A stretch of 64,000 nucleotides of DNA from Sphingopyxis sp. L1A2A (lineage in GTDB: Bacteria; Pseudomonadota; Alphaproteobacteria; Sphingomonadales; Sphingomonadaceae), in NCBI RefSeq assembly GCF_005502465.1, contig NZ_SCOT01000011.1, positions 1 to 64,000 of the forward strand, given 5' to 3'. The notes beneath the pieces are model-generated. The model did not search any database, was not told the origin of the DNA, and saw only the letters and a list, made by a program, of their open reading frames with translations. This document shows positions 1-64,000 of the stretch, piece after piece. The translations under genes were made by a program, and so were the position numbers. Within the stretch, counting starts at the first letter, position 1. Each line of letters starts with the position of its first letter.

Positions 1-146
1 GGCGTCGGGGTCGGGGCCGGCGTCGGCGCGGGAATGACGATCACGCCTTCACCCGGCGATGCGACGCCATCGGCACCACAGGCCGCAAGGATGGAACAGG
101 CCACGCCGCTGAGCATGACCATACGAACGCGTGCGAAAGCCGCCAT
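1..146 (-). CDS. Putative lipoprotein, N-terminal part only (runs off the left edge)
   Basis: Reading the minus strand from an ATG at 146 gives 48 codons before the window ends. The peptide has a basic start (MAAFARVR), a hydrophobic stretch and a lipobox (ILAAC, Cys near residue 23). Then follow a short linker and a Pro-Thr tract (PAPTPAPTPT). This is the layout of a lipoprotein signal peptide followed by a low-complexity spacer, so the mature protein is probably attached to the outer or inner membrane. A GGAG sequence about six bases upstream of the ATG supports the start. The functional domain lies outside the window, so no function is assigned. Confidence 0.6.
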   Translation of the reverse strand, partial: MAAFARVRMVMLSGVACSILAACGADGVASPGEGVIVIPAPTPAPTPT

Positions 147-464
147 GAAAATCTCCGTTACCGGTGTGCGCTCCCAAATCGGTCGAGCAGCGCCCCTGAT
201 GAAAAATCACCGGCGAACGAAGTTTCGCCCCCGGTGACGCCGCCACTAGGGTGATTCGATGACGGTCTGACGCCAGAGCCGTGACATTTGAGTGACTCTT
301 TTGAGTCCGATCGATGACATGCGCCCCGGCGGCGGGGCGGACGCGGCACCGGACCTTCGCACCTGCAAAAATAAATGCGACGAAGCTCGCTTGCATCGCC
401 GGAAAACCTTTGCTAGGCGCCCGCTCCTACCCGGAGCCGGACCCGTTCGGCCCCATCATGATGT

Positions 465-551
465 GCGGTCGTGGCGGAACTGGTAGACGCGCAACGTTGA
501 GGTCGTTGTGGCCGAAAGGCCGTGGAAGTTCGAGTCTTCTCGACCGCACCA
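465..551 (+). tRNA. tRNA-Leu (anticodon GAG), CCA encoded
   Basis: The acceptor stem GCGGTCG (465-471) pairs with CGACCGC (541-547), followed by A and an encoded CCA (549-551). The anticodon stem CAACG (492-496) pairs with CGTTG (504-508) around the loop TTGAGGT, giving anticodon GAG (499-501), which reads CUC/CUU leucine codons. A long variable arm with the stem GGCC-GAAA-GGCC is present, as expected of a class II tRNA. The T-arm carries GTTCGAGTC. Confidence 0.95.
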
Positions 552-589
552 GTCAGTCCTAAGTATTTTGGATAACTCAGTTTTTCTTC

Positions 590-614
590 AAGCCTGCCCA
601 AAAAGGGCGGGCTT
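590..614 (+). terminator. Hairpin downstream of tRNA-Leu
   Basis: AAGCCTGCCC (590-599) pairs with GGGCGGGCTT (605-614), with one G-T wobble, around an AAAAA loop. The following T-rich stretch is short, so it is only a moderate intrinsic terminator. Its place about 40 bases after the tRNA fits termination of the tRNA transcript. The rest of 615-878 shows no convincing gene. Confidence 0.55.
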
Positions 615-878
615 CTGCGCCCGTTTCGAGGCGTCGTTTTCATGCCTGAGGCGAGGGACTGAGATATTGAGCCGCGCGACGCCGGGAATCTGCCCGAAGT
701 CTCCAGCCTGAAAATTCACGCCTCAATGGAATCGAGTGAGTTGCAGTCAGCTCATCATTTAGGATGCTGATCTCAGGACTGCGCGCCGAGTTGCCAGCGA
801 CTGACATGTCCGTACAACGAGGATAGCTCACCGCCGCCGGAAAGGCGAGCAATACCAATCTACAAAGCGGAGCCAATC

Positions 879-1175
879 ATGCCGAGACGCTTCACACGAC
901 AAGAGTTCTACGACTTAGTCTGGTCGAAGCCGATCACGCACATCGCGAAGGATTTCGGGCTGTCCGACGTAGCCATCCACAAGATCTGCAAGAAGAACGG
1001 CGTTCCCAATCCACCATTGGGTTATTGGGCCAAGAAGGCCAGCGGAAAGCCCGTCACGCAAACGGCCTTCCAGCACGATCCGGATCTTGTCTTCGGCCGA
1101 GAAGTGCCGACGCGTCGCACGCCGGATGTCCTTCACCACCCGCTCCGCAGGAGCCTTGGGCGGCGATTTTTTTAA
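879..1175 (+). pseudogene. Truncated helix-turn-helix protein, disrupted by an IS remnant
   Basis: The ORF starts at an ATG with GGAG six bases upstream. The first 62 residues (MPRRFTRQEFYDLVWSKP..., with a helix-turn-helix-like DFGLSDVAIHKICKKNGVP stretch near residues 26-44) resemble the N-terminus of a longer hypothetical protein family. From codon 63 (about 1065) the frame reads through the antisense of a transposase fragment (1065-1193, minus strand) and stops at 1173. The last 36 residues are therefore foreign. The gene is probably inactive. The family function is not known to me; DNA binding is suggested only by the HTH look. Confidence 0.6.
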
Positions 1176-1193
1176 GGAGGATTTGGGCTTCAT
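1065..1193 (-). mobile_element. IS3-family transposase OrfA fragment
   Basis: From the ATG at 1193 on the minus strand, 43 residues (MKPKSSLKKSPPKAPAE... to ...AEDKIRIVLEG) look like the beginning of an IS3-family OrfA, recalled from the typical 'RRHFSAEDKIRIVLEGLRGE' start. After residue 43 the frame passes into antisense of the HTH gene at 879, so the element is cut exactly where that gene is cut. No OrfB, DDE domain or complete terminal repeat is visible. It is a dead remnant. Confidence 0.6.
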
Positions 1194-1237
1194 CTTCGTT
1201 CCTTCGTCACTACGACGAAGCCCAAATCCTCCTTAAA
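1171..1237. repeat. Perfect 21-bp inverted repeat with 25-nt spacer
   Basis: The bases 1171-1191 are the exact reverse complement of 1217-1237. The left arm overlaps the first codons of the OrfA fragment. The right arm is therefore an inverted copy of the same transposase start. This suggests an inversion or foldback rearrangement between two IS copies rather than a terminator, although it would also form a strong hairpin. Confidence 0.85.
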
Positions 1238-1390
1238 TCACAACCTCAAATCTGTGCCATTGGCGCTGACGGCAGACAGACCTGCGCCTGCATCGGCCGC
1301 ATTCCCAGCTCGTCGGACTTTGTCGACACGCCGGTGTGGGCGGCCTTGAAGGACAGGGCAGGGATGATCTTGTCGTCGGCCATGCGGAAG

Positions 1391-2527
1391 CTACTTTCGG
1401 AAGAGTTCAAGATAGTCGTGGAACAGGAACAGGCGGTTGCGCCGCCCTCCGGTCACTTCCACCAGCACGCCTTGCTCCACCATATCGTTGATCAGCGATG
1501 CTGCCGTATTGGTCGTGGTGGAGAGCAACGCCGTCACCGCCTTCACGTCGGTGACAGGCTGAGCATAGAGGTTGCGCATCAATTGCTGTGCATTTTCCTG
1601 CCGCCGATGGCTGAAGCGCGGCAGGACTTCGCGCTCAATCCGCTCCTTCAGCGCAAGGATTGCGCGGAAGACGCCCGCCGATCCTCGCGCCGTTTCCTCC
1701 ACCCCGTGCAGGAAGAAGACCAGCCAGTCGCGTAAGTGGTTCCCCTGACGCACGGCCATCATGTGGTCGACATAGGCGGTCTTGTTTCGCTCGAAATAGT
1801 CGGACAGGTAGAGCGCTGGCCTTACCAGCAGCTTTTCCGAGGCGAGGTAGAGCGAGATCATCAGCCGGCCCAATCGCCCGTTGCCGTCAAGGAACGGGTG
1901 GATCGTCTCGAACTGGTAGTGGGCGATTGCGATCTTGATCAGCGGGGGCACCATGGCCTCGGCGTTGTGCAGGAACTTTTCGAGGTCGCTCATCAGCTCC
2001 GGCACGTGATCGTGGTGCGGCGGCACGAAGACGGCGTTCTTCAGGCTTACCCCAATCCAGTTCTGGCTGATGCGGAATTCGCCGGGCCGCTTGCTTTCAC
2101 CGCGCACCCCGTCGAGCAGGATGGCGTGGGTATCGCGCAGCAGCCGGTTGGACAGCGGCAAGCGTTCCAGGCTGTCGATGGCGAAGGTGATGGCGCGGAT
2201 GTAGTTCTGGACCTCGCTCCAGTCGTCACGCACCTCGGGCAGCAGGTCTTCTGCATCCTTGAACGCATCTTCGATGTTGGTCTGTGTGCCCTCTATCCGG
2301 CTCGATTGCGTGGCTTCCTTGGCCACGTACATGCGGATGAAGAATTCGATATCTGGGATCAGCTGAGCAAAGGCGTTCAACTCGCCAAGCGCGCGGTCGG
2401 CCTGGCCGAGCAGTTGCAAGACCTGCGGGTCGGATATCGTCCAGCCATGATTGACCGGCTCCGGCAGGAAGCTGCGATATTCCAGTTGGGCTTCAAACTG
2501 CCCTGCCTGATAGGCTGAAAGCTCCAT
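1391..2527 (-). CDS. Fic family protein (adenylyltransferase type)
   Basis: The 378-residue protein carries the Fic signature HPFLDGNGRLGR near residue 212 (HxFxDGNGRxxR). His is the catalytic base and the Asp/Asn/Arg residues bind Mg and ATP phosphates. It also carries an N-terminal inhibitory-helix-like motif SSRIEGT near residue 77 ((S/T)xxxEG). That layout is typical of self-inhibited class II Fic proteins, which AMPylate or de-AMPylate proteins at Ser/Thr/Tyr. The C-terminal 90 residues look like a winged helix (VKAVTALLSTTTNTAASLINDMVEQGVL), common in this subfamily. No antitoxin partner gene is adjacent. It sits in accessory DNA between an IS remnant and a gene remnant. The target is unknown. 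Confidence 0.9.
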   Translation of the reverse strand: MELSAYQAGQFEAQLEYRSFLPEPVNHGWTISDPQVLQLLGQADRALGELNAFAQLIPDIEFFIRMYVAKEATQSSRIEGTQTNIEDAFKDAEDLLPEVRDDWSEVQNYIRAITFAIDSLERLPLSNRLLRDTHAILLDGVRGESKRPGEFRISQNWIGVSLKNAVFVPPHHDHVPELMSDLEKFLHNAEAMVPPLIKIAIAHYQFETIHPFLDGNGRLGRLMISLYLASEKLLVRPALYLSDYFERNKTAYVDHMMAVRQGNHLRDWLVFFLHGVEETARGSAGVFRAILALKERIEREVLPRFSHRRQENAQQLMRNLYAQPVTDVKAVTALLSTTTNTAASLINDMVEQGVLVEVTGGRRNRLFLFHDYLELFRK

Positions 2528-2647
2528 ATCTCAGAAAACGCCTCTCAATCTGCCATTGGGATTTCCATATGTCAGATTCGCGCTGACACAAAGGGCTTGT
2601 TTCAGTTTTTGCCCCATTTTCTGATTTATGAATTTCCATATGTCAAA
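2522..2647. promoter_or_regulatory. Three TCCATATSTCA repeats at the Fic gene start
   Basis: Near-identical sites lie at 2522-2536 (CTCCATATCTCAGAA), 2562-2576 (TTTCCATATGTCAGA) and 2633-2647 (TTTCCATATGTCAAA), all in the same orientation. The first overlaps the Fic start codon. On the minus strand the last reads TTTGACATATGG, whose TTGACA could be a -35 box. Repeated copies around a start suggest an operator array, possibly for autoregulation by the winged-helix domain of the Fic protein. That link is inference. Confidence 0.5.
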
Positions 2648-2686
2648 ATGGCGCGCCAGCGTTGAGAGCGCCCGAACATGACAGGA

Positions 2687-2966
2687 TCAAGAAGGCGGCT
2701 GATCCTTCTCAATCGCCTTTTCGAGCCACTTCGGCAGATCGCCAATCTGCGATGCGAACGTGTTTTCCGGAACATCATGCCAGAACGCAACGATGGCATC
2801 GGAGAACTGGTCGAGGTCATCGTCGGTCACGGTGAGGTTTGTATAGTCAGGTGGAAACGCAGCAGCGGTTCGGAGAAATCATCGCGCTTCAGGAATTGCG
2901 GGGCATCCTTATGCAGCTTCTCGAACGAAATGCCCTCGCCGTGCTTGTACGCCAGTCCCTGTTCTC
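2687..2966 (-). pseudogene. Frameshifted C-terminal remnant of an unrecognised gene
   Basis: On the minus strand, codons from about 2966 read GLAYKHGEGISFEKLHKD...SEPLLRFH. After a one-base frame change near 2850-2857 they continue as PPDYTNLTVTDDDLDQFSD... to a TGA at 2687. Both halves have protein-like composition (hydrophobic spacing, acidic and Trp/Phe-rich), and neither frame is open across the whole stretch. Stop codons lie just upstream of 2966. I do not recognise the family. It is most likely the tail of a decayed accessory gene. Confidence 0.4.
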
Positions 2967-3150
2967 ATCAGAGATATCGCTGATAAGCCGCCCGCCATTC
3001 CCTGTTAGGATCTTCCGAGTTCCCTGTTATTATCGGCAGGGAATTTCGCTCAAAAAGCGCGCAATACTGCGGGTTTCAGGCCGTCATATCACCGAGAAAA
3101 TCGCCTAAATCGCAAAATTTCCCTGTAAATCGACCACTATCAGGGAATTG
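2955..3150. repeat. Cluster of TTCCCTG repeats, direct and inverted
   Basis: Copies occur at 2956-2963 (TCCCTGTT), 2998-3007 (TTCCCTGTTA), 3020-3030 (TTCCCTGTTAT), 3118-3126 (TTTCCCTGT), and inverted at 3037-3046 (CAGGGAATTT) and 3141-3150 (CAGGGAATTG). The stretch contains no convincing gene and looks more AT-rich than its neighbours. The arrangement resembles iterons or a recombinase arm-site region at the edge of an integrated element, but no replication or integrase gene is beside it. Confidence 0.6.
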
Positions 3151-3211
3151 TCATGTGAGACCGGTCCGGTGCAGACTGCGTCGCGCACCATTCATCCCCA
3201 TCGCCGGATGC

Positions 3212-3245
3212 CAAACAAAAACCCCGAGGCTATGGCCCCGGGGTT
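3212..3245 (-). terminator. Intrinsic terminator of the MFS gene
   Basis: On the minus strand AACCCCGGGGCC-ATA-GCCTCGGGGTT (3245-3220) folds into a GC-rich hairpin and is followed by TTTTTGTTTGG. It begins 34 bases after the stop of the permease gene at 3279. Confidence 0.85.
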
Positions 3246-3278
3246 GGGATAGCTTTGCCGGTGCGCCGGACCGCTGGG

Positions 3279-4520
3279 TCAGGCGGGTGCGGCCGCGCCC
3301 CCGGCGGCGATCCGGCGGCGCAGCAGGAACAACCCCGCCGCCAAGATCGCGGTCGGCACCAGCATCAGCGTGAACGCGGTCCGCCCGTCGAGATTGGCAA
3401 AGATCGCGCCGGTGATGACCGACCCCGTCGTGCCGCCCAGCGCCGAAAACACGACCACCAGCCCCATCAGCGGCGGGTGATTGCGCTTTGGCATCGCGCT
3501 GAGCATCACCGAAATGATCGTCGGATAGACCGGCGCCAGGGCAATGCCGATCAACGGGAACAAAAAGGCCGCGGCGGGCGCGTCGGCCCAGCCGTCGATG
3601 GCGCCCGGCGCCACCCCCTCGGCCATCGGCAGCACGACAACGATCAGCGCCGCGAGCACCGCGAGGCAGATGTTGAGCACCGGATACCAGTCGAACCGCG
3701 CCATCACCGCACCCGCGGCGAACCGCCCGATCGCCAGCGACGCTGCGAACAGGCTCGCCGCCTGCACGCTCATCTGGTGCGGCAGATGCAGCACCTCGTT
3801 GTTAAAGGTCGGCAGCCAGGTCGCAATCCCCTGCTCGATCAGCACGAACACAAACGCGCAAAAGACAAAGACGAGGACGAGCGGCAGCGCCGCGAGCCGC
3901 AGCATCGCGATAAAGGGCGCAGCGTCGGCCGCCGCCGCAGTATCGCCGTCGGCACCGGGCGCCTCGTCGACCCGCGCCGTCAACAGCAGCAACAGCGCCA
4001 GCCCGCACACCCCCGCCAGCACCCAATAGGCGTTCAGCCAGCGCAGCCCCGCAGGGTCGATAAAGGCGCTGAACACCCAATAGGATGACAGCACCCCGAC
4101 CATGAACATGCCCTCGATCAGGCTGGTCAGACTGGCATGCTGCCGCGCGTCGGCGGTGACCAGGCCGATCAGCGAATAGACGACGACCTTGGCGACCGCA
4201 AAGGCGGCGCCGACCATCGCGAAATGCAGCTGCGCCGCCCCGAAACTGCCGAGCAGCGGCATGACGAGACAGGCCAGGATGGCGAGGACGAGCGCGGCGA
4301 GCAACGCGTTGCGCAGCCCGAACCGCGGCAAGTAACTCGCGGTCGCGAACGACACGACCGCGATCGTGATATCCTTGAACCCCTCGAGGGTGCTCGCCTC
4401 GGGCTTGGTGACGTCGAAACTCGCAATCGACTGCAGGATCACCGTCCCGACGCTGTTGAGCAGCATCGCAAAGGCGACATAGGTCAGGATCAGCGCGGCG
4501 ATCAGTCGGGTGCGGGCCAT
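3279..4520 (-). CDS. MFS permease, probably for sugars
   Basis: The 413-residue protein is almost entirely hydrophobic with about 12 predicted membrane segments. An acidic/alanine-rich loop (VDEAPGADGDTAAAADA) sits in the middle at residues 190-205, as expected of the cytoplasmic loop between the two six-helix halves. The start ATG at 4520 has AGGACG upstream. The first half (SFDVTKPEASTLEGFKDITIAVVSF) resembles FucP-like or sphingomonad sugar permeases as I recall them. It lies beside a TonB-dependent receptor, a GH65 phosphorylase fusion and a LacI regulator, so uptake of a disaccharide or glucose across the inner membrane is the likely role. The substrate cannot be read from sequence. Confidence 0.85.
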   Translation of the reverse strand: MARTRLIAALILTYVAFAMLLNSVGTVILQSIASFDVTKPEASTLEGFKDITIAVVSFATASYLPRFGLRNALLAALVLAILACLVMPLLGSFGAAQLHFAMVGAAFAVAKVVVYSLIGLVTADARQHASLTSLIEGMFMVGVLSSYWVFSAFIDPAGLRWLNAYWVLAGVCGLALLLLLTARVDEAPGADGDTAAAADAAPFIAMLRLAALPLVLVFVFCAFVFVLIEQGIATWLPTFNNEVLHLPHQMSVQAASLFAASLAIGRFAAGAVMARFDWYPVLNICLAVLAALIVVVLPMAEGVAPGAIDGWADAPAAAFLFPLIGIALAPVYPTIISVMLSAMPKRNHPPLMGLVVVFSALGGTTGSVITGAIFANLDGRTAFTLMLVPTAILAAGLFLLRRRIAAGGAAAPA

Positions 4521-4574
4521 GATGCGTCCTTAGGCGAAAGGGGGACGGATGTATCGGGTGCGGTGGGGTGACCC

Positions 4575-4711
4575 GATCCTCCCCATCGACTTGCGATGGG
4601 GAGGTGGCAGCGCGAAGCGCTGACGGAGGGGCAATGGCGCAACGTCCCCGCCCCTCCACCACGCCCTTCGGGCGCGGTCCCCCTCCCCATCGCAAGTCGA
4701 TGGGGAGGATT
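4575..4711. repeat. Large palindromic intergenic repeat element
   Basis: The bases 4575-4604 and 4682-4711 are reverse complements at 29 of 30 positions. Each arm is itself a hairpin: CCTCCCCATCG-ACTTG-CGATGGGGAGG type. The centre holds GGCAGCGCGAAGCGCTGACGG and an inverted GGGGC/GCCCC pair. The pattern 'CCTCCCC...GGGGAGG...GACGGAGGGGC' is familiar to me as a dispersed intergenic element of sphingomonad genomes. It lies between the MFS gene and the downstream end of the receptor gene. Confidence 0.8.
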
Positions 4712-4738
4712 TGTCGATCGAACCTTTCCTTGCCCGCC

Positions 4739-4778
4739 AAAAAAAGAAGGGGTGGCCGCGAAGAGGCCGCGACCACCC
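4739..4778 (-). terminator. Intrinsic terminator of the receptor operon
   Basis: On the minus strand GGGTGGTCGCG (4778-4768) pairs with CGCGGCCACCC (4760-4750) apart from one mismatch and is followed by CTTCTTTTTTT. It starts 15 bases after the receptor stop codon at 4793. Confidence 0.85.
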
Positions 4779-4792
4779 AGGGAGGGATGAAC

Positions 4793-7159
4793 TCAGAACC
4801 GATACGCCGCGCTGAACCGGAACGACCGGCCCAGGATCGGCCGCGCATTGACCACCTGCCCGCCGGTCTGCCCCAGCGTGCGCGGATCGCCCTCGGTCAA
4901 TCCGGCCTTGTCGGTCAGATTGTCGGCGGTCACCGCAAATTCCAGCGCGTCGTTGACATCGACCCGCACCCCGGCATCGATCTTGAAATAATGCGGTAGC
5001 GACTGGGTGTTCGCGGTGTCGGAGAAACGGTCGCCGACATAGCTGAAGGTCGAATAGAGCGAGACCTTGCTGCCGCCGCCGAATTCGATGTCATAGGACG
5101 GCGTCACCCGCCATTGCCACTTCGGCTGGCGCTGCACCCGATTGCCGCTGAGGTCGATCGTCCCGCCGCCCGCAAAGAAATCGCGATATTTGGCGTTCAG
5201 CCAGGTTCCCGAAAAAGCGATGGTGAAATTGTCGACCGGGCGCAACTGCCCTTCCAGCTCGATCCCCGTGCTGCGCGCGCCGCCGATGTCGGCGACCGGC
5301 GCGCCATTCTGGATCACCGTCGTGACCAGCCCGGTGAACTTGGTGTGGAACAAGGTGGCATAGAGCGACACCGGATCGGTGCGGACTTTCAACCCACCCT
5401 CGAAATTGTCGACCCGCGGCGACACGAAAATCCCGTCGCGCAGATTGTCGAAGAAGGGGTTGGTGTTGCCGCGGTTGTAACGGACATAGGCGCCGACCGA
5501 CGACGAGATGTCGTAATTCAGCCCCGCGGTCCACGACCAGGCACCCTTTTTATACGCGATGGTGCGGAAGGTGCCGTTCAGCACCGCGGTGCCATTGTTG
5601 TACAGCGTGTTCGGGTTACCGTCGGTATCGACCCCGAAATTGTTGTTCTCGAGCGTCCCGCTCGCCTTGTAATTCTGGTAACGCACCCCGGCGTCGAACC
5701 GCAATTCCGGGGTGATCTGATATTCGTCGGTCGCGTAAAAGGCATATTCGCGGCCGTCATAGGCGGCGTTGACGTTAAAGAACGACCCCTGGGTAAAACC
5801 GCGGTCGGTCGCGATCTGGCCGTTCGCCAGCGTCAGGTTGAGCAGCCGCCCATTGTTCTCGGCGGTCAGCAGATGGACATTGCCCAGGTTCCACTGATCA
5901 TTCGATGAGAAATCGGCAAAATAGGCGCCGACGGTAAGCTTGTTGCTGCCGCGTTCCCATTCGACCGCCAGATCGTTGGTGAAATTCTCGATCTGCTTGC
6001 GGACGATCCAGGTGCCGGCTCGGATGACCTGCTGCGTCCCCGCCACCGCCTGCCCGCCGTTGACATAGGTCAGGCTGCCGATCGTGCTGCCCAGCGAGGC
6101 GGCATAGGCGTTGGCGGTCGTCGCAGTGCTGGCGGGCACCAGCCCGGTCGTGTCGGCGTCGCCCTTCAGATAGCTCGCGCGGTAGCGCAGTTGCAGGCCG
6201 TCGCCGACCTCATAGTCGAAATTGGTGCCAAGGTTGACCAGCCGGGCGCCGCGGCCGTCGGCCAGATTGGCGCGCGTCCCGTCGGGCAAGGTGCTCAGCC
6301 GCGTTTCGGGGCCGGCAAGCACCCCCGAACCCAGGTCGATATTGCCGAACTGGCGGACCTTGTCGCCGTCGCGGATCACCGGGATCGGTAGCAGCCACTG
6401 GCCGCGATCGTTGAGGTAGCGGGCAAAGACGAGGATCGAACCCTTGTCGAGGTCATGACGGACGTTGGCGGTGATCTGGCCGCCCTTTTCGGCGGTGAAG
6501 CGCGGGTCGCGGATGCCATTGCCGCTGGCATAATAGCCGCCGACCATGAAGCTGGTGTTCTCACCGAGCGGGCCGGAGAGCAGCATGTCGCCGCGCAGGT
6601 CGCCATAATCGGTGATGCTGGCCTTCACCAGACCCTCAAAATCACGGCCGCCTTCCTTCTGGACAAAGTTGACGGTCAGCCCCGGCTGGCCGTTGCCGAA
6701 CAGCGCGCCGGTGCCGCCGCGCACCGCCTCGACCCGCTCGATCGTCTCGTCGATGCGGATCAGCTGGGTATTCTCGAGGAACGACAGCGTCGGCGGCGAG
6801 AAAAAGGGCACTCCTTGCACGGTCAGCGTGACGAATTCGGCGTCGCCGCCCGACGGATAGCCGCGCACGAAGATGTTGGCGCCGTTCTGGCCGCCCGAAC
6901 TTTCGGCCGACACGCCGGGGATGACCTTGAACAGGTCGGCGGTGCTGTTTGGCGCCGCGCGATCGATCGCTTCGGCGTTGATGCTGGTGATCGCGAACGC
7001 CGCGTCCTGGCGGTTGATGCCGCCGCCGGCGGTGCCGGTGACGATGATTTCCTCATTGGCCGCCGCCGCGTCGTCGGGCTGAGGCGTTTCCTGGGCGAAA
7101 GCCGTGGTCGGCAGCGCCAGCAGCGCGATCGACGACAGCAGATAAGTCCTCTTCAACAT
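4793..7159 (-). CDS. TonB-dependent outer membrane receptor of the sugar locus
   Basis: The 788-residue protein has a signal peptide (MLKRTYLLSSIALLALPTTAFAQ), a TonB-box-like EEIIVTG, a plug domain (RVEAVRGGTGALFGNGQPG near residues 140-160) and a long barrel ending in the aromatic RFSAAYRF. Its plug resembles the TonB-dependent siderophore-receptor subfamily. However, it is co-transcribed with a GH65 phosphorylase fusion: its ATG at 7159 overlaps the last seven bases of that gene. Uptake of the oligosaccharide degraded by that enzyme is therefore more likely than iron uptake. Transport would be energised by TonB-ExbBD. Confidence 0.9.
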   Translation of the reverse strand: MLKRTYLLSSIALLALPTTAFAQETPQPDDAAAANEEIIVTGTAGGGINRQDAAFAITSINAEAIDRAAPNSTADLFKVIPGVSAESSGGQNGANIFVRGYPSGGDAEFVTLTVQGVPFFSPPTLSFLENTQLIRIDETIERVEAVRGGTGALFGNGQPGLTVNFVQKEGGRDFEGLVKASITDYGDLRGDMLLSGPLGENTSFMVGGYYASGNGIRDPRFTAEKGGQITANVRHDLDKGSILVFARYLNDRGQWLLPIPVIRDGDKVRQFGNIDLGSGVLAGPETRLSTLPDGTRANLADGRGARLVNLGTNFDYEVGDGLQLRYRASYLKGDADTTGLVPASTATTANAYAASLGSTIGSLTYVNGGQAVAGTQQVIRAGTWIVRKQIENFTNDLAVEWERGSNKLTVGAYFADFSSNDQWNLGNVHLLTAENNGRLLNLTLANGQIATDRGFTQGSFFNVNAAYDGREYAFYATDEYQITPELRFDAGVRYQNYKASGTLENNNFGVDTDGNPNTLYNNGTAVLNGTFRTIAYKKGAWSWTAGLNYDISSSVGAYVRYNRGNTNPFFDNLRDGIFVSPRVDNFEGGLKVRTDPVSLYATLFHTKFTGLVTTVIQNGAPVADIGGARSTGIELEGQLRPVDNFTIAFSGTWLNAKYRDFFAGGGTIDLSGNRVQRQPKWQWRVTPSYDIEFGGGSKVSLYSTFSYVGDRFSDTANTQSLPHYFKIDAGVRVDVNDALEFAVTADNLTDKAGLTEGDPRTLGQTGGQVVNARPILGRSFRFSAAYRF

Positions 7160-10137
7160 GGCATATCCTCCACTTTACCTGTTCTGGTTGATCGGTTTCC
7201 CCGCCCCGCCGCTGCCTGTTCTGCTGACAGGATCTGGCCGAGCGAAAGGTCGCCGATGGCGGGAACGTTCAGGTCGGCATCGGGCAGCGCCTCTTCTGAC
7301 CCGATGCCAATGGCCACCATGCCCGCCGCATGGATGGCCGCAATTCCGGCGCGCGCGTCTTCGACGCCAATACAATCGCCCGGGGACAGGCCCATACCGG
7401 CGGCACAGGCCAGAAAAATGTCGGGCGCCGGCTTGGCGTTCGGCACCGCGCCGGCATCGGCGATGAAATCAAACCCGTCGGCGATGCCCAGCAGGCGCAC
7501 GACGTCGCCCGCGTTGCGGCTCGCCGACGCCAGCCCGATCTTCAGCCCCGCGGCGCGCAGCGCGCCAAACAGTTCGGTCACCCCGGCGAACAGATTGGCG
7601 GGCGAATAATCGGCCAGCCGCGCGCGATACGCCGCGTTCTTTTCGGCCAGCATCGCATCGAACATATCGGGCGCGACATCGGCCGCGGCCTGCCCCAGGA
7701 TCAGCCGTAGCGACCCGGCGCGGTCGACGCCTTTCAGCGCATGGTTCGCCTCGCGGTCGAACGCAAAGCCGTGGCGGTCGGCGAGCGCCTGCCACGCCTG
7801 ATAATGATCCTCGGCGGTGTCGGTCAGCACCCCGTCGAGATCGAAGATCACACCCTTCAGCGCCGGGCGCGCCAAGGTCACGCGATCGCTGCCGACACGA
7901 AGCGGGCGGCCATGATCGAGGACGTCGATCGGCGCCCCCGCCACCAGGCGATAGGTGCAACCCGCGCGATCGACCGCCAGCTCGATCGTGCTGCCGCGCC
8001 ATTGCAGGCGAAAGCGATAGCCGGTCCATGCCGCAGGCAGCTGCGGCCGGAACGACGGCACCGCGCCATCGAGCCGTAGCCCGCCCCACCCCTGCGCCAG
8101 CACCAGCCAGCTTCCCGCGAGCGCCGCCATATGCAGCCCGTGCGAAGTGTTGCCATGGCGATCCTCCAGATCGACAAAGGCACATTCGCGCAGGAAAGCG
8201 AGCGCCGCCGCCTCGTCGCCCAGCCGCGCCGCGGCAATCGCGAACGACACCGACGACAGCGTCGAATCATGCGTGGTGACCTGGGCATAATAGTCGAAAT
8301 TGCGCCGCTGCCGCGACAGCGGCATCGCGGTCAGGTCCATCGCCATCGCCTGAACGACATTGCCCTGTTTCGCGACCTGATGGCGAAACAGGATCATCGG
8401 GTGATAGCGCATCAGCAACGGCCCATGGCCATCGCCGGACGCCAGCCCCGGCAGTTTGGGGCGGCCCAGAAACGCGTCGTCCTGCGGATTGACGCCCAGT
8501 TCGGCATCGACTGGCAGCCACATCGCCGCCGCCGCGCGGCGCCATTCGGCCACTTCGGCGTCGTCGACATCGGCGGCGGCCGACCCGGCACCGACGCTGC
8601 CGCGCAGCCAGTCCGCGGTGTCGGCGGCATAGGCCAGATGGCGGCGCGCGATCGCGTTGGTATAAAAATCATTGTCGACCAGCGCCGAATATTCGTCGGG
8701 TCCGGTCACCCCATGGATGCAAAAGGCGCCGCCGCGCCGCGGATCGAACGCCCCGATCTCCATCCAGATGCGCGCGGTGTCGAACAGCATCGGCGCGGCC
8801 TGGCTGCGGAAATCATCGTCGCCGGTCGCTGCGACATACAGCGCCAGCGCATAGGCGATGTCGCCGTTGATATGATATTGCGCCGACCCCGTCGGATAGT
8901 GCGACGAACATTCGTCGCCGCCGATCGTCCGCCATGGATAGAGTGCGCCGCGCGTGTGGCCGAGTGCCTTTGCATGCGCCCGCGCCCGGTCGAGCTTGGC
9001 GATGCGATACGCCAGCAGGGTGCGCGCCTTGGCGGGCGCCTGCAGTGCCAGCACCGGCAGCATGAAGGTTTCGGCGTCCCAGAAATAATGGCCCTCATAG
9101 CCCTCGCCGGTCAGCCCCTTGGCGCCGATGCTGTGGCCCGGATCGCGGCTCGCCGACTGGTGGAGCTGGAACAGGTTAAAGCGCAGCGCCGCGGCGAGCG
9201 CGTCGTCGCCGTCGATCGCCAGCCCGGCATGGTCCCACAGCTGCCCGGCCGCCGCGCGCTGGCGCTCGGCGATGGCATCGAAACCGGTCGCAACACCATC
9301 CAGCGCGGCGAGATCGACCGGGCGGCCGCGCGAGCTGGCTAGCGCGACCACCCGGTCGATCGTCAGGACGCCGCCGGCGACCAGCTCGCTCTGCACGACA
9401 TGTCCTGCGTGGGCCGCGGCGACCGGCGCGGCGGGACAGGTGACATGCTGTGAATAGGCAAGCTCGACGGCGTCCTGCGCGAACCGGGTGACCGACGACG
9501 GGTCGCCCGGCAGGGGGGAAAGGATCGTCCACGCCGGGCGCAGCCGCGCCGAAATGCGCGGGTCATCGGCTTCGGCGCCGGCCGGCACGGCGCTGTCGGC
9601 GCCATAGGTCAGCGTCGCCGCGACCGCGCCGCCGAAATCGAGCGGCCGGATATGGATACGCGACGCAACGCACGCCGCGCCCGCCAGCGGCACGATGCGC
9701 TCGGCGGCAATCTCCAGGCTGCGTCCATCGGCCAGCCGCCAGCGCGTTACGCGGCGCAGCGTACCGGCGGCAAGATCGAGCGTGGTTTCGGTGTCGGCAA
9801 CTTCAGCGGCGGCAAAATCGACCGGCGCGCCGTCGATCGACAGGCGCAGCAGCACCGGGCTGGGGCACGCGATCCGCGTATCGGTCGCGGTCGCATAGCC
9901 CGGGAAGCTTTCGTGATACTCGATCGGGCGGCGGACATAGGCATCGGGCAGATAGGCCGCCGGCGCCGACGCCCGTTCGTCGATCACCCCTTCGACGCCG
10001 ACCAGCCCGTTCGCCAGCGCAAACAGCGCCGCCGCCTGCGCCCCAATGGCATCGCTACCGCGCCGGACCAATTGCATCGTCCCGGCGTCGCGCAGCGCCG
10101 ACGGCATGACATCAGGGGTTTGTTCGGAAATCGCCAC
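7153..10137 (-). CDS. GH65 disaccharide phosphorylase fused to beta-phosphoglucomutase
   Basis: This 994-residue protein joins two enzymes. Residues 1 to about 750 form a glycoside hydrolase family 65 unit: N-terminal beta-sandwich, then GEGYEGHYFWDAETFMLPVL and TGPDEYSALVDNDFYTN, whose Glu near residue 480 matches the GH65 general acid. From about residue 757 a HAD domain begins with GVIFDLDGVLTDT (Asp nucleophile and general acid/base) and LKGVDRAGSLRLILG, the beta-phosphoglucomutase cap. The first domain would phosphorolyse maltose, trehalose, kojibiose or nigerose to beta-glucose-1-phosphate; the second converts it to glucose-6-phosphate. No signal peptide is seen, so it is cytoplasmic. 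The start is a GTG at 10137 with GAGGA upstream. A LacI-type operator lies directly upstream. Confidence 0.88.
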   Translation of the reverse strand: MAISEQTPDVMPSALRDAGTMQLVRRGSDAIGAQAAALFALANGLVGVEGVIDERASAPAAYLPDAYVRRPIEYHESFPGYATATDTRIACPSPVLLRLSIDGAPVDFAAAEVADTETTLDLAAGTLRRVTRWRLADGRSLEIAAERIVPLAGAACVASRIHIRPLDFGGAVAATLTYGADSAVPAGAEADDPRISARLRPAWTILSPLPGDPSSVTRFAQDAVELAYSQHVTCPAAPVAAAHAGHVVQSELVAGGVLTIDRVVALASSRGRPVDLAALDGVATGFDAIAERQRAAAGQLWDHAGLAIDGDDALAAALRFNLFQLHQSASRDPGHSIGAKGLTGEGYEGHYFWDAETFMLPVLALQAPAKARTLLAYRIAKLDRARAHAKALGHTRGALYPWRTIGGDECSSHYPTGSAQYHINGDIAYALALYVAATGDDDFRSQAAPMLFDTARIWMEIGAFDPRRGGAFCIHGVTGPDEYSALVDNDFYTNAIARRHLAYAADTADWLRGSVGAGSAAADVDDAEVAEWRRAAAAMWLPVDAELGVNPQDDAFLGRPKLPGLASGDGHGPLLMRYHPMILFRHQVAKQGNVVQAMAMDLTAMPLSRQRRNFDYYAQVTTHDSTLSSVSFAIAAARLGDEAAALAFLRECAFVDLEDRHGNTSHGLHMAALAGSWLVLAQGWGGLRLDGAVPSFRPQLPAAWTGYRFRLQWRGSTIELAVDRAGCTYRLVAGAPIDVLDHGRPLRVGSDRVTLARPALKGVIFDLDGVLTDTAEDHYQAWQALADRHGFAFDREANHALKGVDRAGSLRLILGQAAADVAPDMFDAMLAEKNAAYRARLADYSPANLFAGVTELFGALRAAGLKIGLASASRNAGDVVRLLGIADGFDFIADAGAVPNAKPAPDIFLACAAGMGLSPGDCIGVEDARAGIAAIHAAGMVAIGIGSEEALPDADLNVPAIGDLSLGQILSAEQAAAGRGNRSTRTGKVEDMPC

Positions 10138-10194
10138 CGCATCCTCATCCCGGCACGGGCTGCTCGGCCCCCGCTCTGAAATGCGGTTTCCCGC

Positions 10195-10230
10195 AAAATG
10201 GTATCGATGTCAAGGTATCGATACCATTTT
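10195..10230. promoter_or_regulatory. LacI-family operator between phosphorylase operon and lacI-type gene
   Basis: AAAATGGTATCGAT (10195-10208) is perfectly inverted at 10217-10230 across an 8-base spacer. The right half contains the 12-bp palindrome GGTATCGATACC (10214-10225), and the left half carries the related TGGTATCGATGTCA. This has the central-CG, even symmetry of LacI-family sites. It lies about 60 bases upstream of the phosphorylase start and just after the regulator stop, so repression of the phosphorylase-receptor operon by the adjacent regulator is the obvious model. Confidence 0.85.
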
Positions 10231-10272
10231 GCATTTCATGTCATGCTACGTGGCACTTTCGTCCACTTCCGG

Positions 10273-11280
10273 CTAACTCTCGCGGATGATCAATTCGACC
10301 GGCATCGCCCGCGAATCCACGGCTTTTCCGGCCACCAAGTCGAGCACCTTCTGCGCCAGCAGCTCGCCGCCCACCCCCCAATCCTGACGGATGCTGGTCA
10401 GCGGCGGCGAAAACAATCCCGCCCCCGGCGAATCGTCGAATCCGACGACCGACACCGCATCGGGAACATCATGCCCCCGCGCCCGCAGCGCCTCGATCGC
10501 CCCCATCGCGATCGCATCGCTGCTCGCAAAAATACCATCAAAGCCCGGCGCCGTGCCACCCAGCAACGGCGCCACCGCCTCGCGCCCCGCCGCGACAGTG
10601 AAGGCGCAGGGGATATTGGCGACGATGGCGGCATCCGACCCGGCGAGCCCGGCGCGAAAGCCGTTCAGCCGGTCCTCGGCCTCGCCATGCTCGGCATCGC
10701 CCAGGAACAACAGCCGCCGCCGTCCGCGCCCGACCAGATATTCGGCCGCGAGTCGGCCCCCTTCGCGATTGTCGCTGCCGACGACGATGCGTTCGGGCGG
10801 CCCATGCTCGGCGCCCCAGACCACATAGGGCAGCCCCGTCGCCTCGATCACCGCCGCGGCATCGTCATGCACCCCCTGCCCCAACAGGATCACGCCGTCG
10901 GCCGACGGCGGCGCCTGCGAAAACAGGTCGATCGTGGTCAGCACCATATTCTGCCCCGCCGCGGTCAGTTCCTGCAGGATGCCGCCGAGCAACAGCAAAG
11001 GATAAGGCTCGCTCATCAACCGTTCGTGCGATGGCGTCATCTCGATGACCACGGCGATCGTCCGCGTCCGCTGTTGCCGCAGGTTGCGCGCCGATACGTT
11101 GAGCCGGTACCCCATGCGCTCGGCGGTCTCGCGGATCAGCGTCCGGGTGCTGTCCTTGACCGTCGACTGGTTCGACAGCGCGCGCGACACCGTAATCTTG
11201 GCAATGCCCAGTTCCTTCGCGATATCCGCCATCGTCGGTCGCGCGTTGCCGCCGCTATGGGAACCGGTGCCACTTGCCAT
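10273..11280 (-). CDS. LacI-family transcriptional regulator of the sugar locus
   Basis: The 335-residue protein starts with a LacI HTH (PTMADIAKELGIAKITVSRALSNQSTVKDSTR, about residues 15-46), then a hinge (GYRLNVSARNLRQQRT) and a periplasmic-binding-protein-like sensor domain with VIEMTP, GVILLGQG, DGIFASSDAIAMGAIEALRARG and VSVVGFDDS. The ATG at 11280 has AAGGGGCAGG upstream. It is in tandem with the phosphorylase and receptor genes, and the palindrome at 10195-10230 is its likely target. The ligand is probably the imported sugar or glucose, as in MalR-type regulators. Confidence 0.92.
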   Translation of the reverse strand: MASGTGSHSGGNARPTMADIAKELGIAKITVSRALSNQSTVKDSTRTLIRETAERMGYRLNVSARNLRQQRTRTIAVVIEMTPSHERLMSEPYPLLLLGGILQELTAAGQNMVLTTIDLFSQAPPSADGVILLGQGVHDDAAAVIEATGLPYVVWGAEHGPPERIVVGSDNREGGRLAAEYLVGRGRRRLLFLGDAEHGEAEDRLNGFRAGLAGSDAAIVANIPCAFTVAAGREAVAPLLGGTAPGFDGIFASSDAIAMGAIEALRARGHDVPDAVSVVGFDDSPGAGLFSPPLTSIRQDWGVGGELLAQKVLDLVAGKAVDSRAMPVELIIRES

Positions 11281-11328
11281 CCCTGCCCCTTAACGCGCCG
11301 CGCCGATGTTTCACAAGGGACTAGGGGT

Positions 11329-12969
11329 TCAGTTCGTCCAGTAGATATAATCCTGCCCATTCCGCCACGCGGCATTCAGCGGGACGTCGATCCGCACCGG
11401 CCCCTCGACCAGCCCCGGCCAGATCGGGTTGGCCATGTCCTCATTCTGCGCCTCGATCATTGCACGCAACGTCGCGACGCGCCCAGGGTCGGCGGCCGCA
11501 AGGTCGTGGCGCTCGGTCGGGTCGGCCGCAAGATTGTAGAGGCGCGCCTGTTCGGGTCGCTTGGTGAGCTGCAATTTCCAGTCGCCGGCGCGGACCGCGC
11601 GATAATCGCCCGATCGCCAGAACATCGCCGGGCGCTTCGCCGGGCCGGCCAAGATATTCTCGCTGTCGATCGGGCGGTCCTGCGGCACCACCGCCCCCGC
11701 CGCCGCCGCGATCGTCGCAAAGATGTCGAGATGCCCGGTAACGTCGGCGCGCTGCGTCCCCGGCGTAATCCCGACGGGCCAGCGCATGAACAGCGGGGTG
11801 CGGATCCCGCCTTCAAAGAAGGTCGCTTTCCAGCCGCGGAAGGGCGCGTTCAGATTTTCGATGCCATTGTACCAGGCGCCGCCATTGTCGCTGGTGAAGA
11901 TGACCAGCGTATTGTCGTCGATCCCCTGCTCTTTCAACGTCGCCATCACATCGCCGATGCGCCGGTCGAGCTGCGCGATCATCGCGCCATAGACGCGCGT
12001 CTTGTGATCCTTGATCTGCGGCAGCTTGTCATGGTCTTCGCGCGTCGCCTGCAGCGGCGTGTGCGGCGCGTTGAAAGCGAGGTACATGAAGAACGGCCGG
12101 TTGCGATTGGCCTCGATCGCGCGGATCGCCTCGTCGGCGAAATAGTCGGTCATATGGCCGCGCGGGCCAAAGCGCCGGCCGCCGTTGAAGGTCACCGCGT
12201 GGCGCAAATTCGCCCACAGGAAACGATCGATCGGATCCCAGGGCAGCTTCGCATTGACGACGCGCGGATCATCCTCGGCCATGAACATCGCGCCGCCCGC
12301 CAGGATCGCGAGGCTTTCGTCGAAACCCTGCGCTTGCGGTTGCAGCGCGGGCGCCTCGCCCAAATGCCATTTGCCGATGTGCAGCGTGCGATACCCCGCT
12401 GCCTTCACCGCCTCGGCAATCGTCACCTCGCTCGCCGGGACGCCCATGGCCGGATAGTCGGGGATGTCGGGCGTGATCAGCTCGCGATGAAAAATCGCCC
12501 GATGCGGCCCCACGCCCTCGCCATGCGCCAGATTTTCGGCGAGCTCCACCGGCACCGCGGTAAATTCAAAGCCGAAGCGCGTCGGATAACGCCCCGTCAT
12601 CATCGCCGCGCGCGAGGGCGAGCAGGTCGCATTGGCGGCGTAGGCGGCGGTGAAATTGACCCCTTCGCGCGCCAGTGCGTCGATATTCGGGGTCTGGACG
12701 ATCCCGCCCGCGACGCCGCCGCCGTTCAGGCTGATGTCGTTATACCCCAGATCGTCGGCGACGATCAGAATGATGTTCGGCGGCCGTGGGCCCGCGGGCG
12801 CCTTGACCGGCCCTTGCTGCCAGCGCACCGCGCGGTTCGGCACCACCGGATCGCGCCAGTCCTGCACGATGCCTGGCAAACGATATTTGTTCGCCTGATA
12901 CCCCCAAGTGCCGCCCGCGGCCAACGCCGCGACAACGCCCGCGGCAATCCATCGCCTCTTCATGGCCAT
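11329..12969 (-). CDS. Type I sulfatase, membrane-anchored or exported
   Basis: The protein (about 546 residues from ATG 12969; a GTG at 12975 and an ATG at 12963 are alternatives) has an N-terminal hydrophobic helix (WIAAGVVAALAAGGTWGY). The sulfatase core starts at PNIILIVADDLGYND, which holds the metal-binding Asp pair. CSPSRAAMMTGRY near residue 117 is the C-x-P-S-R signature whose Cys is oxidised to formylglycine, and GKWHLG and FTSDNGGAW complete the core. It would hydrolyse a sulfate ester in the periplasm and needs an FGly-generating enzyme or anSME encoded elsewhere. A TetR gene is divergent from it, with a shared palindrome between. The substrate is unknown; a sulfated aromatic, steroid or sugar is possible. 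Confidence 0.93.
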   Translation of the reverse strand: MAMKRRWIAAGVVAALAAGGTWGYQANKYRLPGIVQDWRDPVVPNRAVRWQQGPVKAPAGPRPPNIILIVADDLGYNDISLNGGGVAGGIVQTPNIDALAREGVNFTAAYAANATCSPSRAAMMTGRYPTRFGFEFTAVPVELAENLAHGEGVGPHRAIFHRELITPDIPDYPAMGVPASEVTIAEAVKAAGYRTLHIGKWHLGEAPALQPQAQGFDESLAILAGGAMFMAEDDPRVVNAKLPWDPIDRFLWANLRHAVTFNGGRRFGPRGHMTDYFADEAIRAIEANRNRPFFMYLAFNAPHTPLQATREDHDKLPQIKDHKTRVYGAMIAQLDRRIGDVMATLKEQGIDDNTLVIFTSDNGGAWYNGIENLNAPFRGWKATFFEGGIRTPLFMRWPVGITPGTQRADVTGHLDIFATIAAAAGAVVPQDRPIDSENILAGPAKRPAMFWRSGDYRAVRAGDWKLQLTKRPEQARLYNLAADPTERHDLAAADPGRVATLRAMIEAQNEDMANPIWPGLVEGPVRIDVPLNAAWRNGQDYIYWTN

Positions 12970-12986
12970 CCCCACCCCATGCCATC

Positions 12987-13017
12987 GATATTATGACACT
13001 ATATGTGTCACTATATC
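12987..13017. promoter_or_regulatory. 31-bp TetR-type palindrome between sulfatase and TetR genes
   Basis: TGACAC (12994-12999) and GTGTCA (13005-13010) flank TATAT, with outer arms GATAT (12987) and ATATC (13013-13017), all centred on 13002. It lies between the divergent sulfatase (start 12969) and TetR (start 13087) genes, the usual place for a TetR operator that controls both. Confidence 0.8.
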
Positions 13018-13086
13018 GACGGCGGCGCAAGATCGTGCGACACGTGCCCATTGACCCCGGCGCCAAGCTGGGCCAGCGAAGGGGCG

Positions 13087-13704
13087 ATGACCAAGGCGGC
13101 AACCAAATCGATTGCGACAAAGGTCGAACCCGCGCGGATCGACGGGCGGCGCGAACGCGGCCGGTCGAGCCACAAGCGCATCGTCGAGGCGATGATGGAG
13201 CTGATCGTCGCGGGCGACCTGGCGCCCAGCGCGGCGCGCGTCGCCGAAGAGGCGGGCATCGGCCTGCGTACCGTGTTTCGCCATTTCGACGACATGGACT
13301 CGCTCTACGCCGAAATTACCGCGACGATAACCGAACAGGTGATGCCGATCGTCGCCGCGCCCTATCCCGACCAGGATTGGCGCGCCAATGTCCGCGACAT
13401 GGTGCGGCGCCGCGTCGGCGTGTTCGAAGCGACACTGCCCTTTCGCCTCGCCGCCAATATCAAACGCTACCAGTCGCCCTTTCTGATGGGGCAATATGGC
13501 AAGGTGGTGATGCTCGAACGCGAGCTGCTGCTACGCCTGCTGCCCGGCGCGGTGCAGTCCGACCGCATCAATATTGAGGCCTTGTGCGCCGCGCTCTCGT
13601 TCCAAAGCTGGCGCGCGCTGCGCCACGACCAAGGTTTGTCGGCGGAGGAAGCGGGAACGGTAACGATGCACATGGCCGAAACGTTGATGGCGACGATGCC
13701 CTAG
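13087..13704 (+). CDS. TetR-family regulator of the sulfatase locus
   Basis: The 205-residue protein begins MTKAATKS with GAAGGGG upstream; in-frame ATGs further upstream lack a ribosome site and would overlap the palindrome. The HTH is at residues 30-65 (IVEAMMELIVAGDLAPSAARVAEEAGIGLRTVFRHFDDMDSLY), with the TetR ending VFRHFDDMDSLYAE. The C-terminal ligand domain has no recognisable motif. It is divergent from one sulfatase, and its stop codon overlaps the tail of the second, convergent sulfatase by four bases. It probably represses both; palindromes lie at both sulfatase promoters. Confidence 0.85.
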   Translation: MTKAATKSIATKVEPARIDGRRERGRSSHKRIVEAMMELIVAGDLAPSAARVAEEAGIGLRTVFRHFDDMDSLYAEITATITEQVMPIVAAPYPDQDWRANVRDMVRRRVGVFEATLPFRLAANIKRYQSPFLMGQYGKVVMLERELLLRLLPGAVQSDRINIEALCAALSFQSWRALRHDQGLSAEEAGTVTMHMAETLMATMP

Positions 13705-15563
13705 GGCCTGTCCGGCTTCGCTGCAGCAAGACGGCGCGCGCGGCGTCGGCGGCGCCGGTGCCAGACAAAAGCTGAAAGCAGCAGGACGATCCCGCCGGCC
13801 CACAGGCCCAGCCGGATCAGGCGTTTGCGACCCTGTTGTTCAAAGGCATAACGATTGATCTGTTCGTCGGCGGTGTAGCCCGCGGGCATGGCGAGCACGC
13901 CGTTCGCTTTGGCATAGGCGCGGTAGTCGGCCAGCATTGCCGCGAAGCGATCGGGCATCGCGGCGGCCAGATCGCGCGTTTCGCCCGGATCGTTTCTGAG
14001 ATTGTAGAGCCGCCATTTGCCGTCGCCGGTCGGCGCCAGATTGCGGACCAGCTTATAATCGCCGCGGAACAGCGCGGCGTTGCCCGACAATTCATACCCC
14101 AGCGGCGCGTCGCCATGGACGCTGGCGACCTGGCCGGTCAGCGCCGGCACCAGGCTGCGCCCGGTCACCGGTTCGACTGCCTTGCCCTGCCACGCGCCGC
14201 CATGGCCGGGCACGCCCGCCAATTCGGTCAGCGTCGGCACGATGTCGGTCACATGCGCGAGGCCGTCGCTGACGCCGCCCGCGCGCAGCGCCGCATTGCC
14301 CGGCCAGGCGATGATCAGCGGCACGCGCAATCCGCCTTCGGTCGCACTGAATTTATAGCCCGACAGCGGCGACGCCGCGGCGCTCGCCCAGCCCGGCCCA
14401 ATCGCCGCAAAGCTGCCGCGGCGGCCGATGTTCGCGGTGCTCAAATCATATTCCATGTCCAGGAACAGCCGGTTGCGTCGGCTGCCAAACGGATTGGTCG
14501 GCTCAGCGCCATTGTCCGACAGGAACACAAAGACCGTCTTGTCGTAGTCGCCGGTCGCTTTCAGATGTGCAACCAGCCGCCCCACCTCGCGGTCCATCGC
14601 GGTCGCCATGCCTGCATAAGCCTGCATCACCCGCACCGCGGCGGCGCGTTCGTCGGCCTCGAGTTTGTTCCAGTCGGGGGTCGTCGGCATCGTCACCATC
14701 GGCACTCCGGCGGGAACAATGCCCAGCGCCGCGGCCCGCCTCGCCCGCGCCGCGCGCAGCACAGTCCAACCGTCCTTGTACAGCGCCGCATAGCGCGCGA
14801 TGTCGCTGTCGGGCGCCTGCACCGGGATATGATTGGCGAGGAAGTTGATCGAGGCGAGGAAGGGCTTGCCGCTGGCGCGGTCCGCCTCGACATAATCGAT
14901 CATCTTCTCGACGACGAAGCGCGACGAATAATAATCCTTGGGGAGCGTCGCGGGCTTGCCATTCTCGGTCCACGCCGCGCTGTCGTACATGCCCTCGATC
15001 GGGCGCTGCTCGAAATTGTCGGCGCCGGCATCGGCCAGACTGTACGCCCGGTCATAACCCCGCACGTGCGGCAGGCGCGTCGCGTCGCTGCCCAGATGCC
15101 ATTTGCCGGTAAAATAGGTGCGATAACCCGCCGCCTTCAGCAATTGCGCGATGGTCACGACGCGGTGGTTCATCACCGTATCGTATCCGGGCTTGCCGCG
15201 ATGCTCGTCGGGGATGGTTTCGGGCATGTTGCCCAACCCGTTGCGGTGGTTCATCACCCCGGTCTGGAGCATCGCCCGCGTCGGCGAGCAGGATCCGGCG
15301 ACATGGAAGTTGGAAAAACGCGTCCCCGCATAGGCCAGCGCGTCGATGTTCGGGGTCGCGAATTCGGCGCCGAACGCACCGACGTCGCTGAACCCCCAAT
15401 CGTCGGCGAGCAGGATGACGATGTTGGGCGGGCGCGGTGGCGCCGATTTCGGCTGTCCCTGCACCGGCGTCGCGACCAGCAGCGCGCCGCATGCAAAGAT
15501 GGCAGTGCGCCGGAACCGGCCCTTGCGACCCGGCACCTTGGTGGTCCTCACGCGCACTGCCAT
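13701..15563 (-). CDS. Type I sulfatase with C-terminal membrane anchor
   Basis: The 620-residue protein starts at ATG 15563 behind a very strong GGGGGGAGGGGG ribosome site, which is better than the ATG at 15590. It has a signal sequence (FRRTAIFACGALLVATPVQG) and the sulfatase core PNIVILLADDWGFSD. CSPTRAMLQTG near residue 91 is the formylglycine signature, and GKWHLG and FVFLSDNGAEPTN follow. The C-terminus has one membrane helix (LIRLGLWAGGIVLLLSAFVW) and a basic tail, a layout of arylsulfatases held in the membrane. It shares the formylglycine signature type and the TetR neighbourhood with the sulfatase at 11329-12969 but is longer and clearly diverged. The substrate is unknown. Confidence 0.93.
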   Translation of the reverse strand: MAVRVRTTKVPGRKGRFRRTAIFACGALLVATPVQGQPKSAPPRPPNIVILLADDWGFSDVGAFGAEFATPNIDALAYAGTRFSNFHVAGSCSPTRAMLQTGVMNHRNGLGNMPETIPDEHRGKPGYDTVMNHRVVTIAQLLKAAGYRTYFTGKWHLGSDATRLPHVRGYDRAYSLADAGADNFEQRPIEGMYDSAAWTENGKPATLPKDYYSSRFVVEKMIDYVEADRASGKPFLASINFLANHIPVQAPDSDIARYAALYKDGWTVLRAARARRAAALGIVPAGVPMVTMPTTPDWNKLEADERAAAVRVMQAYAGMATAMDREVGRLVAHLKATGDYDKTVFVFLSDNGAEPTNPFGSRRNRLFLDMEYDLSTANIGRRGSFAAIGPGWASAAASPLSGYKFSATEGGLRVPLIIAWPGNAALRAGGVSDGLAHVTDIVPTLTELAGVPGHGGAWQGKAVEPVTGRSLVPALTGQVASVHGDAPLGYELSGNAALFRGDYKLVRNLAPTGDGKWRLYNLRNDPGETRDLAAAMPDRFAAMLADYRAYAKANGVLAMPAGYTADEQINRYAFEQQGRKRLIRLGLWAGGIVLLLSAFVWHRRRRRRARRLAAAKPDRP

Positions 15564-15580
15564 CGCCCCCTCCCCCCGGG

Positions 15581-15605
15581 ATACTGGCACTTACTATGCC
15601 AATAT
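15581..15605. promoter_or_regulatory. Palindrome upstream of the second sulfatase
   Basis: TGGCA (15585-15589) and TGCCA (15597-15601) are centred on 15593 with outer ATAC and ATAT. The half-site TGRCA with A/T flanks resembles the 12987-13017 palindrome, so the same TetR may bind both. It lies 18 bases upstream of the sulfatase start. Confidence 0.55.
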
Positions 15606-15632
15606 ATCGGCGAGTCAATATCGAGGCGCGGG

Positions 15633-16430
15633 CTATCGTTCGCGATAGTCGGGGGCGCGTTTTTCAAGGAACGCCGCCAAGGCTTCGCGATGATCTTCGG
15701 TCGCCGACAGGATCACCTGCTGACGGTCCTCGATCGCCATCGCGGCATCGAGGCTCTGGGCATCGATATTGAGGTTCAACGCCTGTTTCGACAGCCGCAG
15801 GCCGTGCGGGCTCGTCGCGAGCATCTCGTCGGCGAGCGCCAGCCCGCGGTCCAGCAGAGCCTCCTCGTCGACGATCTCGCTGACCAGCCCGGCGCGCAGC
15901 GCCCGCTCGGCATCGATGAAGCGCCCGGTCAGGATCATCTCGGCAGCCAGACTCGCACCGACCAGCCGCGGCAGGAAATAGCTCGACGCCATATCGCAGC
16001 CGCCCAGTCCGATGCGGATATAGGCGGCGTTGGCGCGCAGCGACGGCGCGGCGTAGCGCACGTCCGACGCCAGCAGCAGCGACAGCCCGCCGCCGCACGC
16101 GGCGCCATGGCCCAGCGCGATGATCGGCTGCGGACAGGCGCGCATCTTGCGATAGATATTGCCGATGCGGGTCTGGGTGCGCAGCGTGCGGAGAACCGGC
16201 GTTTCGTCGCTCGACCGGTCCTCCTGAATGTCGAGCCCGGCGCAGAAGCCGCGCCCCGCGCCGCGCAGGATGACGACGCGCACCTCGGGGCGATCGGCGA
16301 GTCCGCCGAAATAGGCGTTGAGTTCGTCGACCAGTCCTTCGTTCAGCGCATTGAGCCGGGCTGGCCGGTTGAGCGTCGCGATCTCGACCGCACCGCGCGC
16401 TTCAATCAGCAGGTCATCGGTCACAGGCAC
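15633..16430 (-). CDS. Enoyl-CoA hydratase/isomerase (crotonase) family protein
   Basis: The 265-residue crotonase-fold protein has NRPARLNALNEGLVDEL, the oxyanion-hole segments GRGFCAGLDIQED and GHGAACGGGLSLLLASDVRYA, and IRIGLGGCDMASSYFLPRLVG. At the usual second catalytic-glutamate position the sequence reads IGLGGCD, so a conventional two-glutamate hydratase is doubtful and isomerase or other chemistry is possible. Translation starts at a GTG at 16430 inside the end of the SDR gene (10-base overlap), so the two are coupled. The pair probably handles one beta-oxidation intermediate of an acyl-CoA; the substrate is unknown. Confidence 0.85.
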   Translation of the reverse strand: MPVTDDLLIEARGAVEIATLNRPARLNALNEGLVDELNAYFGGLADRPEVRVVILRGAGRGFCAGLDIQEDRSSDETPVLRTLRTQTRIGNIYRKMRACPQPIIALGHGAACGGGLSLLLASDVRYAAPSLRANAAYIRIGLGGCDMASSYFLPRLVGASLAAEMILTGRFIDAERALRAGLVSEIVDEEALLDRGLALADEMLATSPHGLRLSKQALNLNIDAQSLDAAMAIEDRQQVILSATEDHREALAAFLEKRAPDYRER

Positions 16431-17200
16431 TGCCCGTCATCGACGGTGATCACGCTGCCCGTCACGCCGATCGACGCATCGGACGCCAGAAACAGCAACG
16501 GCGCGTGCAAGTCCGTCGCGGGGCGCGTCCGCTGACGCGGAAAGCTGGCGACCAGCGCCTTGCCGACGTCGCTGGCGAGCATGTCGCCGGTCATTTCCGA
16601 TTCGAAATAGCCGGGCTGGATGATATTGACGTTGATGCCGCGCCGCGCCCATTCGCGCGCCAGGCTGCGCCCCAGATGGCGCACCGCGGCCTTGGTGGCG
16701 CCATACATCGACGATGCCGGATAGATTTTCTCGGCGGTGATCGAACCAATCAGGATGATCCGGCCATGCCCCTTTTCGCGGCTGCCCGCCTTGTCGAGGC
16801 GCTTCGCGCCTTCGCGCGCGGTCAGGAAGACACCGCGCAAATTGGCGGCGAGCAAAGCATCGACCTCGTCGATGTCGAGTTGCATCGCCATCTTCTCGGT
16901 CGCGACCCCGGCATTGGCGATGATCGTGTCGACCGTCCCGAACGCGGCTTCGGCGGCGTCATAGGCGGCAATGGTTGATGCTTCGTCAGTGACGTTCATG
17001 GTCACCGCGGCCGCCTGCCCGCCCGCTGCCTCGATCGCGGCAACCTGCTCGGCCAATTTGTCGGCGCGACGTGCCGCTAGCACGACCTTTGCGCCAGCGG
17101 CAGCAAGCACTTTCGCAAAACCCGCCCCCAGGCCCGACGATGCACCGGTGACCAGCGCCACCCGACCGGAAAGATCGAACTTCGGTTGCTCGGCCATCAT
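16421..17200 (-). CDS. SDR-family oxidoreductase
   Basis: The 259-residue protein has the NAD(P) Gly motif TGASSGLGAG near residue 19, IIANAG, and the catalytic Ser (ILIGSIT) and Tyr/Lys (YGATK). This is a classical SDR of the FabG or 3-hydroxyacyl-CoA dehydrogenase size. The sequence AARRADK after the second strand suggests NADP preference by its basic residues. AAAGGACGC precedes the ATG at 17200. It is followed by an overlapping crotonase gene, and a 16-bp palindrome lies 37 bases upstream. The substrate is not determinable. Confidence 0.88.
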   Translation of the reverse strand: MMAEQPKFDLSGRVALVTGASSGLGAGFAKVLAAAGAKVVLAARRADKLAEQVAAIEAAGGQAAAVTMNVTDEASTIAAYDAAEAAFGTVDTIIANAGVATEKMAMQLDIDEVDALLAANLRGVFLTAREGAKRLDKAGSREKGHGRIILIGSITAEKIYPASSMYGATKAAVRHLGRSLAREWARRGINVNIIQPGYFESEMTGDMLASDVGKALVASFPRQRTRPATDLHAPLLFLASDASIGVTGSVITVDDGQCL

Positions 17201-17236
17201 GCGTCCTTTTGTTGCTCCCCCCGGTCTTGGCCATGA

Positions 17237-17252
17237 TTGACGTTAACGTCAA
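17237..17252. promoter_or_regulatory. Perfect 16-bp palindrome TTGACGTTAACGTCAA
   Basis: The site is a perfect dyad 37 bases upstream of the SDR start at 17200. The form TTGACGTNNACGTCAA is the kind of operator used by TetR and MerR regulators of acyl-CoA catabolism. No regulator gene is adjacent, so it would be bound by a protein encoded elsewhere. The stretch from 17253 to 17579 otherwise has no convincing gene. Confidence 0.7.
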
Positions 17253-17339
17253 CCGAGAGGCGCTTCTCAAAAAAGTGAGGGGATTGGGTTGACGAACGGC
17301 ATTTGTTCTCTTAATGTTCCCCTGTCGACGCCAAACCTC

Positions 17340-17395
17340 ATCCCCCGTCGCAGCCGCCAAGCGTGGCGGGCGGGGGATAAAGGTTTCACCCTTTG
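17340..17395. repeat. Two adjacent hairpins in the 17.2-17.6 kb gap
   Basis: ATCCCCC...CCGCCA (17340-17359) pairs with TGGCGG...GGGGGAT (17364-17378). It is followed by AAAGG-TTTCA-CCCTTT, which can pair with overlapping bases. The two structures could be alternatives. They lie about 200 bases upstream of the antiporter gene. A structured leader is possible but unproven. Confidence 0.35.
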
Positions 17396-17579
17396 CCCCA
17401 AAACCGAGATGTGCGGCTGTTGCCTGGGCGCGGCGCTGGCGCTCGAATTCTCTCCCCTCGCGCTATTGCATTGATCGCCGTGACAATCGGCGGCAAAGGT
17501 GGCGCCGGATTTTGCGGACTGTCGAGGGGGCTCATCATGGCATCATCACCCGGCGCCTTCGCCGATCGGACCTGAACCG

Positions 17580-19163
17580 ATGCACGCGGTCGAAACCTTC
17601 GAACTGGTGCTCGGGCTGCTAGCGCTCGTGATCGCGCTGCACTGGCTGGCGCTCAAGCTGCACTGGCCGCCCGCGACCGCACTCCTCGTCGGTGGCGGTG
17701 CGCTCGCTTTCATTCCCGGCCTGCCGACGATCTCGCTCGACCCTGAACTGGCGCTCGTTCTGTTTCTGCCGCCGTTGCTGATGGACGGCGCCTATTACAC
17801 CGCGCTCGGCCGCTTCCGCCGCCATTTGCCCGGCATCTTGTCGCTCGCGGTGGGCGCGGTCGTGTTTACCACGCTGATCGTCGGGGTGGTGGTGCACTGG
17901 ATCCTTCCCGAGCTGCCGTGGGCCGCCTGCTTCGCGCTCGGCGCCATCGTCTCGCCGCCCGATGCCGTGTCGGCGCGCGCGGTGCTGAAGGGCGTCCATC
18001 TGCCGCGCCGGCTCGAAGCCTTGCTCGAGGGCGAAAGCCTGCTCAACGATGCGACCGGGCTGACCTTGTTCCGCTTTGCCGTCGCCGCCACGCTGAGCGG
18101 GGTTTTCCATACCGGCGAGGCGGTGCAGAGCTTTGCCGTCGTCGCGGTCGGCGGCGCGATCGTCGGCGCCGCGGTCGGCGCGGTCTGGCTGTTCCTCGCG
18201 CGCCGCCTGCGCGACCGGATGCTCGTCGTCCTCATCACCCTGTCGCTGTGCTGGGCGGCGTATATTGCGGGCGAGGCGGTGCATGTGTCGGGCGTCATCG
18301 CGACCGTCGCCGCGGGGCTGGTGATGGGGTGGTACCAGCATGTCGTGCTGTCCGCCGACGTCCGGCTGCTCGGCAGTTCGGCGTGGCAGATCATGGTCTT
18401 CCTGCTTGAAGCGCTGGTGTTCATCCTGATCGGCTTTTCGCTGCGCGGGGCGCTCGATCGGATCGGCGGGATCGATGCGATTCCGCCGTCGATGGTGGCT
18501 GTGGTGGTTGCGGTGGTCGTCACCGTTGCGGTCGCCCGCTTCATCTGGGTGTTCGGGTCAGAAGGCCTTCTCGCGATAGCGCAGAAGGTCGGCGTCGAGC
18601 GCGCCCGCCCGCTCGGCTGGCGACAGGCCACGGTGCTGAGCTGGGCCGGAATGCGCGGCGTCGTGACGCTGGCGGTACCACTGACCCTGCCCACCGATAT
18701 GCCCGGCCGCGACCTGATGCTGATCTGCGCCTTTGCCGTCATTTTCGTCACCGTCGTGGCGCAGGGGTCGAGCCTGGGCTGGGTCATCCGCAAGATTGCC
18801 CCGGTCGATGCCGATCCGCCCGCCAAAATGGCGATGCCCGCCGCCGAAGCCGCGATGGCGCGGGCGCGGAGCGCGGTCATCGAAAAGCTCGCTTACGCCC
18901 CCGACGGCACGCTCATCCACCCCCAGATGCTCGAGGAGCATCGCAAGCGTATGCGGTTCATGGAGCGGTACGAGGCCGACGCCGCCGCCGCGATGGACGA
19001 TTTGCGCCCGCATTTCGACGTCTTGCTGCAAGCGATCGCCGCCGGCCGCGCCGAGCTGATCCGCATCCACCGCGCGGGCCATATCGAGGACGAGGTGCTC
19101 CACGAACTCGAACGCGACCTCGACATCGAAGAGATGGCGATCACCTTCCAGCGCGGCGAATAG
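17580..19163 (+). CDS. CPA1-type Na+/H+ antiporter
   Basis: The 527-residue protein (start ATG 17580, MHAVETFELVLG) has about 11-12 hydrophobic segments in its first 400 residues. The CPA1 signatures are visible: FLPPLLMDGAYY, ALGAIVSPPDAVSARAVLKG (the ion-binding Asp region), LLEGESLLNDATGLTLFRFA and SWAGMRGVVTLAVPLTLP. A cytoplasmic tail of about 110 charged residues follows (AEAAMARARSAVIEKL...EEMAITFQRGE). It exchanges Na+ or K+ for H+ at the inner membrane for pH and salt homeostasis. It has no obvious link to the catabolic genes around it. Confidence 0.93.
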   Translation: MHAVETFELVLGLLALVIALHWLALKLHWPPATALLVGGGALAFIPGLPTISLDPELALVLFLPPLLMDGAYYTALGRFRRHLPGILSLAVGAVVFTTLIVGVVVHWILPELPWAACFALGAIVSPPDAVSARAVLKGVHLPRRLEALLEGESLLNDATGLTLFRFAVAATLSGVFHTGEAVQSFAVVAVGGAIVGAAVGAVWLFLARRLRDRMLVVLITLSLCWAAYIAGEAVHVSGVIATVAAGLVMGWYQHVVLSADVRLLGSSAWQIMVFLLEALVFILIGFSLRGALDRIGGIDAIPPSMVAVVVAVVVTVAVARFIWVFGSEGLLAIAQKVGVERARPLGWRQATVLSWAGMRGVVTLAVPLTLPTDMPGRDLMLICAFAVIFVTVVAQGSSLGWVIRKIAPVDADPPAKMAMPAAEAAMARARSAVIEKLAYAPDGTLIHPQMLEEHRKRMRFMERYEADAAAAMDDLRPHFDVLLQAIAAGRAELIRIHRAGHIEDEVLHELERDLDIEEMAITFQRGE

Positions 19164-19292
19164 GGCGGGAAACTGACACCGGCTGGCTGGCTGGGACGGC
19201 AGAGAGTGCCGATGGTAAATTCATGCTTCGGTGATTTTTGGATGAGCCCCAAACGCGCCCAACGCGAAGGTCCCGAACGCCAAATCGGTCGG

Positions 19293-20423
19293 CTATTGCG
19301 GCACGCCAGCCAGCAACGTCATGCGTAGCCGGTCGATCGCGGCATCATCGAGACCAAGCCCCTCGCGAACATAACGGTCGAACGAGCCATAGCGTTTATC
19401 GACTTCGGCAAAGGCCGCCTCGATATAGGCGGTGCGCACGCCGAGCACCGGCTCGAGATTCTCGCGCGCGATTGGCGTCGACGCGCTTCCGGCCGCGGCG
19501 AGGATGGCCTCGTTCTTGGCGCGCAGATAATCGTTGCTCGCGAGATAATCGGCCATCACCGTTTCGCGCGGGACGCCAAGGATCGTCAGGATCACGGCGG
19601 TAGCCCAGCCCGTGCGGTCCTTGCCCGCCGTACAGTGATAGAGAGTCGGCCCGGCGTCTTCGGCGCCGATCCGGCCGAGCAACGCGCTATAGGCGGCCCG
19701 TGCGCTGTCCAACGAGACGAATTCGCGATTGGCCTCGGTCAGCATCGCGGCGCCCTTGCCGGTGTTGATCAACGTCATCGCCTGACGCATGTCGCCGCCA
19801 AGCCCGTGGCTGTCGGCGGCGACATCGAGCACGAGATGATCGGCACCCGCGGGCAGACGATCGGGTTCGCGGCTGCGTTCGGTTGCCGTCCGCAGGTCGG
19901 CGACGAGTGCGATCCTAAGGTCGCCCATCGCGCCGAGGTCGTTATCGCTCAGCCGGTCGAGCTGGTCCGAACGGTAGAGCATCCCCATCTTCACCCAACG
20001 GCCATCGGTCGTGCGGTAGCCGCCGATGTCGCGCAAATTGGGGATCGTCTTAAGGTAAAGCCCGCGGTCCGCGATGACCAGCGGCGCGCCTCGATCGGGA
20101 ACGAGCGCGAAAAACCAGCGCTTGCCGGGCGCAAGGCCGGAAACGCGGATACTGCCCGCTGCATCCCCCTGCCCCACCGGCTTCGTCCGGTCGCTCACCG
20201 CGACATCGGTGCCCGCATAAACCCTGACCTGACCCGCGCCCGGCGCGGACCAGCTGATCGTGCCATCCGCCGATACGGTGGCGGCGATGAAGGGAATGAC
20301 GCCCGGCTGTTCGGCAACCGCGCCGGCGCCCGGCTGCTTGCCGACCGTCGCACATGCCGGCAGCGTCAGGACCAGCGCGGCTGCAAGAGCCGCCCGCCAC
20401 ATCCGATGATCGTCATTCCGCAT
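19293..20423 (-). CDS. Tyrosine-type protein phosphatase, lipoprotein
   Basis: The 376-residue protein has a lipoprotein signal (WRAALAAALVLTLPACA; Cys after LPA). A fibronectin-like N-terminal part of about 100 residues (VSADGTISWSAPGAGQVRVYAGT) follows, and then a dual-specificity/tyrosine phosphatase domain. The loop HCTAGKDRTGWA near residue 266 is the P-loop C(x)5R with the catalytic Cys and Arg. NLRDIGGYRTTDGR and MLYRSDQL are typical of the Y_phosphatase3 family, which acts on phosphotyrosine and sometimes phosphoinositides. The predicted location is the envelope. The target is unknown. Confidence 0.9.
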   Translation of the reverse strand: MRNDDHRMWRAALAAALVLTLPACATVGKQPGAGAVAEQPGVIPFIAATVSADGTISWSAPGAGQVRVYAGTDVAVSDRTKPVGQGDAAGSIRVSGLAPGKRWFFALVPDRGAPLVIADRGLYLKTIPNLRDIGGYRTTDGRWVKMGMLYRSDQLDRLSDNDLGAMGDLRIALVADLRTATERSREPDRLPAGADHLVLDVAADSHGLGGDMRQAMTLINTGKGAAMLTEANREFVSLDSARAAYSALLGRIGAEDAGPTLYHCTAGKDRTGWATAVILTILGVPRETVMADYLASNDYLRAKNEAILAAAGSASTPIARENLEPVLGVRTAYIEAAFAEVDKRYGSFDRYVREGLGLDDAAIDRLRMTLLAGVPQ

Positions 20424-20443
20424 TTTCAGATACCTTTCTGCGC

Positions 20444-21229
20444 TCAGCCGCGCTGCGACGAGATGTTGCCGCCGTCGACGACGAGTTCGGCGGCGGTGAT
20501 GTAGCTCGCCTCATTCGAGAGCAGGAAGCGCACGACGCGTCCGATCTCCTCCGCCGCACCGATGCGTTCGAGCAGGATACGCTTTTCGAAAAAGCCCTTG
20601 GGCAAATTGTCGACCGCGGGCTTCATCATCGGCGTCATGATCTGGCCGGGCGACACCGAATTGATCCGGATCTTGTCGCGCGCCAATCGATCGGCGAGCG
20701 AGCGGACGAGCGAGAGCATCCCGCCCTTGGCCGCGCTGTAGATCGGGTTCATCGCGTTGCCGAGCGTCGCATTGATCGAGGTGATCGCGACCACCGCCGA
20801 ACCCGGATTGGCGGCAAAATCGCCATGGAGCTGCTGCGTCAGCAGCGCGAGCGGACGCAGATGCGTGTTGATCCCCGCCGCCCAGCTTTCCGGCGTGATT
20901 CCTTCCAGCGAGGCGGTGTCGACGATGCCCGCGGCGTGGACTAGCCCGCCCAGCGCGCCCAGTGCATCGCGGCTGGCGGCGATCGCGACCGGATAGGCTT
21001 CCAGATCGGTCAGATCGACCCCGATGCCGATGGCCTTGACGCCGAACTTCCGTGTGATCTCCGCCGCCTCGGTCTCTGCCTTGCCGACGTTGATGTCCCA
21101 GAGCGCGACCGCCCGGCCAACTGCCGCCAGCGCGTGCGCCGAGGCGAGCCCGATCCCCGACGCCCCCCCGGTGACGATGGCGACAGTCCCGGGCGAACCA
21201 AGCGCGGGCGAAAGATCCGTGAAGTTCAT
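20444..21229 (-). CDS. SDR-family oxidoreductase
   Basis: The 261-residue SDR (start ATG 21229 with GGAGAG upstream; the ATG at 21247 has no ribosome site) has VTGGASGIGLAS, LVHAAGIV, the catalytic TSIN Ser and YSAAK. ALWDINVGKAE carries an Asp at the cofactor-discriminating place, pointing to NAD. It is in line with the metallophosphatase and receptor genes upstream and the phosphatase gene downstream. A role in oxidising or reducing a hydroxyl of the imported substrate (hydroxysteroid-type) is possible but not shown. Confidence 0.88.
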   Translation of the reverse strand: MNFTDLSPALGSPGTVAIVTGGASGIGLASAHALAAVGRAVALWDINVGKAETEAAEITRKFGVKAIGIGVDLTDLEAYPVAIAASRDALGALGGLVHAAGIVDTASLEGITPESWAAGINTHLRPLALLTQQLHGDFAANPGSAVVAITSINATLGNAMNPIYSAAKGGMLSLVRSLADRLARDKIRINSVSPGQIMTPMMKPAVDNLPKGFFEKRILLERIGAAEEIGRVVRFLLSNEASYITAAELVVDGGNISSQRG

Positions 21230-21286
21230 GGTAAAAACACTCTCCATATGCGGGCCATTTTCAAGTCCCGGGTGCCCGTGCCCGCG

Positions 21287-22321
21287 TCAACGAGCCTTGA
21301 CCGGTGGCGGCCCCTGTTTCCCGAAAAAGCCTTCGAGTTTCAAATTGCTGACACGCGGCGCGCCGCCGGCGACCGAAATCCACATGACGTGATCGACCAC
21401 CGCGGGATCGTCGATCGCGCCGCCGGGCATGCCGCCTGTCGTACCGAGCTGGATATAGTCGTGCCCCCCGCGCGTCTCATGGGCATATTTGTGGTAGTGC
21501 CCCGCGAGCACGCTATGCGGCCGCCCCTTCAACAGCCCCTCGATCTCGCGGAATGCAGGCGAATCCACCTTCCAGGCAGGGCGATGCATCAAAACGAAGG
21601 TCCAGCGGGCTTTCGGGTTCCTCGCCAGCGCCTCGCGCACCATCTTTACCTGATCCGCGCTGACCGCGACATCCTCCGAACCCCGAATCTTGCCCGCCAG
21701 CTCGGCCAGCTTCGGCTCACTTGCAAACAGCGCCTCGGCTTTCGCGGGATCGCCCTGGAGCGCCTCGAACACCGCCTTCATCGCCTCGCCGCCATATTGC
21801 TGGAACAGCTGCATCCGCGCGATCCTGGGCTGGGGCGGATCCTCGGTATTGAGGATGAGGAACAGCGCGCGTTTGTAAGTGAAGCTGTAATAATCGGCGC
21901 CCAGACGCTTGCGCCATTCGATGCGTTGCACCTCGTTGGCCAGGTCGTGATTGCCCGGCACATAGAAGAAGGGGACGCTGAGCCGGTCGATCGCGGCGCC
22001 CACCTCGTCCCATTCGGTGCCCAGCTGCGCCCGATCCTCGCTATTGCCCTCGATCAGGTCACCGATGTTGATGACAAAATCGGGGCGCAGCGCCTCGACC
22101 TTGTCCATCGCATCCTCGAACACCCCGGGGCGATGCTTGCCGGTGCGGTCGCCGATGACGACGAAGCGGAACTCATCGGCGCCGCCCGCAAAGTCCTTTT
22201 GCGTGCGGGCGACGTCGGGCGTGCCGGCGCGAAAATCCTTCGCCCCCTGCCCGGCGCCGATGGCGACGCCGGACAACGACAGGGCGAGCACGCCGCCGAG
22301 CAGCAAGGCTGCATATCGCAT
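21287..22321 (-). CDS. Exported calcineurin-like metallophosphatase
   Basis: The 344-residue protein starts at ATG 22321 with AGGGAATTT upstream, 12 bases after the receptor gene. It has a signal peptide (MRYAALLLGGVLALSLSGVAIG). The metallophosphoesterase motifs appear in order: VIGDRTG, NIGDLIEGNS, VPGNHD, MHRPAW and LAGHYHKY, which together supply the Asp/His/Asn ligands of a dinuclear metal site. The enzyme is expected in the periplasm. Close coupling to a TonB-dependent receptor suggests it removes phosphate from the imported compound or scavenges it, but the substrate is unknown. Confidence 0.9.
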   Translation of the reverse strand: MRYAALLLGGVLALSLSGVAIGAGQGAKDFRAGTPDVARTQKDFAGGADEFRFVVIGDRTGKHRPGVFEDAMDKVEALRPDFVINIGDLIEGNSEDRAQLGTEWDEVGAAIDRLSVPFFYVPGNHDLANEVQRIEWRKRLGADYYSFTYKRALFLILNTEDPPQPRIARMQLFQQYGGEAMKAVFEALQGDPAKAEALFASEPKLAELAGKIRGSEDVAVSADQVKMVREALARNPKARWTFVLMHRPAWKVDSPAFREIEGLLKGRPHSVLAGHYHKYAHETRGGHDYIQLGTTGGMPGGAIDDPAVVDHVMWISVAGGAPRVSNLKLEGFFGKQGPPPVKAR

Positions 22322-22332
22322 CGCAAATTCCC

Positions 22333-24513
<2,181 letters not shown>

Positions 24514-24564
24514 CGTAATCCCCTCCATCGAACATTCGGGCGCATGATCGCCTCGCTTCACGAT

Positions 24565-24606
24565 TCTACCTTCGTGTAGGTAGATTTCTACCGTCATGAA
24601 GGTAGA
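24565..24606. promoter_or_regulatory. Double TetR-type operator TCTACC(N8)GGTAGA, two copies
   Basis: TCTACC-TTCGTGTA-GGTAGA (24565-24584) and TCTACC-GTCATGAA-GGTAGA (24587-24606) lie two bases apart between the divergent receptor and TetR genes. The outer arms are also inverted copies of each other (TCTACCTTC at both ends). Two adjacent 20-bp dyads between divergent genes are a classical TetR operator arrangement. Confidence 0.9.
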
Positions 24607-24683
24607 TTGCAAGCAGGATTTGATTGCGCCAAAAGGAAGCGCGCCTCGCGGGCGCCGATATGAAAGGTTTTTGAGCATTGAGC

Positions 24684-25298
24684 ATGAAGCCCATCAGGCA
24701 CGCGCGCGGCGAGGCGACGCGTCAGGCGATCCTTGAGGCGGCCGAGACGGTTTTTGCCGAGGTCGGCTTCACCACGGCACGGCTTGAAGACGTCGCTGCC
24801 GCCGTCGGCATCCGCCGTCCGTCGATCGTCTATTATTTCTCCAACAAGCAGGAGCTTTATGACGCGGTGGAGGAGGACATCTTCGCCTCGATGCACCAGG
24901 CTGCACTCGCCCACATTGCACGCCACCACCAGCCGATCGACAAGTTGCTCGCGCTCCTCGACGGGTGGCTCGACTTCCTCGTCGCACGGCCGACCGCGGC
25001 GCGGATCATTCAGCGCCTCGTCGCCGACGTTTCACCCCGCCGCGGCGACCCTACGCAATTTTCGAACGTCCTGCTGCGCGATGTCGAGATCGTCGTAAAC
25101 GAAGGCATCGCGGTCGGCGACTTTCGCCCGTTGCCGCCGATGCACGTCGTCAACGCGGTAGGATCAAGCTCGCTGTTTTATGTCTGCAACAGCAAGCAGC
25201 TCGGCTCCAACCGCAGCTATGACGCCGCAGACCCCGGTGAACTCGAAAGCTTCCGCGAATTGCTCCATTTGCTGACCCGCGCGGCCGTCGCCCCGTAG
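24684..25298 (+). CDS. TetR-family regulator, divergent from a TonB receptor
   Basis: The 204-residue protein (MKPIRHARGEATRQ; a TTG at 24678 is a possible earlier start) has the TetR HTH at residues 12-55: ATRQAILEAAETVFAEVGFTTARLEDVAAAVGIRRPSIVYYFSNKQELYDAV. The C-terminal domain resembles a TetR ligand-binding fold with no diagnostic motif. The double operator upstream points to control of itself and the receptor. It is also the regulator nearest the left end of the HIP operon. Its operator does not match the CAAG/CTTG-type KstR2 site as I remember it, so it should not be called KstR2 on present evidence. Confidence 0.88.
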   Translation: MKPIRHARGEATRQAILEAAETVFAEVGFTTARLEDVAAAVGIRRPSIVYYFSNKQELYDAVEEDIFASMHQAALAHIARHHQPIDKLLALLDGWLDFLVARPTAARIIQRLVADVSPRRGDPTQFSNVLLRDVEIVVNEGIAVGDFRPLPPMHVVNAVGSSSLFYVCNSKQLGSNRSYDAADPGELESFRELLHLLTRAAVAP

Positions 25299-25304
25299 CA
25301 GCCT

Positions 25305-25322
25305 GGCTAGCGGTCGCCAGCC
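25305..25322. terminator. Possible bidirectional hairpin between convergent genes
   Basis: GGCTAGCG and CGCCAGCC form an almost perfect 18-base dyad between the convergent TetR and SDR genes. No T-run follows on either strand, so termination activity is doubtful. Confidence 0.3.
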
Positions 25323-25327
25323 ACGCC

Positions 25328-26092
25328 TCAATCTGTTTGAGCGAGGCTGAGGAAGATGGGCCGCTCGCCGCCGCCGTGCAAGGCGATCTTCGCGCCGCTG
25401 ACATAGGCGGCATCGCCCGACGCCAAAAAGCTGACGACCCCGGCGATGTCTGGCCCGCGCGCCATCCGGCCGAGCGGGAGCATCGCGTCGATGCGTTTCA
25501 TCCCCGCCTCGCCGCCATAATGATCGGCCGCGGCATCGGTGGCGACCAGCCCGACGATGATCGCGTTCACCCGCACCTTCGGCCCCCACTCCATCGCCAG
25601 CGATTCGGTGAGGCTGAGCAGCCCAGCCTTGGCCGCGCCATAGACCGCGGTACCGGGCGAAGGCCGCGCGCCCGAAACGCTGGCGATATTGACGATGCTG
25701 CCCCCGTCCTCCTGCGCCTGCATGATACGGTTGGCCGCCTGCGCGACATAGAGCGGAGCGAGCAGGTTGAGCGCGACGACACGTTCGGAAAAGCGCGGCG
25801 AAGCCGAAGCGGCATCGGCTTCGGGTGAGCCCCCAGCGTTGTTCACAGCGAGGTCGAGCCGACCGTGGCGTTCAAAAATGCGGTCGATCATCGCGTTGAC
25901 CTCGTCCGCCGAACGGACGTCGCATGCCTCGAACTCCGCCGCCGCGTCATGGTGGCGCGGCATATCCTCAGGGGCATTGCGGCCGCAGATCATAACGCGC
26001 ATGCCGTCTTCCAACAAACGTTCGGCGATTGCGCGGCCGATGCCGCGACTACCGCCGGTCACGAGCGCCACGCGCTGTTTTTCGTCCGCCAT
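25328..26092 (-). CDS. SDR-family oxidoreductase beside the HIP operon
   Basis: The 254-residue SDR is read from ATG 26092 (MADEKQRVALVTGGSRGIG), with GGAG six bases upstream; ATGs at 26098 and 26104 are alternatives. It has TGGSRGIGRA, VNNAGG, the catalytic Ser (IASVSGA) and Tyr/Lys (YGAAK), and the C-terminal cofactor loop VGLVATDA. It is divergent from the ipdA-like gene and shares its promoter region, so it may belong to the same regulon, for example as a hydroxysteroid or hydroxyacyl dehydrogenase. The exact substrate cannot be read. Confidence 0.85.
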   Translation of the reverse strand: MADEKQRVALVTGGSRGIGRAIAERLLEDGMRVMICGRNAPEDMPRHHDAAAEFEACDVRSADEVNAMIDRIFERHGRLDLAVNNAGGSPEADAASASPRFSERVVALNLLAPLYVAQAANRIMQAQEDGGSIVNIASVSGARPSPGTAVYGAAKAGLLSLTESLAMEWGPKVRVNAIIVGLVATDAAADHYGGEAGMKRIDAMLPLGRMARGPDIAGVVSFLASGDAAYVSGAKIALHGGGERPIFLSLAQTD

Positions 26093-26243
26093 AACCATCT
26101 CCATTTCTCGTCCGCCTCTCTCTGATCGGGCGGCGGGAAAGTCTCTCTCCATATGGTGGTATCGGCCGAACGACCAGCGCGCCTATCCATCTTGCAACAT
26201 CGCGGGCGCCCTCGTGCCCGGCGCCTGTGGGCTGGAGAGTGGA

Positions 26244-27119
26244 TTGAACAAGCAATTGACCATCGAAGAGTTCGTCGCCTCGCTGAAGAGCGGGATGACG
26301 ATCGGAATCGGCGGCTGGGGCCCGCGGCGCAAACCGATGGCGCTGGTCCGCGCGATCCTGCGTTCGGACCTCACCGACCTGACGATCGTCGCCTATGGAG
26401 GCCCCGAGGTCGGCATGCTCTGCGCGGCGGGCAAGGTGAAGAAGCTGATCTTCGGTTTCGTCTCGATGGATGCGATCCCGCTCGAACCTTATTTCCGTAA
26501 AAGCCGCGAGGCCGGGGCGCTCGACGTCCTCGAACTCGACGAAGGCATGCTCCAATGGGGTTTGAAGGCCGCGGCGTTCCGCCTGCCCTTCCTCCCCACC
26601 CATGTCGGGCTCGGCACCGACGTGATGACGCATGGCGGCTTCAAGACCGTGCAGTCGCCCTATGACGATGGCGAAGTGCTGCTGGCGATGCCCGCGCTCA
26701 AGCTCGACGCCGCGCTGCTCCACGTCCACCGCGCCGACCGGCTCGGCAATATCCAGGCGCTCGGCCCCGATACCTATTATGACGAATGGTTCGCGCGCGC
26801 CGCCGACCAGACGTTCGTCTCGGCCGAGGAAGTCGTCGAGCGGATGGACCACAGCTATCCCGAAGACGCCCGCGCCAATATCGTCGAGCGCTGCTTTATT
26901 CACGGCGTGATTGCAGCGCCGCTCGGCGCGCATCCGACCTCGATGCCGCCCGCCTATGGCTGGGACATGAAGCACCTCAAATCCTACGCCGACAGCGCGC
27001 GCGAGGATGGCGGCTGGGACCGCTACCTCGCCGAGACGATCGGCGCTGACGAGGCGGGTTATTTCGATCGCGTCGGCGGCAAGGACGCCGTTACCGCCCT
27101 CCCCCTTCCCATTTTCTGA
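26244..27119 (+). CDS. ipdA: IpdA-like CoA-transferase-family alpha subunit (steroid C-ring hydrolase)
   Basis: The 291-residue protein starts at a TTG at 26244 with GGAG seven bases upstream, giving NKQLTIEEFVASLKSGMTIGIGGWGPRRKPMALV. This is the class I CoA-transferase alpha fold with its Gly-rich GIGGWG. The length and start match mycobacterial IpdA (about 290 residues) as I recall it. IpdAB looks like a CoA transferase but hydrolyses a ring C-C bond of the C-ring intermediate COCHEA-CoA by a retro-Claisen-type reaction. Here alpha and beta genes are adjacent (14-base gap) and followed by EchA20, IpdC, FadA6 and FadE30 homologues, which strongly favours IpdA over an ordinary ketoacid CoA transferase. 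It is the first gene of the operon. Confidence 0.85.
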   Translation: MNKQLTIEEFVASLKSGMTIGIGGWGPRRKPMALVRAILRSDLTDLTIVAYGGPEVGMLCAAGKVKKLIFGFVSMDAIPLEPYFRKSREAGALDVLELDEGMLQWGLKAAAFRLPFLPTHVGLGTDVMTHGGFKTVQSPYDDGEVLLAMPALKLDAALLHVHRADRLGNIQALGPDTYYDEWFARAADQTFVSAEEVVERMDHSYPEDARANIVERCFIHGVIAAPLGAHPTSMPPAYGWDMKHLKSYADSAREDGGWDRYLAETIGADEAGYFDRVGGKDAVTALPLPIF

Positions 27120-27132
27120 GGCGGCCGACACC

Positions 27133-27933
27133 ATGACCACCGCACCCGAATTCACCCTTTGCGAACAGCTCATCGTCGCCGCGTCCGAAGCGTGGCGCGG
27201 TAATGGCGAACTCGTCGCGACCGGCATCGGCCCCGCGCCGCGCCTCGCCGCCGGCCTTGCCAAGCTGACGCACACCCCCCAACTGATGATGACCGACGGC
27301 GAGGCGTATCTGGTCGAGGACCCGGTGCCGCTCGGCCCGCGCGGTTACGACGACCTTAAGGCCGCTGGCCACCTCCCCTTCTCGCGCTTTTTCGACGCCG
27401 CGGTGTGGTCGGGCAAACGCCACGCGATGGTGACGCCCAGCCAGATCGACCGCTTCGGGCAGACGAACATCTCCTATCTCGGCGGCACCTACGACCGGCC
27501 AAAGGTCCAAATGCTCGGCGCGCGCGGCTTTCCGGGCAACAGCATCTGCCACATCAATTCGATGTTCATCCCCCAGCACTCGAAGCGCGTCTTCGTCGAG
27601 GGCGAGGTCGATATGGTGTCGAGCGTCGGCTATAATCCCGCGCGGCGGACCCCCGGCGCCAACTTCAGCCGCGTCGACCTGCGGCTGATCGTCACCGATC
27701 TCTGCGTCATGGACTTCGGCGGCACCGACAATGCGATCCGTGTCGTCATGCTCCACCCCGGCGTGACCTTCGAGCAAGTGCAGGAGGCCACCGGCTTCGC
27801 GCTCGAAGCCGCAACCGAGATTAGGGATACCCCCGCGCCGACCGCCGAACAGCTCGCGATCATCGCGCGCCTCGACCCGCACGGTCTTCGCGCGGTCGTG
27901 CTCAAGGACAATCCCGCGGGCAAGAGGAGCTGA
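27133..27933 (+). CDS. ipdB: IpdB-like CoA-transferase-family beta subunit
   Basis: The 266-residue protein (MTTAPEFTLCEQLIVAASEAWRGNGELVATGIGPAPRLAAGLAKLTH) has the beta-subunit CoA-transferase fold. Characteristic segments are MVTPSQIDRFGQTNISYLGGTYDRPKVQMLGARGFPGNS and FVEGEVDMVSSVGY. It follows the alpha subunit and would form the IpdAB heterotetramer that opens the last steroid ring. The length is close to the mycobacterial protein (about 250). The next gene begins three bases after its stop codon, so it is part of the same transcript. Confidence 0.85.
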   Translation: MTTAPEFTLCEQLIVAASEAWRGNGELVATGIGPAPRLAAGLAKLTHTPQLMMTDGEAYLVEDPVPLGPRGYDDLKAAGHLPFSRFFDAAVWSGKRHAMVTPSQIDRFGQTNISYLGGTYDRPKVQMLGARGFPGNSICHINSMFIPQHSKRVFVEGEVDMVSSVGYNPARRTPGANFSRVDLRLIVTDLCVMDFGGTDNAIRVVMLHPGVTFEQVQEATGFALEAATEIRDTPAPTAEQLAIIARLDPHGLRAVVLKDNPAGKRS

Positions 27934-27936
27934 GCC

Positions 27937-28860
27937 ATGACCGATCAGAATGACGGGCTGATCCCGCCGGTCGACGAAACCCCGGTTTACGAGACCGACA
28001 CGCCGGTCCTCTACGAGGCGGCTGACGGCATTGCGTGGGTGACGCTGAACCGCCCGCAATATCACAATGTCCAGAACAGCCAGATGACCTACGCGCTCGA
28101 CGACGCGTTCTTCCGCGCGGTCGACGACGATGCGGTCAAGGTCATCGTGCTGAAATCGGATGCCAAGCATTTCAGCGCCGGTCACGATATCGGTACACCC
28201 GGACGCGACTTTCATTCGCCCGTCAAGCGCCGGCTGATGTGGTACGATCATTCGACCAAGGCGGGCGCCGAAAAGGCCTATGCCCGCGAGCACGAGCAAT
28301 ATCTGGGCATGTGCAAAAGGTGGCGGGATATTCCCAAGCCGACCATCGCGCAGGTCCACGGCGGCTGCATCGCCGGCGGGCTGATGCTCGCCTGGGTATG
28401 CGACCTGATCATCGCCTCGGACGACGCCTTCTTCCAGGACCCGGTGCTGCAGATGGGTTTCCCGGGCCTCGAATATTTTGCGCATTGCCATGAACTCAAT
28501 GTCCGGCTGGCGAAGGAATTTCTGTTCCTCGGCGAGCGGATGAGCGCCGAGCGCGCGCGCGAAGCCGGGATGGTCAACCGCGTCGTGCCGCGCGCCGAGC
28601 TGGCAGGCGAGGTGAAGCGCGTCGCCGAGCGGATCGCGACGCAGCCGCGCCTAGCGCTGCAACTCGCGAAGCAGGCGTGCAACCATATGGAGACACTGGC
28701 GGGCAAGAATGCCGGAATCGATGCGGCGTTCGGCTATCATCACTTCGCCCACGCCAACAATAGCCTCGTCAAGGGCGACTATATCGCCGGGTTCGACGGC
28801 AAGAAGATGGCCGAAGCGAACAAGAAGGACGCCTCCCAGAAAGATCAAGGCGCGAGCTGA
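27937..28860 (+). CDS. Enoyl-CoA hydratase-family protein within the HIP operon
   Basis: The 307-residue crotonase is longer than usual (about 260), with an N-terminal extension of about 25 residues (TDQNDGLIPPVDETPVYETDTPVLYEAAD) and a basic/lysine-rich tail (DGKKMAEANKKDASQK). The core has VTLNRPQYHNVQNSQM, SDAKHFSAGHDIGTPG and QVHGGCIAGGLMLAWVCDLIIASDDAFFQDPVLQMGFPGLEYFAH. It differs clearly from the EchA20-like gene two places downstream. A likely job is hydration of the unsaturated HIP-CoA side chain or a later ring-opened intermediate. Its stop TGA overlaps the next ATG (TGATG), so translation is coupled to ipdC. Confidence 0.85.
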   Translation: MTDQNDGLIPPVDETPVYETDTPVLYEAADGIAWVTLNRPQYHNVQNSQMTYALDDAFFRAVDDDAVKVIVLKSDAKHFSAGHDIGTPGRDFHSPVKRRLMWYDHSTKAGAEKAYAREHEQYLGMCKRWRDIPKPTIAQVHGGCIAGGLMLAWVCDLIIASDDAFFQDPVLQMGFPGLEYFAHCHELNVRLAKEFLFLGERMSAERAREAGMVNRVVPRAELAGEVKRVAERIATQPRLALQLAKQACNHMETLAGKNAGIDAAFGYHHFAHANNSLVKGDYIAGFDGKKMAEANKKDASQKDQGAS

Positions 28861-29939
28861 TGGCCGACCCGCTCGCCACCCTGTTGACCGAACGACTCGG
28901 CTGCCGGTTACCGGTGATCCAGACCGCGATGGGCTGGATCGCGACGCCGGGGCTGGTGATCGCGTCGAGCGAGGCGGGCGCCTTCGGCTTTCTCGCGGGT
29001 GCGGTGATGCAGCCCGCAAAGCTCGAAACCGCGATCCTTGCGGTCAAGGCGGGCACGAACCAGCCCTTCGGCGTCAATTTCCACATGTTCCAGCCGGGTG
29101 CGGCGGAGATCGTCGAGATCATCCTGAAGCACCGCGATCAGGTGCGTGCGGTGAGCTTCGGGCGCGGTCCCGATGCGAAGATGATCGGTCGTTTCAAGGG
29201 CGCGGGCATCCTCTGCGTGCCGACCGTCGGTGCAGTGAAACACGCGCAGAAGATGGTGCAACTGGGAGTCGACATGGTGACGGTGCAGGGCGGCGAAGGC
29301 GGCGGGCATACCGGCTCGGTCGCCTCGACGATCCTGCTCCCGCAGGTGCTCGACAGCGTGACGGTGCCGGTGATCGCCGCGGGCGGTTTCGGCGACGGGC
29401 GCGGGCTCGCGGCGGCGCTAGCCTATGGCGCGGTCGGCATCGCGATGGGCACGCGTTTCCTGATGACGCGCGAAAGCCCGATCCCCGAGATCACCAAGGC
29501 GCGTTATGTCAGTGCGGGCACCGACGACATCCTCGTATCGACCAAGGTCGACGGCCTGCCCCAGCGGATGATCAAGAACGCGCTGCTCGACCGGATCGAG
29601 CGTTCGTCAGGCCTCGGCATCTGGCGCCGCGCGGTCGAGAGCGGGTTTGCGATGAAGCGCCAGACGGGCGCCTCGTTCGCCGAATTGTTCAGGGCCGCGA
29701 AGGGCATGACCAGTCACGGCGGGCTCACCCTGCCGCAGGCGATGATGGCCGCCTCCGCCCCGATGCTGATCCAGAAGGCGGTGGTCGAGGGCGACCCCGA
29801 TCACGGGCTGATGGCGACCGGTCTCGTCGCCGGGCGGCTCGAAGACCTGCCAAGCTGCGCCGACCTCATCGCATCGATCGAGGCCGAGGCGCGCGCACGC
29901 CTCGCCGCCCTTTCCTCTTCTTCGCCAACAGGGGCCTGA
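28860..29939 (+). CDS. ipdC: IpdC-like flavin-dependent oxidoreductase (nitronate monooxygenase family)
   Basis: The 359-residue TIM-barrel flavoprotein has the NMO/IpdC signatures PVIQTAMGWIATPGLVIASSEAGAFGFLAG, VTVQGGEGGGHTGSVAST, PVIAAGGFGDGRGLAAALAYGAVGIAMGTRFL and ATGLVAGRLEDLPSC. Length and motifs match mycobacterial IpdC (about 355) as I recall them. In that pathway IpdC acts on the ring CoA thioester before EchA20 opens ring D. A general nitronate or enoyl-ACP reductase role is much less likely given the neighbours. It overlaps the preceding gene by one base and is four bases from the next. Confidence 0.88.
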   Translation: MADPLATLLTERLGCRLPVIQTAMGWIATPGLVIASSEAGAFGFLAGAVMQPAKLETAILAVKAGTNQPFGVNFHMFQPGAAEIVEIILKHRDQVRAVSFGRGPDAKMIGRFKGAGILCVPTVGAVKHAQKMVQLGVDMVTVQGGEGGGHTGSVASTILLPQVLDSVTVPVIAAGGFGDGRGLAAALAYGAVGIAMGTRFLMTRESPIPEITKARYVSAGTDDILVSTKVDGLPQRMIKNALLDRIERSSGLGIWRRAVESGFAMKRQTGASFAELFRAAKGMTSHGGLTLPQAMMAASAPMLIQKAVVEGDPDHGLMATGLVAGRLEDLPSCADLIASIEAEARARLAALSSSSPTGA

Positions 29940-29942
29940 CCC

Positions 29943-30698
29943 ATGCCGATCCATACCGAGATCAAGGACCGCATCGCCGAGATCGTCTTCGACGTCCCGC
30001 CGGTCAATGCGTTCGACAGCGAAACCTGGAACAGCCTGCCCGCGATCATCCGCGACGCCGGGCAGAACCCCGAGGTCAATGTCGTCCTCATCCGCGCCGC
30101 CGAAAGCGCGCGCGGTTTCTGCGGCGGCGTCGATATCAAGGAGATGCAGGCGCATCCCGAGCGCATCACCCTGCTCAACCGCGGCAATTACCTGACCTTC
30201 AAGGCGGTGCGCGACTGCGAGGTGCCCGTCGTCGTTGCGGTGCATAAATTCGTGATCGGCGGCGGCATCGGTATCTGCGGCGCGTCGGACACGATCATCG
30301 CCGCCGACGACGCCTATTTCTCGCTGCCCGAGGTCGATCGCGGCGCGATGGGCGGCGCCTCGCACCTCTCGCGCATGCTGCCGCTGCACAAGGTCCGCGC
30401 GGCCTTCTTCACCGGCGGCGACATCCCGGTCGCGGAAGCCTATCGGCTCGGCGCGGTCGAGAAGGTCGTGCCGCGCGAGGCGCTCGTCGAGGAAGCGCGG
30501 GCCTTCGCCAGCGTCATCGCGGGGAAGTCGCGCAAGGCGCTGGTGATCGCGAAGGAGGCGCTGAACGGCCTCGAAGCGCGCGACGTCGATCGCGGCTATC
30601 GCTGGGAGCAGGGCTTCACGCTCGAAATGTATATGCACGAAGACAGCCAGAAATCGCGCGACGCGTTCGTCGAGACGGGCAAGGCGGCCGAATTCTGA
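29943..30698 (+). CDS. echA20: EchA20-like ring-D hydrolase (crotonase family)
   Basis: The 251-residue crotonase matches recalled EchA20 features almost block by block: the PPVNAFDSETW start, ARGFCGGVDIKEMQ, VVVAVHKFVIGGGIGICGASDTIIA, FSLPEVDRGAMGGASHLSRMLP, IAKEALNGLE and GYRWEQGFTLEM. EchA20 hydrolyses a C-C bond in ring D of HIEC-CoA. The Glu in LPEVDRGA lies where crotonases keep a catalytic acid. The gene sits between ipdC and an acyl-CoA dehydrogenase, and its stop overlaps the next ATG (TGATG). Confidence 0.88.
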   Translation: MPIHTEIKDRIAEIVFDVPPVNAFDSETWNSLPAIIRDAGQNPEVNVVLIRAAESARGFCGGVDIKEMQAHPERITLLNRGNYLTFKAVRDCEVPVVVAVHKFVIGGGIGICGASDTIIAADDAYFSLPEVDRGAMGGASHLSRMLPLHKVRAAFFTGGDIPVAEAYRLGAVEKVVPREALVEEARAFASVIAGKSRKALVIAKEALNGLEARDVDRGYRWEQGFTLEMYMHEDSQKSRDAFVETGKAAEF

Positions 30699-31849
30699 TG
30701 GATCTCGCCTACACCCCCGAACAACAGGATTTCCGCGCCGAAGTGCGCGCGTGGATGGAAGCGAACGTCCCCAAGGAACCGCTCGTCACCTTGGAGCGCG
30801 AACACGGCTATCACCAGCATGTCGAATGGGAGCGGAGGCTCGCCAGCGGCAACTGGGGCATGGTGACCTGGCCCGAGGCCTATGGCGGGCGCGGGCTCGA
30901 CCTGATCCAGTGGCTGATTTTCGAAGAGGAATATTACCGCACCGGCGCGCCGCTGCGCGTCAATCAGAACGGCATCTTCCTGCTCGGCCCCACGGTGATG
31001 GAGTTCGGCACCGACGAACAGAAGGCGCGCTTCCTGACCCCGATGGCGAAGGGCGAGGTGATCTGGGCGCAGGCATGGTCCGAGCCCAATGCCGGGTCGG
31101 ACATGGCCGCGATCACATCGAAGGCGATCCGCGACGGCGACCACTATGTGATCTCGGGCCAGAAAACCTGGTCGAGCCGCGCGAGCTTTGCCGACTGGGG
31201 TTTCGGGCTGTTCCGCACCGACCCGGACTCGAAGCGCCACAAGGGCCTCAGCTTCATCCTGTTCGATTTGAACGCACCTGGCGTCACGCGCCGCCCGATC
31301 CGCCAGCTTCACGGCGATCCGGGTTTTGCCGAGCTGTTCTTCGACGAAGTGCGCGTGCCGGTCGAGAACCGCATCGCGGGCGAAGGCGAAGGCTGGAACG
31401 TCGCGATGGCGACCGCGGGCTTCGAGCGCGGGCTGATGCTGCGCTCGCCTGCGCGTTTTCAGGCGGCCGCCGCGCGGCTCGTGGCGCTCTTTCGCGAGCA
31501 TGAAACCAAGGTCGCGCCCGCCGCGCGCGAACAGGTGATGCAGGCGTGGATGGACGCGCAAGCCTATGCCTACAACACCTATGCCGTTGCGTCGAAGATC
31601 ATGGCAGGCGGACATATCGGCGCCGAGGCGAGCCTCAACAAGATCTTCTGGTCCGAACTCGACCGCGCCGCGCACCGCACCGCGATGCAGCTCCTCGGCG
31701 CCTCGGCCGAACTGCGTCACCTCGACGGCGGCGCGCTCAACATGTGGCTCGAAGGCTATATCTTCTCGCTCTCGGGCCCGATCTACGCCGGGTCGAACGA
31801 GATCCAGCGCAACATCATCGCCGAGCGGCTGCTCGGCCTGCCAAGGTAA
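30698..31849 (+). CDS. Acyl-CoA dehydrogenase, long subunit of pair 1
   Basis: The 383-residue protein has ACAD features: MVTWPEAYGGRGLD, the FAD/substrate segment AQAWSEPNAGSDMAAITSKA, ISGQKTWSSRA, FFDEVRVPVENRIAGEGEGW and the C-terminal IYAGSNEIQRNIIAERLLGLP that binds FAD of the partner. Only six bases separate it from a shorter ACAD gene. Such adjacent long/short pairs form the alpha2beta2 acyl-CoA dehydrogenases typical of steroid catabolism. In the HIP pathway this pair is the best candidate for the IpdE1-IpdE2 step on the ring-opened dioate, though assignment against pair 2 is by position and likeness only. Confidence 0.85.
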   Translation: MDLAYTPEQQDFRAEVRAWMEANVPKEPLVTLEREHGYHQHVEWERRLASGNWGMVTWPEAYGGRGLDLIQWLIFEEEYYRTGAPLRVNQNGIFLLGPTVMEFGTDEQKARFLTPMAKGEVIWAQAWSEPNAGSDMAAITSKAIRDGDHYVISGQKTWSSRASFADWGFGLFRTDPDSKRHKGLSFILFDLNAPGVTRRPIRQLHGDPGFAELFFDEVRVPVENRIAGEGEGWNVAMATAGFERGLMLRSPARFQAAAARLVALFREHETKVAPAAREQVMQAWMDAQAYAYNTYAVASKIMAGGHIGAEASLNKIFWSELDRAAHRTAMQLLGASAELRHLDGGALNMWLEGYIFSLSGPIYAGSNEIQRNIIAERLLGLPR

Positions 31850-31855
31850 GCGGCC

Positions 31856-32869
31856 ATGGACTTCATAATCACCGAAGATCAGGCGACGCTCACGACAGGC
31901 GTGCGGGACTATCTGGCGGACGTCCACACACCCGAACTGCTGCGCGCGCTCGACACCAGCGACAGCCGCCGCTCGGCCGACGTCTGGCAGGGGCTCGTCG
32001 AAATGGGCCTGCCCGGCCTGCTCGTTCCCGAGGAACAGGGCGGGCTCGGCCTGTCGCTGCTCGATGCAGTGCTGATCGCCGCCGAACTCGGCCGCGCCGG
32101 GGTCGCCGAGCCGATTGCCGACACCGCGCTCGTCGCCGCGCCGCTGCTCGCGAAGGCAGACGGGCAGGACGCGCTCCTCACTGCGATTGCCGCGGGTGAA
32201 GCGAAGGTCGCGCTCCAGCATCCGGCCAATCCGTGGGTCGCCGACCTCGATGGCGCGAGCCACCTCTTGTCGGTCAACGACGGCGCGCTGCTGCTCGCCG
32301 ACCATAGCGGCACGGCTAAATTGCTCGACAGCGTCGATCCGCTCCGCCGCCTCTATGCACCCGTCGCCCCATCGGGCACCGGGGTCGGCCCGGCCGACGC
32401 GCTGCTCGACCATGCCGCGCTGATCGCCGCCGCGCAGCTCGTCGGCCTTGCTGATGCGATGCTCGAACAGGCGACCGATTATGCGAAGAACCGCAGCCAG
32501 TTCGGCCAGCCGATCGGCAGCTTTCAGGCGGTCAAGCATCATCTCGCGACCGCGGTCGTAAAAATCGAATTCGCCAAGCCCGTAATCCAGCGCGCCGCCG
32601 TCGCGCTCGCCGAGGGGGCCGCCAGCGCCTCCGTCCATGTCAGCCACGCCAAGCTAGCCGCCGCCGACGCCGCCTGGGCGATGGGCGAGACCGCGATCCA
32701 GACGCACGGCGCAATGGGCTATACCTATGAAGTCGACCTGCATTTCTGGATGAAGCGCGCCTGGGCGCTCGCCGGCGCATGGGGCGACCGCGCCTTCCAT
32801 CTTGGCCGCATCGACGCCGCCGTTATCAGCGGCGCGCTGCCGATCGGCCCCGGCCACAGCTTCGCATAA
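31856..32869 (+). CDS. Acyl-CoA dehydrogenase, short subunit of pair 1
   Basis: The 337-residue ACAD lacks the long central beta-domain motifs seen in its neighbour. The AWSEPNAGSD-type FAD segment is replaced by a run around AGEAKVALQHPANPWVADLDGA. It keeps the C-terminal helical half: YAKNRSQFGQPIGSFQAVKHHLA, QTHGAMGYTYEVDLHFWMKRAW. It probably cannot act alone and would complement the 383-residue subunit in a heterotetramer. The ATG at 31856 overlaps nothing and is preceded by AAGG. The next gene (thiolase) follows after 12 bases. Confidence 0.83.
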   Translation: MDFIITEDQATLTTGVRDYLADVHTPELLRALDTSDSRRSADVWQGLVEMGLPGLLVPEEQGGLGLSLLDAVLIAAELGRAGVAEPIADTALVAAPLLAKADGQDALLTAIAAGEAKVALQHPANPWVADLDGASHLLSVNDGALLLADHSGTAKLLDSVDPLRRLYAPVAPSGTGVGPADALLDHAALIAAAQLVGLADAMLEQATDYAKNRSQFGQPIGSFQAVKHHLATAVVKIEFAKPVIQRAAVALAEGAASASVHVSHAKLAAADAAWAMGETAIQTHGAMGYTYEVDLHFWMKRAWALAGAWGDRAFHLGRIDAAVISGALPIGPGHSFA

Positions 32870-32881
32870 GGACAATCATCA

Positions 32882-34033
32882 ATGGCTGAAGCCTATATCA
32901 TCGACGCCGTCCGCACCCCGATCGGGCGCAAGAAGGGCAGCCTCGCCGCCGTCCACCCCGCCGATCTCGCCGCGCACCCGATCAAGGCGCTGGTCGAACG
33001 CACCGGCATCGACGCGGGTCTCGTCGACGACGTCGTCTGGGGCTGCTGCGACACGATCGGACCGCAGGCGGGCGACATTGGCCGCACCGCGTGGCTGGTC
33101 GCGGGGCTTCCCGAACATGTCCCCGGCACGACGATCGACCGCCAGTGCGGCTCGTCGCAGCAGGCGGTGCATTTCGCCGCGCAGGGCGTGATGAGCGGGA
33201 CGCAGGATCTTGTGGTCGCGGGCGGCAGCCAGGCGATGAATGCGATCCCCATTTCGGCGGCGATGTACGCGGGGCAGGCCTATGGCTTCGACAGCCCCTT
33301 CATCGGGGCGAAGGGCTGGGACGCGCGCTACGGCACGCAAGAAATCAACCAGATCAAGTCGGCCGAGATGATCGCCAGTAAATGGCAGATCAGCCGCGCG
33401 GCGATGGAGGAATTCGCCACCGAATCGCACCGCCGCGCGCAGGCCGCGATCGACAATGGCTGGTTCAAAAACGAGATCGCGCCGTTCGAGCGCCTCGAAC
33501 AGGACGAAACCGTCCGCCCCCAAACGACCGCCGAAGGGCTCGCGACGCTGAAGACCGTGAACGAGGGCGGCGTGATCACCGCGGGCATCGCCAGCCAGAA
33601 TTGCGACGGCGCCGCCGCGCTGCTGATCGCGAGCGAGGGCGCGGTGAAGGTGCATGGCCTGAAACCCCGCGCACGCATCCACCACCTGTCGGTCCGCGCC
33701 GACAATCCGGTCTGGATGCTCACCGGCCCGATCCCCGCGACGAAATATGCGCTCGAAAAGGCGGGCATGACGGTGGGCGACATCGACCTGTTCGAATGCA
33801 ACGAGGCCTTTGCGAGCGTGCCGATGGCGTGGATGCAGGAACTCGGCATCAGCCATGAAAAGGTCAATGTGCAGGGGGGCGCGATCGCGCTCGGTCACCC
33901 GATCGGCGCCACCGGCGCGCGGCTGATGACCACGCTGCTCGGCGCGCTCGAACGCACCGGCGGCCGTTATGGCCTCCAGACCATGTGCGAGGGCGGCGGT
34001 CAGGCCAACGTCACCATCATCGAAAGGCTTTGA
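32882..34033 (+). CDS. fadA6: FadA6-like thiolase
   Basis: The 383-residue thiolase has the acyl-accepting Cys89 in TTIDRQCGSSQQAVHFAAQGVM, NEAFASVPMAWM, the His motif GGAIALGHPIGATGARL near residue 340, and the second Cys in QTMCEGGGQANVTIIERL near residue 369. The sequence is very close to what I recall of mycobacterial FadA6 (AEAYVIDAVRT, VDRQCGSSQQA, LQTMCEGGG). FadA6 performs thiolysis during degradation of the HIP side chain or the ring-opened dioate CoA ester. It lies between the two acyl-CoA dehydrogenase pairs in the same operon. Confidence 0.9.
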   Translation: MAEAYIIDAVRTPIGRKKGSLAAVHPADLAAHPIKALVERTGIDAGLVDDVVWGCCDTIGPQAGDIGRTAWLVAGLPEHVPGTTIDRQCGSSQQAVHFAAQGVMSGTQDLVVAGGSQAMNAIPISAAMYAGQAYGFDSPFIGAKGWDARYGTQEINQIKSAEMIASKWQISRAAMEEFATESHRRAQAAIDNGWFKNEIAPFERLEQDETVRPQTTAEGLATLKTVNEGGVITAGIASQNCDGAAALLIASEGAVKVHGLKPRARIHHLSVRADNPVWMLTGPIPATKYALEKAGMTVGDIDLFECNEAFASVPMAWMQELGISHEKVNVQGGAIALGHPIGATGARLMTTLLGALERTGGRYGLQTMCEGGGQANVTIIERL

Positions 34034-34038
34034 GACCA

Positions 34039-34941
34039 ATGGGCATCTGCGACGCACGGACCGTCATCATCACCGGCGCGGGGCGCGGGCTGGGGCGCTC
34101 TTACGCCCTCGCCTTTGCTGCCGAGGGCGCCAATGTTGTCGTCAACGACATCGGCACCAGCCTCGCGGGCGAGGGTCGCGACACCTCAGCAGCGGATAAC
34201 GTCGTCGCCGAGATCAAGGCCGCGGGCGGCAACGCGGTCGCCAATTATGAGGACATCACCGACTGGGACGCTGCCAAGCGCATCGTCGACGCCGCGGTCG
34301 CGGCGTTCGGCGACCTGCATGTCGTCGTCAACAATGCCGGGATCGTCCGCGACCGCATGTTCGTCTCCGCCACGCCCGAAGAATGGGATGCAACGATGCA
34401 CGTCCATCTGCGCGGCCATTTCTGCGTCAGCCGCCATGCGGTCGATTACTGGCGCGCGCAGCAGAAAGCGGGCAATCCCGTCGACGGCCGTATCATCAAC
34501 ACCACCAGCGGCGCGGGGCTGCAGGGTTCGATCGCGCAGGCGGCCTATTCGACCGCGAAAGGCGGCATCGCCGCGCTGACCCTCGTGCAGGCGGCTGAAC
34601 TCGGTCGTTATGGCATCACCGCCAACGCCCTCGCCCCCGCGGCGCGCACGCGGATGACCGAGGGCGCCTTTGCCGACAAGATGGCGGCGGTCGAAAGTGG
34701 TTTCGACGCGCAAGACCCCGACAATATTGCGCCCACGGTCGTGTGGCTCGGTTCCGGACAGTCGAAACATGTTACGGGCTGCGTCTTCGAACTCGAAGGC
34801 GGCCGCATCACAATCGAGGATGGCTGGAGGCTCGGCCCTACCGTCGACAGGCAGGCCAAATGGACGCCCGCCGATGTTGGCCCTGCGGTCGACGAACTGA
34901 TCGCGGTCCGCAGCGAACCGCGCAAGGTCTGGGGCAGCTAG
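34039..34941 (+). CDS. MFE-2-type SDR, 3-hydroxyacyl-CoA dehydrogenase
   Basis: The 300-residue protein has the long SDR form seen in the dehydrogenase domain of peroxisomal multifunctional enzyme 2: VIITGAGRGLGRSYALAFAAEGANVVVNDIG, then an insertion GEGRDTSAADNVVAEIKAAGG, VVNNAGIVRDRMF, the catalytic NTTSGAG Ser, and YSTAK. These enzymes oxidise (3R)-hydroxyacyl-CoA. In this operon it would complete the beta-oxidation turn of the HIP-CoA propionate side chain between a hydratase and the FadA6-like thiolase, which ends five bases upstream. The start ATG at 34039 is preceded by GAGA. Confidence 0.85.
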   Translation: MGICDARTVIITGAGRGLGRSYALAFAAEGANVVVNDIGTSLAGEGRDTSAADNVVAEIKAAGGNAVANYEDITDWDAAKRIVDAAVAAFGDLHVVVNNAGIVRDRMFVSATPEEWDATMHVHLRGHFCVSRHAVDYWRAQQKAGNPVDGRIINTTSGAGLQGSIAQAAYSTAKGGIAALTLVQAAELGRYGITANALAPAARTRMTEGAFADKMAAVESGFDAQDPDNIAPTVVWLGSGQSKHVTGCVFELEGGRITIEDGWRLGPTVDRQAKWTPADVGPAVDELIAVRSEPRKVWGS

Positions 34942-34942
34942 G

Positions 34943-36019
34943 ATGCATTTCGCCTTCACCGACGAGCAGGGGATGATCGCAGAGACGGCGAAAACATTCT
35001 TCGCGGAGAATGCGACGAGCGAGCGCACGCGCACCGCGATGGCCGACACGGGCGTCGACAAGCTGCTTTGGCAGACTTTTGCCGCCGAACTCGGACTCGC
35101 CGGCGTCGCGATTCCCGAGGTGTTAGGCGGTGTCGGGCTCGGCATGGTCGAGCTTGCCATCTTGGCTGAGGAAGCGGGGCGGCATACCGCGGCATTGCCC
35201 CTGCTCGCCAGCCTCGCGCTTGCCGCCCCCGCGATTCTCGCTGGCGGCAGCGACGAACAGAAAGCACACTTGCTCCCCCGCCTTGCGTCGGGCGAGCTGA
35301 TTGCAAGCTTCGCGGCTGTGAACAGCGACGGAACGCCCGGTGCCATGTTCAGCGACGGGACGCTCACCGGGGCTGCGCTCCATGTTCCGCACGGTGCCAG
35401 CGCAGACCTGTTCGTGGTGGCGACCAACAATGGCGTTGCGATCATCGAACGCGGAGCGCCCGGGCTTGGCATTACCCCGCTGACCAGCATGGATCAGACG
35501 CGACCCTATGCGCGGCTCGATTTCGGCGGCGTGGCGGCGGAGGCGCTTGCCAACCCCCGCGAGGCGGCGAACGCGGCCTTCACCACCGGCTGGCTCGCCA
35601 TCGCCGCCGATGCGCTGGGCGGGGCGCAGGCCTGCCTCGACCACACGGTCGCCTATGCGCAGGAGCGCGTCCAGTTCGGCCGCTCGATCGGCAGTTTCCA
35701 GGCGGTCAAGCACCGGCTGGCGGACATGATGATCGCGATCGAACAGGCGCGATCGGCGGTTTATTGGGCCGCGTGCGCGATCGACGAAGAATCGGACGAA
35801 GCCCCGTTCGCGGTCCACGCCGCCAAGGCCTTCGCCTGCGACACCTACACCCATTGCGCGGGCGAGATGATCCAGCTCCACGGCGGGATCGGCTTCACCT
35901 GGGAGCATGACGCGCATCTCTATTTCAAGCGTGCACGCAGCAACGCAAGCCTGCTCGGTACCCCCGACTGGCACCGCGAACAGGTGGCAGGACTTGCCGG
36001 ATTGGACGAAGCCGCATGA
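34943..36019 (+). CDS. Acyl-CoA dehydrogenase, short subunit of pair 2
   Basis: The 358-residue ACAD starts at ATG 34943, one base after the previous stop codon. It has AELGLAGVAIPEVLGGVGLGMVELAILAEEAGRH, and YAQERVQFGRSIGSFQAVKHRLADM, then LHGGIGFTWEHDAHLYFKRA. Like the short subunit of pair 1, it lacks the clear YSEPGAGSD-type FAD segment. Its last four bases overlap the start of the FadE30-like gene (ATGA), so the two subunits would be made in equal amounts and probably form one alpha2beta2 enzyme acting on the side chain of HIP-CoA. Confidence 0.85.
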   Translation: MHFAFTDEQGMIAETAKTFFAENATSERTRTAMADTGVDKLLWQTFAAELGLAGVAIPEVLGGVGLGMVELAILAEEAGRHTAALPLLASLALAAPAILAGGSDEQKAHLLPRLASGELIASFAAVNSDGTPGAMFSDGTLTGAALHVPHGASADLFVVATNNGVAIIERGAPGLGITPLTSMDQTRPYARLDFGGVAAEALANPREAANAAFTTGWLAIAADALGGAQACLDHTVAYAQERVQFGRSIGSFQAVKHRLADMMIAIEQARSAVYWAACAIDEESDEAPFAVHAAKAFACDTYTHCAGEMIQLHGGIGFTWEHDAHLYFKRARSNASLLGTPDWHREQVAGLAGLDEAA

Positions 36020-37197
36020 AGCTCGGATTTTCCCCAGAAGAAGAGGCTTTCCGCGCCGAGGCAGCCGCGTGGCTCAAGTCCGAGTTGGAAGGCGCCTTCG
36101 CCGATGTGCGCGGGCTGACCAGCCTGATCGAGATGCCCGAACGCCGCCGCGACTGGGAGCACCGGCTGGGCGAAGCGGGCTGGAGCTGCGTCGGCTGGCC
36201 CAAAGCCTATGGCGGCCGCGACGCGACGCTGGCGCAGCAGGTCATCTTTGCCGAGGAATATGCGCGTGCGGGCGCGCCGCCGCGGCTCAACCATATCGGC
36301 GTCGAACTCGCCGGCCCGACCATCCTCGCCTTCGGCTCCGAGGAACAGAAGGCGCGCTTCCTCCCCGCGATCGCACGCGGCGAAGAAATCTGGTGCCAGG
36401 GATATTCGGAGCCGGGTGCAGGCTCCGACCTTGCCAATGTCCGTACCAAGGCGTGGCGCGAGGGCGATGACTGGGTGATCGAGGGGCAGAAAGTCTGGAC
36501 CAGCCTCGCGCAATTTTCCGACTGGATTTTCGCGATCGCGCGTACCGAGGATGGCTCGAAAGGGCCCAAGGGGCTCTCCTTCCTGCTCGTCCCCGTCGAT
36601 CAGCCCGGCGTCACCGTCCGCCCGATCCACCAGATCACCGGCGAGGCCGAGTTCAACGAAACCTTTTTCGACGGCGCGCGCACCCACGCCGCCAATATCC
36701 TCGGCGCGCCCGGCGACGGCTGGACGGTCGCGATGGGGCTGCTCGGCTTCGAGCGCGGCGTCTCGACGCTCGCGCAACAAATGGGCTTTCGCAACGAACT
36801 CGACGCCGTGATCGCCGCGGCGCGCGCCAATGGCGAGGCGAAAAATCCGCTGATCCGCCAGCGCATCGCCAAGGCCGAGATCGGATTGAAGCTGATGCGT
36901 TATGGCGCGCTGCGCATGCTCACCGACGCGGAGGGCGGGCGGCTCAACCCGTCGGCGCTCACTTACAAGATCCAGTGGGCGACATGGCGCCGCGATCTCG
37001 GTGAACTCGCGATGGACGTGCTGGGACAAGCGGGCGAGACCGTCGCGGGGCATGAACATGCCTTCCCGGCGCTTCCCAACCTGTTCCTCTACAGCCGCGC
37101 CGACACAATTTATGGCGGCACCAACGAGATTCAGCGCAACATCATCGCCGAGCGCGCGCTGGGGCTACCCCGCGAGCCGCGCGGCGACCTCAAATAA
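36016..37197 (+). CDS. fadE30: FadE30-like acyl-CoA dehydrogenase, long subunit of pair 2
   Basis: The 393-residue ACAD shares with recalled mycobacterial FadE30 the blocks LGWPEEHGGR-type (here VGWPKAYGGRDA), EIWCQGYSEPGAGSDLANVRT, VIEGQKVWTSLAQFSDWIF, QITGEAEFNETFFDGARTH, TFERGVSTL-type (GFERGVSTLAQQM) and DTIYGGTNEIQRNIIAERALGLP. FadE30 introduces the alpha-beta double bond in the propionate side chain of the HIP-CoA derivative. At the C-terminus the sequence reads YGGT where many ACADs have the catalytic Glu (YEGT). The base must therefore lie elsewhere, as known for several steroid ACADs. Confidence 0.88.
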   Translation: MKLGFSPEEEAFRAEAAAWLKSELEGAFADVRGLTSLIEMPERRRDWEHRLGEAGWSCVGWPKAYGGRDATLAQQVIFAEEYARAGAPPRLNHIGVELAGPTILAFGSEEQKARFLPAIARGEEIWCQGYSEPGAGSDLANVRTKAWREGDDWVIEGQKVWTSLAQFSDWIFAIARTEDGSKGPKGLSFLLVPVDQPGVTVRPIHQITGEAEFNETFFDGARTHAANILGAPGDGWTVAMGLLGFERGVSTLAQQMGFRNELDAVIAAARANGEAKNPLIRQRIAKAEIGLKLMRYGALRMLTDAEGGRLNPSALTYKIQWATWRRDLGELAMDVLGQAGETVAGHEHAFPALPNLFLYSRADTIYGGTNEIQRNIIAERALGLPREPRGDLK

Positions 37198-37208
37198 AGG
37201 AACGAAGC

Positions 37209-37991
37209 GTGGCACGACCCGCCCCCGACTATCCGACCCCCACCGGCCTGCTGAAGGGCAAGACCGTGCTGATCACCGCCGCCGCGGGCAGCGGCATCGG
37301 CGGCGCGGTCGCGCAGCGCGCGGCGGAGGAAGGCGCGGCGCTCTTCCTCTCTGACATGCACGAACGGCGGCTTGGCGAGACCGCGGACCGGATCGAAAGC
37401 CTCGGATTCGCGCGTCCGGGGACGCTCGTCTGCGACGTGACCAATGAGGAGCAGGTTCAGGCGCTCGTCGCCGCTGCGATCTCCGGCATGGGCCATATCG
37501 ATGTGCTCATCAACAATGCCGGTCTCGGCGGCGCAGCTTCGGTGGTCGAGATGACCGACGATCAATGGCACAAGGTGCTCGACGTCACGCTCACCAGCGT
37601 CTTCCGGATGACGCGCGCGATCCTGCCGCACATGTACGAGCGCCAGAAGGGCGCGATCGTCAACAACGCCTCGGTCCTCGGCTGGCGCGCGCAGAAGCTG
37701 CAGGCGCATTATGCCGCGGCGAAGGCGGGGGTGATGGCTTTCACACGATGCTCGGCGCTCGAAGCCGCCGAGCATGGCGTGCGGATCAATGCGGTCTCGC
37801 CCAGCCTTGCGATGCACGCCTCGCTGTCCAAGGTGACCCCGCCCGGGCTGCTTGAGACGCTGACCGAGAAGGAAGCCTTTGGCCGCTATGCCGAAACGTG
37901 GGAGGTCGCGAACGTGATGCTCTTCCTCGCCAGCAACCTGTCCTCCTACATGACCGGCGAAGTGCTCGCGGTGTCGAGCCAGCAGGCATGA
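37209..37991 (+). CDS. ipdF: IpdF-like SDR (HIP-CoA 5-oxo reductase)
   Basis: The 260-residue SDR has an N-terminal extension (ARPAPDYPTPTGLLKGKTVLITAAAGSGIGGAVAQRA), DMHERRLGETADRI, LINNAGLGGAASVVEMTDDQW, and NNASVLGWRAQKLQAHYAAAKAGVMAFTRCSALEAAEHGVRINAVSPS. These blocks coincide with mycobacterial IpdF as I recall it, including the unusual NNASVLGWRAQ around the catalytic Ser and ending with EVLAVSSQ. IpdF reduces the ring ketone of HIP-CoA to 5-OH-HIP-CoA. AAGGAACGAAGC precedes the GTG start at 37209. Its last codons overlap the MaoC gene start by four bases. Confidence 0.88.
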   Translation: MARPAPDYPTPTGLLKGKTVLITAAAGSGIGGAVAQRAAEEGAALFLSDMHERRLGETADRIESLGFARPGTLVCDVTNEEQVQALVAAAISGMGHIDVLINNAGLGGAASVVEMTDDQWHKVLDVTLTSVFRMTRAILPHMYERQKGAIVNNASVLGWRAQKLQAHYAAAKAGVMAFTRCSALEAAEHGVRINAVSPSLAMHASLSKVTPPGLLETLTEKEAFGRYAETWEVANVMLFLASNLSSYMTGEVLAVSSQQA

Positions 37992-38452
37992 GCGCGCGCA
38001 TCTTTGAAGCCCCGATGGAGCTGCTCGCCGCCGTGGGCGAGAGCTTCAAGCCCACCGGATGGGTCGCGATCGAACAGGATCGCATCAACCTGTTCGCGCG
38101 GGCCACCGACGATCACCAGTGGATCCACATCGACCCCGCGCGCGCGAAGGACGGCCCGTTCGGTGGCACGATAGCGCACGGCTATCTCATAATGAGCCTC
38201 GTCAACCGCTTCCTCCCCGAACTGATCGAGGTGCGCGGCGTTTCGATGGGGATCAACATCGGCACCGACAATCTGCGCTTCCTGAGCCCCGTCCGGGCGG
38301 GCGGCCGGATTCGGGGCAAAGGCGAACTGGTCCATGCCGCGGAAGCGAAGGGCGGCGTGCAGGCGGTGGTCCGCGTGACGGTCGAGATCGAAGGCGCCGA
38401 GAAGCCGGCTTGTGTCGTCGATACGATCAGCCGCTTTTATCCCGAGAATTGA
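37988..38452 (+). CDS. MaoC-type (R)-specific enoyl-CoA hydratase
   Basis: The 154-residue hot-dog-fold protein has the hydratase-2 signature FARATDDHQWIHIDPARAKDGPFGGTIAHGYLIMSLV. The Asp and His residues (DDHQ..H) are the catalytic pair, followed by NIGTDNLRFLSPVRAGGRIRG. Single-domain MaoC hydratases act on trans-2-enoyl-CoA to give (3R)-hydroxyacyl-CoA, the substrate type of the MFE-2-like dehydrogenase at 34039. That suggests it is the side-chain hydratase after the FadE30 step. It is the last gene of the plus-strand run; the ATG overlaps the ipdF stop. Confidence 0.88.
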   Translation: MSARIFEAPMELLAAVGESFKPTGWVAIEQDRINLFARATDDHQWIHIDPARAKDGPFGGTIAHGYLIMSLVNRFLPELIEVRGVSMGINIGTDNLRFLSPVRAGGRIRGKGELVHAAEAKGGVQAVVRVTVEIEGAEKPACVVDTISRFYPEN

Positions 38453-38500
38453 TGCTCTGCGTGCGTAGGGAATAGTCCGATTTGGGGTGGTTACCTGTCA

Positions 38501-38579
38501 TTCGTCATCCCGGACTTGATCCGGGATCCGCCGCGGCGCTGAAGTCATGGATCATGGATCAAGTCCGGAATGCGACGAA
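38501..38579. repeat. Palindromic intergenic repeat between convergent genes
   Basis: TTCGTCATCCCGGACTTGAT... (38501-38522) recurs inverted at 38556-38579, with two extra bases in the right arm, around a GC-rich centre containing CGCCGCGGCG. The 'GTCATCCCGGACTTGATCCGGGA' form is familiar as a dispersed repeat of alphaproteobacterial intergenic regions. It lies between the convergent MaoC and FadD3 genes, and may help transcription end there. Confidence 0.8.
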
Positions 38580-38617
38580 AGAGGTGGCAAATCCCGGCTG
38601 AAACCGGCCCGAACCCG

Positions 38618-40168
38618 TTACTCTCGCAGTAAAAATTTCTGCACCTTGCCCGCGGCGTTCATTGGCAGCGCGTCGAGGATTACCACCTGACGCGGGACTT
38701 TGTAGTTCGCCATATTCTCGCGGCACCAGGCGATGATCGCTTCGGGCGTCGCGCTCGCGTCGGGGCGCAGGACGACATAGGCCTTGGGCACTTCGCCCAG
38801 CCGTTCGTCAGGCACACCGATCACCGCCGACTGCATCACCACGGGGTTGGCCGCGAGCAACCCTTCGATTTCGGCCGGATAGGCGTTGAAGCCGCCGACG
38901 ATGAAGATGTCCTTGGCGCGGTCGGTGATCTTCACATTGCCGCGGGCGTCCTGCACCGCAATATCGCCAGTACGCAGCCAGCCTTCGCCGTCGATCGCCG
39001 CCGCGGTCGCCGCCGGGTCGTTGAAATAGCCACGCATTACATTGGGCCCGCGCACGAGCAATTCGCCGGCCTCGCCCGGCGCCACGACCTCTCCCGCCTC
39101 GTCGACAAGCTTGACCTCGATACCGGCGAGCGGGCGGCCCGCGGTGTTCGCGATCGTCGCGGCATCATCGCCGGCGCCGCACATCGTCACGACGCCGCAG
39201 GTTTCGGTGAGGCCATAGGCGGTGAGCACGACATTGATGCCGAGTTTGCCGCGCATCTCCTCGATCAGGGTGACCGGCACCGACGCGGCGCCGGTGATCG
39301 ACACGCGCAGCGAAGAAATGTCATGGTCGCAATAAGGGCCGGCGAGCAGGCTCTGATAGATGGTTGGTGGCCCCGGGAGGAGCGTTACCCTCTCGCGCTC
39401 GATCCGTTCGAGCACCCTGTCGGTCTGGAACACGGCGTGAGGAAGCACAGTCGCGCCACGCATCAGCGCGACCAGCCAGCCCGCCTTGTAGCCAAAGCTG
39501 TGGAAGAACGGGTTGATAATCAGGAAATTGTCGCCCGGCCCATAGGTCAGCGTTTCGCCATAAGCGAGATATAGGCGGACATTTTGCCCATGCGTGGTCA
39601 CGGCACCCTTCGGATTGCCCGTGGTGCCCGAGGTGAAGAGAATGTCGCAGACCTGATCCTCGCCCAGCGCATCCATCCGCGCACCGACCGCGGCGTCGGA
39701 AAGGGCGGCGCCGCGATCGAGGAAGGTCTGCCAGGCCATACCACCCTTGTCGCCATCGATCAGGACGATTTCGCGCAGATCGGGCAGATCCTCGTCGGCG
39801 ATCAAGTCCGGATAGGCGGTGCCAAGAAAATCCGAAACGGTGAGCAGCAGCTTGGCACCGCTGGTGCGCAGGATATAGCCTGCTTCGCGCCCCTTCAGCC
39901 GCGTGTTGAGCGGTACGATCGCCGCGCCCGCCGCCTGCGCGCCGACCGCAGCAATGATCCAGCCAATCGCGTTGGGCGCCCAGATTGCCACCCGGTCCCC
40001 GGCCACGACCCCTGCCGCGATAAAGCCCTTGGCGGCGGCCCGTACCAGCGGTTCGAGATCGCGATAAAAAACCTCGGTCCCGTCCTCGCCCCGGATCGCG
40101 ACGGCATCGCCATGCGCGCGTACCGCGGCGAAGATTTTATGGGGTATCGTGAACTTGGCTTCGGCCAC
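38618..40168 (-). CDS. fadD3: FadD3-like acyl-CoA synthetase (HIP-CoA ligase)
   Basis: The 516-residue ANL-family enzyme starts best at GTG 40168 (AEAKFTIPHKIFAAV) with AGGAG ten bases upstream. The ATP/AMP motif DILFTSGTTGNPKGAV is at about residues 175-190, followed by VLTAYGLTETCGVVTMCGAG, LRTGDIAVQDARGNVKITDRAKDIFIVGGFN and the C-terminal catalytic Lys in NAAGKVQKFLL. FadD3 (about 500 residues) activates HIP to HIP-CoA, the entry step of the pathway encoded by the facing operon. No other CoA ligase lies near. A general medium-chain ligase cannot be excluded by sequence alone. Confidence 0.82.
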   Translation of the reverse strand: MAEAKFTIPHKIFAAVRAHGDAVAIRGEDGTEVFYRDLEPLVRAAAKGFIAAGVVAGDRVAIWAPNAIGWIIAAVGAQAAGAAIVPLNTRLKGREAGYILRTSGAKLLLTVSDFLGTAYPDLIADEDLPDLREIVLIDGDKGGMAWQTFLDRGAALSDAAVGARMDALGEDQVCDILFTSGTTGNPKGAVTTHGQNVRLYLAYGETLTYGPGDNFLIINPFFHSFGYKAGWLVALMRGATVLPHAVFQTDRVLERIERERVTLLPGPPTIYQSLLAGPYCDHDISSLRVSITGAASVPVTLIEEMRGKLGINVVLTAYGLTETCGVVTMCGAGDDAATIANTAGRPLAGIEVKLVDEAGEVVAPGEAGELLVRGPNVMRGYFNDPAATAAAIDGEGWLRTGDIAVQDARGNVKITDRAKDIFIVGGFNAYPAEIEGLLAANPVVMQSAVIGVPDERLGEVPKAYVVLRPDASATPEAIIAWCRENMANYKVPRQVVILDALPMNAAGKVQKFLLRE

Positions 40169-40266
40169 GGCAGATCGTCTCCTGCGCCGGACATCCATGG
40201 AGAAGCGGTCCATTTGCCCGATCGATTTGCTCTTCGCTGCGTTACGCGCAGGCGTCGCGGCGACAA

Positions 40267-40279
40267 CCCCTATTCGGGG
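40267..40279. promoter_or_regulatory. CCCC-TATTC-GGGG dyad in the fadD3/luxR intergenic region
   Basis: A short GC-rich dyad lies between the divergent acyl-CoA synthetase and LuxR genes (gap 40169-40393). It is the only clear symmetry I see there, so it could be a regulator site. It is short enough to occur by chance in this GC-rich DNA. Confidence 0.3.
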
Positions 40280-40393
40280 GGCGCGCGATTTGCGCACCGC
40301 CCCTTGCCGCTCGACCCCGGACAGGTCATTGCTGGATGGAAACCGACTCCCATCGGTACCGGGGGCGGGACGCGAACAGGAAGCGAAGCCGGA

Positions 40394-41536
40394 ATGCGGA
40401 TCGGAAAACCTCTGGCCGAAGTCGATGAACTGGTGACCTTGCTTTATCGCGGGCCGCTCGAAGCGACGCCGTGGCTGGGTTTCCTCGAAGCGTTGAGCCG
40501 GCGGATGCGTTGCGCCAGCGCGGCAATCACCTTGCGGCTCAGCCGGCAGGGCACCCCGCCGCTCATCATCTGGGGGCCGCCTCCCGTGATCGACGAGCGC
40601 GAGGCGCGGCGGATTCACGCCGTCCATGCCGAACTCGGCGATCTCGACCCCTTGCGCAACGCACTGACCAAAGCCGGCGACATCTACCGGCTGAGCGAGG
40701 TCATTTCGCCCGATAATCTTCGCGGCAATCGCTTCTATCGCGAGATATTGCAGCCCTACGGCATCGAATATCAGCTCGGCATGTATATTTCCGAGCCCGG
40801 CGGCTGGGAGGGCAATGTCGGCCTGACCAACGGCCCCGATGAAGCGGATTTCACCGACGACGACAAGGCGGTGCTGCTGGCGCTGCGCCCGCATCTGGAA
40901 CAGTCGCTCGCGCTCTTCTCGCGCATCCGCCGCGACGAGACCGAGCTGCAGGTGATGATCGACACGCTCGACCGGTTGACGCTCTGCACCTTCATCCTCG
41001 ATGGCGCGGGGCGCATCCTGCGCACCAACAGCGCCGGTCGCGCGTTGATCAAGTCAAGCACCGCGCTGCGCGCCGCCGACGACCGGCTCGTCCTCGCAAG
41101 CAAGGCGGGCAACGCGCAGCTCCAGCAACTGGTCGGCCAGGCGGTCGCGGCGCGCCGCGATGGCGGCAGCTTCGCCGAAGGGTTGCGCGTCGAGGCGGAC
41201 ATAGACCGGCACCTGGGCGTGCTCGTGCGCACGATCGAGACGCCGTCGCGCTACAGCAACGAGGCAGGCCCGGCCGCGGTGGTCTATGTCTCGGGGCTCG
41301 ACAATAACCAGCCGCTTGAAAGGCTGGTGAGCCAGATCTTCGACCTCACACCGTCCGAAGCGCATCTGGCGGCGCTGCTCGCGACCGGGCTCAGCCTCGC
41401 CGAAGCGGCGGCCAAGCTGGAGCTCACCGAAAATACCGTGCGCAGCTATTGCAAGACGATCCTCAGCAAGACCGGGGTCAGCCGCCAGGCCGATCTCGTC
41501 CGCCTCATCCTACGCAGCGTCGCGGTTCTCGGCTGA
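40394..41536 (+). CDS. LuxR-family regulator with PAS-like sensor (paralogue A)
   Basis: The 380-residue protein (start ATG 40394; upstream in-frame starts would lie in non-coding-like sequence) has an N-terminal part of about 150 residues (VDELVTLLYRGPLEATPWLGFLEALSRRM). A middle PAS-like section follows (VMIDTLDRLTLCTFILDGAGRILRTNSAGRALI). The C-terminal LuxR HTH is LTPSEAHLAALLATGLSLAEAAAKLELTENTVRSYCKTILSKTGVSRQADLVRLI. No autoinducer or receiver domain is visible. It is divergent from the FadD3-like gene and upstream of the flavin-reductase operon, so it probably regulates one or both. It has a structural twin at 56872-58008. Confidence 0.85.
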   Translation: MRIGKPLAEVDELVTLLYRGPLEATPWLGFLEALSRRMRCASAAITLRLSRQGTPPLIIWGPPPVIDEREARRIHAVHAELGDLDPLRNALTKAGDIYRLSEVISPDNLRGNRFYREILQPYGIEYQLGMYISEPGGWEGNVGLTNGPDEADFTDDDKAVLLALRPHLEQSLALFSRIRRDETELQVMIDTLDRLTLCTFILDGAGRILRTNSAGRALIKSSTALRAADDRLVLASKAGNAQLQQLVGQAVAARRDGGSFAEGLRVEADIDRHLGVLVRTIETPSRYSNEAGPAAVVYVSGLDNNQPLERLVSQIFDLTPSEAHLAALLATGLSLAEAAAKLELTENTVRSYCKTILSKTGVSRQADLVRLILRSVAVLG

Positions 41537-41684
41537 CCCGCCCAAAAGGGGATGGCGGCGCCGGTGCCGAAGCCGCAATCCGGGCGTCCTATCTAGTCCA
41601 ATTGAGCGATGCGCGGTCAGGCCCGGGCGATAGGGTCGATACGTACCAGCCCATCGCACGCGGCCGGATGAGGAGCAAAAGGTC

Positions 41685-42674
41685 ATGGCCGCCAATCCCG
41701 ATGCCATCGCATTCCGGAGCGCGCTCGGCGCGTTCGCGACCGGGGTCACGATCGTCACGACGCGGAACGCCGCGGGCGAGGATTGCGGGCTGACCGCCAA
41801 CAGCTTCAACTCCGTCTCACTCGATCCGCCGATGGTGCTGTGGAGCCTCGCGCGCACGTCGCAAAGCATGGCGGCGTTTCAGGGCGCGTCGCATTTCGCG
41901 GTGCATATCCTCGCCGCCGATCAGGAGATGCTCTCGAACGGCTTCGCCAAGCGCGGCGCGGACAAGTTCGCCGGCGCCAAAATCGAGCGCGGCGAAGCCG
42001 ATGTGCCGCTGCTCACCGGCTGCACCGCGCGCTTCCAATGCCGCACCGCCTATCAATATGAAGGCGGCGATCACATCATCTTCGTCGGCGAAGTCATCGC
42101 CTTCGACCATGAGGACCGCGCGCCGCTGCTCTTCCATGGCGGCCGCTATGCATTGGCCGCACGCAAGGCCGCGATGCTCACCGCCTGCGAGCCCGGGGCG
42201 CAGCCCGCGGGCAGTTTTGGCGAAGATTTCCTCGGCTATCTCCTCGGCCGCGCGCATTTCCAGCTTTATGGACGGATGCAGGAAAGTTTGCGCGATCATC
42301 ATCTCGACGCCACCGATCACTTCATCCTGAGTGTGCTCGGCATCAACGATGGACGCACCGCCGCCGAGATCGACGGCCTGATCGCCTATACCGGCACGCA
42401 TATCACCCCCGATCGCATCGCATCGCTCGCGGCGCGCGGCATCGTCCGGAGCGATCCGACCGACCGGCTCTGGCTGACCGAGACCGGCCGACGCGCCCTC
42501 ATCGAACTCGCCGCCGCCGCCAAGGCGGCCGAGGAAGGCGCGCTGGGCGCCTTTGACGAAAATGAAGCCGCGCTGCTCAAGCATCTGCTCAAGCATGTCA
42601 TCCGCAGCACCGATCCCGGACTTCCCGATCCCTGGGCGGCGCAGGAGACGCCGCAAGCCACACGCCCAGAATGA
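41685..42674 (+). CDS. Flavin reductase with C-terminal MarR-like domain (C1-type)
   Basis: The 329-residue protein has two parts. Residues 1-165 are a flavin-reductase domain (FRSALGAFATGVTIVTTRN, CGLTANSFNSVSLDPPMVLWSLART, GDHIIFVGEVIAFDH). Residues 190-300 look like a MarR winged helix (LGRAHFQLYGRMQESLRDHHLDATDHFILSVLGINDGRTAAEIDGLIAYTGTHITPDRIASLAARGIV). This is the layout of the reductase (C1) of Acinetobacter 4-hydroxyphenylacetate hydroxylase, where the MarR-like part binds the aromatic effector and relieves autoinhibition. It would supply FADH2 or FMNH2 to a monooxygenase. No partner oxygenase is adjacent in the window. A strong GAGGAGCAAAAGG precedes the ATG. Confidence 0.85.
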   Translation: MAANPDAIAFRSALGAFATGVTIVTTRNAAGEDCGLTANSFNSVSLDPPMVLWSLARTSQSMAAFQGASHFAVHILAADQEMLSNGFAKRGADKFAGAKIERGEADVPLLTGCTARFQCRTAYQYEGGDHIIFVGEVIAFDHEDRAPLLFHGGRYALAARKAAMLTACEPGAQPAGSFGEDFLGYLLGRAHFQLYGRMQESLRDHHLDATDHFILSVLGINDGRTAAEIDGLIAYTGTHITPDRIASLAARGIVRSDPTDRLWLTETGRRALIELAAAAKAAEEGALGAFDENEAALLKHLLKHVIRSTDPGLPDPWAAQETPQATRPE

Positions 42675-42687
42675 AGGAACGCCGAGG

Positions 42688-43236
42688 ATGGAGAGAACAC
42701 AGACAATCGCGCGCCTTGGCCCGATCGCCCAGATCGCCTGGCTGACCGAGGATCTGGATTGCGCGATCGACCAATGGCGCCTCCTCGCGGGCGTCGGCCC
42801 CTGGACTGTCTATCGCAACGTCACGCTCGACGGCGTATTTCGCGGCGCGCCCGCAAGGATCAGGATCGATGTCGGGCTTGCGTACCAAGGCGAGACCCAG
42901 ATCGAGCTGATCGCCCCGCACGGCACCGGCCCCTCGCCCTATCATGACGCAGATGGCCGCGTGCGCGTCGGCATGCACCATGTCGCCTGGCTGGTGGACG
43001 ACGTCGCGGTGGCCGCTGAGGATGCCGCCGCCGCGGGCCTCGTTCCCGTCTTCAGTGCCGAGAGCGGCGGCGGCGCAACGCGCGTCGCCTACCTCGAGGC
43101 GCCCGACGAACCCGCGATCCTGCTCGAACTGATCGAGGCGACGCCGATGATCCGCGAAGGCTTTGCGGCCGGAACGGCCGCCGCCCGCGACTGGGACGGC
43201 AGCAATCCCGTTACCGTTTTCGACTTCGCAGCCTGA
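42688..43236 (+). CDS. VOC (glyoxalase/dioxygenase) superfamily protein
   Basis: The 182-residue protein carries a VOC fold: IAQIAWLTEDLDCAIDQWRLLAGVGPW, IRIDVGLAYQGETQIELIAPHGTGPSPYHD and MHHVAWLVDDVAVAAEDAAAAG, plus AILLELIEATP near the end. His and Glu positions of a metal site are plausible (HHVAW, LLELIE). It is too short for an HsaC-type extradiol dioxygenase, which is about 300 residues. It could be an epimerase, lyase or binding protein acting on a pathway intermediate. It is in tandem with flavin reductase, EthD-like and SRPBCC genes, with about 13-base gaps. Confidence 0.8.
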   Translation: MERTQTIARLGPIAQIAWLTEDLDCAIDQWRLLAGVGPWTVYRNVTLDGVFRGAPARIRIDVGLAYQGETQIELIAPHGTGPSPYHDADGRVRVGMHHVAWLVDDVAVAAEDAAAAGLVPVFSAESGGGATRVAYLEAPDEPAILLELIEATPMIREGFAAGTAAARDWDGSNPVTVFDFAA

Positions 43237-43245
43237 GGGAGCAGC

Positions 43246-43959
43246 ATGGAAAAGATCATTTACGCCCTGTGGAAAGACAGCGCGGAGGACGGCGCGCGCT
43301 TTACCGCGCGGCTGCTGGGTGAGATCGCGCCGCGGCTGGATGGACTGGCGCACGCGGTGCGCATCAATGTCCAGGATGACAGCGTCGCGGCCGGCACCTC
43401 ACCGCGCATGGCCTCGACCCTTCCGCAGATGGATGCCGTGGTCCAGCTCTGGCTGCCGAGCGCGAACGACCCCGAGCGTGCCGCCGTCGATGCGATCATC
43501 GCGGAGGCCGCGCCGCGCCATGCCGCGTGGCTGGCGAGTGAATCCACCATTATCGCGAACACGCTGGATCCGCCGACGCCCGGTGCGCGCACCGAGGGCT
43601 TTTCGCAGATCGTCTTTCTGGGCCTGCCGCCGCGGCTGAGCTGGGACGCCTGGCGTGACGCCTGGCAGCGCCAGCATTCGGCGGTCGCGGTCGATACGCA
43701 AAGCAACTTTGAATATGTCCAGAATCTGATCGTGCGGCCGCTGAGCTATGGCGCGCCCGCCTATGTCGCGATGGTGGAGGAATGTTTCCCCGCCGCCGCG
43801 CTGACCGATGAGGCGGTGTATTTCGACGCGGTGGGCGACACCGCGCGGCTGGCGGAGAACCAGCGGCTGATGATGGAAAGCTGCGCGCGCTTCATCGATT
43901 TCGACCGGATCGACTGCATCCCGACCAGCCAGTTCGATATTCGGCCGTTCGCCCGCTAA
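43246..43959 (+). CDS. EthD-domain (dimeric alpha-beta barrel) protein
   Basis: The 237-residue protein has two repeats of a ferredoxin-like fold, the second being EthD-like: FSQIVFLGLPPRLSWDAWRDAWQRQHSAVAVDTQSNFEYVQNLIVRPLSYGAPAYVAMVEECFPAAALTDEAVYFD. The first half (EKIIYALWKDSAEDGARFTARLLGEIAPRL) has the same character. EthD-type proteins assist degradation of ethers and other xenobiotics, but the chemistry is mostly unknown. It starts ten bases after the VOC gene and belongs to the same operon. Confidence 0.75.
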   Translation: MEKIIYALWKDSAEDGARFTARLLGEIAPRLDGLAHAVRINVQDDSVAAGTSPRMASTLPQMDAVVQLWLPSANDPERAAVDAIIAEAAPRHAAWLASESTIIANTLDPPTPGARTEGFSQIVFLGLPPRLSWDAWRDAWQRQHSAVAVDTQSNFEYVQNLIVRPLSYGAPAYVAMVEECFPAAALTDEAVYFDAVGDTARLAENQRLMMESCARFIDFDRIDCIPTSQFDIRPFAR

Positions 43960-43985
43960 AGCCCCGCAAACCGAAAGGATATGTC

Positions 43986-44492
43986 GTGCGTAATAAGGAT
44001 GAATCGCTGACCTATCTCGATCCCGACGCCATCGTCCGCTCGGAGCGCGTCGAGATCGACGCCCCCGCCGCGGTGGTATGGGAGATATTGGTCGATCTTC
44101 CGCGCTATGGCGAATGGAACCCCTTCTGCATCGCCGCGGAATCGACGCTCGCGATGGGCGCGGCGGTCAACATGACGCTGAAAAGCTATATCGAACCCGA
44201 TACGGCCTTTCCCAATTGCGAATATGTCTGCGCATTCGAGCCCGAACGGCTGCTGTCATGGGAGCTTCCGCATGACGAAGCCTGGCCCTATCCGGCGCGT
44301 CGCGATCAGGTCATCGAGGCGCGGGGCGACAGTGCCTGCGCCTATCATTCGACCGATGCCTTTCTGGGGCCCAACGGCATTCATGTGATGCGTTTCGCCG
44401 GCCCCTGGGTGAAGCGCGCTTTCGATGACACCGCCCATGCGCTCAAGGCACGCGCCGAAGCGATGTATCAGGCCCGCAAAACCGCGGAATAA
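43986..44492 (+). CDS. SRPBCC-family (START/polyketide cyclase-like) protein
   Basis: The 168-residue protein, read from a GTG at 43986 with AAAGGA seven bases upstream, has the SRPBCC pattern RSERVEIDAPAAVVWEILVDLPRYGEWNPFCIAAESTLAMG, then LSWELPHDEAWPYPARRDQVIEA and the C-terminal long helix (WVKRAFDDTAHALKARAEAMYQAR). These folds enclose a hydrophobic ligand, such as an aromatic ring, lipid or steroid. It is the last gene of the 41.7-44.5 kb operon and ends before a convergent receptor gene. A binding or cyclase-like role is possible; no catalytic motif is visible. Confidence 0.82.
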   Translation: MRNKDESLTYLDPDAIVRSERVEIDAPAAVVWEILVDLPRYGEWNPFCIAAESTLAMGAAVNMTLKSYIEPDTAFPNCEYVCAFEPERLLSWELPHDEAWPYPARRDQVIEARGDSACAYHSTDAFLGPNGIHVMRFAGPWVKRAFDDTAHALKARAEAMYQARKTAE

Positions 44493-44521
44493 TCCCCGAC
44501 CTGACCTTGGCCAAAAGCAAA

Positions 44522-44551
44522 GCCGGGCGCCGCCCATCGGCGACCCCCGGC
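44522..44551. terminator. Hairpin between convergent SRPBCC and receptor genes
   Basis: GCCGGGCGCCGCC (44522-44534) pairs with GGCGACCCCCGGC (44539-44551), with two internal mismatches and a CATC loop. On the minus strand it is followed by TTTGCTTTTGG. It lies 27 bases beyond the receptor stop at 44578. Confidence 0.7.
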
Positions 44552-44577
44552 CTCACCATTATATTGCTGGCGAGCTT

Positions 44578-46944
44578 CTAGAATTTGAAGCCCAGCTCGA
44601 CGCCATAGCTGCGCGGATCGCCGTACATGACGCCGGCGAAACCAAGCGAACCGAAGTCGATCCCCGAGAGCGCATAATCTTCCTTGGTCAGATTCTTGCC
44701 CCACAGCGCGATCGATGCCCTGGCACCGCCGACCGCAATATCGGCGATCGAGAGCCGCGCGCTCAGCAGCCCGACCCCACCGTCGGAAATCTCCTCGTTG
44801 AACGGGTTGACGGGGTGCCAATAGACCTTGCTGCGATAGCTCCAGTCGGCGCGCGCGATGAGCTTGCCGAAATTGCCGAGCTCGGTTTCATATTGCGCGC
44901 CGACATTGGCGGTCGTCGCGGCCGAATATTGGAACTTGGCGAAGTCCGAAATATCGGTTGCGACACCGGTCATGGGGTCGACGAAGGTGAACCTTTTATA
45001 TTTGCGGTCGGTATAGCCGAACGACGCATCGACGGTGAGCCCATCGATGATCTGCGCCTGAAGCTCGGCTTCGATGCCGGTGTAGGTGGCCTTCGCGGCG
45101 TTGACCGTCGTGCTGGCCGCGCCGCCGGTGCCGGCGAGGAACTGCTGCACCTGCAGGTCGTCATAGATCGCGTGGAAAGCGGCGACGTTGAAGCGCACGC
45201 GGCGATCGAACAGCTCGCTCTTGAACCCGATTTCATAGGACACAAGATCCTCGGGGTTGAAGCCATTGTTATCCGCGGCCCGCGCGTTGAAACCGCCCGC
45301 CTTGTAACCCGTGCTCACCCGGGCATAGGTCATGATGTCGTCGCTCCAGTCATAGGAGACGTTGGCAAGCCAGTTCAGGCGATTGAACTTGCGCGTCAGG
45401 TCGCGCGGCGCGGTCGGTGCCGGCGCCGACTGGATAAGATGTTTCTTGTCCTCGGTATAGCGAATGCCGCCGGTGATGCTTAGCCGGCTGTCGAGCGCCG
45501 CCGGTTTCCAGGTAAGCTGGCTGAACGCCGCGACCGACCGCGAGATGTGGCGATAGGACAGCAAGGTATCGAGGTTGACGCCAAAGCTGTTCAGGTTGAC
45601 CCCCGGCGCGATCGGGATCGGCACCGGCGAAGGCAGGACCAGCGTGAAGCCCTGCGGATTCACCTCGGTCGCGCGCTCGCGGAAATAATAGGCGCCGAGG
45701 ACATAGTCGAACTCGTCGCCGATCGAGCCGATCAGGTTGAATTCTTGGCTGAACTGCTTTTGATGCCGCTCATTGCTGGTGTGGAACAGGTCGACCGGGC
45801 CGATGCCCTGCGGGATGAAGGCATTGGGCGGCGCCAGGATCGCGGGGCTGACGAGGAAACCGACGAGCCCGCCATTGCCGTCGAGATCCGAGCTTTCGCT
45901 CACATTGTCCCATTTGCGATAACCGGTGATCGAGCGCAGCGTCGCGTCGCCGATCTCGAGGTTGAGGGTCAGCGAATGCCCCTGCACCTTGTCATGGGCA
46001 TTGCCGTCGCGGTCGAGCCGGATCTGCGAAAGCCTGTCCGGCGAAAACTGCGGCGCCGCCCCGCCGAACGCGGGCGAGAAGCTCAGATATTGCAGGATGT
46101 CGGGGCGGATCGCCCGCAACTGAAAGGCATTGGCGCGGCCGTTCCGGTCGCTGGAGTCAAAGACATAGTCGGCGGTGAAGCCCGTGCCCTTGTCAAAGCG
46201 CACCGCGGCGCGAACGGCGTCGGTGTTGCGCGCGCCCGGATCGCGCTTGTCGGAGGGTTCGAGCAGATTGTCGACGGTGCCGTTGCGCTGGCTGTGGTAA
46301 TAGCCGAGCTTCAGCGCCAGACCGGTGTCGCCCAGTTCGCCGGTGTCGATCAGCGCCTTCACCATATATTCGTTGAAGCTGCCATAGCCGACTTGCAGGC
46401 GGCCGCCGAAATCCTTCGACGGCTTGGCCGAGATCAGGTTGACCGCACCGCCCGTCGTGTTGCGGCCATAGAGCGTGCCCTGCGGTCCGCGCAGGATTTC
46501 GACGCGCTCGAGGTCCATCATGTCAAACAGCGCGCCCGCCGAACGGCCGACGATGACGCCATCGACATAAAGCCCCACCGCGGGATCGGCGGTCAGGATC
46601 GGGTCGTTGTCGACGATGCCGCGGATCGAAATCGACGGGTTGGCCGTCGCCGACGGCGTTTCGGTGATGATAAGGTTGGGGGCCGCGCTGCCCAGCGCGG
46701 CGACGCTGGTGATGCCGCGCTGCTCGATCATTTCGGCGTTGATCGCACTAATCGCGAGCGGCGTGTCCTGCAGGCTTTCCGAACGTTTCTGCGCCGTGAC
46801 GATGATTTCGGTCAGTCCCTCGGACGCACTATCCTCGGCCTGCGGCGCCGGTTCGGCCTGCTGCGCTTGCGCGGCATTGGCGATCCAAGGCGCCATCAAT
46901 GCGATAGCGGCAAGCTGCGTGCGATGATGTGTGCGTAGCTTCAT
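44578..46944 (-). CDS. TonB-dependent receptor (catabolic-region candidate 2)
   Basis: The 788-residue protein has a signal peptide (HRTQLAAIALMAPWIANAAQAQ), an acidic linker and LTEIIVTAQKRSESLQDTPLAIS. The plug includes ISIRGIVDNDPILTADPAVGLYVDGVIVGRSAG and VEILRGPQGTLYGRNTTGGAVNLIS. The barrel ends YGVELGFKF. The start ATG at 46944 has GGAGGGACGGG upstream. Two copies of a 13-base repeat lie upstream. It is monocistronic, with its own terminator, and would import a hydrophobic substrate across the outer membrane; ligand unknown. Confidence 0.93.
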   Translation of the reverse strand: MKLRTHHRTQLAAIALMAPWIANAAQAQQAEPAPQAEDSASEGLTEIIVTAQKRSESLQDTPLAISAINAEMIEQRGITSVAALGSAAPNLIITETPSATANPSISIRGIVDNDPILTADPAVGLYVDGVIVGRSAGALFDMMDLERVEILRGPQGTLYGRNTTGGAVNLISAKPSKDFGGRLQVGYGSFNEYMVKALIDTGELGDTGLALKLGYYHSQRNGTVDNLLEPSDKRDPGARNTDAVRAAVRFDKGTGFTADYVFDSSDRNGRANAFQLRAIRPDILQYLSFSPAFGGAAPQFSPDRLSQIRLDRDGNAHDKVQGHSLTLNLEIGDATLRSITGYRKWDNVSESSDLDGNGGLVGFLVSPAILAPPNAFIPQGIGPVDLFHTSNERHQKQFSQEFNLIGSIGDEFDYVLGAYYFRERATEVNPQGFTLVLPSPVPIPIAPGVNLNSFGVNLDTLLSYRHISRSVAAFSQLTWKPAALDSRLSITGGIRYTEDKKHLIQSAPAPTAPRDLTRKFNRLNWLANVSYDWSDDIMTYARVSTGYKAGGFNARAADNNGFNPEDLVSYEIGFKSELFDRRVRFNVAAFHAIYDDLQVQQFLAGTGGAASTTVNAAKATYTGIEAELQAQIIDGLTVDASFGYTDRKYKRFTFVDPMTGVATDISDFAKFQYSAATTANVGAQYETELGNFGKLIARADWSYRSKVYWHPVNPFNEEISDGGVGLLSARLSIADIAVGGARASIALWGKNLTKEDYALSGIDFGSLGFAGVMYGDPRSYGVELGFKF

Positions 46945-46974
46945 CAGTCCCGTCCCTCCATTTTATCGATTACG

Positions 46975-47026
46975 GCGTATTATGTGCCGTTTTCTGGTCA
47001 AATATCACGCCTTGCGTATTATGTGC
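46975..47026. promoter_or_regulatory. Direct repeat GCGTATTATGTGC upstream of the receptor gene
   Basis: Identical 13-base copies at 46975-46987 and 47014-47026 are 39 bases apart, close to four helical turns, 31 and 70 bases upstream of the receptor ATG at 46944. This spacing suits two bound copies of one regulator. The sequence between and around them is AT-rich, as expected of a promoter. Confidence 0.6.
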
Positions 47027-47084
47027 AATATATAACTACGCAAGAAGGCAATCCAACACCCCCTTTTGGTGGTTTGCCCAGGGC

Positions 47085-47112
47085 CAAAAAAAGGGGCGGC
47101 AAAAGCCGCCCC
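47085..47112 (-). terminator. Intrinsic terminator of the P450-ferredoxin operon
   Basis: On the minus strand GGGGCGGC-TTTT-GCCGCCCC (47112-47093) is a perfect 8-bp GC stem followed by TTTTTTT. It begins 21 bases after the ferredoxin stop at 47133. Confidence 0.93.
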
Positions 47113-47132
47113 AGTTTCCGCCCCTAACCCAT

Positions 47133-47468
47133 TTAAATCCCGGGCTGCTCCTTCGGGATATGAATCCTCAGCCCATCCAGTTCTTCGGTGATATGGATCT
47201 GGCAACTCAACCGGCTGCCCGGTGTGACGTCGATAAAGTCGGCCAGCGCATCGAGCATGACGGCCTCATCCTCACCTGGCGGCCCGACTCGCTCGACCCA
47301 GGCATCGTCGACATAGACATGGCAGGTGCCGCACTGGCGGACGCCGCCGCACAGGGCATCGATCCCGTCGATCAGATTGCCGATGGCAAGGTGCATGACC
47401 GCCATGCCCTCGAAGTTGGTGCAGGTTTTTTCGCTCCCGTCGGGCTGGACATAGGTCACGCGGGCCAT
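47133..47468 (-). CDS. [2Fe-2S] ferredoxin for the adjacent P450
   Basis: The 111-residue ferredoxin has cluster ligands Cys40, Cys46 and Cys49 (CGGVRQCGTC) and Cys89 (SRLSCQIH), the C-x5-C-x2-C...C pattern of adrenodoxin/putidaredoxin-type proteins. Around the third strand, PPGEDEAVMLDALADF is the acidic interaction helix. Its ATG overlaps the P450 stop by one base (TGATG), so it is made together with the P450 and is its electron donor. A ferredoxin reductase is not encoded nearby. Confidence 0.93.
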   Translation of the reverse strand: MARVTYVQPDGSEKTCTNFEGMAVMHLAIGNLIDGIDALCGGVRQCGTCHVYVDDAWVERVGPPGEDEAVMLDALADFIDVTPGSRLSCQIHITEELDGLRIHIPKEQPGI

Positions 47469-48886
47469 CAGTTTTTACCCTTCGCGTGCATCGGACAGCC
47501 CGCGGCACTGGCAAGCGCATCGAGATCGGCGGCCGAACGGGCGGCGATGGTTCGCCGGTTGTACCGCACCCGGCACGGCTGTTCGGGCCAATAGGTGCCC
47601 GCTCCGGCGATCGGGCGCGGCGTGTCGATCAATTCCATGTCGTAGCGCTGGAGCAGGATAGCGATCAGCGCCTTCATCTCCATCCGCGCGAAATTGACCC
47701 CGGCACAGCGGTGCATGCCGCCGCCAAAGCCGATCAGGCTGTTCGATTCGACCTTGCTGTCCGCGCGTTCGGTGTTGAACCGCTCGGGGTCATAGTCGTC
47801 GGGCCGGTCGAAAATTTCGCTCATCCGGTGGCTGACCGAGGGCGCGAGCAAGATCCAGTCGCCTTCGCGAACCTGATAGCCGTCGCGCTCGAAGTCGGCG
47901 GCCGCCTTGCGGATCATCGTGAAGGCCACCGGGTGCAGCCGCTCGGTCTCGCGGAGCGCGAGATCCATCTTCTGCATCGCGATCGCCTGTTCCCAGCTGA
48001 GATCGGCGCCCGAGGCCGAACCCAATATGGCGGCGATCTCGCCCCGCAGCACATCCTGATATTCGCGGTTCTGGAGGATGTCGATCATCGCCCAGCTGAC
48101 CTGCCCCGCCGTCGTTTCATGCCCCGCCCAGACGAGCAGCAGGATCATGTGGATGATCAGCTCGTCGGGGATCGGGCGGCCGTCGGGATAGGTCGACGCG
48201 ACCATGTCCTGGAAAAAGTCCGCCGGCTCGATCGGGTTTGCACGCCGCTGCCTGATCCAGTCGCCGAGGATCTGGTGGAGTTTTTTCTTGGCGGCCTGGC
48301 TGCGGCGCATTTTCTTCGTCGGGAGCCAGAGCGGCAGGACGAATTCCATCCCGCCCGAAAAGTCGCGGAACAGCTCGAAAAATTCATGGCCCAGCTTCTG
48401 CTTGAAATCGCGCCCCATGAAACTGTGCGCCGCGATATCCATGACCACCGGCCCAAGGGTCGAGATGAGATCGAATTCGCCGCAGTCGCCGAGGCGGTGA
48501 CAGAGCGCCATCGTCTCTTCGGCCATCACCGGCACATATTGCTTCATCGCCGACGCCTTGAAGCGCGGCATGATGACGGCGCGCTGGTTCAGATACTCCT
48601 CCATTTCGGCGAAGGAGTAGAAATTGGGCGAAAACATCTTGTGGAAGAAAGGCATCGATTCGCGGATCGACAGCAGTTTGTCGGTTTCCTGAAAGACGAA
48701 GCGATTGTTATCGGGTCCGAGCATCACGACCATGTTCCGTCCGCCCATGCGGAAGGAATAGATCGGGCCATGTTCCTGATAGCCCCGGCGCAGCAATCCG
48801 ACCGGATCCTTGAAGAAGTCCGTCAGGTGACCAAGGAACGGGACGCCGCCGCGCATCGCGGGCGGCTGCATGGCGATTGCCGACAT
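47468..48886 (-). CDS. Cytochrome P450, CYP51-like
   Basis: The 472-residue P450 has PPAMRGGVPFLGHLTDFFKDPVGLL at the start, an I-helix motif VWAGHETTAGQ near residue 256, ETERLHPV (ExxR, K-helix) and heme loop IGFGGGMHRCAGVNFAR with Cys near residue 393. The opening and the C-terminal RVRYNRRT are reminiscent of bacterial CYP51 (sterol 14-demethylase), but AGHETT replaces the CYP51-typical AGHHTS. It may therefore be a relative with another regiospecificity. A C-terminal extension of about 30 residues ends CPMHAKGKN. It would hydroxylate a steroid- or terpenoid-like ring. GGGAGAAATTCG precedes the ATG. Confidence 0.88.
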   Translation of the reverse strand: MSAIAMQPPAMRGGVPFLGHLTDFFKDPVGLLRRGYQEHGPIYSFRMGGRNMVVMLGPDNNRFVFQETDKLLSIRESMPFFHKMFSPNFYSFAEMEEYLNQRAVIMPRFKASAMKQYVPVMAEETMALCHRLGDCGEFDLISTLGPVVMDIAAHSFMGRDFKQKLGHEFFELFRDFSGGMEFVLPLWLPTKKMRRSQAAKKKLHQILGDWIRQRRANPIEPADFFQDMVASTYPDGRPIPDELIIHMILLLVWAGHETTAGQVSWAMIDILQNREYQDVLRGEIAAILGSASGADLSWEQAIAMQKMDLALRETERLHPVAFTMIRKAAADFERDGYQVREGDWILLAPSVSHRMSEIFDRPDDYDPERFNTERADSKVESNSLIGFGGGMHRCAGVNFARMEMKALIAILLQRYDMELIDTPRPIAGAGTYWPEQPCRVRYNRRTIAARSAADLDALASAAGCPMHAKGKN

Positions 48887-48985
48887 CGAATTTCTCCCTC
48901 TCGCGCCGACATCGGGGCCGGCTTGCGATCGGGTATCGCGCCAACGCGCGGCATCGCCGAGAGGGTCGCATGATTGTAGCGAATT

Positions 48986-49789
48986 TTAATCCTTCAAGGA
49001 TCGTATTTCGCGACTTTCGGGACCGAACGCGCCCGCGGTGACGTCGCGCGCGACCATCGGCAACGGGATCGGGGTCGATGCGATCAGCAAGCCGATGTTG
49101 GTCTTCACCGCGGGCGGCAGCAAGGCATCGCGCGCGATCAGATCGCGGACTTCGCGAAACAGGCTGGCGAGCCGACGTTCGAGCAGGATGCGCGAGGCAT
49201 CGGACAGCTCGCCGATCTCGAACTCCCAGATCGAGCCCTTGGCCGAGAAATCATATTGGAGAAACTCCTCCTTCACCCGCCGGTCGAAGAAACGCCGCAT
49301 CGGCCCGCCGCGGCGCCAGCTGATGCTGCGCGCCGTCATGAGGCGCATGACGTTGCCGGGAAGCAGCTGGATCAATCCGATGCGTTCGAGCTTCATCAGC
49401 GCCGGGATCAGCAAGGTCTGGTCGATCGCATAGTCGCGCTCGATCCGTTCGACGGTCCAGCCGTCGGTCGCGAGGTGAAAGCAGAACAGCGCAAGCGGAT
49501 CGTCGACCAGCGCCTGTTCCTGCGCATCGGTCAGCGTCGTAGGCATCGCGGGCCGCATGTCGCCCGCCATCCGCGCGAGCGCGAGAAAATCGACGCCGAC
49601 GAGTTCACAAATCTCGTCGATCCGCGCGAGGGTGAAGCTGCGCTGCGCAAAGATGCGCCGCACGCTCGCATGGCTGATGCCGAGCGCGCCCGCGACATCG
49701 GCATAGGTCATCCCGCGCTCCTTCAGCACACGCTTCAGCGCCTCGACCAGATAGACGCTTTGCGTGAGCGGGGGCGCGGGTGCCGTCAT
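48986..49789 (-). CDS. Cro/C1-type HTH regulator within the P450 operon
   Basis: The 267-residue protein begins with an XRE helix-turn-helix (VEALKRVLKERGMTYADVAGALGISHASVRRIFAQRSFTLARIDEICELVGVD, residues 15-67). A domain of about 200 residues follows with predicted winged-helix features (DGWTVERIERDYAIDQTLLIPALMKLERIGLIQLLPGNVMRLM). The same architecture occurs in regulators that follow the DNA-binding domain with a ligand or dimer domain of unknown fold. It lies between the enzyme genes and the P450, on the same strand, so it may control this operon. Confidence 0.8.
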   Translation of the reverse strand: MTAPAPPLTQSVYLVEALKRVLKERGMTYADVAGALGISHASVRRIFAQRSFTLARIDEICELVGVDFLALARMAGDMRPAMPTTLTDAQEQALVDDPLALFCFHLATDGWTVERIERDYAIDQTLLIPALMKLERIGLIQLLPGNVMRLMTARSISWRRGGPMRRFFDRRVKEEFLQYDFSAKGSIWEFEIGELSDASRILLERRLASLFREVRDLIARDALLPPAVKTNIGLLIASTPIPLPMVARDVTAGAFGPESREIRSLKD

Positions 49790-49804
49790 CGGCTGCTTAT
49801 CACG

Positions 49805-50437
49805 CTAAAGGATCGATGCCTCAAGCGCGCAGAAACTGTGACAGAGCCGCGCATCGACGATCCGGTCGGGGCATTCGGGATCGAACCAGCGATCGATCCG
49901 CGCCCAATGATAGGGATGCATCATATAGGGCCCCATCAACCCGCTGGCATCGGCATATTCCTGTTCCCAGATATGCGTCCAGCGGCGCGCGCCGACCGCT
50001 TTGTCGGCGCGGCTCAGCTGCCAGTTGCGGATTGCCGGGATATAGTGCGGCATCATCCGCGTTTCTCCCTCGAAACGCGCGACGACAACCGGGTCGGCGC
50101 CTTCATCGACGCTGAGCAACAGCACGCGATAGACACCGTTCGCAAGCCCGGGATCAGACCGACCGCCCAATCCGCTTTGATAGGCAACGCCATCGACCGA
50201 AACGACCGCCGGGGTGGTAAGCAGCGGCGCCAGCGCCGCGTCGAAATCGGCGCGCTGCACCGCGTCGTCGAATGCAAAATGGGCGAGGAGGTCGCCGCCG
50301 AAATGGCTCCCCACCAGCGTCGGGGCGACCAGCTGGCGATAGGCGGCGTGCGCCGTAGCCAGCGCGTGTATCTCATCGGCCAACGCCGCAACACCCGCGG
50401 GATCGGCGACGGTGACAAGCCGGGTCAGCTTATACAT
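49805..50437 (-). CDS. Hypothetical protein, dimeric alpha-beta barrel type
   Basis: The 210-residue protein (start ATG 50437, MYKLTRLVTVADPAGVAALADEIHALA) is probably two ferredoxin-like repeats. The first has VGSHFGGDLLAHFAFDDAVQRADF, the second YRVLLLSVDEGADPVVVARFEGETRMMPHYIPAIRNWQLSRA and WTHIWEQEYADASGLMGPYMMHPYHWARIDRWFDPECPD. It resembles Dabb/EthD-type small proteins of degradation operons. Function unknown. It overlaps the preceding gene by eight bases, so it is translated from the same message. Confidence 0.7.
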   Translation of the reverse strand: MYKLTRLVTVADPAGVAALADEIHALATAHAAYRQLVAPTLVGSHFGGDLLAHFAFDDAVQRADFDAALAPLLTTPAVVSVDGVAYQSGLGGRSDPGLANGVYRVLLLSVDEGADPVVVARFEGETRMMPHYIPAIRNWQLSRADKAVGARRWTHIWEQEYADASGLMGPYMMHPYHWARIDRWFDPECPDRIVDARLCHSFCALEASIL

Positions 50438-50795
50438 CGCAGAGCCTTTCGATATCGGCAGGGGCCGAAGCGAAAAAGCGCCGCCGGCTGACCGCCCGCG
50501 GATCGACATCGGCCCACCAGGCCGCGACATCGGGGTCGTTGCCGCCGACGAAGCGCATCTGCCACCATGCCCCCGCATCGGCGAGCGACCAGCGAAAGAC
50601 GAGGGTGTTCGACTGATCGTCGAGCCACATCGGCGGGCTCACCAATATCTGTTCGAGCGTCATGCCGCGCGCCCGCGCGCCGGGCGCATAGCGCGCCAGA
50701 TAATCGCCGAGCAGCGCCTTGCCCTCGCCCGGCTTCGCGACAATCTCGTCGATCGCATGGACCATCGGCGCAGCCGCCGTGTCATCAGTCGTCAT
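50430..50795 (-). CDS. Small hypothetical protein (NIPSNAP/Dabb-like)
   Basis: The 121-residue protein (MVHAIDEIVAKPGEGKALLGDYLARYAPGARARGMTLEQILVSPPMW, then SNTLVFRWSLADAGAWWQMRF) has the strand-helix-strand pattern of a one-domain ferredoxin-like fold. It is rich in Trp around the proposed cavity. The start ATG at 50795 overlaps the end of the dehydrogenase gene by 11 bases. It has no recognisable catalytic motif. Together with the 210-residue neighbour it could form a heteromeric binding or isomerising protein. Confidence 0.65.
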   Translation of the reverse strand: MTTDDTAAAPMVHAIDEIVAKPGEGKALLGDYLARYAPGARARGMTLEQILVSPPMWLDDQSNTLVFRWSLADAGAWWQMRFVGGNDPDVAAWWADVDPRAVSRRRFFASAPADIERLCDV

Positions 50796-51774
50796 GGGGC
50801 GCTACCTCCAGGATGATCTTGCCGCGGACATGCTGTCCTTCGATGCGGCGATGCGCCTCGGCTGCTTCGCCGAGCGGCAGGATCTCGATCGCGGGCGGCT
50901 TCACCCCGCCCGCGGCGCATAAGGCCGCCAGTTCCGTCAGATGCTGCGGCAGGCGCATGACGGCGGTCATGTTGGACAGGATGCTCACGCCGTTCGCCGC
51001 GGCACGCGCGACCTCATCGGCGCTCGCCTGCGACACCAGCGTTGCAATCTCGACATAGCGGCCACCCGGCGCGACGATATCGACCGCGGATGGCAGCAGG
51101 CTGTCGAGTCCGACCGCATCGAGAACAAGATCGACGCCGCCGGGCGCCCATTGGCGTACCGCCTCTGCGACATCGCCAGCGCGATAGTCGATCGCGTGGT
51201 CGGCGCCGAAACCCCTGACATAGGCCATATTGTCCGGGCCGCAGGTCGCCGCGACGCGCGCACCAAGCGCGTGCGCGATCTGGATGCAGATGCTGCCGAC
51301 GCCGCCCGCGCCGCCGTTGATGAGCACGGTCTGCCCTGCCGACAATCCGCCGACGTCGACAAGCCCGCCATAGGCCGTCGTCCCTGCGACCGGCAGCGCG
51401 GCAGCCTGTGCAAAACGCCAGCCCTGCGGCAGCGCGGCGACAAAAGCCGCGTCGGCGATGCAATATTCGGCATAGGAGCCATCGCGTCCTTGCCCCTGTT
51501 TGGACATGCCGAAGACACGGTCGCCGGGACCAAACGCGTCGACGCCCTCGCCGACCGCCTCGACAATGCCGGCGAAGTCGAAACCGAGCACGAACGGAAA
51601 GTGATAGTCGATGTAGGCTGACAGCTTGCCGACGCGCGTTTTCCAGTCGGCGGGGTTGACCCCGGCGCAGATGACCCGGACCAGCACCTCACCCGCGCCG
51701 GCTTCGGGTGTGGGCAGATCGCCCCAGACAAGCTGGTCGGGACCGCCGAACCCGTTGATCACCATCGCTCGCAT
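50785..51774 (-). CDS. MDR-type zinc-independent alcohol dehydrogenase / quinone oxidoreductase
   Basis: The 329-residue protein starts at ATG 51774 (MRAMVINGFGGPDQLVWGDLP) with AAGGGGAATG upstream. It has the GroES-like N-terminal part (VICAGVNPADWKTRVG, FPFVLGFDFAGIVEAVGEGV, GDRVFGM), the Rossmann motif INGGAGGVGSICIQIAHALGARVAAT and FGADHAIDYRAGDV. The structural-zinc Cys cluster and the catalytic Cys/His zinc ligands of alcohol dehydrogenases are absent, placing it with quinone oxidoreductase/enoyl reductase types that use NADPH. It follows a receptor gene and could reduce a double bond of the imported compound. Confidence 0.85.
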   Translation of the reverse strand: MRAMVINGFGGPDQLVWGDLPTPEAGAGEVLVRVICAGVNPADWKTRVGKLSAYIDYHFPFVLGFDFAGIVEAVGEGVDAFGPGDRVFGMSKQGQGRDGSYAEYCIADAAFVAALPQGWRFAQAAALPVAGTTAYGGLVDVGGLSAGQTVLINGGAGGVGSICIQIAHALGARVAATCGPDNMAYVRGFGADHAIDYRAGDVAEAVRQWAPGGVDLVLDAVGLDSLLPSAVDIVAPGGRYVEIATLVSQASADEVARAAANGVSILSNMTAVMRLPQHLTELAALCAAGGVKPPAIEILPLGEAAEAHRRIEGQHVRGKIILEVAPHDD

Positions 51775-51838
51775 GCCATTCCCCTTATCGATCGATGGCA
51801 AAGGGTCCGGCCGCGCCATGCGGCCGCCCCCTGCCCCG

Positions 51839-54097
51839 TCAGCGCCGGAAGCTGAGTGTTGCCCAGTAGCGGCGTGGTTCATTAAAATAGCCCTCCACAA
51901 AGCCGAAGCTGGTCGAGGCGTCATAGCCCGCGGTCAGCACGCGCTTGTCGGTCAGATTGTCGACCGCGAGGCGAAGCGACAGCCCCCTGGCGGGCAGCGT
52001 GAATTCGGCGCTGGCGTTCAGGATCGCATGATCGGGCGCGCGCATCAGCGGCGAATTTTCGACATCGATCCAGGTGAGGCTGCGGTAGGCGGCGTCGAGG
52101 CGGAAGCTCGCATCGACGCTGTCCGACAGCGCGACCGAATAGACGATGCTGCCGCTCGCGGTGAGGTCGGGCGCCTGCTTCGGATTGCGGAAGCTGACAT
52201 CGGTCGGAACGCCGCCGATCACCGAGGTATAGCGCAGATATTTCGCATCGAGATAGCCGAACGAACCGCTCAGTCGCAGCTCGCGCGAGACGCGAACGTC
52301 ACCCTCCAGCTCGATCCCCTGAATCCGCGACTTGCCGGCATTGTCGGTGCGCACCACGATCAGACCGGTGTTCGGGCTGACCGTCGAGATGAGCAGTTGC
52401 TGATCCTTGTAATCGTTGCGGAAGGCCGAGAGGTTCAGCGTGACAAGCCCGCCGAGCGTCGTCTTGAGCCCCGCCTCATAGGCGGTCAGATATTCGGGAT
52501 CATAGGACCCGATTTCCTCGACCGAGGTCGGCCGTCCGTTGAAGCCGCCGCTGCGGAACCCCCGCGACCAGGAGACATAGCCGAGAATATCGGGGGTGAA
52601 TTTATACGAGAGCGAAGCGCGCGGCGTGAACGCCTTCCAGTCCTCGCTCAGCCGGTACGAGGGCATGCCCGAAAGCAGCGGCTGCTGGCTGTAGATCCGC
52701 ATCGCGGCCTGATCCCAGACCTTCTTTTCCCAAGTGTAGCGCGCGCCGAGTTCGAGCGTCAGCGCATCGGTGACGTCGAAGGTGGCGTTGCCGAACAGCG
52801 CATAATTGGTCGTCTTCTGCCGATTGGCGAAGTCGATGTTGAAATCGAGCGCGGTGGCGAGCGCGGGGTCGAAGCCCGCCGCGATCAGGCGCGGATAAAG
52901 TCCGTCGGCAACGTAGAGCGTGGTGTCGTCGCGCGACTTTTCGCGGAAATAATAGGCGCCGAGCAACAGCGAGCCGCGATCGAACAGGCTGGTCGCATAT
53001 TGCAGTTCCTGCGAGATCTGGCGCGCACTCTCGTCGTGGATGTCGCCCGCATAATTGACCGCCGCCGAGGCATCGCCATCGCGCCCGAAGATCGCATGGA
53101 CCCAGCGATAGGCGCTGATCGACTTCAACGTGCCGCCGCCCAGATCGGCCGAAAGCGTCAGCGTCGCATTGGCGGCATCGGTCTCGTCGCGGTTGAGGAA
53201 ATCACTGGTGTCGGTGCGGTTGATGCTGCCGGGCGCGGTGCAGCACGGCGCAATGAAGGCCGATTGCAGTCCCGAGAAGAAAGTCGGGGTAAAGGATAGC
53301 ATGCTGTGCGGCGTGCTGTTCTGGCGGCGGCGCAGCCCGTCGACGGTCAGCACCGCATCGATCGGCGACGCACCATAATGCAGCGTCAGCCGGCCCGCCT
53401 GAACATTGCGATTGCCCAGATTCTTGCCCGAGGGGACTTTCTGCCAGCCCTCGCCCCATTCGCCCAGCGCGGCGACCCCGATCGCGAGATTGTCCGAAAG
53501 CCCTGCCTCGACATTGGCGCGTAGCCGGAGATCGTTGAACGAGCCATAGCGGATGTCGCCTTCGATCCGGTTACCCCTCGGCACACGCGAGACGACGCTG
53601 ATCGCGCCGCCGATCGTATTCTTGCCGAACAGCGACCCCTGCGGCCCGCGCAGCACTTCGATCCGGTCGATGCCCAGAAGCTCGGTGGTCGCGCCAAAGC
53701 TGCGCGCGACATAGACGCCGTCGATATAGAGCGCGACCGCGGGATCGGAGGTGATGATGAAGTCATTCTCGCCGACGCCGCGGATGAACGCCGAAACGCC
53801 GCCGCTGTTGCCGCCCTGCCCCGGCGTGAACTGAAGGTTGGGCGCGACCTGGCCGACGTCGGTGACGCCGTCAAAGCCGCGCGAGTCAAGCTGCGCGCCG
53901 CCGATCGCGGTGATCGCGATGGGTACGTCCTGCAGCTTTTCCTCGCGCCGGCGCGCGGTGACGACGATCTCGGTGGAGTCGTCTTCGTTCGCCGCGTCCT
54001 CGGCGGCGGGCGCCTGCTCCTGCGCAAAAAGCGGCTGCGCAGTGGCAAGCGCCACCAGCGCAACCGAAGCACGCGCGAAATACCTGTAATTTTTCAT
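51839..54097 (-). CDS. TonB-dependent receptor heading the P450 operon
   Basis: The 752-residue protein has a signal peptide (YRYFARASVALVALATAQPLFAQ), STEIVVTARRREEKLQDVPIAITA and a plug with FIRGVGENDFIITSDPAVALYIDGVYVARSFG and IEVLRGPQGSLFGKNTIGGAISVVS. The barrel ends RRYWATLSFRR. It contains one CC pair (FIAPCCTAP) in a surface-loop region, unusual for these receptors. The genes for the dehydrogenase, two small proteins, HTH regulator, P450 and ferredoxin follow on the same strand with short gaps, so it probably imports their substrate. Confidence 0.93.
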   Translation of the reverse strand: MKNYRYFARASVALVALATAQPLFAQEQAPAAEDAANEDDSTEIVVTARRREEKLQDVPIAITAIGGAQLDSRGFDGVTDVGQVAPNLQFTPGQGGNSGGVSAFIRGVGENDFIITSDPAVALYIDGVYVARSFGATTELLGIDRIEVLRGPQGSLFGKNTIGGAISVVSRVPRGNRIEGDIRYGSFNDLRLRANVEAGLSDNLAIGVAALGEWGEGWQKVPSGKNLGNRNVQAGRLTLHYGASPIDAVLTVDGLRRRQNSTPHSMLSFTPTFFSGLQSAFIAPCCTAPGSINRTDTSDFLNRDETDAANATLTLSADLGGGTLKSISAYRWVHAIFGRDGDASAAVNYAGDIHDESARQISQELQYATSLFDRGSLLLGAYYFREKSRDDTTLYVADGLYPRLIAAGFDPALATALDFNIDFANRQKTTNYALFGNATFDVTDALTLELGARYTWEKKVWDQAAMRIYSQQPLLSGMPSYRLSEDWKAFTPRASLSYKFTPDILGYVSWSRGFRSGGFNGRPTSVEEIGSYDPEYLTAYEAGLKTTLGGLVTLNLSAFRNDYKDQQLLISTVSPNTGLIVVRTDNAGKSRIQGIELEGDVRVSRELRLSGSFGYLDAKYLRYTSVIGGVPTDVSFRNPKQAPDLTASGSIVYSVALSDSVDASFRLDAAYRSLTWIDVENSPLMRAPDHAILNASAEFTLPARGLSLRLAVDNLTDKRVLTAGYDASTSFGFVEGYFNEPRRYWATLSFRR

Positions 54098-54146
54098 CTT
54101 TGCCCCTCCGCGACCCGGATCATCTCCGCGATGATGCCCATATTAT

Positions 54147-54211
54147 GCATGACAAATGACATCGAATAAAACGCATTTCAACATCAAATAGAATTTTCAC
54201 TTATGTCATGC
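54147..54211. promoter_or_regulatory. Inverted GCATGACA/TGTCATGC sites at the receptor promoter
   Basis: GCATGACA (54147-54154) recurs inverted as TGTCATGC (54204-54211) in the AT-rich gap between the divergent receptor (start 54097) and SDR (start 54375) genes. The centres are about 57 bases apart. Such paired half-sites may serve DNA-looping or simply be two binding sites; the evidence is limited to symmetry and position. Confidence 0.4.
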
Positions 54212-54374
54212 GCTTACCAAAGGCAGAGTTTTATCGCACGTCGTCGATTTTCGCGGACCTCCCTGCGGCATTTTTCGCAAGCATGGGGCGCCCGTTCCTC
54301 GTCCAATTGGATCAATTCGCCTGACCGTGCCGGTGCTACGAAATCGGGCAACGACGGATGGAGAGAGGATCGAG

Positions 54375-55139
54375 ATGGGCATGTTCGAAGGCAAGGTCGC
54401 GCTGGTAACCGGCGGCGCTTCGGGAATCGGCGTCGCGGCGGCGTTCCGCTTTGCCGACGAGGGGGCCGCGGTCGTGGTCGCCGACATCAACGAAGCCGGC
54501 GCCGAGGTGATCGCCGACGCGATCCGCGCCAAAGGCGGTCGCGCGCGCGCCATCCGCTGCGATGTCGCCAGCGCCGCGGACAATGACGCGATGGTCGCTG
54601 CGGCAAAGCAGGATTTCGGTCGGCTCGACGCCGCCTTCCTGAACGCCGGTGCCTATGCGCAGACCGGTTTCGAAGAGTCCGACGCCGCGATCCTCGACAC
54701 TATGGTCGCGATCAACCTCAAGGGTGCCTGGCTGGGGCTGCAATCGGTGCTGCCCGCGCTCGAACGTGAAGGTGCGGCGGTGGTAACGGCATCGACCTCG
54801 GGCGTCATCGGGTTGAATGTGGCGGCCGCCTATAGCGCCGCCAAACATGGTGTGATCGGGCTGGTGCGATCGACGTCACAGAGTTTTGCGGCGCGCGGTC
54901 TGCGCGTCAACGCGATCTGCCCCGGGCCGGTCGCGACCGCGATCCTGGGCGTGGCCGAGCAGGCCCCGATCCAGCCGGCCGACACGCTCGCGCTTCCCGA
55001 TTATGGCGGCGTGCTGCTGCCCCAGCATATCGCAGAGGTCGCGCTGTTCCTTGCAAGTCCGCGCTCGGGCGGAATCAACGGGCAGTCGCATATCGTCGAT
55101 GCGGGCTATCTGGCCAGCTATCCGCCGATGCCGCAATGA
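54375..55139 (+). CDS. SDR-family oxidoreductase
   Basis: The 254-residue protein (start ATG 54375, MGMFEGKVALVTGGASGIGVAAAFRFADEGAAVVVADINEAGAE) has LNAGAYAQ, the catalytic TASTSG Ser and YSAAK, and ends with INGQSHIVDAGYLASYPPMPQ. The Asp in VVADIN indicates NAD. It resembles hydroxysteroid or cyclohexanol dehydrogenases in general size, but specificity is unknown. It is divergent from the receptor-P450 operon and is followed by the convergent SnoaL-like gene. Confidence 0.87.
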   Translation: MGMFEGKVALVTGGASGIGVAAAFRFADEGAAVVVADINEAGAEVIADAIRAKGGRARAIRCDVASAADNDAMVAAAKQDFGRLDAAFLNAGAYAQTGFEESDAAILDTMVAINLKGAWLGLQSVLPALEREGAAVVTASTSGVIGLNVAAAYSAAKHGVIGLVRSTSQSFAARGLRVNAICPGPVATAILGVAEQAPIQPADTLALPDYGGVLLPQHIAEVALFLASPRSGGINGQSHIVDAGYLASYPPMPQ

Positions 55140-55152
55140 GCCGGAGGGCGCG

Positions 55153-55599
55153 TCAGTCGCGCACGACGCGGATGCGGCTGAGCCGGGTCCTGGCGATCAG
55201 CCAGCGCCCGCGCGCCTTGCGATAGCAATCATGATAATGTCCGAAACCGTGGCGCGAGCGACCGGCAAGATCGCTTCCCTCGCCCGCCCAGAAATGGTCG
55301 TCCATCGCCCAGATGCCCTCGGCATCGCGTGCGCCGGTGAAGCGGATTTCAAAGCTGTGGACATGATGCACCGTCGTGGCATTTTCGAGCGCGGCGGCAA
55401 CCCCGGCGACAAAGGCCTCGGCACCGGTGGTCAGCAGTTTTTCATCGGCCTCACCCGGCATTTCGCGAAAGTCGCCGACCATGTCGTCGGTGAGCAGGCT
55501 GCGCAGCAGCGCCCAGTCCTTGGTGTCGAGCGCGCGCACGTAGCGCGCCTTGAGCAGCCGGATCTCCTCGATCGCAGCAAGATTGACAGCTTCTGTCAC
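55153..55599 (-). CDS. SnoaL-like (NTF2-fold) protein
   Basis: The 148-residue protein starts at GTG 55599, three bases after the sulfotransferase stop, with GAGAGG upstream. Its pattern IEEIRLLKARYVRALDTKDWALLRSLLTDDMVGDFRE..., then TTVHHVHSFEIRFTGARDAEGIWAMDDHFW and GHYHDCYRKARGRWLIARTRLSRIRV is typical of SnoaL_4/NTF2-like proteins. The HH pair and the C-terminal RTRLSR are common family features. Members include ring isomerases (ketosteroid isomerase fold), dehydratases and hydrolases. No ketosteroid-isomerase Asp/Tyr set can be claimed here. Confidence 0.85.
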   Translation of the reverse strand: MTEAVNLAAIEEIRLLKARYVRALDTKDWALLRSLLTDDMVGDFREMPGEADEKLLTTGAEAFVAGVAAALENATTVHHVHSFEIRFTGARDAEGIWAMDDHFWAGEGSDLAGRSRHGFGHYHDCYRKARGRWLIARTRLSRIRVVRD

Positions 55600-55602
55600 G
55601 AT

Positions 55603-56775
55603 TTATTTCCTCTCCAGGAAGGCAGCTCGATAGGCCGCGAAACGCTGTTCTACATCGGAGCGGACCAAGCAGAAATCCTCAAGCGCATATTTGTGCGGCG
55701 CGCGATCCTCGCGCTTGTTGGCATCGATCCACTCGGCCATGCCCGCGCGCACCGCGTCGGTGACATCGACCCCCGCGGCCTCGAGCACGCGCACGCCCTC
55801 GCCGATCGGATCGCTGAGCAGATCGGCGTAGCGAACGTCGATGAAATTCTGCCCCGCGACCTGTCCGCGCACCGCCATGAAACGGTCGAGCAACTCGGCG
55901 AGCCGCGGCACCCAGAAGGCGGCAACGCTCGCCCGATCGACGCTGTCCGACACCATCCGGTAAAGGCTGTGCTCCATGCTGCAATAGCTCGGCACCGTCG
56001 CGACCGGGTCGCGGTGCGTCATCACGATCTTCGCCTCGGGGAATATCTCGATCACCGCGTCGAGCGCGAGCAGATGACCGGGGGTCTTGAGCACCCATTT
56101 CGCCCCCGCGCGGCTCTGGTCCTGCCATTGCAGCGACTGGAGAATCTGCTTGAGGTCGCGATAGCATTGGATGCCGTCGTTTTCGGTCAGCCAGCGCGCA
56201 TAGCCCGGAACATGGTAAGTCCCCTCGATCATCGTGCTCGAATAGAGCTGGCCGAGGATGATCAGCTCCTCGTCGGGCTGGTCGATACTCATCGGATGGA
56301 TCGACATCAGATCGGGGATCGTCCTGAGCATATAGTCGAGAAAGCCGCGCGCCGCCGCGCGCCGCGGCTCGGGATCGCCGCGCGCCTCGCCCGGGAAGGG
56401 TGCATAATTCTGCGTCTCGAACCAGCGGGTACCGGTCATCCCCGGCGCCGAGGCCAGCATGCGGTGCAGCATCGTGCTCCCGGTGCGCGGGAGGCCGACG
56501 ACGACCGCCGCGACCTCGACGGTCTCGTCGAGAATTTCGGGATGCTGCTTGATCAGGTCGACATGCCGCAGGCGGTTGACGAGGCCGTTGACGATCATCG
56601 CCGCGGCGCTCGCAACCCCCGCCTCGCTGAGCCGGGCTTCGGTATTGAGCGCCGGGATCAGCGCGTCGATATTGGCGAAGAACCAGGTGTCGCCGAAATC
56701 CGAAAGCCCCGTCTGCTCGCACGCGCGCGCCACCAGCACGTCGCGATCCGGCACCTGGCCAATTGCCTCTTTCAC
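55603..56775 (-). CDS. PAPS-dependent sulfotransferase family protein
   Basis: The protein (about 390 residues; GTG 56775 has AGAGAGG seven bases upstream, while ATG 56796 has no ribosome site) has the 5'-phosphosulfate loop VVVGLPRTGSTMLHRMLASAP near residue 90. It also has KWVLKTPGHLLALDAVIEIFPEAKIVMTHRDPVATVPS, where the 3'-phosphate-binding Arg/Ser lie, and a C-terminal RYADLLSDPIGEGVRVLEAAG. This is the large bacterial sulfotransferase_3 type. It would transfer sulfate from PAPS to a hydroxyl or amine of a small molecule. It is co-transcribed with a SnoaL-like gene. Sulfotransferases are unexpected in a catabolic gene group; the two sulfatases at 11-16 kb do the reverse reaction. Confidence 0.88.
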   Translation of the reverse strand: MKEAIGQVPDRDVLVARACEQTGLSDFGDTWFFANIDALIPALNTEARLSEAGVASAAAMIVNGLVNRLRHVDLIKQHPEILDETVEVAAVVVGLPRTGSTMLHRMLASAPGMTGTRWFETQNYAPFPGEARGDPEPRRAAARGFLDYMLRTIPDLMSIHPMSIDQPDEELIILGQLYSSTMIEGTYHVPGYARWLTENDGIQCYRDLKQILQSLQWQDQSRAGAKWVLKTPGHLLALDAVIEIFPEAKIVMTHRDPVATVPSYCSMEHSLYRMVSDSVDRASVAAFWVPRLAELLDRFMAVRGQVAGQNFIDVRYADLLSDPIGEGVRVLEAAGVDVTDAVRAGMAEWIDANKREDRAPHKYALEDFCLVRSDVEQRFAAYRAAFLERK

Positions 56776-56810
56776 AGCCCATCCTCTCTGCATCATGATA
56801 GTAATTTTAT

Positions 56811-56840
56811 ATATGTCATACGATATTCGTATTCACATAT
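56811..56840. promoter_or_regulatory. Extended palindrome upstream of the sulfotransferase gene
   Basis: ATACGA-TAT-TCGTAT (56818-56832) is a perfect 15-base dyad. Outer ATATGT (56811-56816) and ACATAT (56835-56840) extend it to about 30 bases, with a one-base offset. It lies 36 bases upstream of the GTG at 56775, in an AT-rich promoter-like gap after the LuxR gene. Confidence 0.75.
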
Positions 56841-56871
56841 GCTATCATCTACGCAGAAAGAAGCAACATCC

Positions 56872-58008
56872 TTAGGTGCTGGAGCCACCCAATTCGGTCA
56901 TTCCGGCGTGGAGCAGGTGCACCAGCTGCGACTGACGCCGAGCACCGGTCTTGGCGAAGATCGAGCGCAGGTGCGAGCGCGCGGTGTTGTGCGCGATGCC
57001 CAGCCGGTCGGCCGCCTCGACCAGCGAACCGCCGCCGGCAAGCGCCGCGGCGAGCATCGCCTCCATCCGGGTCAGCTGGAACAGGTCGCGGATCGCTTCG
57101 GGATCGGGCGCCGCATCCTGCCCCGGATCGCTGATGAACAACGCCAGCGCCGCGCCCTTGCCGCCGCGCATGAAGGCGGGCGTCGTCACCGCCTTGGCGA
57201 CGACGCCCAGATCGCGCCGTCCCGAGGGCCGCTCGATACGGAAGCGCTGCGGCGGCGAGGCGGCGGGATCAGTCTCGGCATCGAGCAATTTAAGCAGTTT
57301 TTCGAGCGTTCGGTGCGCCGTACCCGCCGCCAGCCGGAGCCGCCCGCCCGCCAGTGTCAGCCCGTCTTCCTCGGCCAGCAACCGCTCGGCAACCGCGTTG
57401 GTGCGGATCACCTTTCCGTCGTGGTCGAGCGTGATCGCCGCGACGCCCATTTGTTCGACAACGCCGCGATAGACGCCATGTTCGGCGCCCGACGCCTGCA
57501 ACCGTTCGAACAGCTGGATCGCATGGCGCAGATGCGGGACGAGCGTCTGCAACGCATCGCGTTCGGCGGCGCCGAAATCGTGACGGCTGCTGTCGCGCGT
57601 CACCCGAAGCCGCGCCTCGAAACCGCTGTCGAAACGCAGGTCGACGCCGAGGATCTGGTCGCCTCCCGCGGCTTCGAGGAAGTCGCGCCAAAAATCGCTC
57701 GCGCGCGCCGCGCCTTGGACAAAGTCGCTAAAGGACATGACCTTGCCTTCGGGCAGCCCCTTGAACGGATCGTTGGCAAAGAAGCTTTCGGCATAATCTT
57801 CGCTGGTTTGCGGATCGGCGTCGGGGGTGACGATCGTCCCGGGCTTGCGCGTGCCGGGCATTGTCAGGATCAGCGTCGCGTAAGTGCCGTCGAGATAGAG
57901 CGCGAGACCGCGCAGGAAATCCTCCCACGGCGTGTCCGCCAGCAAACCGCCGAACAGGTCGGCGAGCAGCTTCGAAAATTCCGCGGTCGGTCCGCCTGCC
58001 TTCACCAT
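56872..58008 (-). CDS. LuxR-family regulator (paralogue B)
   Basis: The 378-residue protein (start ATG 58008 behind GAAGGTGCG; ATG 58029 is an alternative) repeats the domain plan of the regulator at 40394. The N-terminal region of about 160 residues is FSKLLADLFGGLLADTPWEDFLRGLALYL. A PAS-like part follows (VVEQMGVAAITLDHDGKVIRTNAVAERLL), and the C-terminal HTH is LTRMEAMLAAALAGGGSLVEAADRLGIAHNTARSHLRSIFAKTGARRQSQLVHLL. It is divergent from an esterase gene with a gap of about 50 bases, so shared control is likely. Confidence 0.85.
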   Translation of the reverse strand: MVKAGGPTAEFSKLLADLFGGLLADTPWEDFLRGLALYLDGTYATLILTMPGTRKPGTIVTPDADPQTSEDYAESFFANDPFKGLPEGKVMSFSDFVQGAARASDFWRDFLEAAGGDQILGVDLRFDSGFEARLRVTRDSSRHDFGAAERDALQTLVPHLRHAIQLFERLQASGAEHGVYRGVVEQMGVAAITLDHDGKVIRTNAVAERLLAEEDGLTLAGGRLRLAAGTAHRTLEKLLKLLDAETDPAASPPQRFRIERPSGRRDLGVVAKAVTTPAFMRGGKGAALALFISDPGQDAAPDPEAIRDLFQLTRMEAMLAAALAGGGSLVEAADRLGIAHNTARSHLRSIFAKTGARRQSQLVHLLHAGMTELGGSST

Positions 58009-58057
58009 CGCACCTTCATTTCCATCCATTCCATCCCACAAGCCGGAGAGCTTTGCC

Positions 58058-58993
58058 ATGCCCATTGATCCTGCCCTCGCGCCGCTGCTCGACATGATGA
58101 ACGCGCTGCCGCACATGAACGCGCCCTTCGATCCTGCCGCGCTGCGCCTCGCTGACGAACAGCCGATGCCTGTCCCCAAGGCCGGCGTGGCCGAGGTCCG
58201 CGATGTGACGCTCGACACCAGCGCCGGAGCCGTGAAGGCGCGCCTTTATCACCCCATGCCCGGCACGACGCTGCCACTGCTCGTCTTCATCCACGGCGGC
58301 GGCTGGGTGTTCGGGACGCTCGACACCCATGATCCGCTGTGCCGCGCGCTCGCCGCCGCCGCCGAGGTCGCGGTGCTCTCGCTCGAATATCCGCGCGCGC
58401 CCGAGCATCGCTTTCCGACCGCGCTCGATACCGTCCGCGCCGCCGTGGTGACTGCCGCCGCAGAGGCCAGCACCCTCGGCATCGACGCTAGCCGGATCGC
58501 GGTCGGCGGCGACAGCGCGGGCGGCAATTTGTCCGCCGCTCTGTGCCTCGCGACGCGCGACGAAGGCGGCCCCGCGATCGCGCACCAGCTGCTCCTCTAT
58601 CCCGTCATCGACAATGACTTCACCCGCGCCTCCCATATCGAAAACGCCACCGGCTATATGCTGAGCAGCGAAATGATGCAGTGGTTCTGGGCGCAATATC
58701 TGGGCGATGCCGGTCGCGCCGCTGGCGCGCTCGCGACCCCGATCCGCGCCGACAGCCTCGCCGGCCTGCCGTCGGCGACCATCGTCACCGCCGAGTATGA
58801 CCCGCTGCGCGACGAAGGCATCGCCTATGCCGAGCGGCTGAAGGCGGCGGGCGTGACGGTGACGCACGACCATTTCCCCGGCGTGATCCACGGCTTTGCC
58901 AGCATGCTGGGCATGTTGCCGCAGGCCGATGTCGCGGTGGGAACGGCGGCCCGGGGATTGCGGGCCGCCTTCGCGATGGAAGCCGTGGCGTAA
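58058..58993 (+). CDS. HSL-type alpha/beta hydrolase (esterase)
   Basis: The 311-residue protein has the hormone-sensitive-lipase family signatures: oxyanion motif VFIHGGGWVFG near residue 80, nucleophile elbow VGGDSAGGNLSAAL (Ser near residue 150), Asp in TAEYDPLRDEG and His in FPGVIHGFASM. No signal peptide is seen, so it is cytoplasmic. CCGGAGAG lies upstream of the ATG at 58058. It hydrolyses carboxylic esters, for example of an esterified steroid, lactone or acyl side chain. It faces the LuxR paralogue B, which is probably its regulator. Confidence 0.92.
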   Translation: MPIDPALAPLLDMMNALPHMNAPFDPAALRLADEQPMPVPKAGVAEVRDVTLDTSAGAVKARLYHPMPGTTLPLLVFIHGGGWVFGTLDTHDPLCRALAAAAEVAVLSLEYPRAPEHRFPTALDTVRAAVVTAAAEASTLGIDASRIAVGGDSAGGNLSAALCLATRDEGGPAIAHQLLLYPVIDNDFTRASHIENATGYMLSSEMMQWFWAQYLGDAGRAAGALATPIRADSLAGLPSATIVTAEYDPLRDEGIAYAERLKAAGVTVTHDHFPGVIHGFASMLGMLPQADVAVGTAARGLRAAFAMEAVA

Positions 58994-59021
58994 CGGCGGT
59001 GCCGGGATCTGCGCCGTCGCG

Positions 59022-59798
59022 TCAGACCCCGTAACCGCCCGCGACCGCAATCTGCTGCCCCGTGACATAGGCAGCTTTGGACGAAGCAAGGAAGACAGCG
59101 GCATGACCGATTTCCTCGGAACGACCCCAACGCTTGAGCGCGAGGTTCTTGTGCACCTCGGCGGTCCATGCGTCGTCGAACACGCCTTGTTTCGACAGCT
59201 CGAGGAACATCCCCGCCTCGATCACGCCGACGAGGATGGAGTTGGCGCGGATGCCATATCGGCCCTCCTCGCGCGCGATGCCCTTGACCAGCGCTTCATT
59301 CGCGGCCTTCGGCGCAACCGACAGGCCGTCCTTGTCGGGCCAGCGCAGGTCGCCCGCCGACCCCAGATGGACGAACGAGCCGCCGCCCTGCGCGCGCATG
59401 TGCGGAAGGATCAGGTGCGCGGCGAAGAAAAAGCCGTGCACCTCGACGTCGATCGCGCGGCGCCATTGTTGGGGCGTCGTCTCGGCGAGATGGACCTGCG
59501 CGACGAGCGGGCCGGCGCCCCACAGCATGGTGTGGATGCGCCCGTGCGCCGCGATGGCGTCGGCGATAGCGGCGGCCAGCGCGGCGTCATCGGTGACGTC
59601 GCATTGGTGCAGGCTCGCCTTGCGGCCCGATGCCTCGATGTTTCGGGCGAGCGCTTCGGCGTCCGCCTGTTTCGAGCGCCAGACGATCGCGACGTCGCTT
59701 CCCGCGGCGGCAAATTCGCCCGCGACTGCGGCACCGATGCCGCCGGTCGCGCCGAAAATCAGCGTCGCGCCCTCGGGAAACTGCGAACCTTCACCCAT
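59022..59798 (-). CDS. Atypical SDR lacking the catalytic tyrosine
   Basis: The 258-residue protein (ATG 59798 behind GGAGGGTGAAG) has an SDR fold with FGATGGIGAAVAGEFAAAGSDVAIVWRSKQ and TMLWGAGPLVAQVHL, a catalytic-position Ser in VHLGSAGDL, and the C-terminal VTGQQIAVAGGYGV. The Y-x-x-x-K motif instead reads S-V-A-P-K (GLSVAPKAANEALVKG), so the Tyr is Ser. The usual NNAG is WGAGP. Either it uses another general acid, or it is a binding/regulatory SDR. The codons around this site are clear in the sequence. It is divergent from the Rieske oxygenase gene with a shared palindrome. Confidence 0.82.
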   Translation of the reverse strand: MGEGSQFPEGATLIFGATGGIGAAVAGEFAAAGSDVAIVWRSKQADAEALARNIEASGRKASLHQCDVTDDAALAAAIADAIAAHGRIHTMLWGAGPLVAQVHLAETTPQQWRRAIDVEVHGFFFAAHLILPHMRAQGGGSFVHLGSAGDLRWPDKDGLSVAPKAANEALVKGIAREEGRYGIRANSILVGVIEAGMFLELSKQGVFDDAWTAEVHKNLALKRWGRSEEIGHAAVFLASSKAAYVTGQQIAVAGGYGV

Positions 59799-59870
59799 CT
59801 TCACCCTCCTTGATCCACAAAATATTGCATAATGTCGGCAATAGTGAGATATGTTATCGAAATGCGATGA

Positions 59871-59887
59871 TTTCACAAGTTGTGAAA
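59871..59887. promoter_or_regulatory. Perfect 17-base palindrome TTTCACAAGTTGTGAAA
   Basis: The dyad is perfect around a central G (59879) and lies between the divergent SDR (start 59798) and Rieske oxygenase (start 59938) genes. It is 51 bases from the oxygenase ATG. An operator controlling both genes is the likely role; the regulator family is not obvious. Confidence 0.85.
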
Positions 59888-59937
59888 ACGCAAAACGACA
59901 ATGCCTGATGCAAACCGGGCATGATGGGAGATTTTCA

Positions 59938-61017
59938 ATGGCGACAACCGCAGACTATGGACTGGGCGACCAGGTCTTTCCGCGCGGCTGGTTCATGATC
60001 GCCGCCGCCGCCGAACTGGAAGGGACGACCCCGCTCGCCGTCCGCTTCTTTGGCCGTGACCGGGTGCTTTATCGCGGCGAGTCGGGACAAGTTTATCTGG
60101 TCGACGCCTATTGCCCGCATATGGGCGCGCATCTGGCGAAGAATGAAACGAGCTTCGTGATCCGCGACAACGAGCATGTGCAGGGCGAATCGATCCGCTG
60201 CCCCTATCATGGCTGGCGCTTTGGCCCCGACGGCAAGTGCAACCAGATCCCCTATTCGCCGCAGAAAATCCCGGCGGCGGCGAAGCTCGAAAACTGGCCG
60301 GTGATCGAGCGCGCGGGCTGCATCTGGATGTGGCACGATCCCGAGGGGCTCGAGCCCGAATATGACCTGCCGTCCTTCGAGGAATATGATCAGCCGCATT
60401 GGGTAAAATGGGAACTCGACCGGCTGGGCGAGCTCGCCAGCCATCCCGTCGAGATCCTCGACAATATGGCCGACCGCGCCCATTTCGAACCCGTCCACGG
60501 CAATGACGCCGTCGACGTCTTTGAAAATGATTTCGACGGCCACCGCGTCGTCCAGCGGCTGCGCGCGGGGCACCGCACGCTCCAGGGCGACGCCCCGCTC
60601 GAAACCGACACCTGGTATACCGGTCCGGGCATTCTGCAATCGCGCATGTCGGGGCAATTTCCCTCGATCATCATGATCGCCCACACCCCCGTCGACGACG
60701 GCGTGGTGAAGGTGTGGCACGCGCTGCTGGTCAAGGTGCCCAACGCCGAGCCGACAGCGGACGACGTCGCGATGGCGCGCGCCTATCAGGCCGCGGCCTG
60801 CGCCGCCTTTGCGCAGGATTTCGAAATCTGGTCGAACAAGAAACCGTGCATCAACCCCATGGCGGTGCAGGGTGACGGCCCGATCGGCAAGCTCCGCATC
60901 TGGTATCGCCAATTCTACAACAGCCGGGCGCGCGCCGAGGAATATCAGAAGCGCGTCAACGGCACGCACGTCACCCGCGGCACCTTGTCCGCGCCGTTCG
61001 AACAGAAGGTCGCCTGA
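59938..61017 (+). CDS. KshA-like Rieske oxygenase
   Basis: The 359-residue oxygenase has the Rieske [2Fe-2S] ligands Cys59/His61 (CPHMGAHL) and Cys88/His91 (CPYHGWRF). The mononuclear iron site is DNMADRAHFEPVHG, with His182 and His187. The spacing and DNxxDxAHFxxxH form resemble KshA, the 3-ketosteroid 9alpha-hydroxylase oxygenase, as I recall it (about 380 residues). The N-terminal PRGWFMIAAAAELEGTTPLAVRFFGRDRVLYRGESGQVYLVDAYC fits that group. It would hydroxylate a polycyclic ketone or related ring and needs a KshB-type reductase, which is not adjacent. GGGAGATTTTCA precedes the ATG. Confidence 0.88.
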   Translation: MATTADYGLGDQVFPRGWFMIAAAAELEGTTPLAVRFFGRDRVLYRGESGQVYLVDAYCPHMGAHLAKNETSFVIRDNEHVQGESIRCPYHGWRFGPDGKCNQIPYSPQKIPAAAKLENWPVIERAGCIWMWHDPEGLEPEYDLPSFEEYDQPHWVKWELDRLGELASHPVEILDNMADRAHFEPVHGNDAVDVFENDFDGHRVVQRLRAGHRTLQGDAPLETDTWYTGPGILQSRMSGQFPSIIMIAHTPVDDGVVKVWHALLVKVPNAEPTADDVAMARAYQAAACAAFAQDFEIWSNKKPCINPMAVQGDGPIGKLRIWYRQFYNSRARAEEYQKRVNGTHVTRGTLSAPFEQKVA

Positions 61018-61052
61018 CGGCGACATAACATACAGAAATCAGGAGAAAATGC

Positions 61053-61847
61053 GTGGCAAGACTCGCGGGTAAAGTTGCGATTATAACGGGCGGCGCCCAG
61101 GGCATGGGCGCCGCGACCGCGCGGCTCTTCGCGGCCGAGGGCGCCAAGGTGGTGCTCTGCGACGTGATCGAGGACAAGGGGCAGGAAACCGCGCGCGACA
61201 TCGGCGAGGGTGCCGTCTTCGAGAAGCTCGACGTGCGATCGGAAGCCGACTGGGAACGCGTCGTCGCCGCGACGGTCGCGCGCTTCGGCAAGCTCGACAT
61301 CCTCATCAACAATGCCGCGGTCGTGCATTTCAGCCCGATCGAGGCGATGCCCGCCGAGGACATCGAACGCGTCCTCGCGATTAATGTCATGGGAACAATG
61401 CTCGGCGCCAAATATGCCGCGCGCGCGATGACCGAGGCCGGGCGCGGCGTGATCGTCAACATCTCGTCGGTCGACGGTCTTCGCGGCTGCAACGGCCTGT
61501 CCGCCTATACCGCGAGCAAATGGGCGGTCCGCGGCCTGTCGAAGTCGCTCGCCTATGAACTGGGCCCGCGCGGCATTCGCGTCTGCACCGTCCACCCCGG
61601 CGGCGTGAACACGCAGATGGGCAATCCGACGGGCCTCACCGGCGACGCACTCAACATCGGCTATGAACGCGTGCCGCTTCAGCGGATCGGCGAGCCCGAG
61701 GAAATCGCGCGCGCCAGCCTGTTCATCGCGTCCGACGATGCCAGCTATATCAGCGGCGCCGAACTGGCCGTCGATGGCGGCTGGTCGGCGGGCTATTATC
61801 AGCCCTTCCTGCCCGGCGCCCCAGCAAGCCTGATGGGGCAGCCGTGA
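61053..61847 (+). CDS. SDR-family dehydrogenase (3alpha/20beta-HSD-like)
   Basis: The 264-residue SDR starts at GTG 61053 with AGGAGAAAATGC upstream and has ARLAGKVAIITGGAQGMGAATARLFAAEGAKVVLCDVIEDKG, INNAAVVHF, the catalytic VNISSVDG Ser, YTASK and the C-terminal AELAVDGGWSAGYYQPFLPG. The GGAQGMG/VLCDV opening is the style of FabG3/3alpha,20beta-hydroxysteroid dehydrogenases, with the Asp indicating NAD. It is 35 bases after the Rieske gene and 33 before the OYE gene, so it is part of the same operon. Hydroxysteroid activity is plausible but untested. Confidence 0.86.
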   Translation: MARLAGKVAIITGGAQGMGAATARLFAAEGAKVVLCDVIEDKGQETARDIGEGAVFEKLDVRSEADWERVVAATVARFGKLDILINNAAVVHFSPIEAMPAEDIERVLAINVMGTMLGAKYAARAMTEAGRGVIVNISSVDGLRGCNGLSAYTASKWAVRGLSKSLAYELGPRGIRVCTVHPGGVNTQMGNPTGLTGDALNIGYERVPLQRIGEPEEIARASLFIASDDASYISGAELAVDGGWSAGYYQPFLPGAPASLMGQP

Positions 61848-61880
61848 TGCGCGCGAACCTGGGCTGAGGGACGGGCGGCG

Positions 61881-63149
61881 ATGCAAACGTCTGTCGGCAT
61901 CGCCGACCCGTTCACCCCGGTCCAGATCGGGCCGATCAGCCTGCGCAATCGCTTCATCCGTTCGGGCGCGAACGAGATGATGAGCAAGGCAACCTTCCCC
62001 ACGCGCGCGCTGATGGATTTCCACCGCGCCTATGCCCGCGGCGGCGTGGGGATGACGACGCTCGCCTATCTCGCGGTCTCGCCCGACGGGCGCACGCTGC
62101 CCGGACAGGGGATGCTGAGCCGCAACAGCGTGCCGCATTACCGCGCGGTCACCGATGCCATCCACGCCGAAGGCGCCAAGGCGTCGGCGCAGATCACCCA
62201 CGGCGGCAGCTTTTGCCAGATCGACGACCTGTCGACCCCGCGCGCGATGTCGGCATCGGCCGGGATCGACAAGATGGGGGTGCTGAAGGGCCGCTTTTTC
62301 CAGCGTGCGATGACGCACGCCGACATGGAGATGGTGACGGGCGAGTTCGTGCGCGCCGCCGAGCTTGCCGAACAAGCTGGTTTCGATGCGCTCGAAATCC
62401 ATATGGGGCATGGCTATCTGCTCAACCAGTTCATCTCCCCGCTCTCCAATTTCCGCAAGGATGGCTATGGCGGATCGGCCGCGAACCGCGTGCGCTTTCC
62501 GGCCGAGGTGCTGGCGGCGGTCAAGCGGGCGACCGGCGGGCGGCTCGCGATCCTCGCCAAGATCAACCTGATGGATGCGGTGCCGGGGGGCGCGACGGTC
62601 GACGATGCGATTGTAACCGCGCGCGCGCTCGAAGCGGCGGGCGCCGACATGCTGGTGCTGTCGGCGGGGCGCAACATCGAAAGCACTTGGGCGATGTTCG
62701 GCAGCGCGCTGCCCTATGACGACCTCGCCGCGATGCAGGGCGGCCTGCTGGCGAAACTCCAATTCGCGATCCTCAAGCGGAGCGTGCCGAAGCTGCCCCC
62801 GTTTAACGAAAATTACCTGATGGAACCCGCGCTGAAGCTGAAGGCGGCGCTCGGCCGGACGCCGATGAAGCTCGCCTATCTGGGCGGCATCCAGTCGCTA
62901 GCCGGGGCACGGCAAGCGGCGGCCGAAGGGTTCGATGCGATCGCTTTGGCGCGCGCGCTGATCCACGATCCCGGATTGATCGCAAAATGGCAGAGCGGGG
63001 CCAGTGATGTTTCGGGCTGCACCGCGTGCAACCGCTGCGTCGCCGCGATGTACGGCCCGTCGGGAACGCATTGTCCGGAGGTCGGCAACGCGTTCGATCC
63101 CGGACTCAAGGACATATTTGCGGGAGAGAAATATGCCGAGCCTGCTTGA
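61881..63149 (+). CDS. OYE-family flavin oxidoreductase with a Cys cluster
   Basis: The 422-residue protein has the Old Yellow Enzyme barrel (TPVQIGPISLRNRFIRSGANEMM, AQITHGGSFC, EIHMGHGYLLNQFISPLSNFRKDGYGGSAANRVRF, and YLGGIQSLAGARQAAAEGFDAIALARALI). The C-terminus adds GCTACNRCVAAMYGPSGTHC, a C-x2-C-x2-C-x11-C set like the [4Fe-4S] motif of 2,4-dienoyl-CoA reductase types. The flavodoxin-like FAD/NADH half of those enzymes is absent. Old Yellow Enzymes reduce activated C=C bonds such as enones, so a steroid-enone substrate fits the setting. It overlaps the next SDR by 17 bases. Confidence 0.87.
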   Translation: MQTSVGIADPFTPVQIGPISLRNRFIRSGANEMMSKATFPTRALMDFHRAYARGGVGMTTLAYLAVSPDGRTLPGQGMLSRNSVPHYRAVTDAIHAEGAKASAQITHGGSFCQIDDLSTPRAMSASAGIDKMGVLKGRFFQRAMTHADMEMVTGEFVRAAELAEQAGFDALEIHMGHGYLLNQFISPLSNFRKDGYGGSAANRVRFPAEVLAAVKRATGGRLAILAKINLMDAVPGGATVDDAIVTARALEAAGADMLVLSAGRNIESTWAMFGSALPYDDLAAMQGGLLAKLQFAILKRSVPKLPPFNENYLMEPALKLKAALGRTPMKLAYLGGIQSLAGARQAAAEGFDAIALARALIHDPGLIAKWQSGASDVSGCTACNRCVAAMYGPSGTHCPEVGNAFDPGLKDIFAGEKYAEPA

Positions 63150-63918
63150 GAACAAGGTCATCATGATCAGCGGGGTCGGCCCCGGCATGGGACAGGCGAT
63201 GGCGCGGATCGCCGCCGCCGAGGGCGCGAAAGTCGGGCTCGGCGCGCGCAACAAAGATTTCATCGATCAAGTCGCCGATGAGATCCGCGCGAACGGCGGC
63301 GAAGCGGTCGCGGTGCCGACCGACGTCGGCGATGCGGGCCAATGCGCGGCGCTGGCGAAAGCAACCGCCGACGCGTTCGGCCGGATCGATGGACTGGTCA
63401 ACACCGCCTATATCCACGGCGAATGGGTGACGGTGGACGAGGCCGATCCCGAGGATTGGGCGCGGGTGTTCGACGTCAATTGCCTCGGCGCGCTCAGGAT
63501 GACGCAGGCGGTGCTTCCCGCGATGAAAGCACAAGGCGGCGGCGCGGTGGTCAATGTCGCCACCATGTCACAGGTCAATCCCTTTCCCGGCGAGGGCGGC
63601 TATGCCACCGGCAAGGGCGGCCTCACCACCATGACGAAACATATGGCCAAGGATCTTGGCCGCTTTAATATCCGGGTCAACGCGACGCGGATGGGCTGGA
63701 TCGGCGGCAAGCCCGTCTATGATTATATCGACCGTGCGGCCGCGGGCGGACAGGACCGCGATATGGTGATCGGCGAGATCACCGGGCGCATCCCGCTCGG
63801 CGTCATTCCGCCCGAGGAGGATTGCGCGAAGAGCGTGCTCTTCTTCCTCTCCGATTATGCAAAAATGGTCACCGGCGCGACGCTCGACGTCAACGGCGGC
63901 CAGTATATGGCGCCATGA
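63133..63918 (+). CDS. SDR-family oxidoreductase
   Basis: The 261-residue SDR (ATG 63133 with GGGAGAGAA upstream) has ENKVIMISGVGPGMGQAMARIAAAEGAKVGLGARNKDF, LVNTAYIHG (in place of NNAG), VVNVATMSQVNPFPGEGGYATGK and a C-terminal DVNGGQYMAP. The GVGPGMG and NTAY forms differ from classical FabG-type enzymes, but the Tyr/Lys pair (YATGK) is intact. The sequence ARNKDF suggests NADP. It is fourth in the Rieske operon and its stop codon overlaps the next start codon (ATGA). Confidence 0.85.
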   Translation: MPSLLENKVIMISGVGPGMGQAMARIAAAEGAKVGLGARNKDFIDQVADEIRANGGEAVAVPTDVGDAGQCAALAKATADAFGRIDGLVNTAYIHGEWVTVDEADPEDWARVFDVNCLGALRMTQAVLPAMKAQGGGAVVNVATMSQVNPFPGEGGYATGKGGLTTMTKHMAKDLGRFNIRVNATRMGWIGGKPVYDYIDRAAAGGQDRDMVIGEITGRIPLGVIPPEEDCAKSVLFFLSDYAKMVTGATLDVNGGQYMAP

Positions 63919-64000
63919 CGATGACGGAGGATCGCATCCTGTCGCCCGATGTCTGGCGCGATTTCTGTCGGCGGCTGGAGGCCGCGGGCGAGATTATCAC
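63915..64000 (+). CDS. Unidentified protein, N-terminal part only (runs off the right edge)
   Basis: An ATG at 63915 overlaps the SDR stop by four bases and opens a frame to the end of the window: MTMTEDRILSPDVWRDFCRRLEAAGEII. The overlap and the protein-like composition support a real gene of the same operon. Openings with DVWRDFCRRLEAAG are seen in DUF1214-type hypothetical proteins of degradation clusters, but 28 residues are too few to assign a family. Confidence 0.6.
   Translation, partial: MTMTEDRILSPDVWRDFCRRLEAAGEII

Follow-up and report, generated by a model that had tools for sequence, protein, structure and literature searches.

The window, a stretch of 64,000 nucleotides from Sphingopyxis sp. 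L1A2A, encodes a CYP204A-type cytochrome P450 followed by a [2Fe-2S] ferredoxin (Table 1). We consider it likely that the pair acts as a class I P450-ferredoxin steroid hydroxylase and opens an optional way into the 9,10-seco pathway. Five features are directly seen: the pairing of the genes, the placement of the P450 in its family, the steroid-pathway surroundings, the co-occurrence with steroid genes across genomes and the gain or loss of the pair as a unit.

Table 1. Features of the window around the P450-ferredoxin pair
Feature	Position	Strand	Remarks
Steroid C/D-ring (HIP) operon	25767..37991	+	IpdA/IpdB-like CoA transferase, EchA-like hydratases, IpdC-like NMO, four acyl-CoA dehydrogenases, thiolase, two SDRs
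FadD3-family acyl-CoA ligase, HIP-CoA ligase candidate	38618..40180	-	NF005801, 673.8 bits (cut-off 657)
Flavin reductase-domain protein	41685..42674	+	in divergent operon
VOC/glyoxalase-like protein	42682..43236	+	
EthD-domain protein	43246..43959	+	48% identity to a C. tardaugens gene, by inference EGO55_13495, an Hsh3-family homologue
SRPBCC/polyketide cyclase-like protein	43986..44492	+	
TonB-dependent receptor 1 (TBDR1)	44578..46944	-	downstream of terminator
Candidate operator	46975..47026		two exact GCGTATTATGTGC copies plus an inverted repeat (TTGCGTA...TACGCAA) in front of TBDR1; retained in part by 6 relatives
Intrinsic terminator after ferredoxin	47093..47112	-	8 G-C pairs, 4-nt loop, U7
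[2Fe-2S] ferredoxin, putidaredoxin/adrenodoxin type	47133..47468	-	111 aa; ORF, Pfam, structure matches
CYP204A-type cytochrome P450	47468..48886	-	472 aa; ORF, Pfam, motifs: I-helix AGHETT, haem loop FGGGMHRCAG
Cro/C1-type HTH protein, probable regulator	48986..49789	-	267 aa; 99 bp upstream of P450
Dabb-domain protein	49805..50455	-	Pfam; 42% identical (tblastn) to Dabb gene of C. tardaugens L067
EthD2, small EthD/Dabb-like protein	50430..50795	-	Pfam match absent; 46% to gene beside Dabb in C. tardaugens L067
MDR oxidoreductase, PIG3/quinone-reductase type	50785..51774	-	50% to C. tardaugens cassette member
TonB-dependent receptor 2 (TBDR2)	51839..54097	-	upstream of P450, same strand
SnoaL_4 (NTF2-like) protein	55153..55599	-	Pfam
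KshA-like 3-ketosteroid 9alpha-hydroxylase oxygenase	59851..61017	+	4qdc match, E 1.3e-53

Pfam assigns a p450 domain to the first ORF of the pair (E 1.2e-61) and a Fer2 domain to the second (E 6.3e-07). The ferredoxin matches 3hui best in the PDB (E 1.7e-26), with putidaredoxin at 2.6e-20. The P450 stop and the ferredoxin start overlap as TGATG, the link by which the first-pass annotation had tied the two genes, and the related loci bear it out. One scan of genome contigs yielded 38 named CYP204A loci, mostly from Sphingopyxis, Sphingomonas, Sphingorhabdus, Novosphingobium and Croceicoccus. The ferredoxin gene directly follows the P450 gene in 38/38 of them, so the pairing is not due to chance, and the two genes overlap as TGATG or TAATG in 17. 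The loci nearest to the window are from Sphingopyxis (P450 identity 97%). Its dedicated [2Fe-2S] ferredoxin points to a class I system for the P450. No NAD(P)H ferredoxin reductase is found among the scanned cluster genes; two Reductase_C (PF14759) genes, candidates for this role, occur elsewhere in the same genome (C6 and C44). A Sphingorhabdus MAG carries a second P450 gene (29% identity) at about 1.2 kb of its locus (L019), about 2 kb upstream of its CYP204A gene.

The P450 hits 9wat_A best in the PDB (722 bits), and CYP51s come next at about 200-242 bits. The entry 9WAT is titled CYP204A3 in the Foldseek and VIA-align listings, and all 437 printed residues of 9wat_A are identical to the P450 of Novosphingobium sp. 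28-62-57. Our P450 shares 304 of 437 aligned residues with it (69.6%). P450 nomenclature assigns proteins to one subfamily once their identity to a named member exceeds about 55%, and the P450 therefore files as CYP204A, by sequence a member of this little-studied family. The family assignment that the first-pass annotation had proposed as a check does not lead to a family with known unrelated substrates, given that the literature search gave no function for CYP204A. The Novosphingobium protein has the same fold and an adjacent ferredoxin gene, but that locus belongs to another genus and its upstream genes are of the SDR/EthD type, in contrast to the Dabb/EthD2/MDR/HTH type in the window. The fold model used for structure comparison has a modest mean pLDDT of 69.8; after 9wat, VIA-align lists P450s throughout, lying within a few Z of one another, and the absence of other families there is no evidence. 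A full-text literature search on CYP204 found no published function and nothing on substrates, products or expression of any CYP204A, and literature searches for a paper on PDB 9WAT and for CYP1232, a guessed family name, gave nothing. In the available part of PMC8197338, the one paper found to contain the term, CYP204 appears only as a family count in a table.

The sequence similarity invites a CYP51 reading, and the first-pass annotation had described a CYP51-like P450 that might demethylate its substrate. The resemblance is real but moderate, with CYP51s as the next-best matches in both sequence and structure, and does not extend to CYP51 identity. CYP51 membership is set at about 40% identity or an accepted CYP51 exception; the P450 is 29.7% identical to the CYP51 of Methylococcus capsulatus. 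CYP51s carry a GxHTS-type I-helix motif with a His before the conserved Thr, which reads AGHHTS in M. capsulatus. The P450 has AGHETT, as previously noted, and its Glu257-Thr258 is invariant in 28 aligned rows (the window and 27 of the 38 relatives). The BC-loop signature of CYP51 is YxxF/LxxPxFGxxVxF/YD; the corresponding stretches are FFHKMFSPNFYSFAEM in the window and YRIMTPIFGRGVVFDA in M. capsulatus, and the PxFG..V.(F/Y)D segment is absent from the former. A search for squalene epoxidase (PF08491) in the L1A2A genome gave no match (0/1; control search positive in 2/14), and the surroundings are catabolic. A bacterial CYP51-type sterol 14alpha-demethylase is accordingly a barely credible identity for this protein, and demethylation by such an enzyme is likewise not supported. 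The CYP51-ferredoxin fusion of M. capsulatus (PDB 6mcw, 7jj1, 7snm), also rejected as an identity, resembles the pair in joining a P450 of CYP51-like fold to a ferredoxin at about 30% identity. It is one polypeptide, whereas here there are two overlapping genes that lack the CYP51 motifs and lie in a catabolic rather than a sterol-synthesis setting.

By its predicted gene content, the window is a steroid-catabolism island in which the pair sits between a C/D-ring operon and KshA. Beside the FadD3-family ligase (Table 1), three enzymes of the C/D-ring set exceed their family cut-offs: a PRK07938-type hydratase (321.8 bits, cut-off 260), a PRK07801 thiolase (648.6, cut-off 591) and a PRK07791 SDR (455.7, cut-off 373). 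The IpdB-like CoA-transferase subunit matches 6con (E 2e-48), listed as CoA-transferase subunit beta, which we take to be an IpdB structure. The next 20 kb beyond the window encode KstD-type genes and others that we presume to be HsaA, HsaD, HsaE and HsaG, assigned by Pfam class and synteny only. KshA, KstD, Hsa, FadD3 and IpdAB thus occur together, as in 9,10-seco loci, with KstD and Hsa on that same basis. Of the sterol- or triterpenoid-like substrate proposed earlier, the steroid-like part is backed by these surroundings, a decisive context that the first-pass annotation had missed and far stronger evidence than it had to go on. A sulfatase-family gene (13701-15590, -) about 10 kb from the C/D-ring operon encodes a possible steroid sulfatase. 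Outside the steroid region lies a Fic/DOC-family protein (1391-2527, -), and a single 994-aa ORF (7153-10137, -) combines a glycoside hydrolase family 65 enzyme with a HAD hydrolase.

The association with steroid genes extends to other genomes. Among 298 Sphingomonadaceae genomes, the P450 occurs in 8, KshA in 38 and IpdB in 41, and all 8 P450 genomes have both KshA and IpdB. With the L1A2A genome left out, Fisher p is 3e-7 for the P450 with KshA and 5e-7 with IpdB, values inflated by the close phylogenetic clustering of the genomes; counted by genus, p is about 1e-4. In 7/8 genomes, the distance from the P450 to KshA or IpdB is under 18 kb, in several gene arrangements. The eighth is a fragmented assembly whose P450 match contains one internal TGA. 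The P450 is missing from 30 of the 38 KshA-bearing genomes, which makes it an accessory component. This distribution bears on the possibility that the substrate is a diterpene, a triterpenoid or a xenobiotic and the steroid setting coincidental or regulatory. Promiscuity is common among P450s of this class, and in Sphingomonas lycopersici and other isolates the P450 occurs in other gene settings. The constant company of KshA and IpdB, one of them close by in 7/8 genomes and in varied arrangements, argues against a non-steroid substrate, which we regard as improbable.

The loss or acquisition of the pair can be seen by comparing two sequenced steroid degraders, Croceicoccus estronivorus and Caenibius tardaugens, the latter recognized by one exact primer match among the 298 genomes. 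C. estronivorus has the block SDR-EthD-AraC-SDR-P450-ferredoxin-AP-endonuclease-like-amidohydrolase-Coq4-like. C. tardaugens has the same block, 72-92% identical, minus the P450-ferredoxin pair, with about 0.3 kb left in its place; no P450 match is found in this genome at E<=1e-60. The pair is therefore gained or lost as a unit. According to PMC12239570 and PMC12882949 (in part), C. tardaugens grows on estrogens, testosterone, progesterone, pregnenolone and bile salts; in that organism, use of these steroids therefore does not require the pair. Its SD region for testosterone/HIP degradation contains the same genes in the same order as the island, at 44-87% identity. The C/D-ring operon and Hsa genes together are mostly 60-87% identical; the C/D-ring genes alone are mostly 60-83%, with ACAD2 (44%) and FadD3 (50%) as exceptions. 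The difference is the CYP204A pair, which C. tardaugens lacks and which the window carries between the C/D-ring operon and KshA.

C. tardaugens has another P450 in a sphingomonad steroid locus, the estrone 4-hydroxylase EdcA (PMC7793797), and the pair of C. estronivorus is about 9 kb from an EdcA homologue. It is nonetheless very unlikely that our P450 performs the EdcA function in Sphingopyxis sp. L1A2A. It is 27% identical over 230 residues to the inferred EdcA, to which the C. estronivorus homologue is 69% identical. As C. estronivorus carries both that homologue and the pair, the pair is not simply EdcA. The available text of PMC7793797 reports EdcA without an adjacent ferredoxin.

Upstream of the P450 and on the same strand are TBDR2, MDR, EthD2, Dabb and HTH, in this order and with short gaps or overlaps, and it is plausible that all five belong to one operon with the P450. 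The first-pass annotation had placed a receptor, a reductase-like MDR and an HTH regulator in this operon. That arrangement is plausible for TBDR2, MDR and HTH; the other receptor, TBDR1, is probably a separate unit because the intrinsic terminator lies between it and the pair. The terminator folds with z -4.3 and is kept in 7/7 aligned sequences (the window and 6 of the 38 relatives). The MDR is of the PIG3/quinone-oxidoreductase type and not a ferredoxin reductase. In the candidate operator, the exact GCGTATTATGTGC pair is found only in the window (its own locus being L002). Promoter-like sites give no clear signal (5 found, 2.2 expected). Beside the P450 operon lie a sulfotransferase-like gene (55603-56796, -) and the SnoaL_4 gene; SnoaL/NTF2 folds include Hsh2-type 7alpha-dehydratases, according to the part of PMC12175502 available.

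Neighboring genes offer hints at the substrate. The Dabb, EthD2 and MDR proteins are 42, 46 and 50% identical to a C. tardaugens cassette (L067) whose position and spacing suggest that it is EGO55_04225-04235. These genes are reported to be induced by progesterone over testosterone, with fold changes of 9, 15 and 11 (PMC12239570, in part). The Dabb cassette also occurs in other genomes that lack the P450, so this induction need not concern the P450. A tyrosine phosphatase-SDR pair (19293-21247, -) has counterparts in C. tardaugens (L068), with identities of 53 and 72%, that, judging by their spacing, correspond to EGO55_14520/14525, genes likewise described as progesterone-induced in the available part of PMC12239570. 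A Baeyer-Villiger-type monooxygenase (BVMO) gene (C2:79657-81144; L047:15654-17144, -) resembles the progesterone BVMO of C. tardaugens. Its identity to that gene is 56%, but a second C. tardaugens gene is equally similar, and just 5 of the 8 genomes with the P450 carry it; for these reasons it is not used as evidence.

An alternative is that the P450 leaves the rings alone and oxidizes the side chain of a sterol or bile-acid-type compound, as a functional analogue of CYP125/CYP142. Such a role would fit the steroid-pathway setting, the sterol P450s as nearest non-CYP204 structures and the TonB receptors on both sides of the P450. The side-chain gene compared was SclA, whose C. tardaugens candidate is assigned by position and AMP-binding motif only. 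It has no close homologue in the L1A2A genome (best 34% identity), whereas the C/D-ring genes are mostly 60-83% identical. This weakens a bile-acid SclA-type side-chain pathway, and we think side-chain oxidation rather unlikely. Taken together, the cassette, the phosphatase-SDR pair and the SclA result weakly favor a C19-C21 steroid over a bile-acid-like one, and the substrate favored for the proposed hydroxylase is a C19/C21 nucleus that lacks a bile-acid side chain.

The EthD-domain protein of the divergent operon may add a second activity. Its relative in C. tardaugens fits EGO55_13495, the Hsh3 homologue of that organism (PMC12175502, PMC12882949, in part), and Hsh3 is described as a 7beta-hydroxysteroid dehydratase with an EthD domain (PMC12175502, in part); the activity of the window protein is putative. 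Hsh3-like genes are present in 26 of the 38 fetched CYP204A loci, several of which end early at contig ends, and are also found without the P450. These observations motivate the idea of a hydroxylation-dehydration module, which we offer as a long shot. The P450 would hydroxylate an unsubstituted B-ring position (e.g. C7) and the dehydratase would remove water, leaving a ring double bond. Plain C19/C21 steroids would thereby reach the 9,10-seco pathway in its delta-4,6 variant. In the available descriptions, that variant serves 7-hydroxylated bile salts.

We infer hydroxylation, a steroid as substrate and the direction of electron flow from the genes, and propose the following mechanism. The P450 and its own ferredoxin would be translated together. 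A ferredoxin reductase encoded elsewhere would take electrons from NAD(P)H and hand them to the ferredoxin, which would deliver them to the haem of the P450, where the Glu257-Thr258 pair may help to cleave O2. The P450 would then place one hydroxyl on a steroid. Neighboring SDRs and dehydratase-type proteins could oxidize or dehydrate the hydroxylated product, which would enter the co-located 9,10-seco pathway (KstD, KshA, Hsa, FadD3, IpdAB).

P450-ferredoxin pairs are themselves of a known kind; what is new here is the steroid-pathway context for a CYP204A P450. It gives a family with a solved structure, and with no function found in the literature, a concrete and testable role in steroid breakdown, and it corrects the CYP51 reading. 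C. estronivorus and C. tardaugens, which differ by exactly this pair in one collinear block, constitute a natural presence/absence experiment. A steroid hydroxylase with its own ferredoxin, if confirmed as such, would be useful for biotransformation and for understanding the removal of hormones in waste water. For the cell, the pair would be an optional unit for using more kinds of steroid or using them faster, and most likely gives access to a steroid that its close relatives either process in another way or leave untouched.
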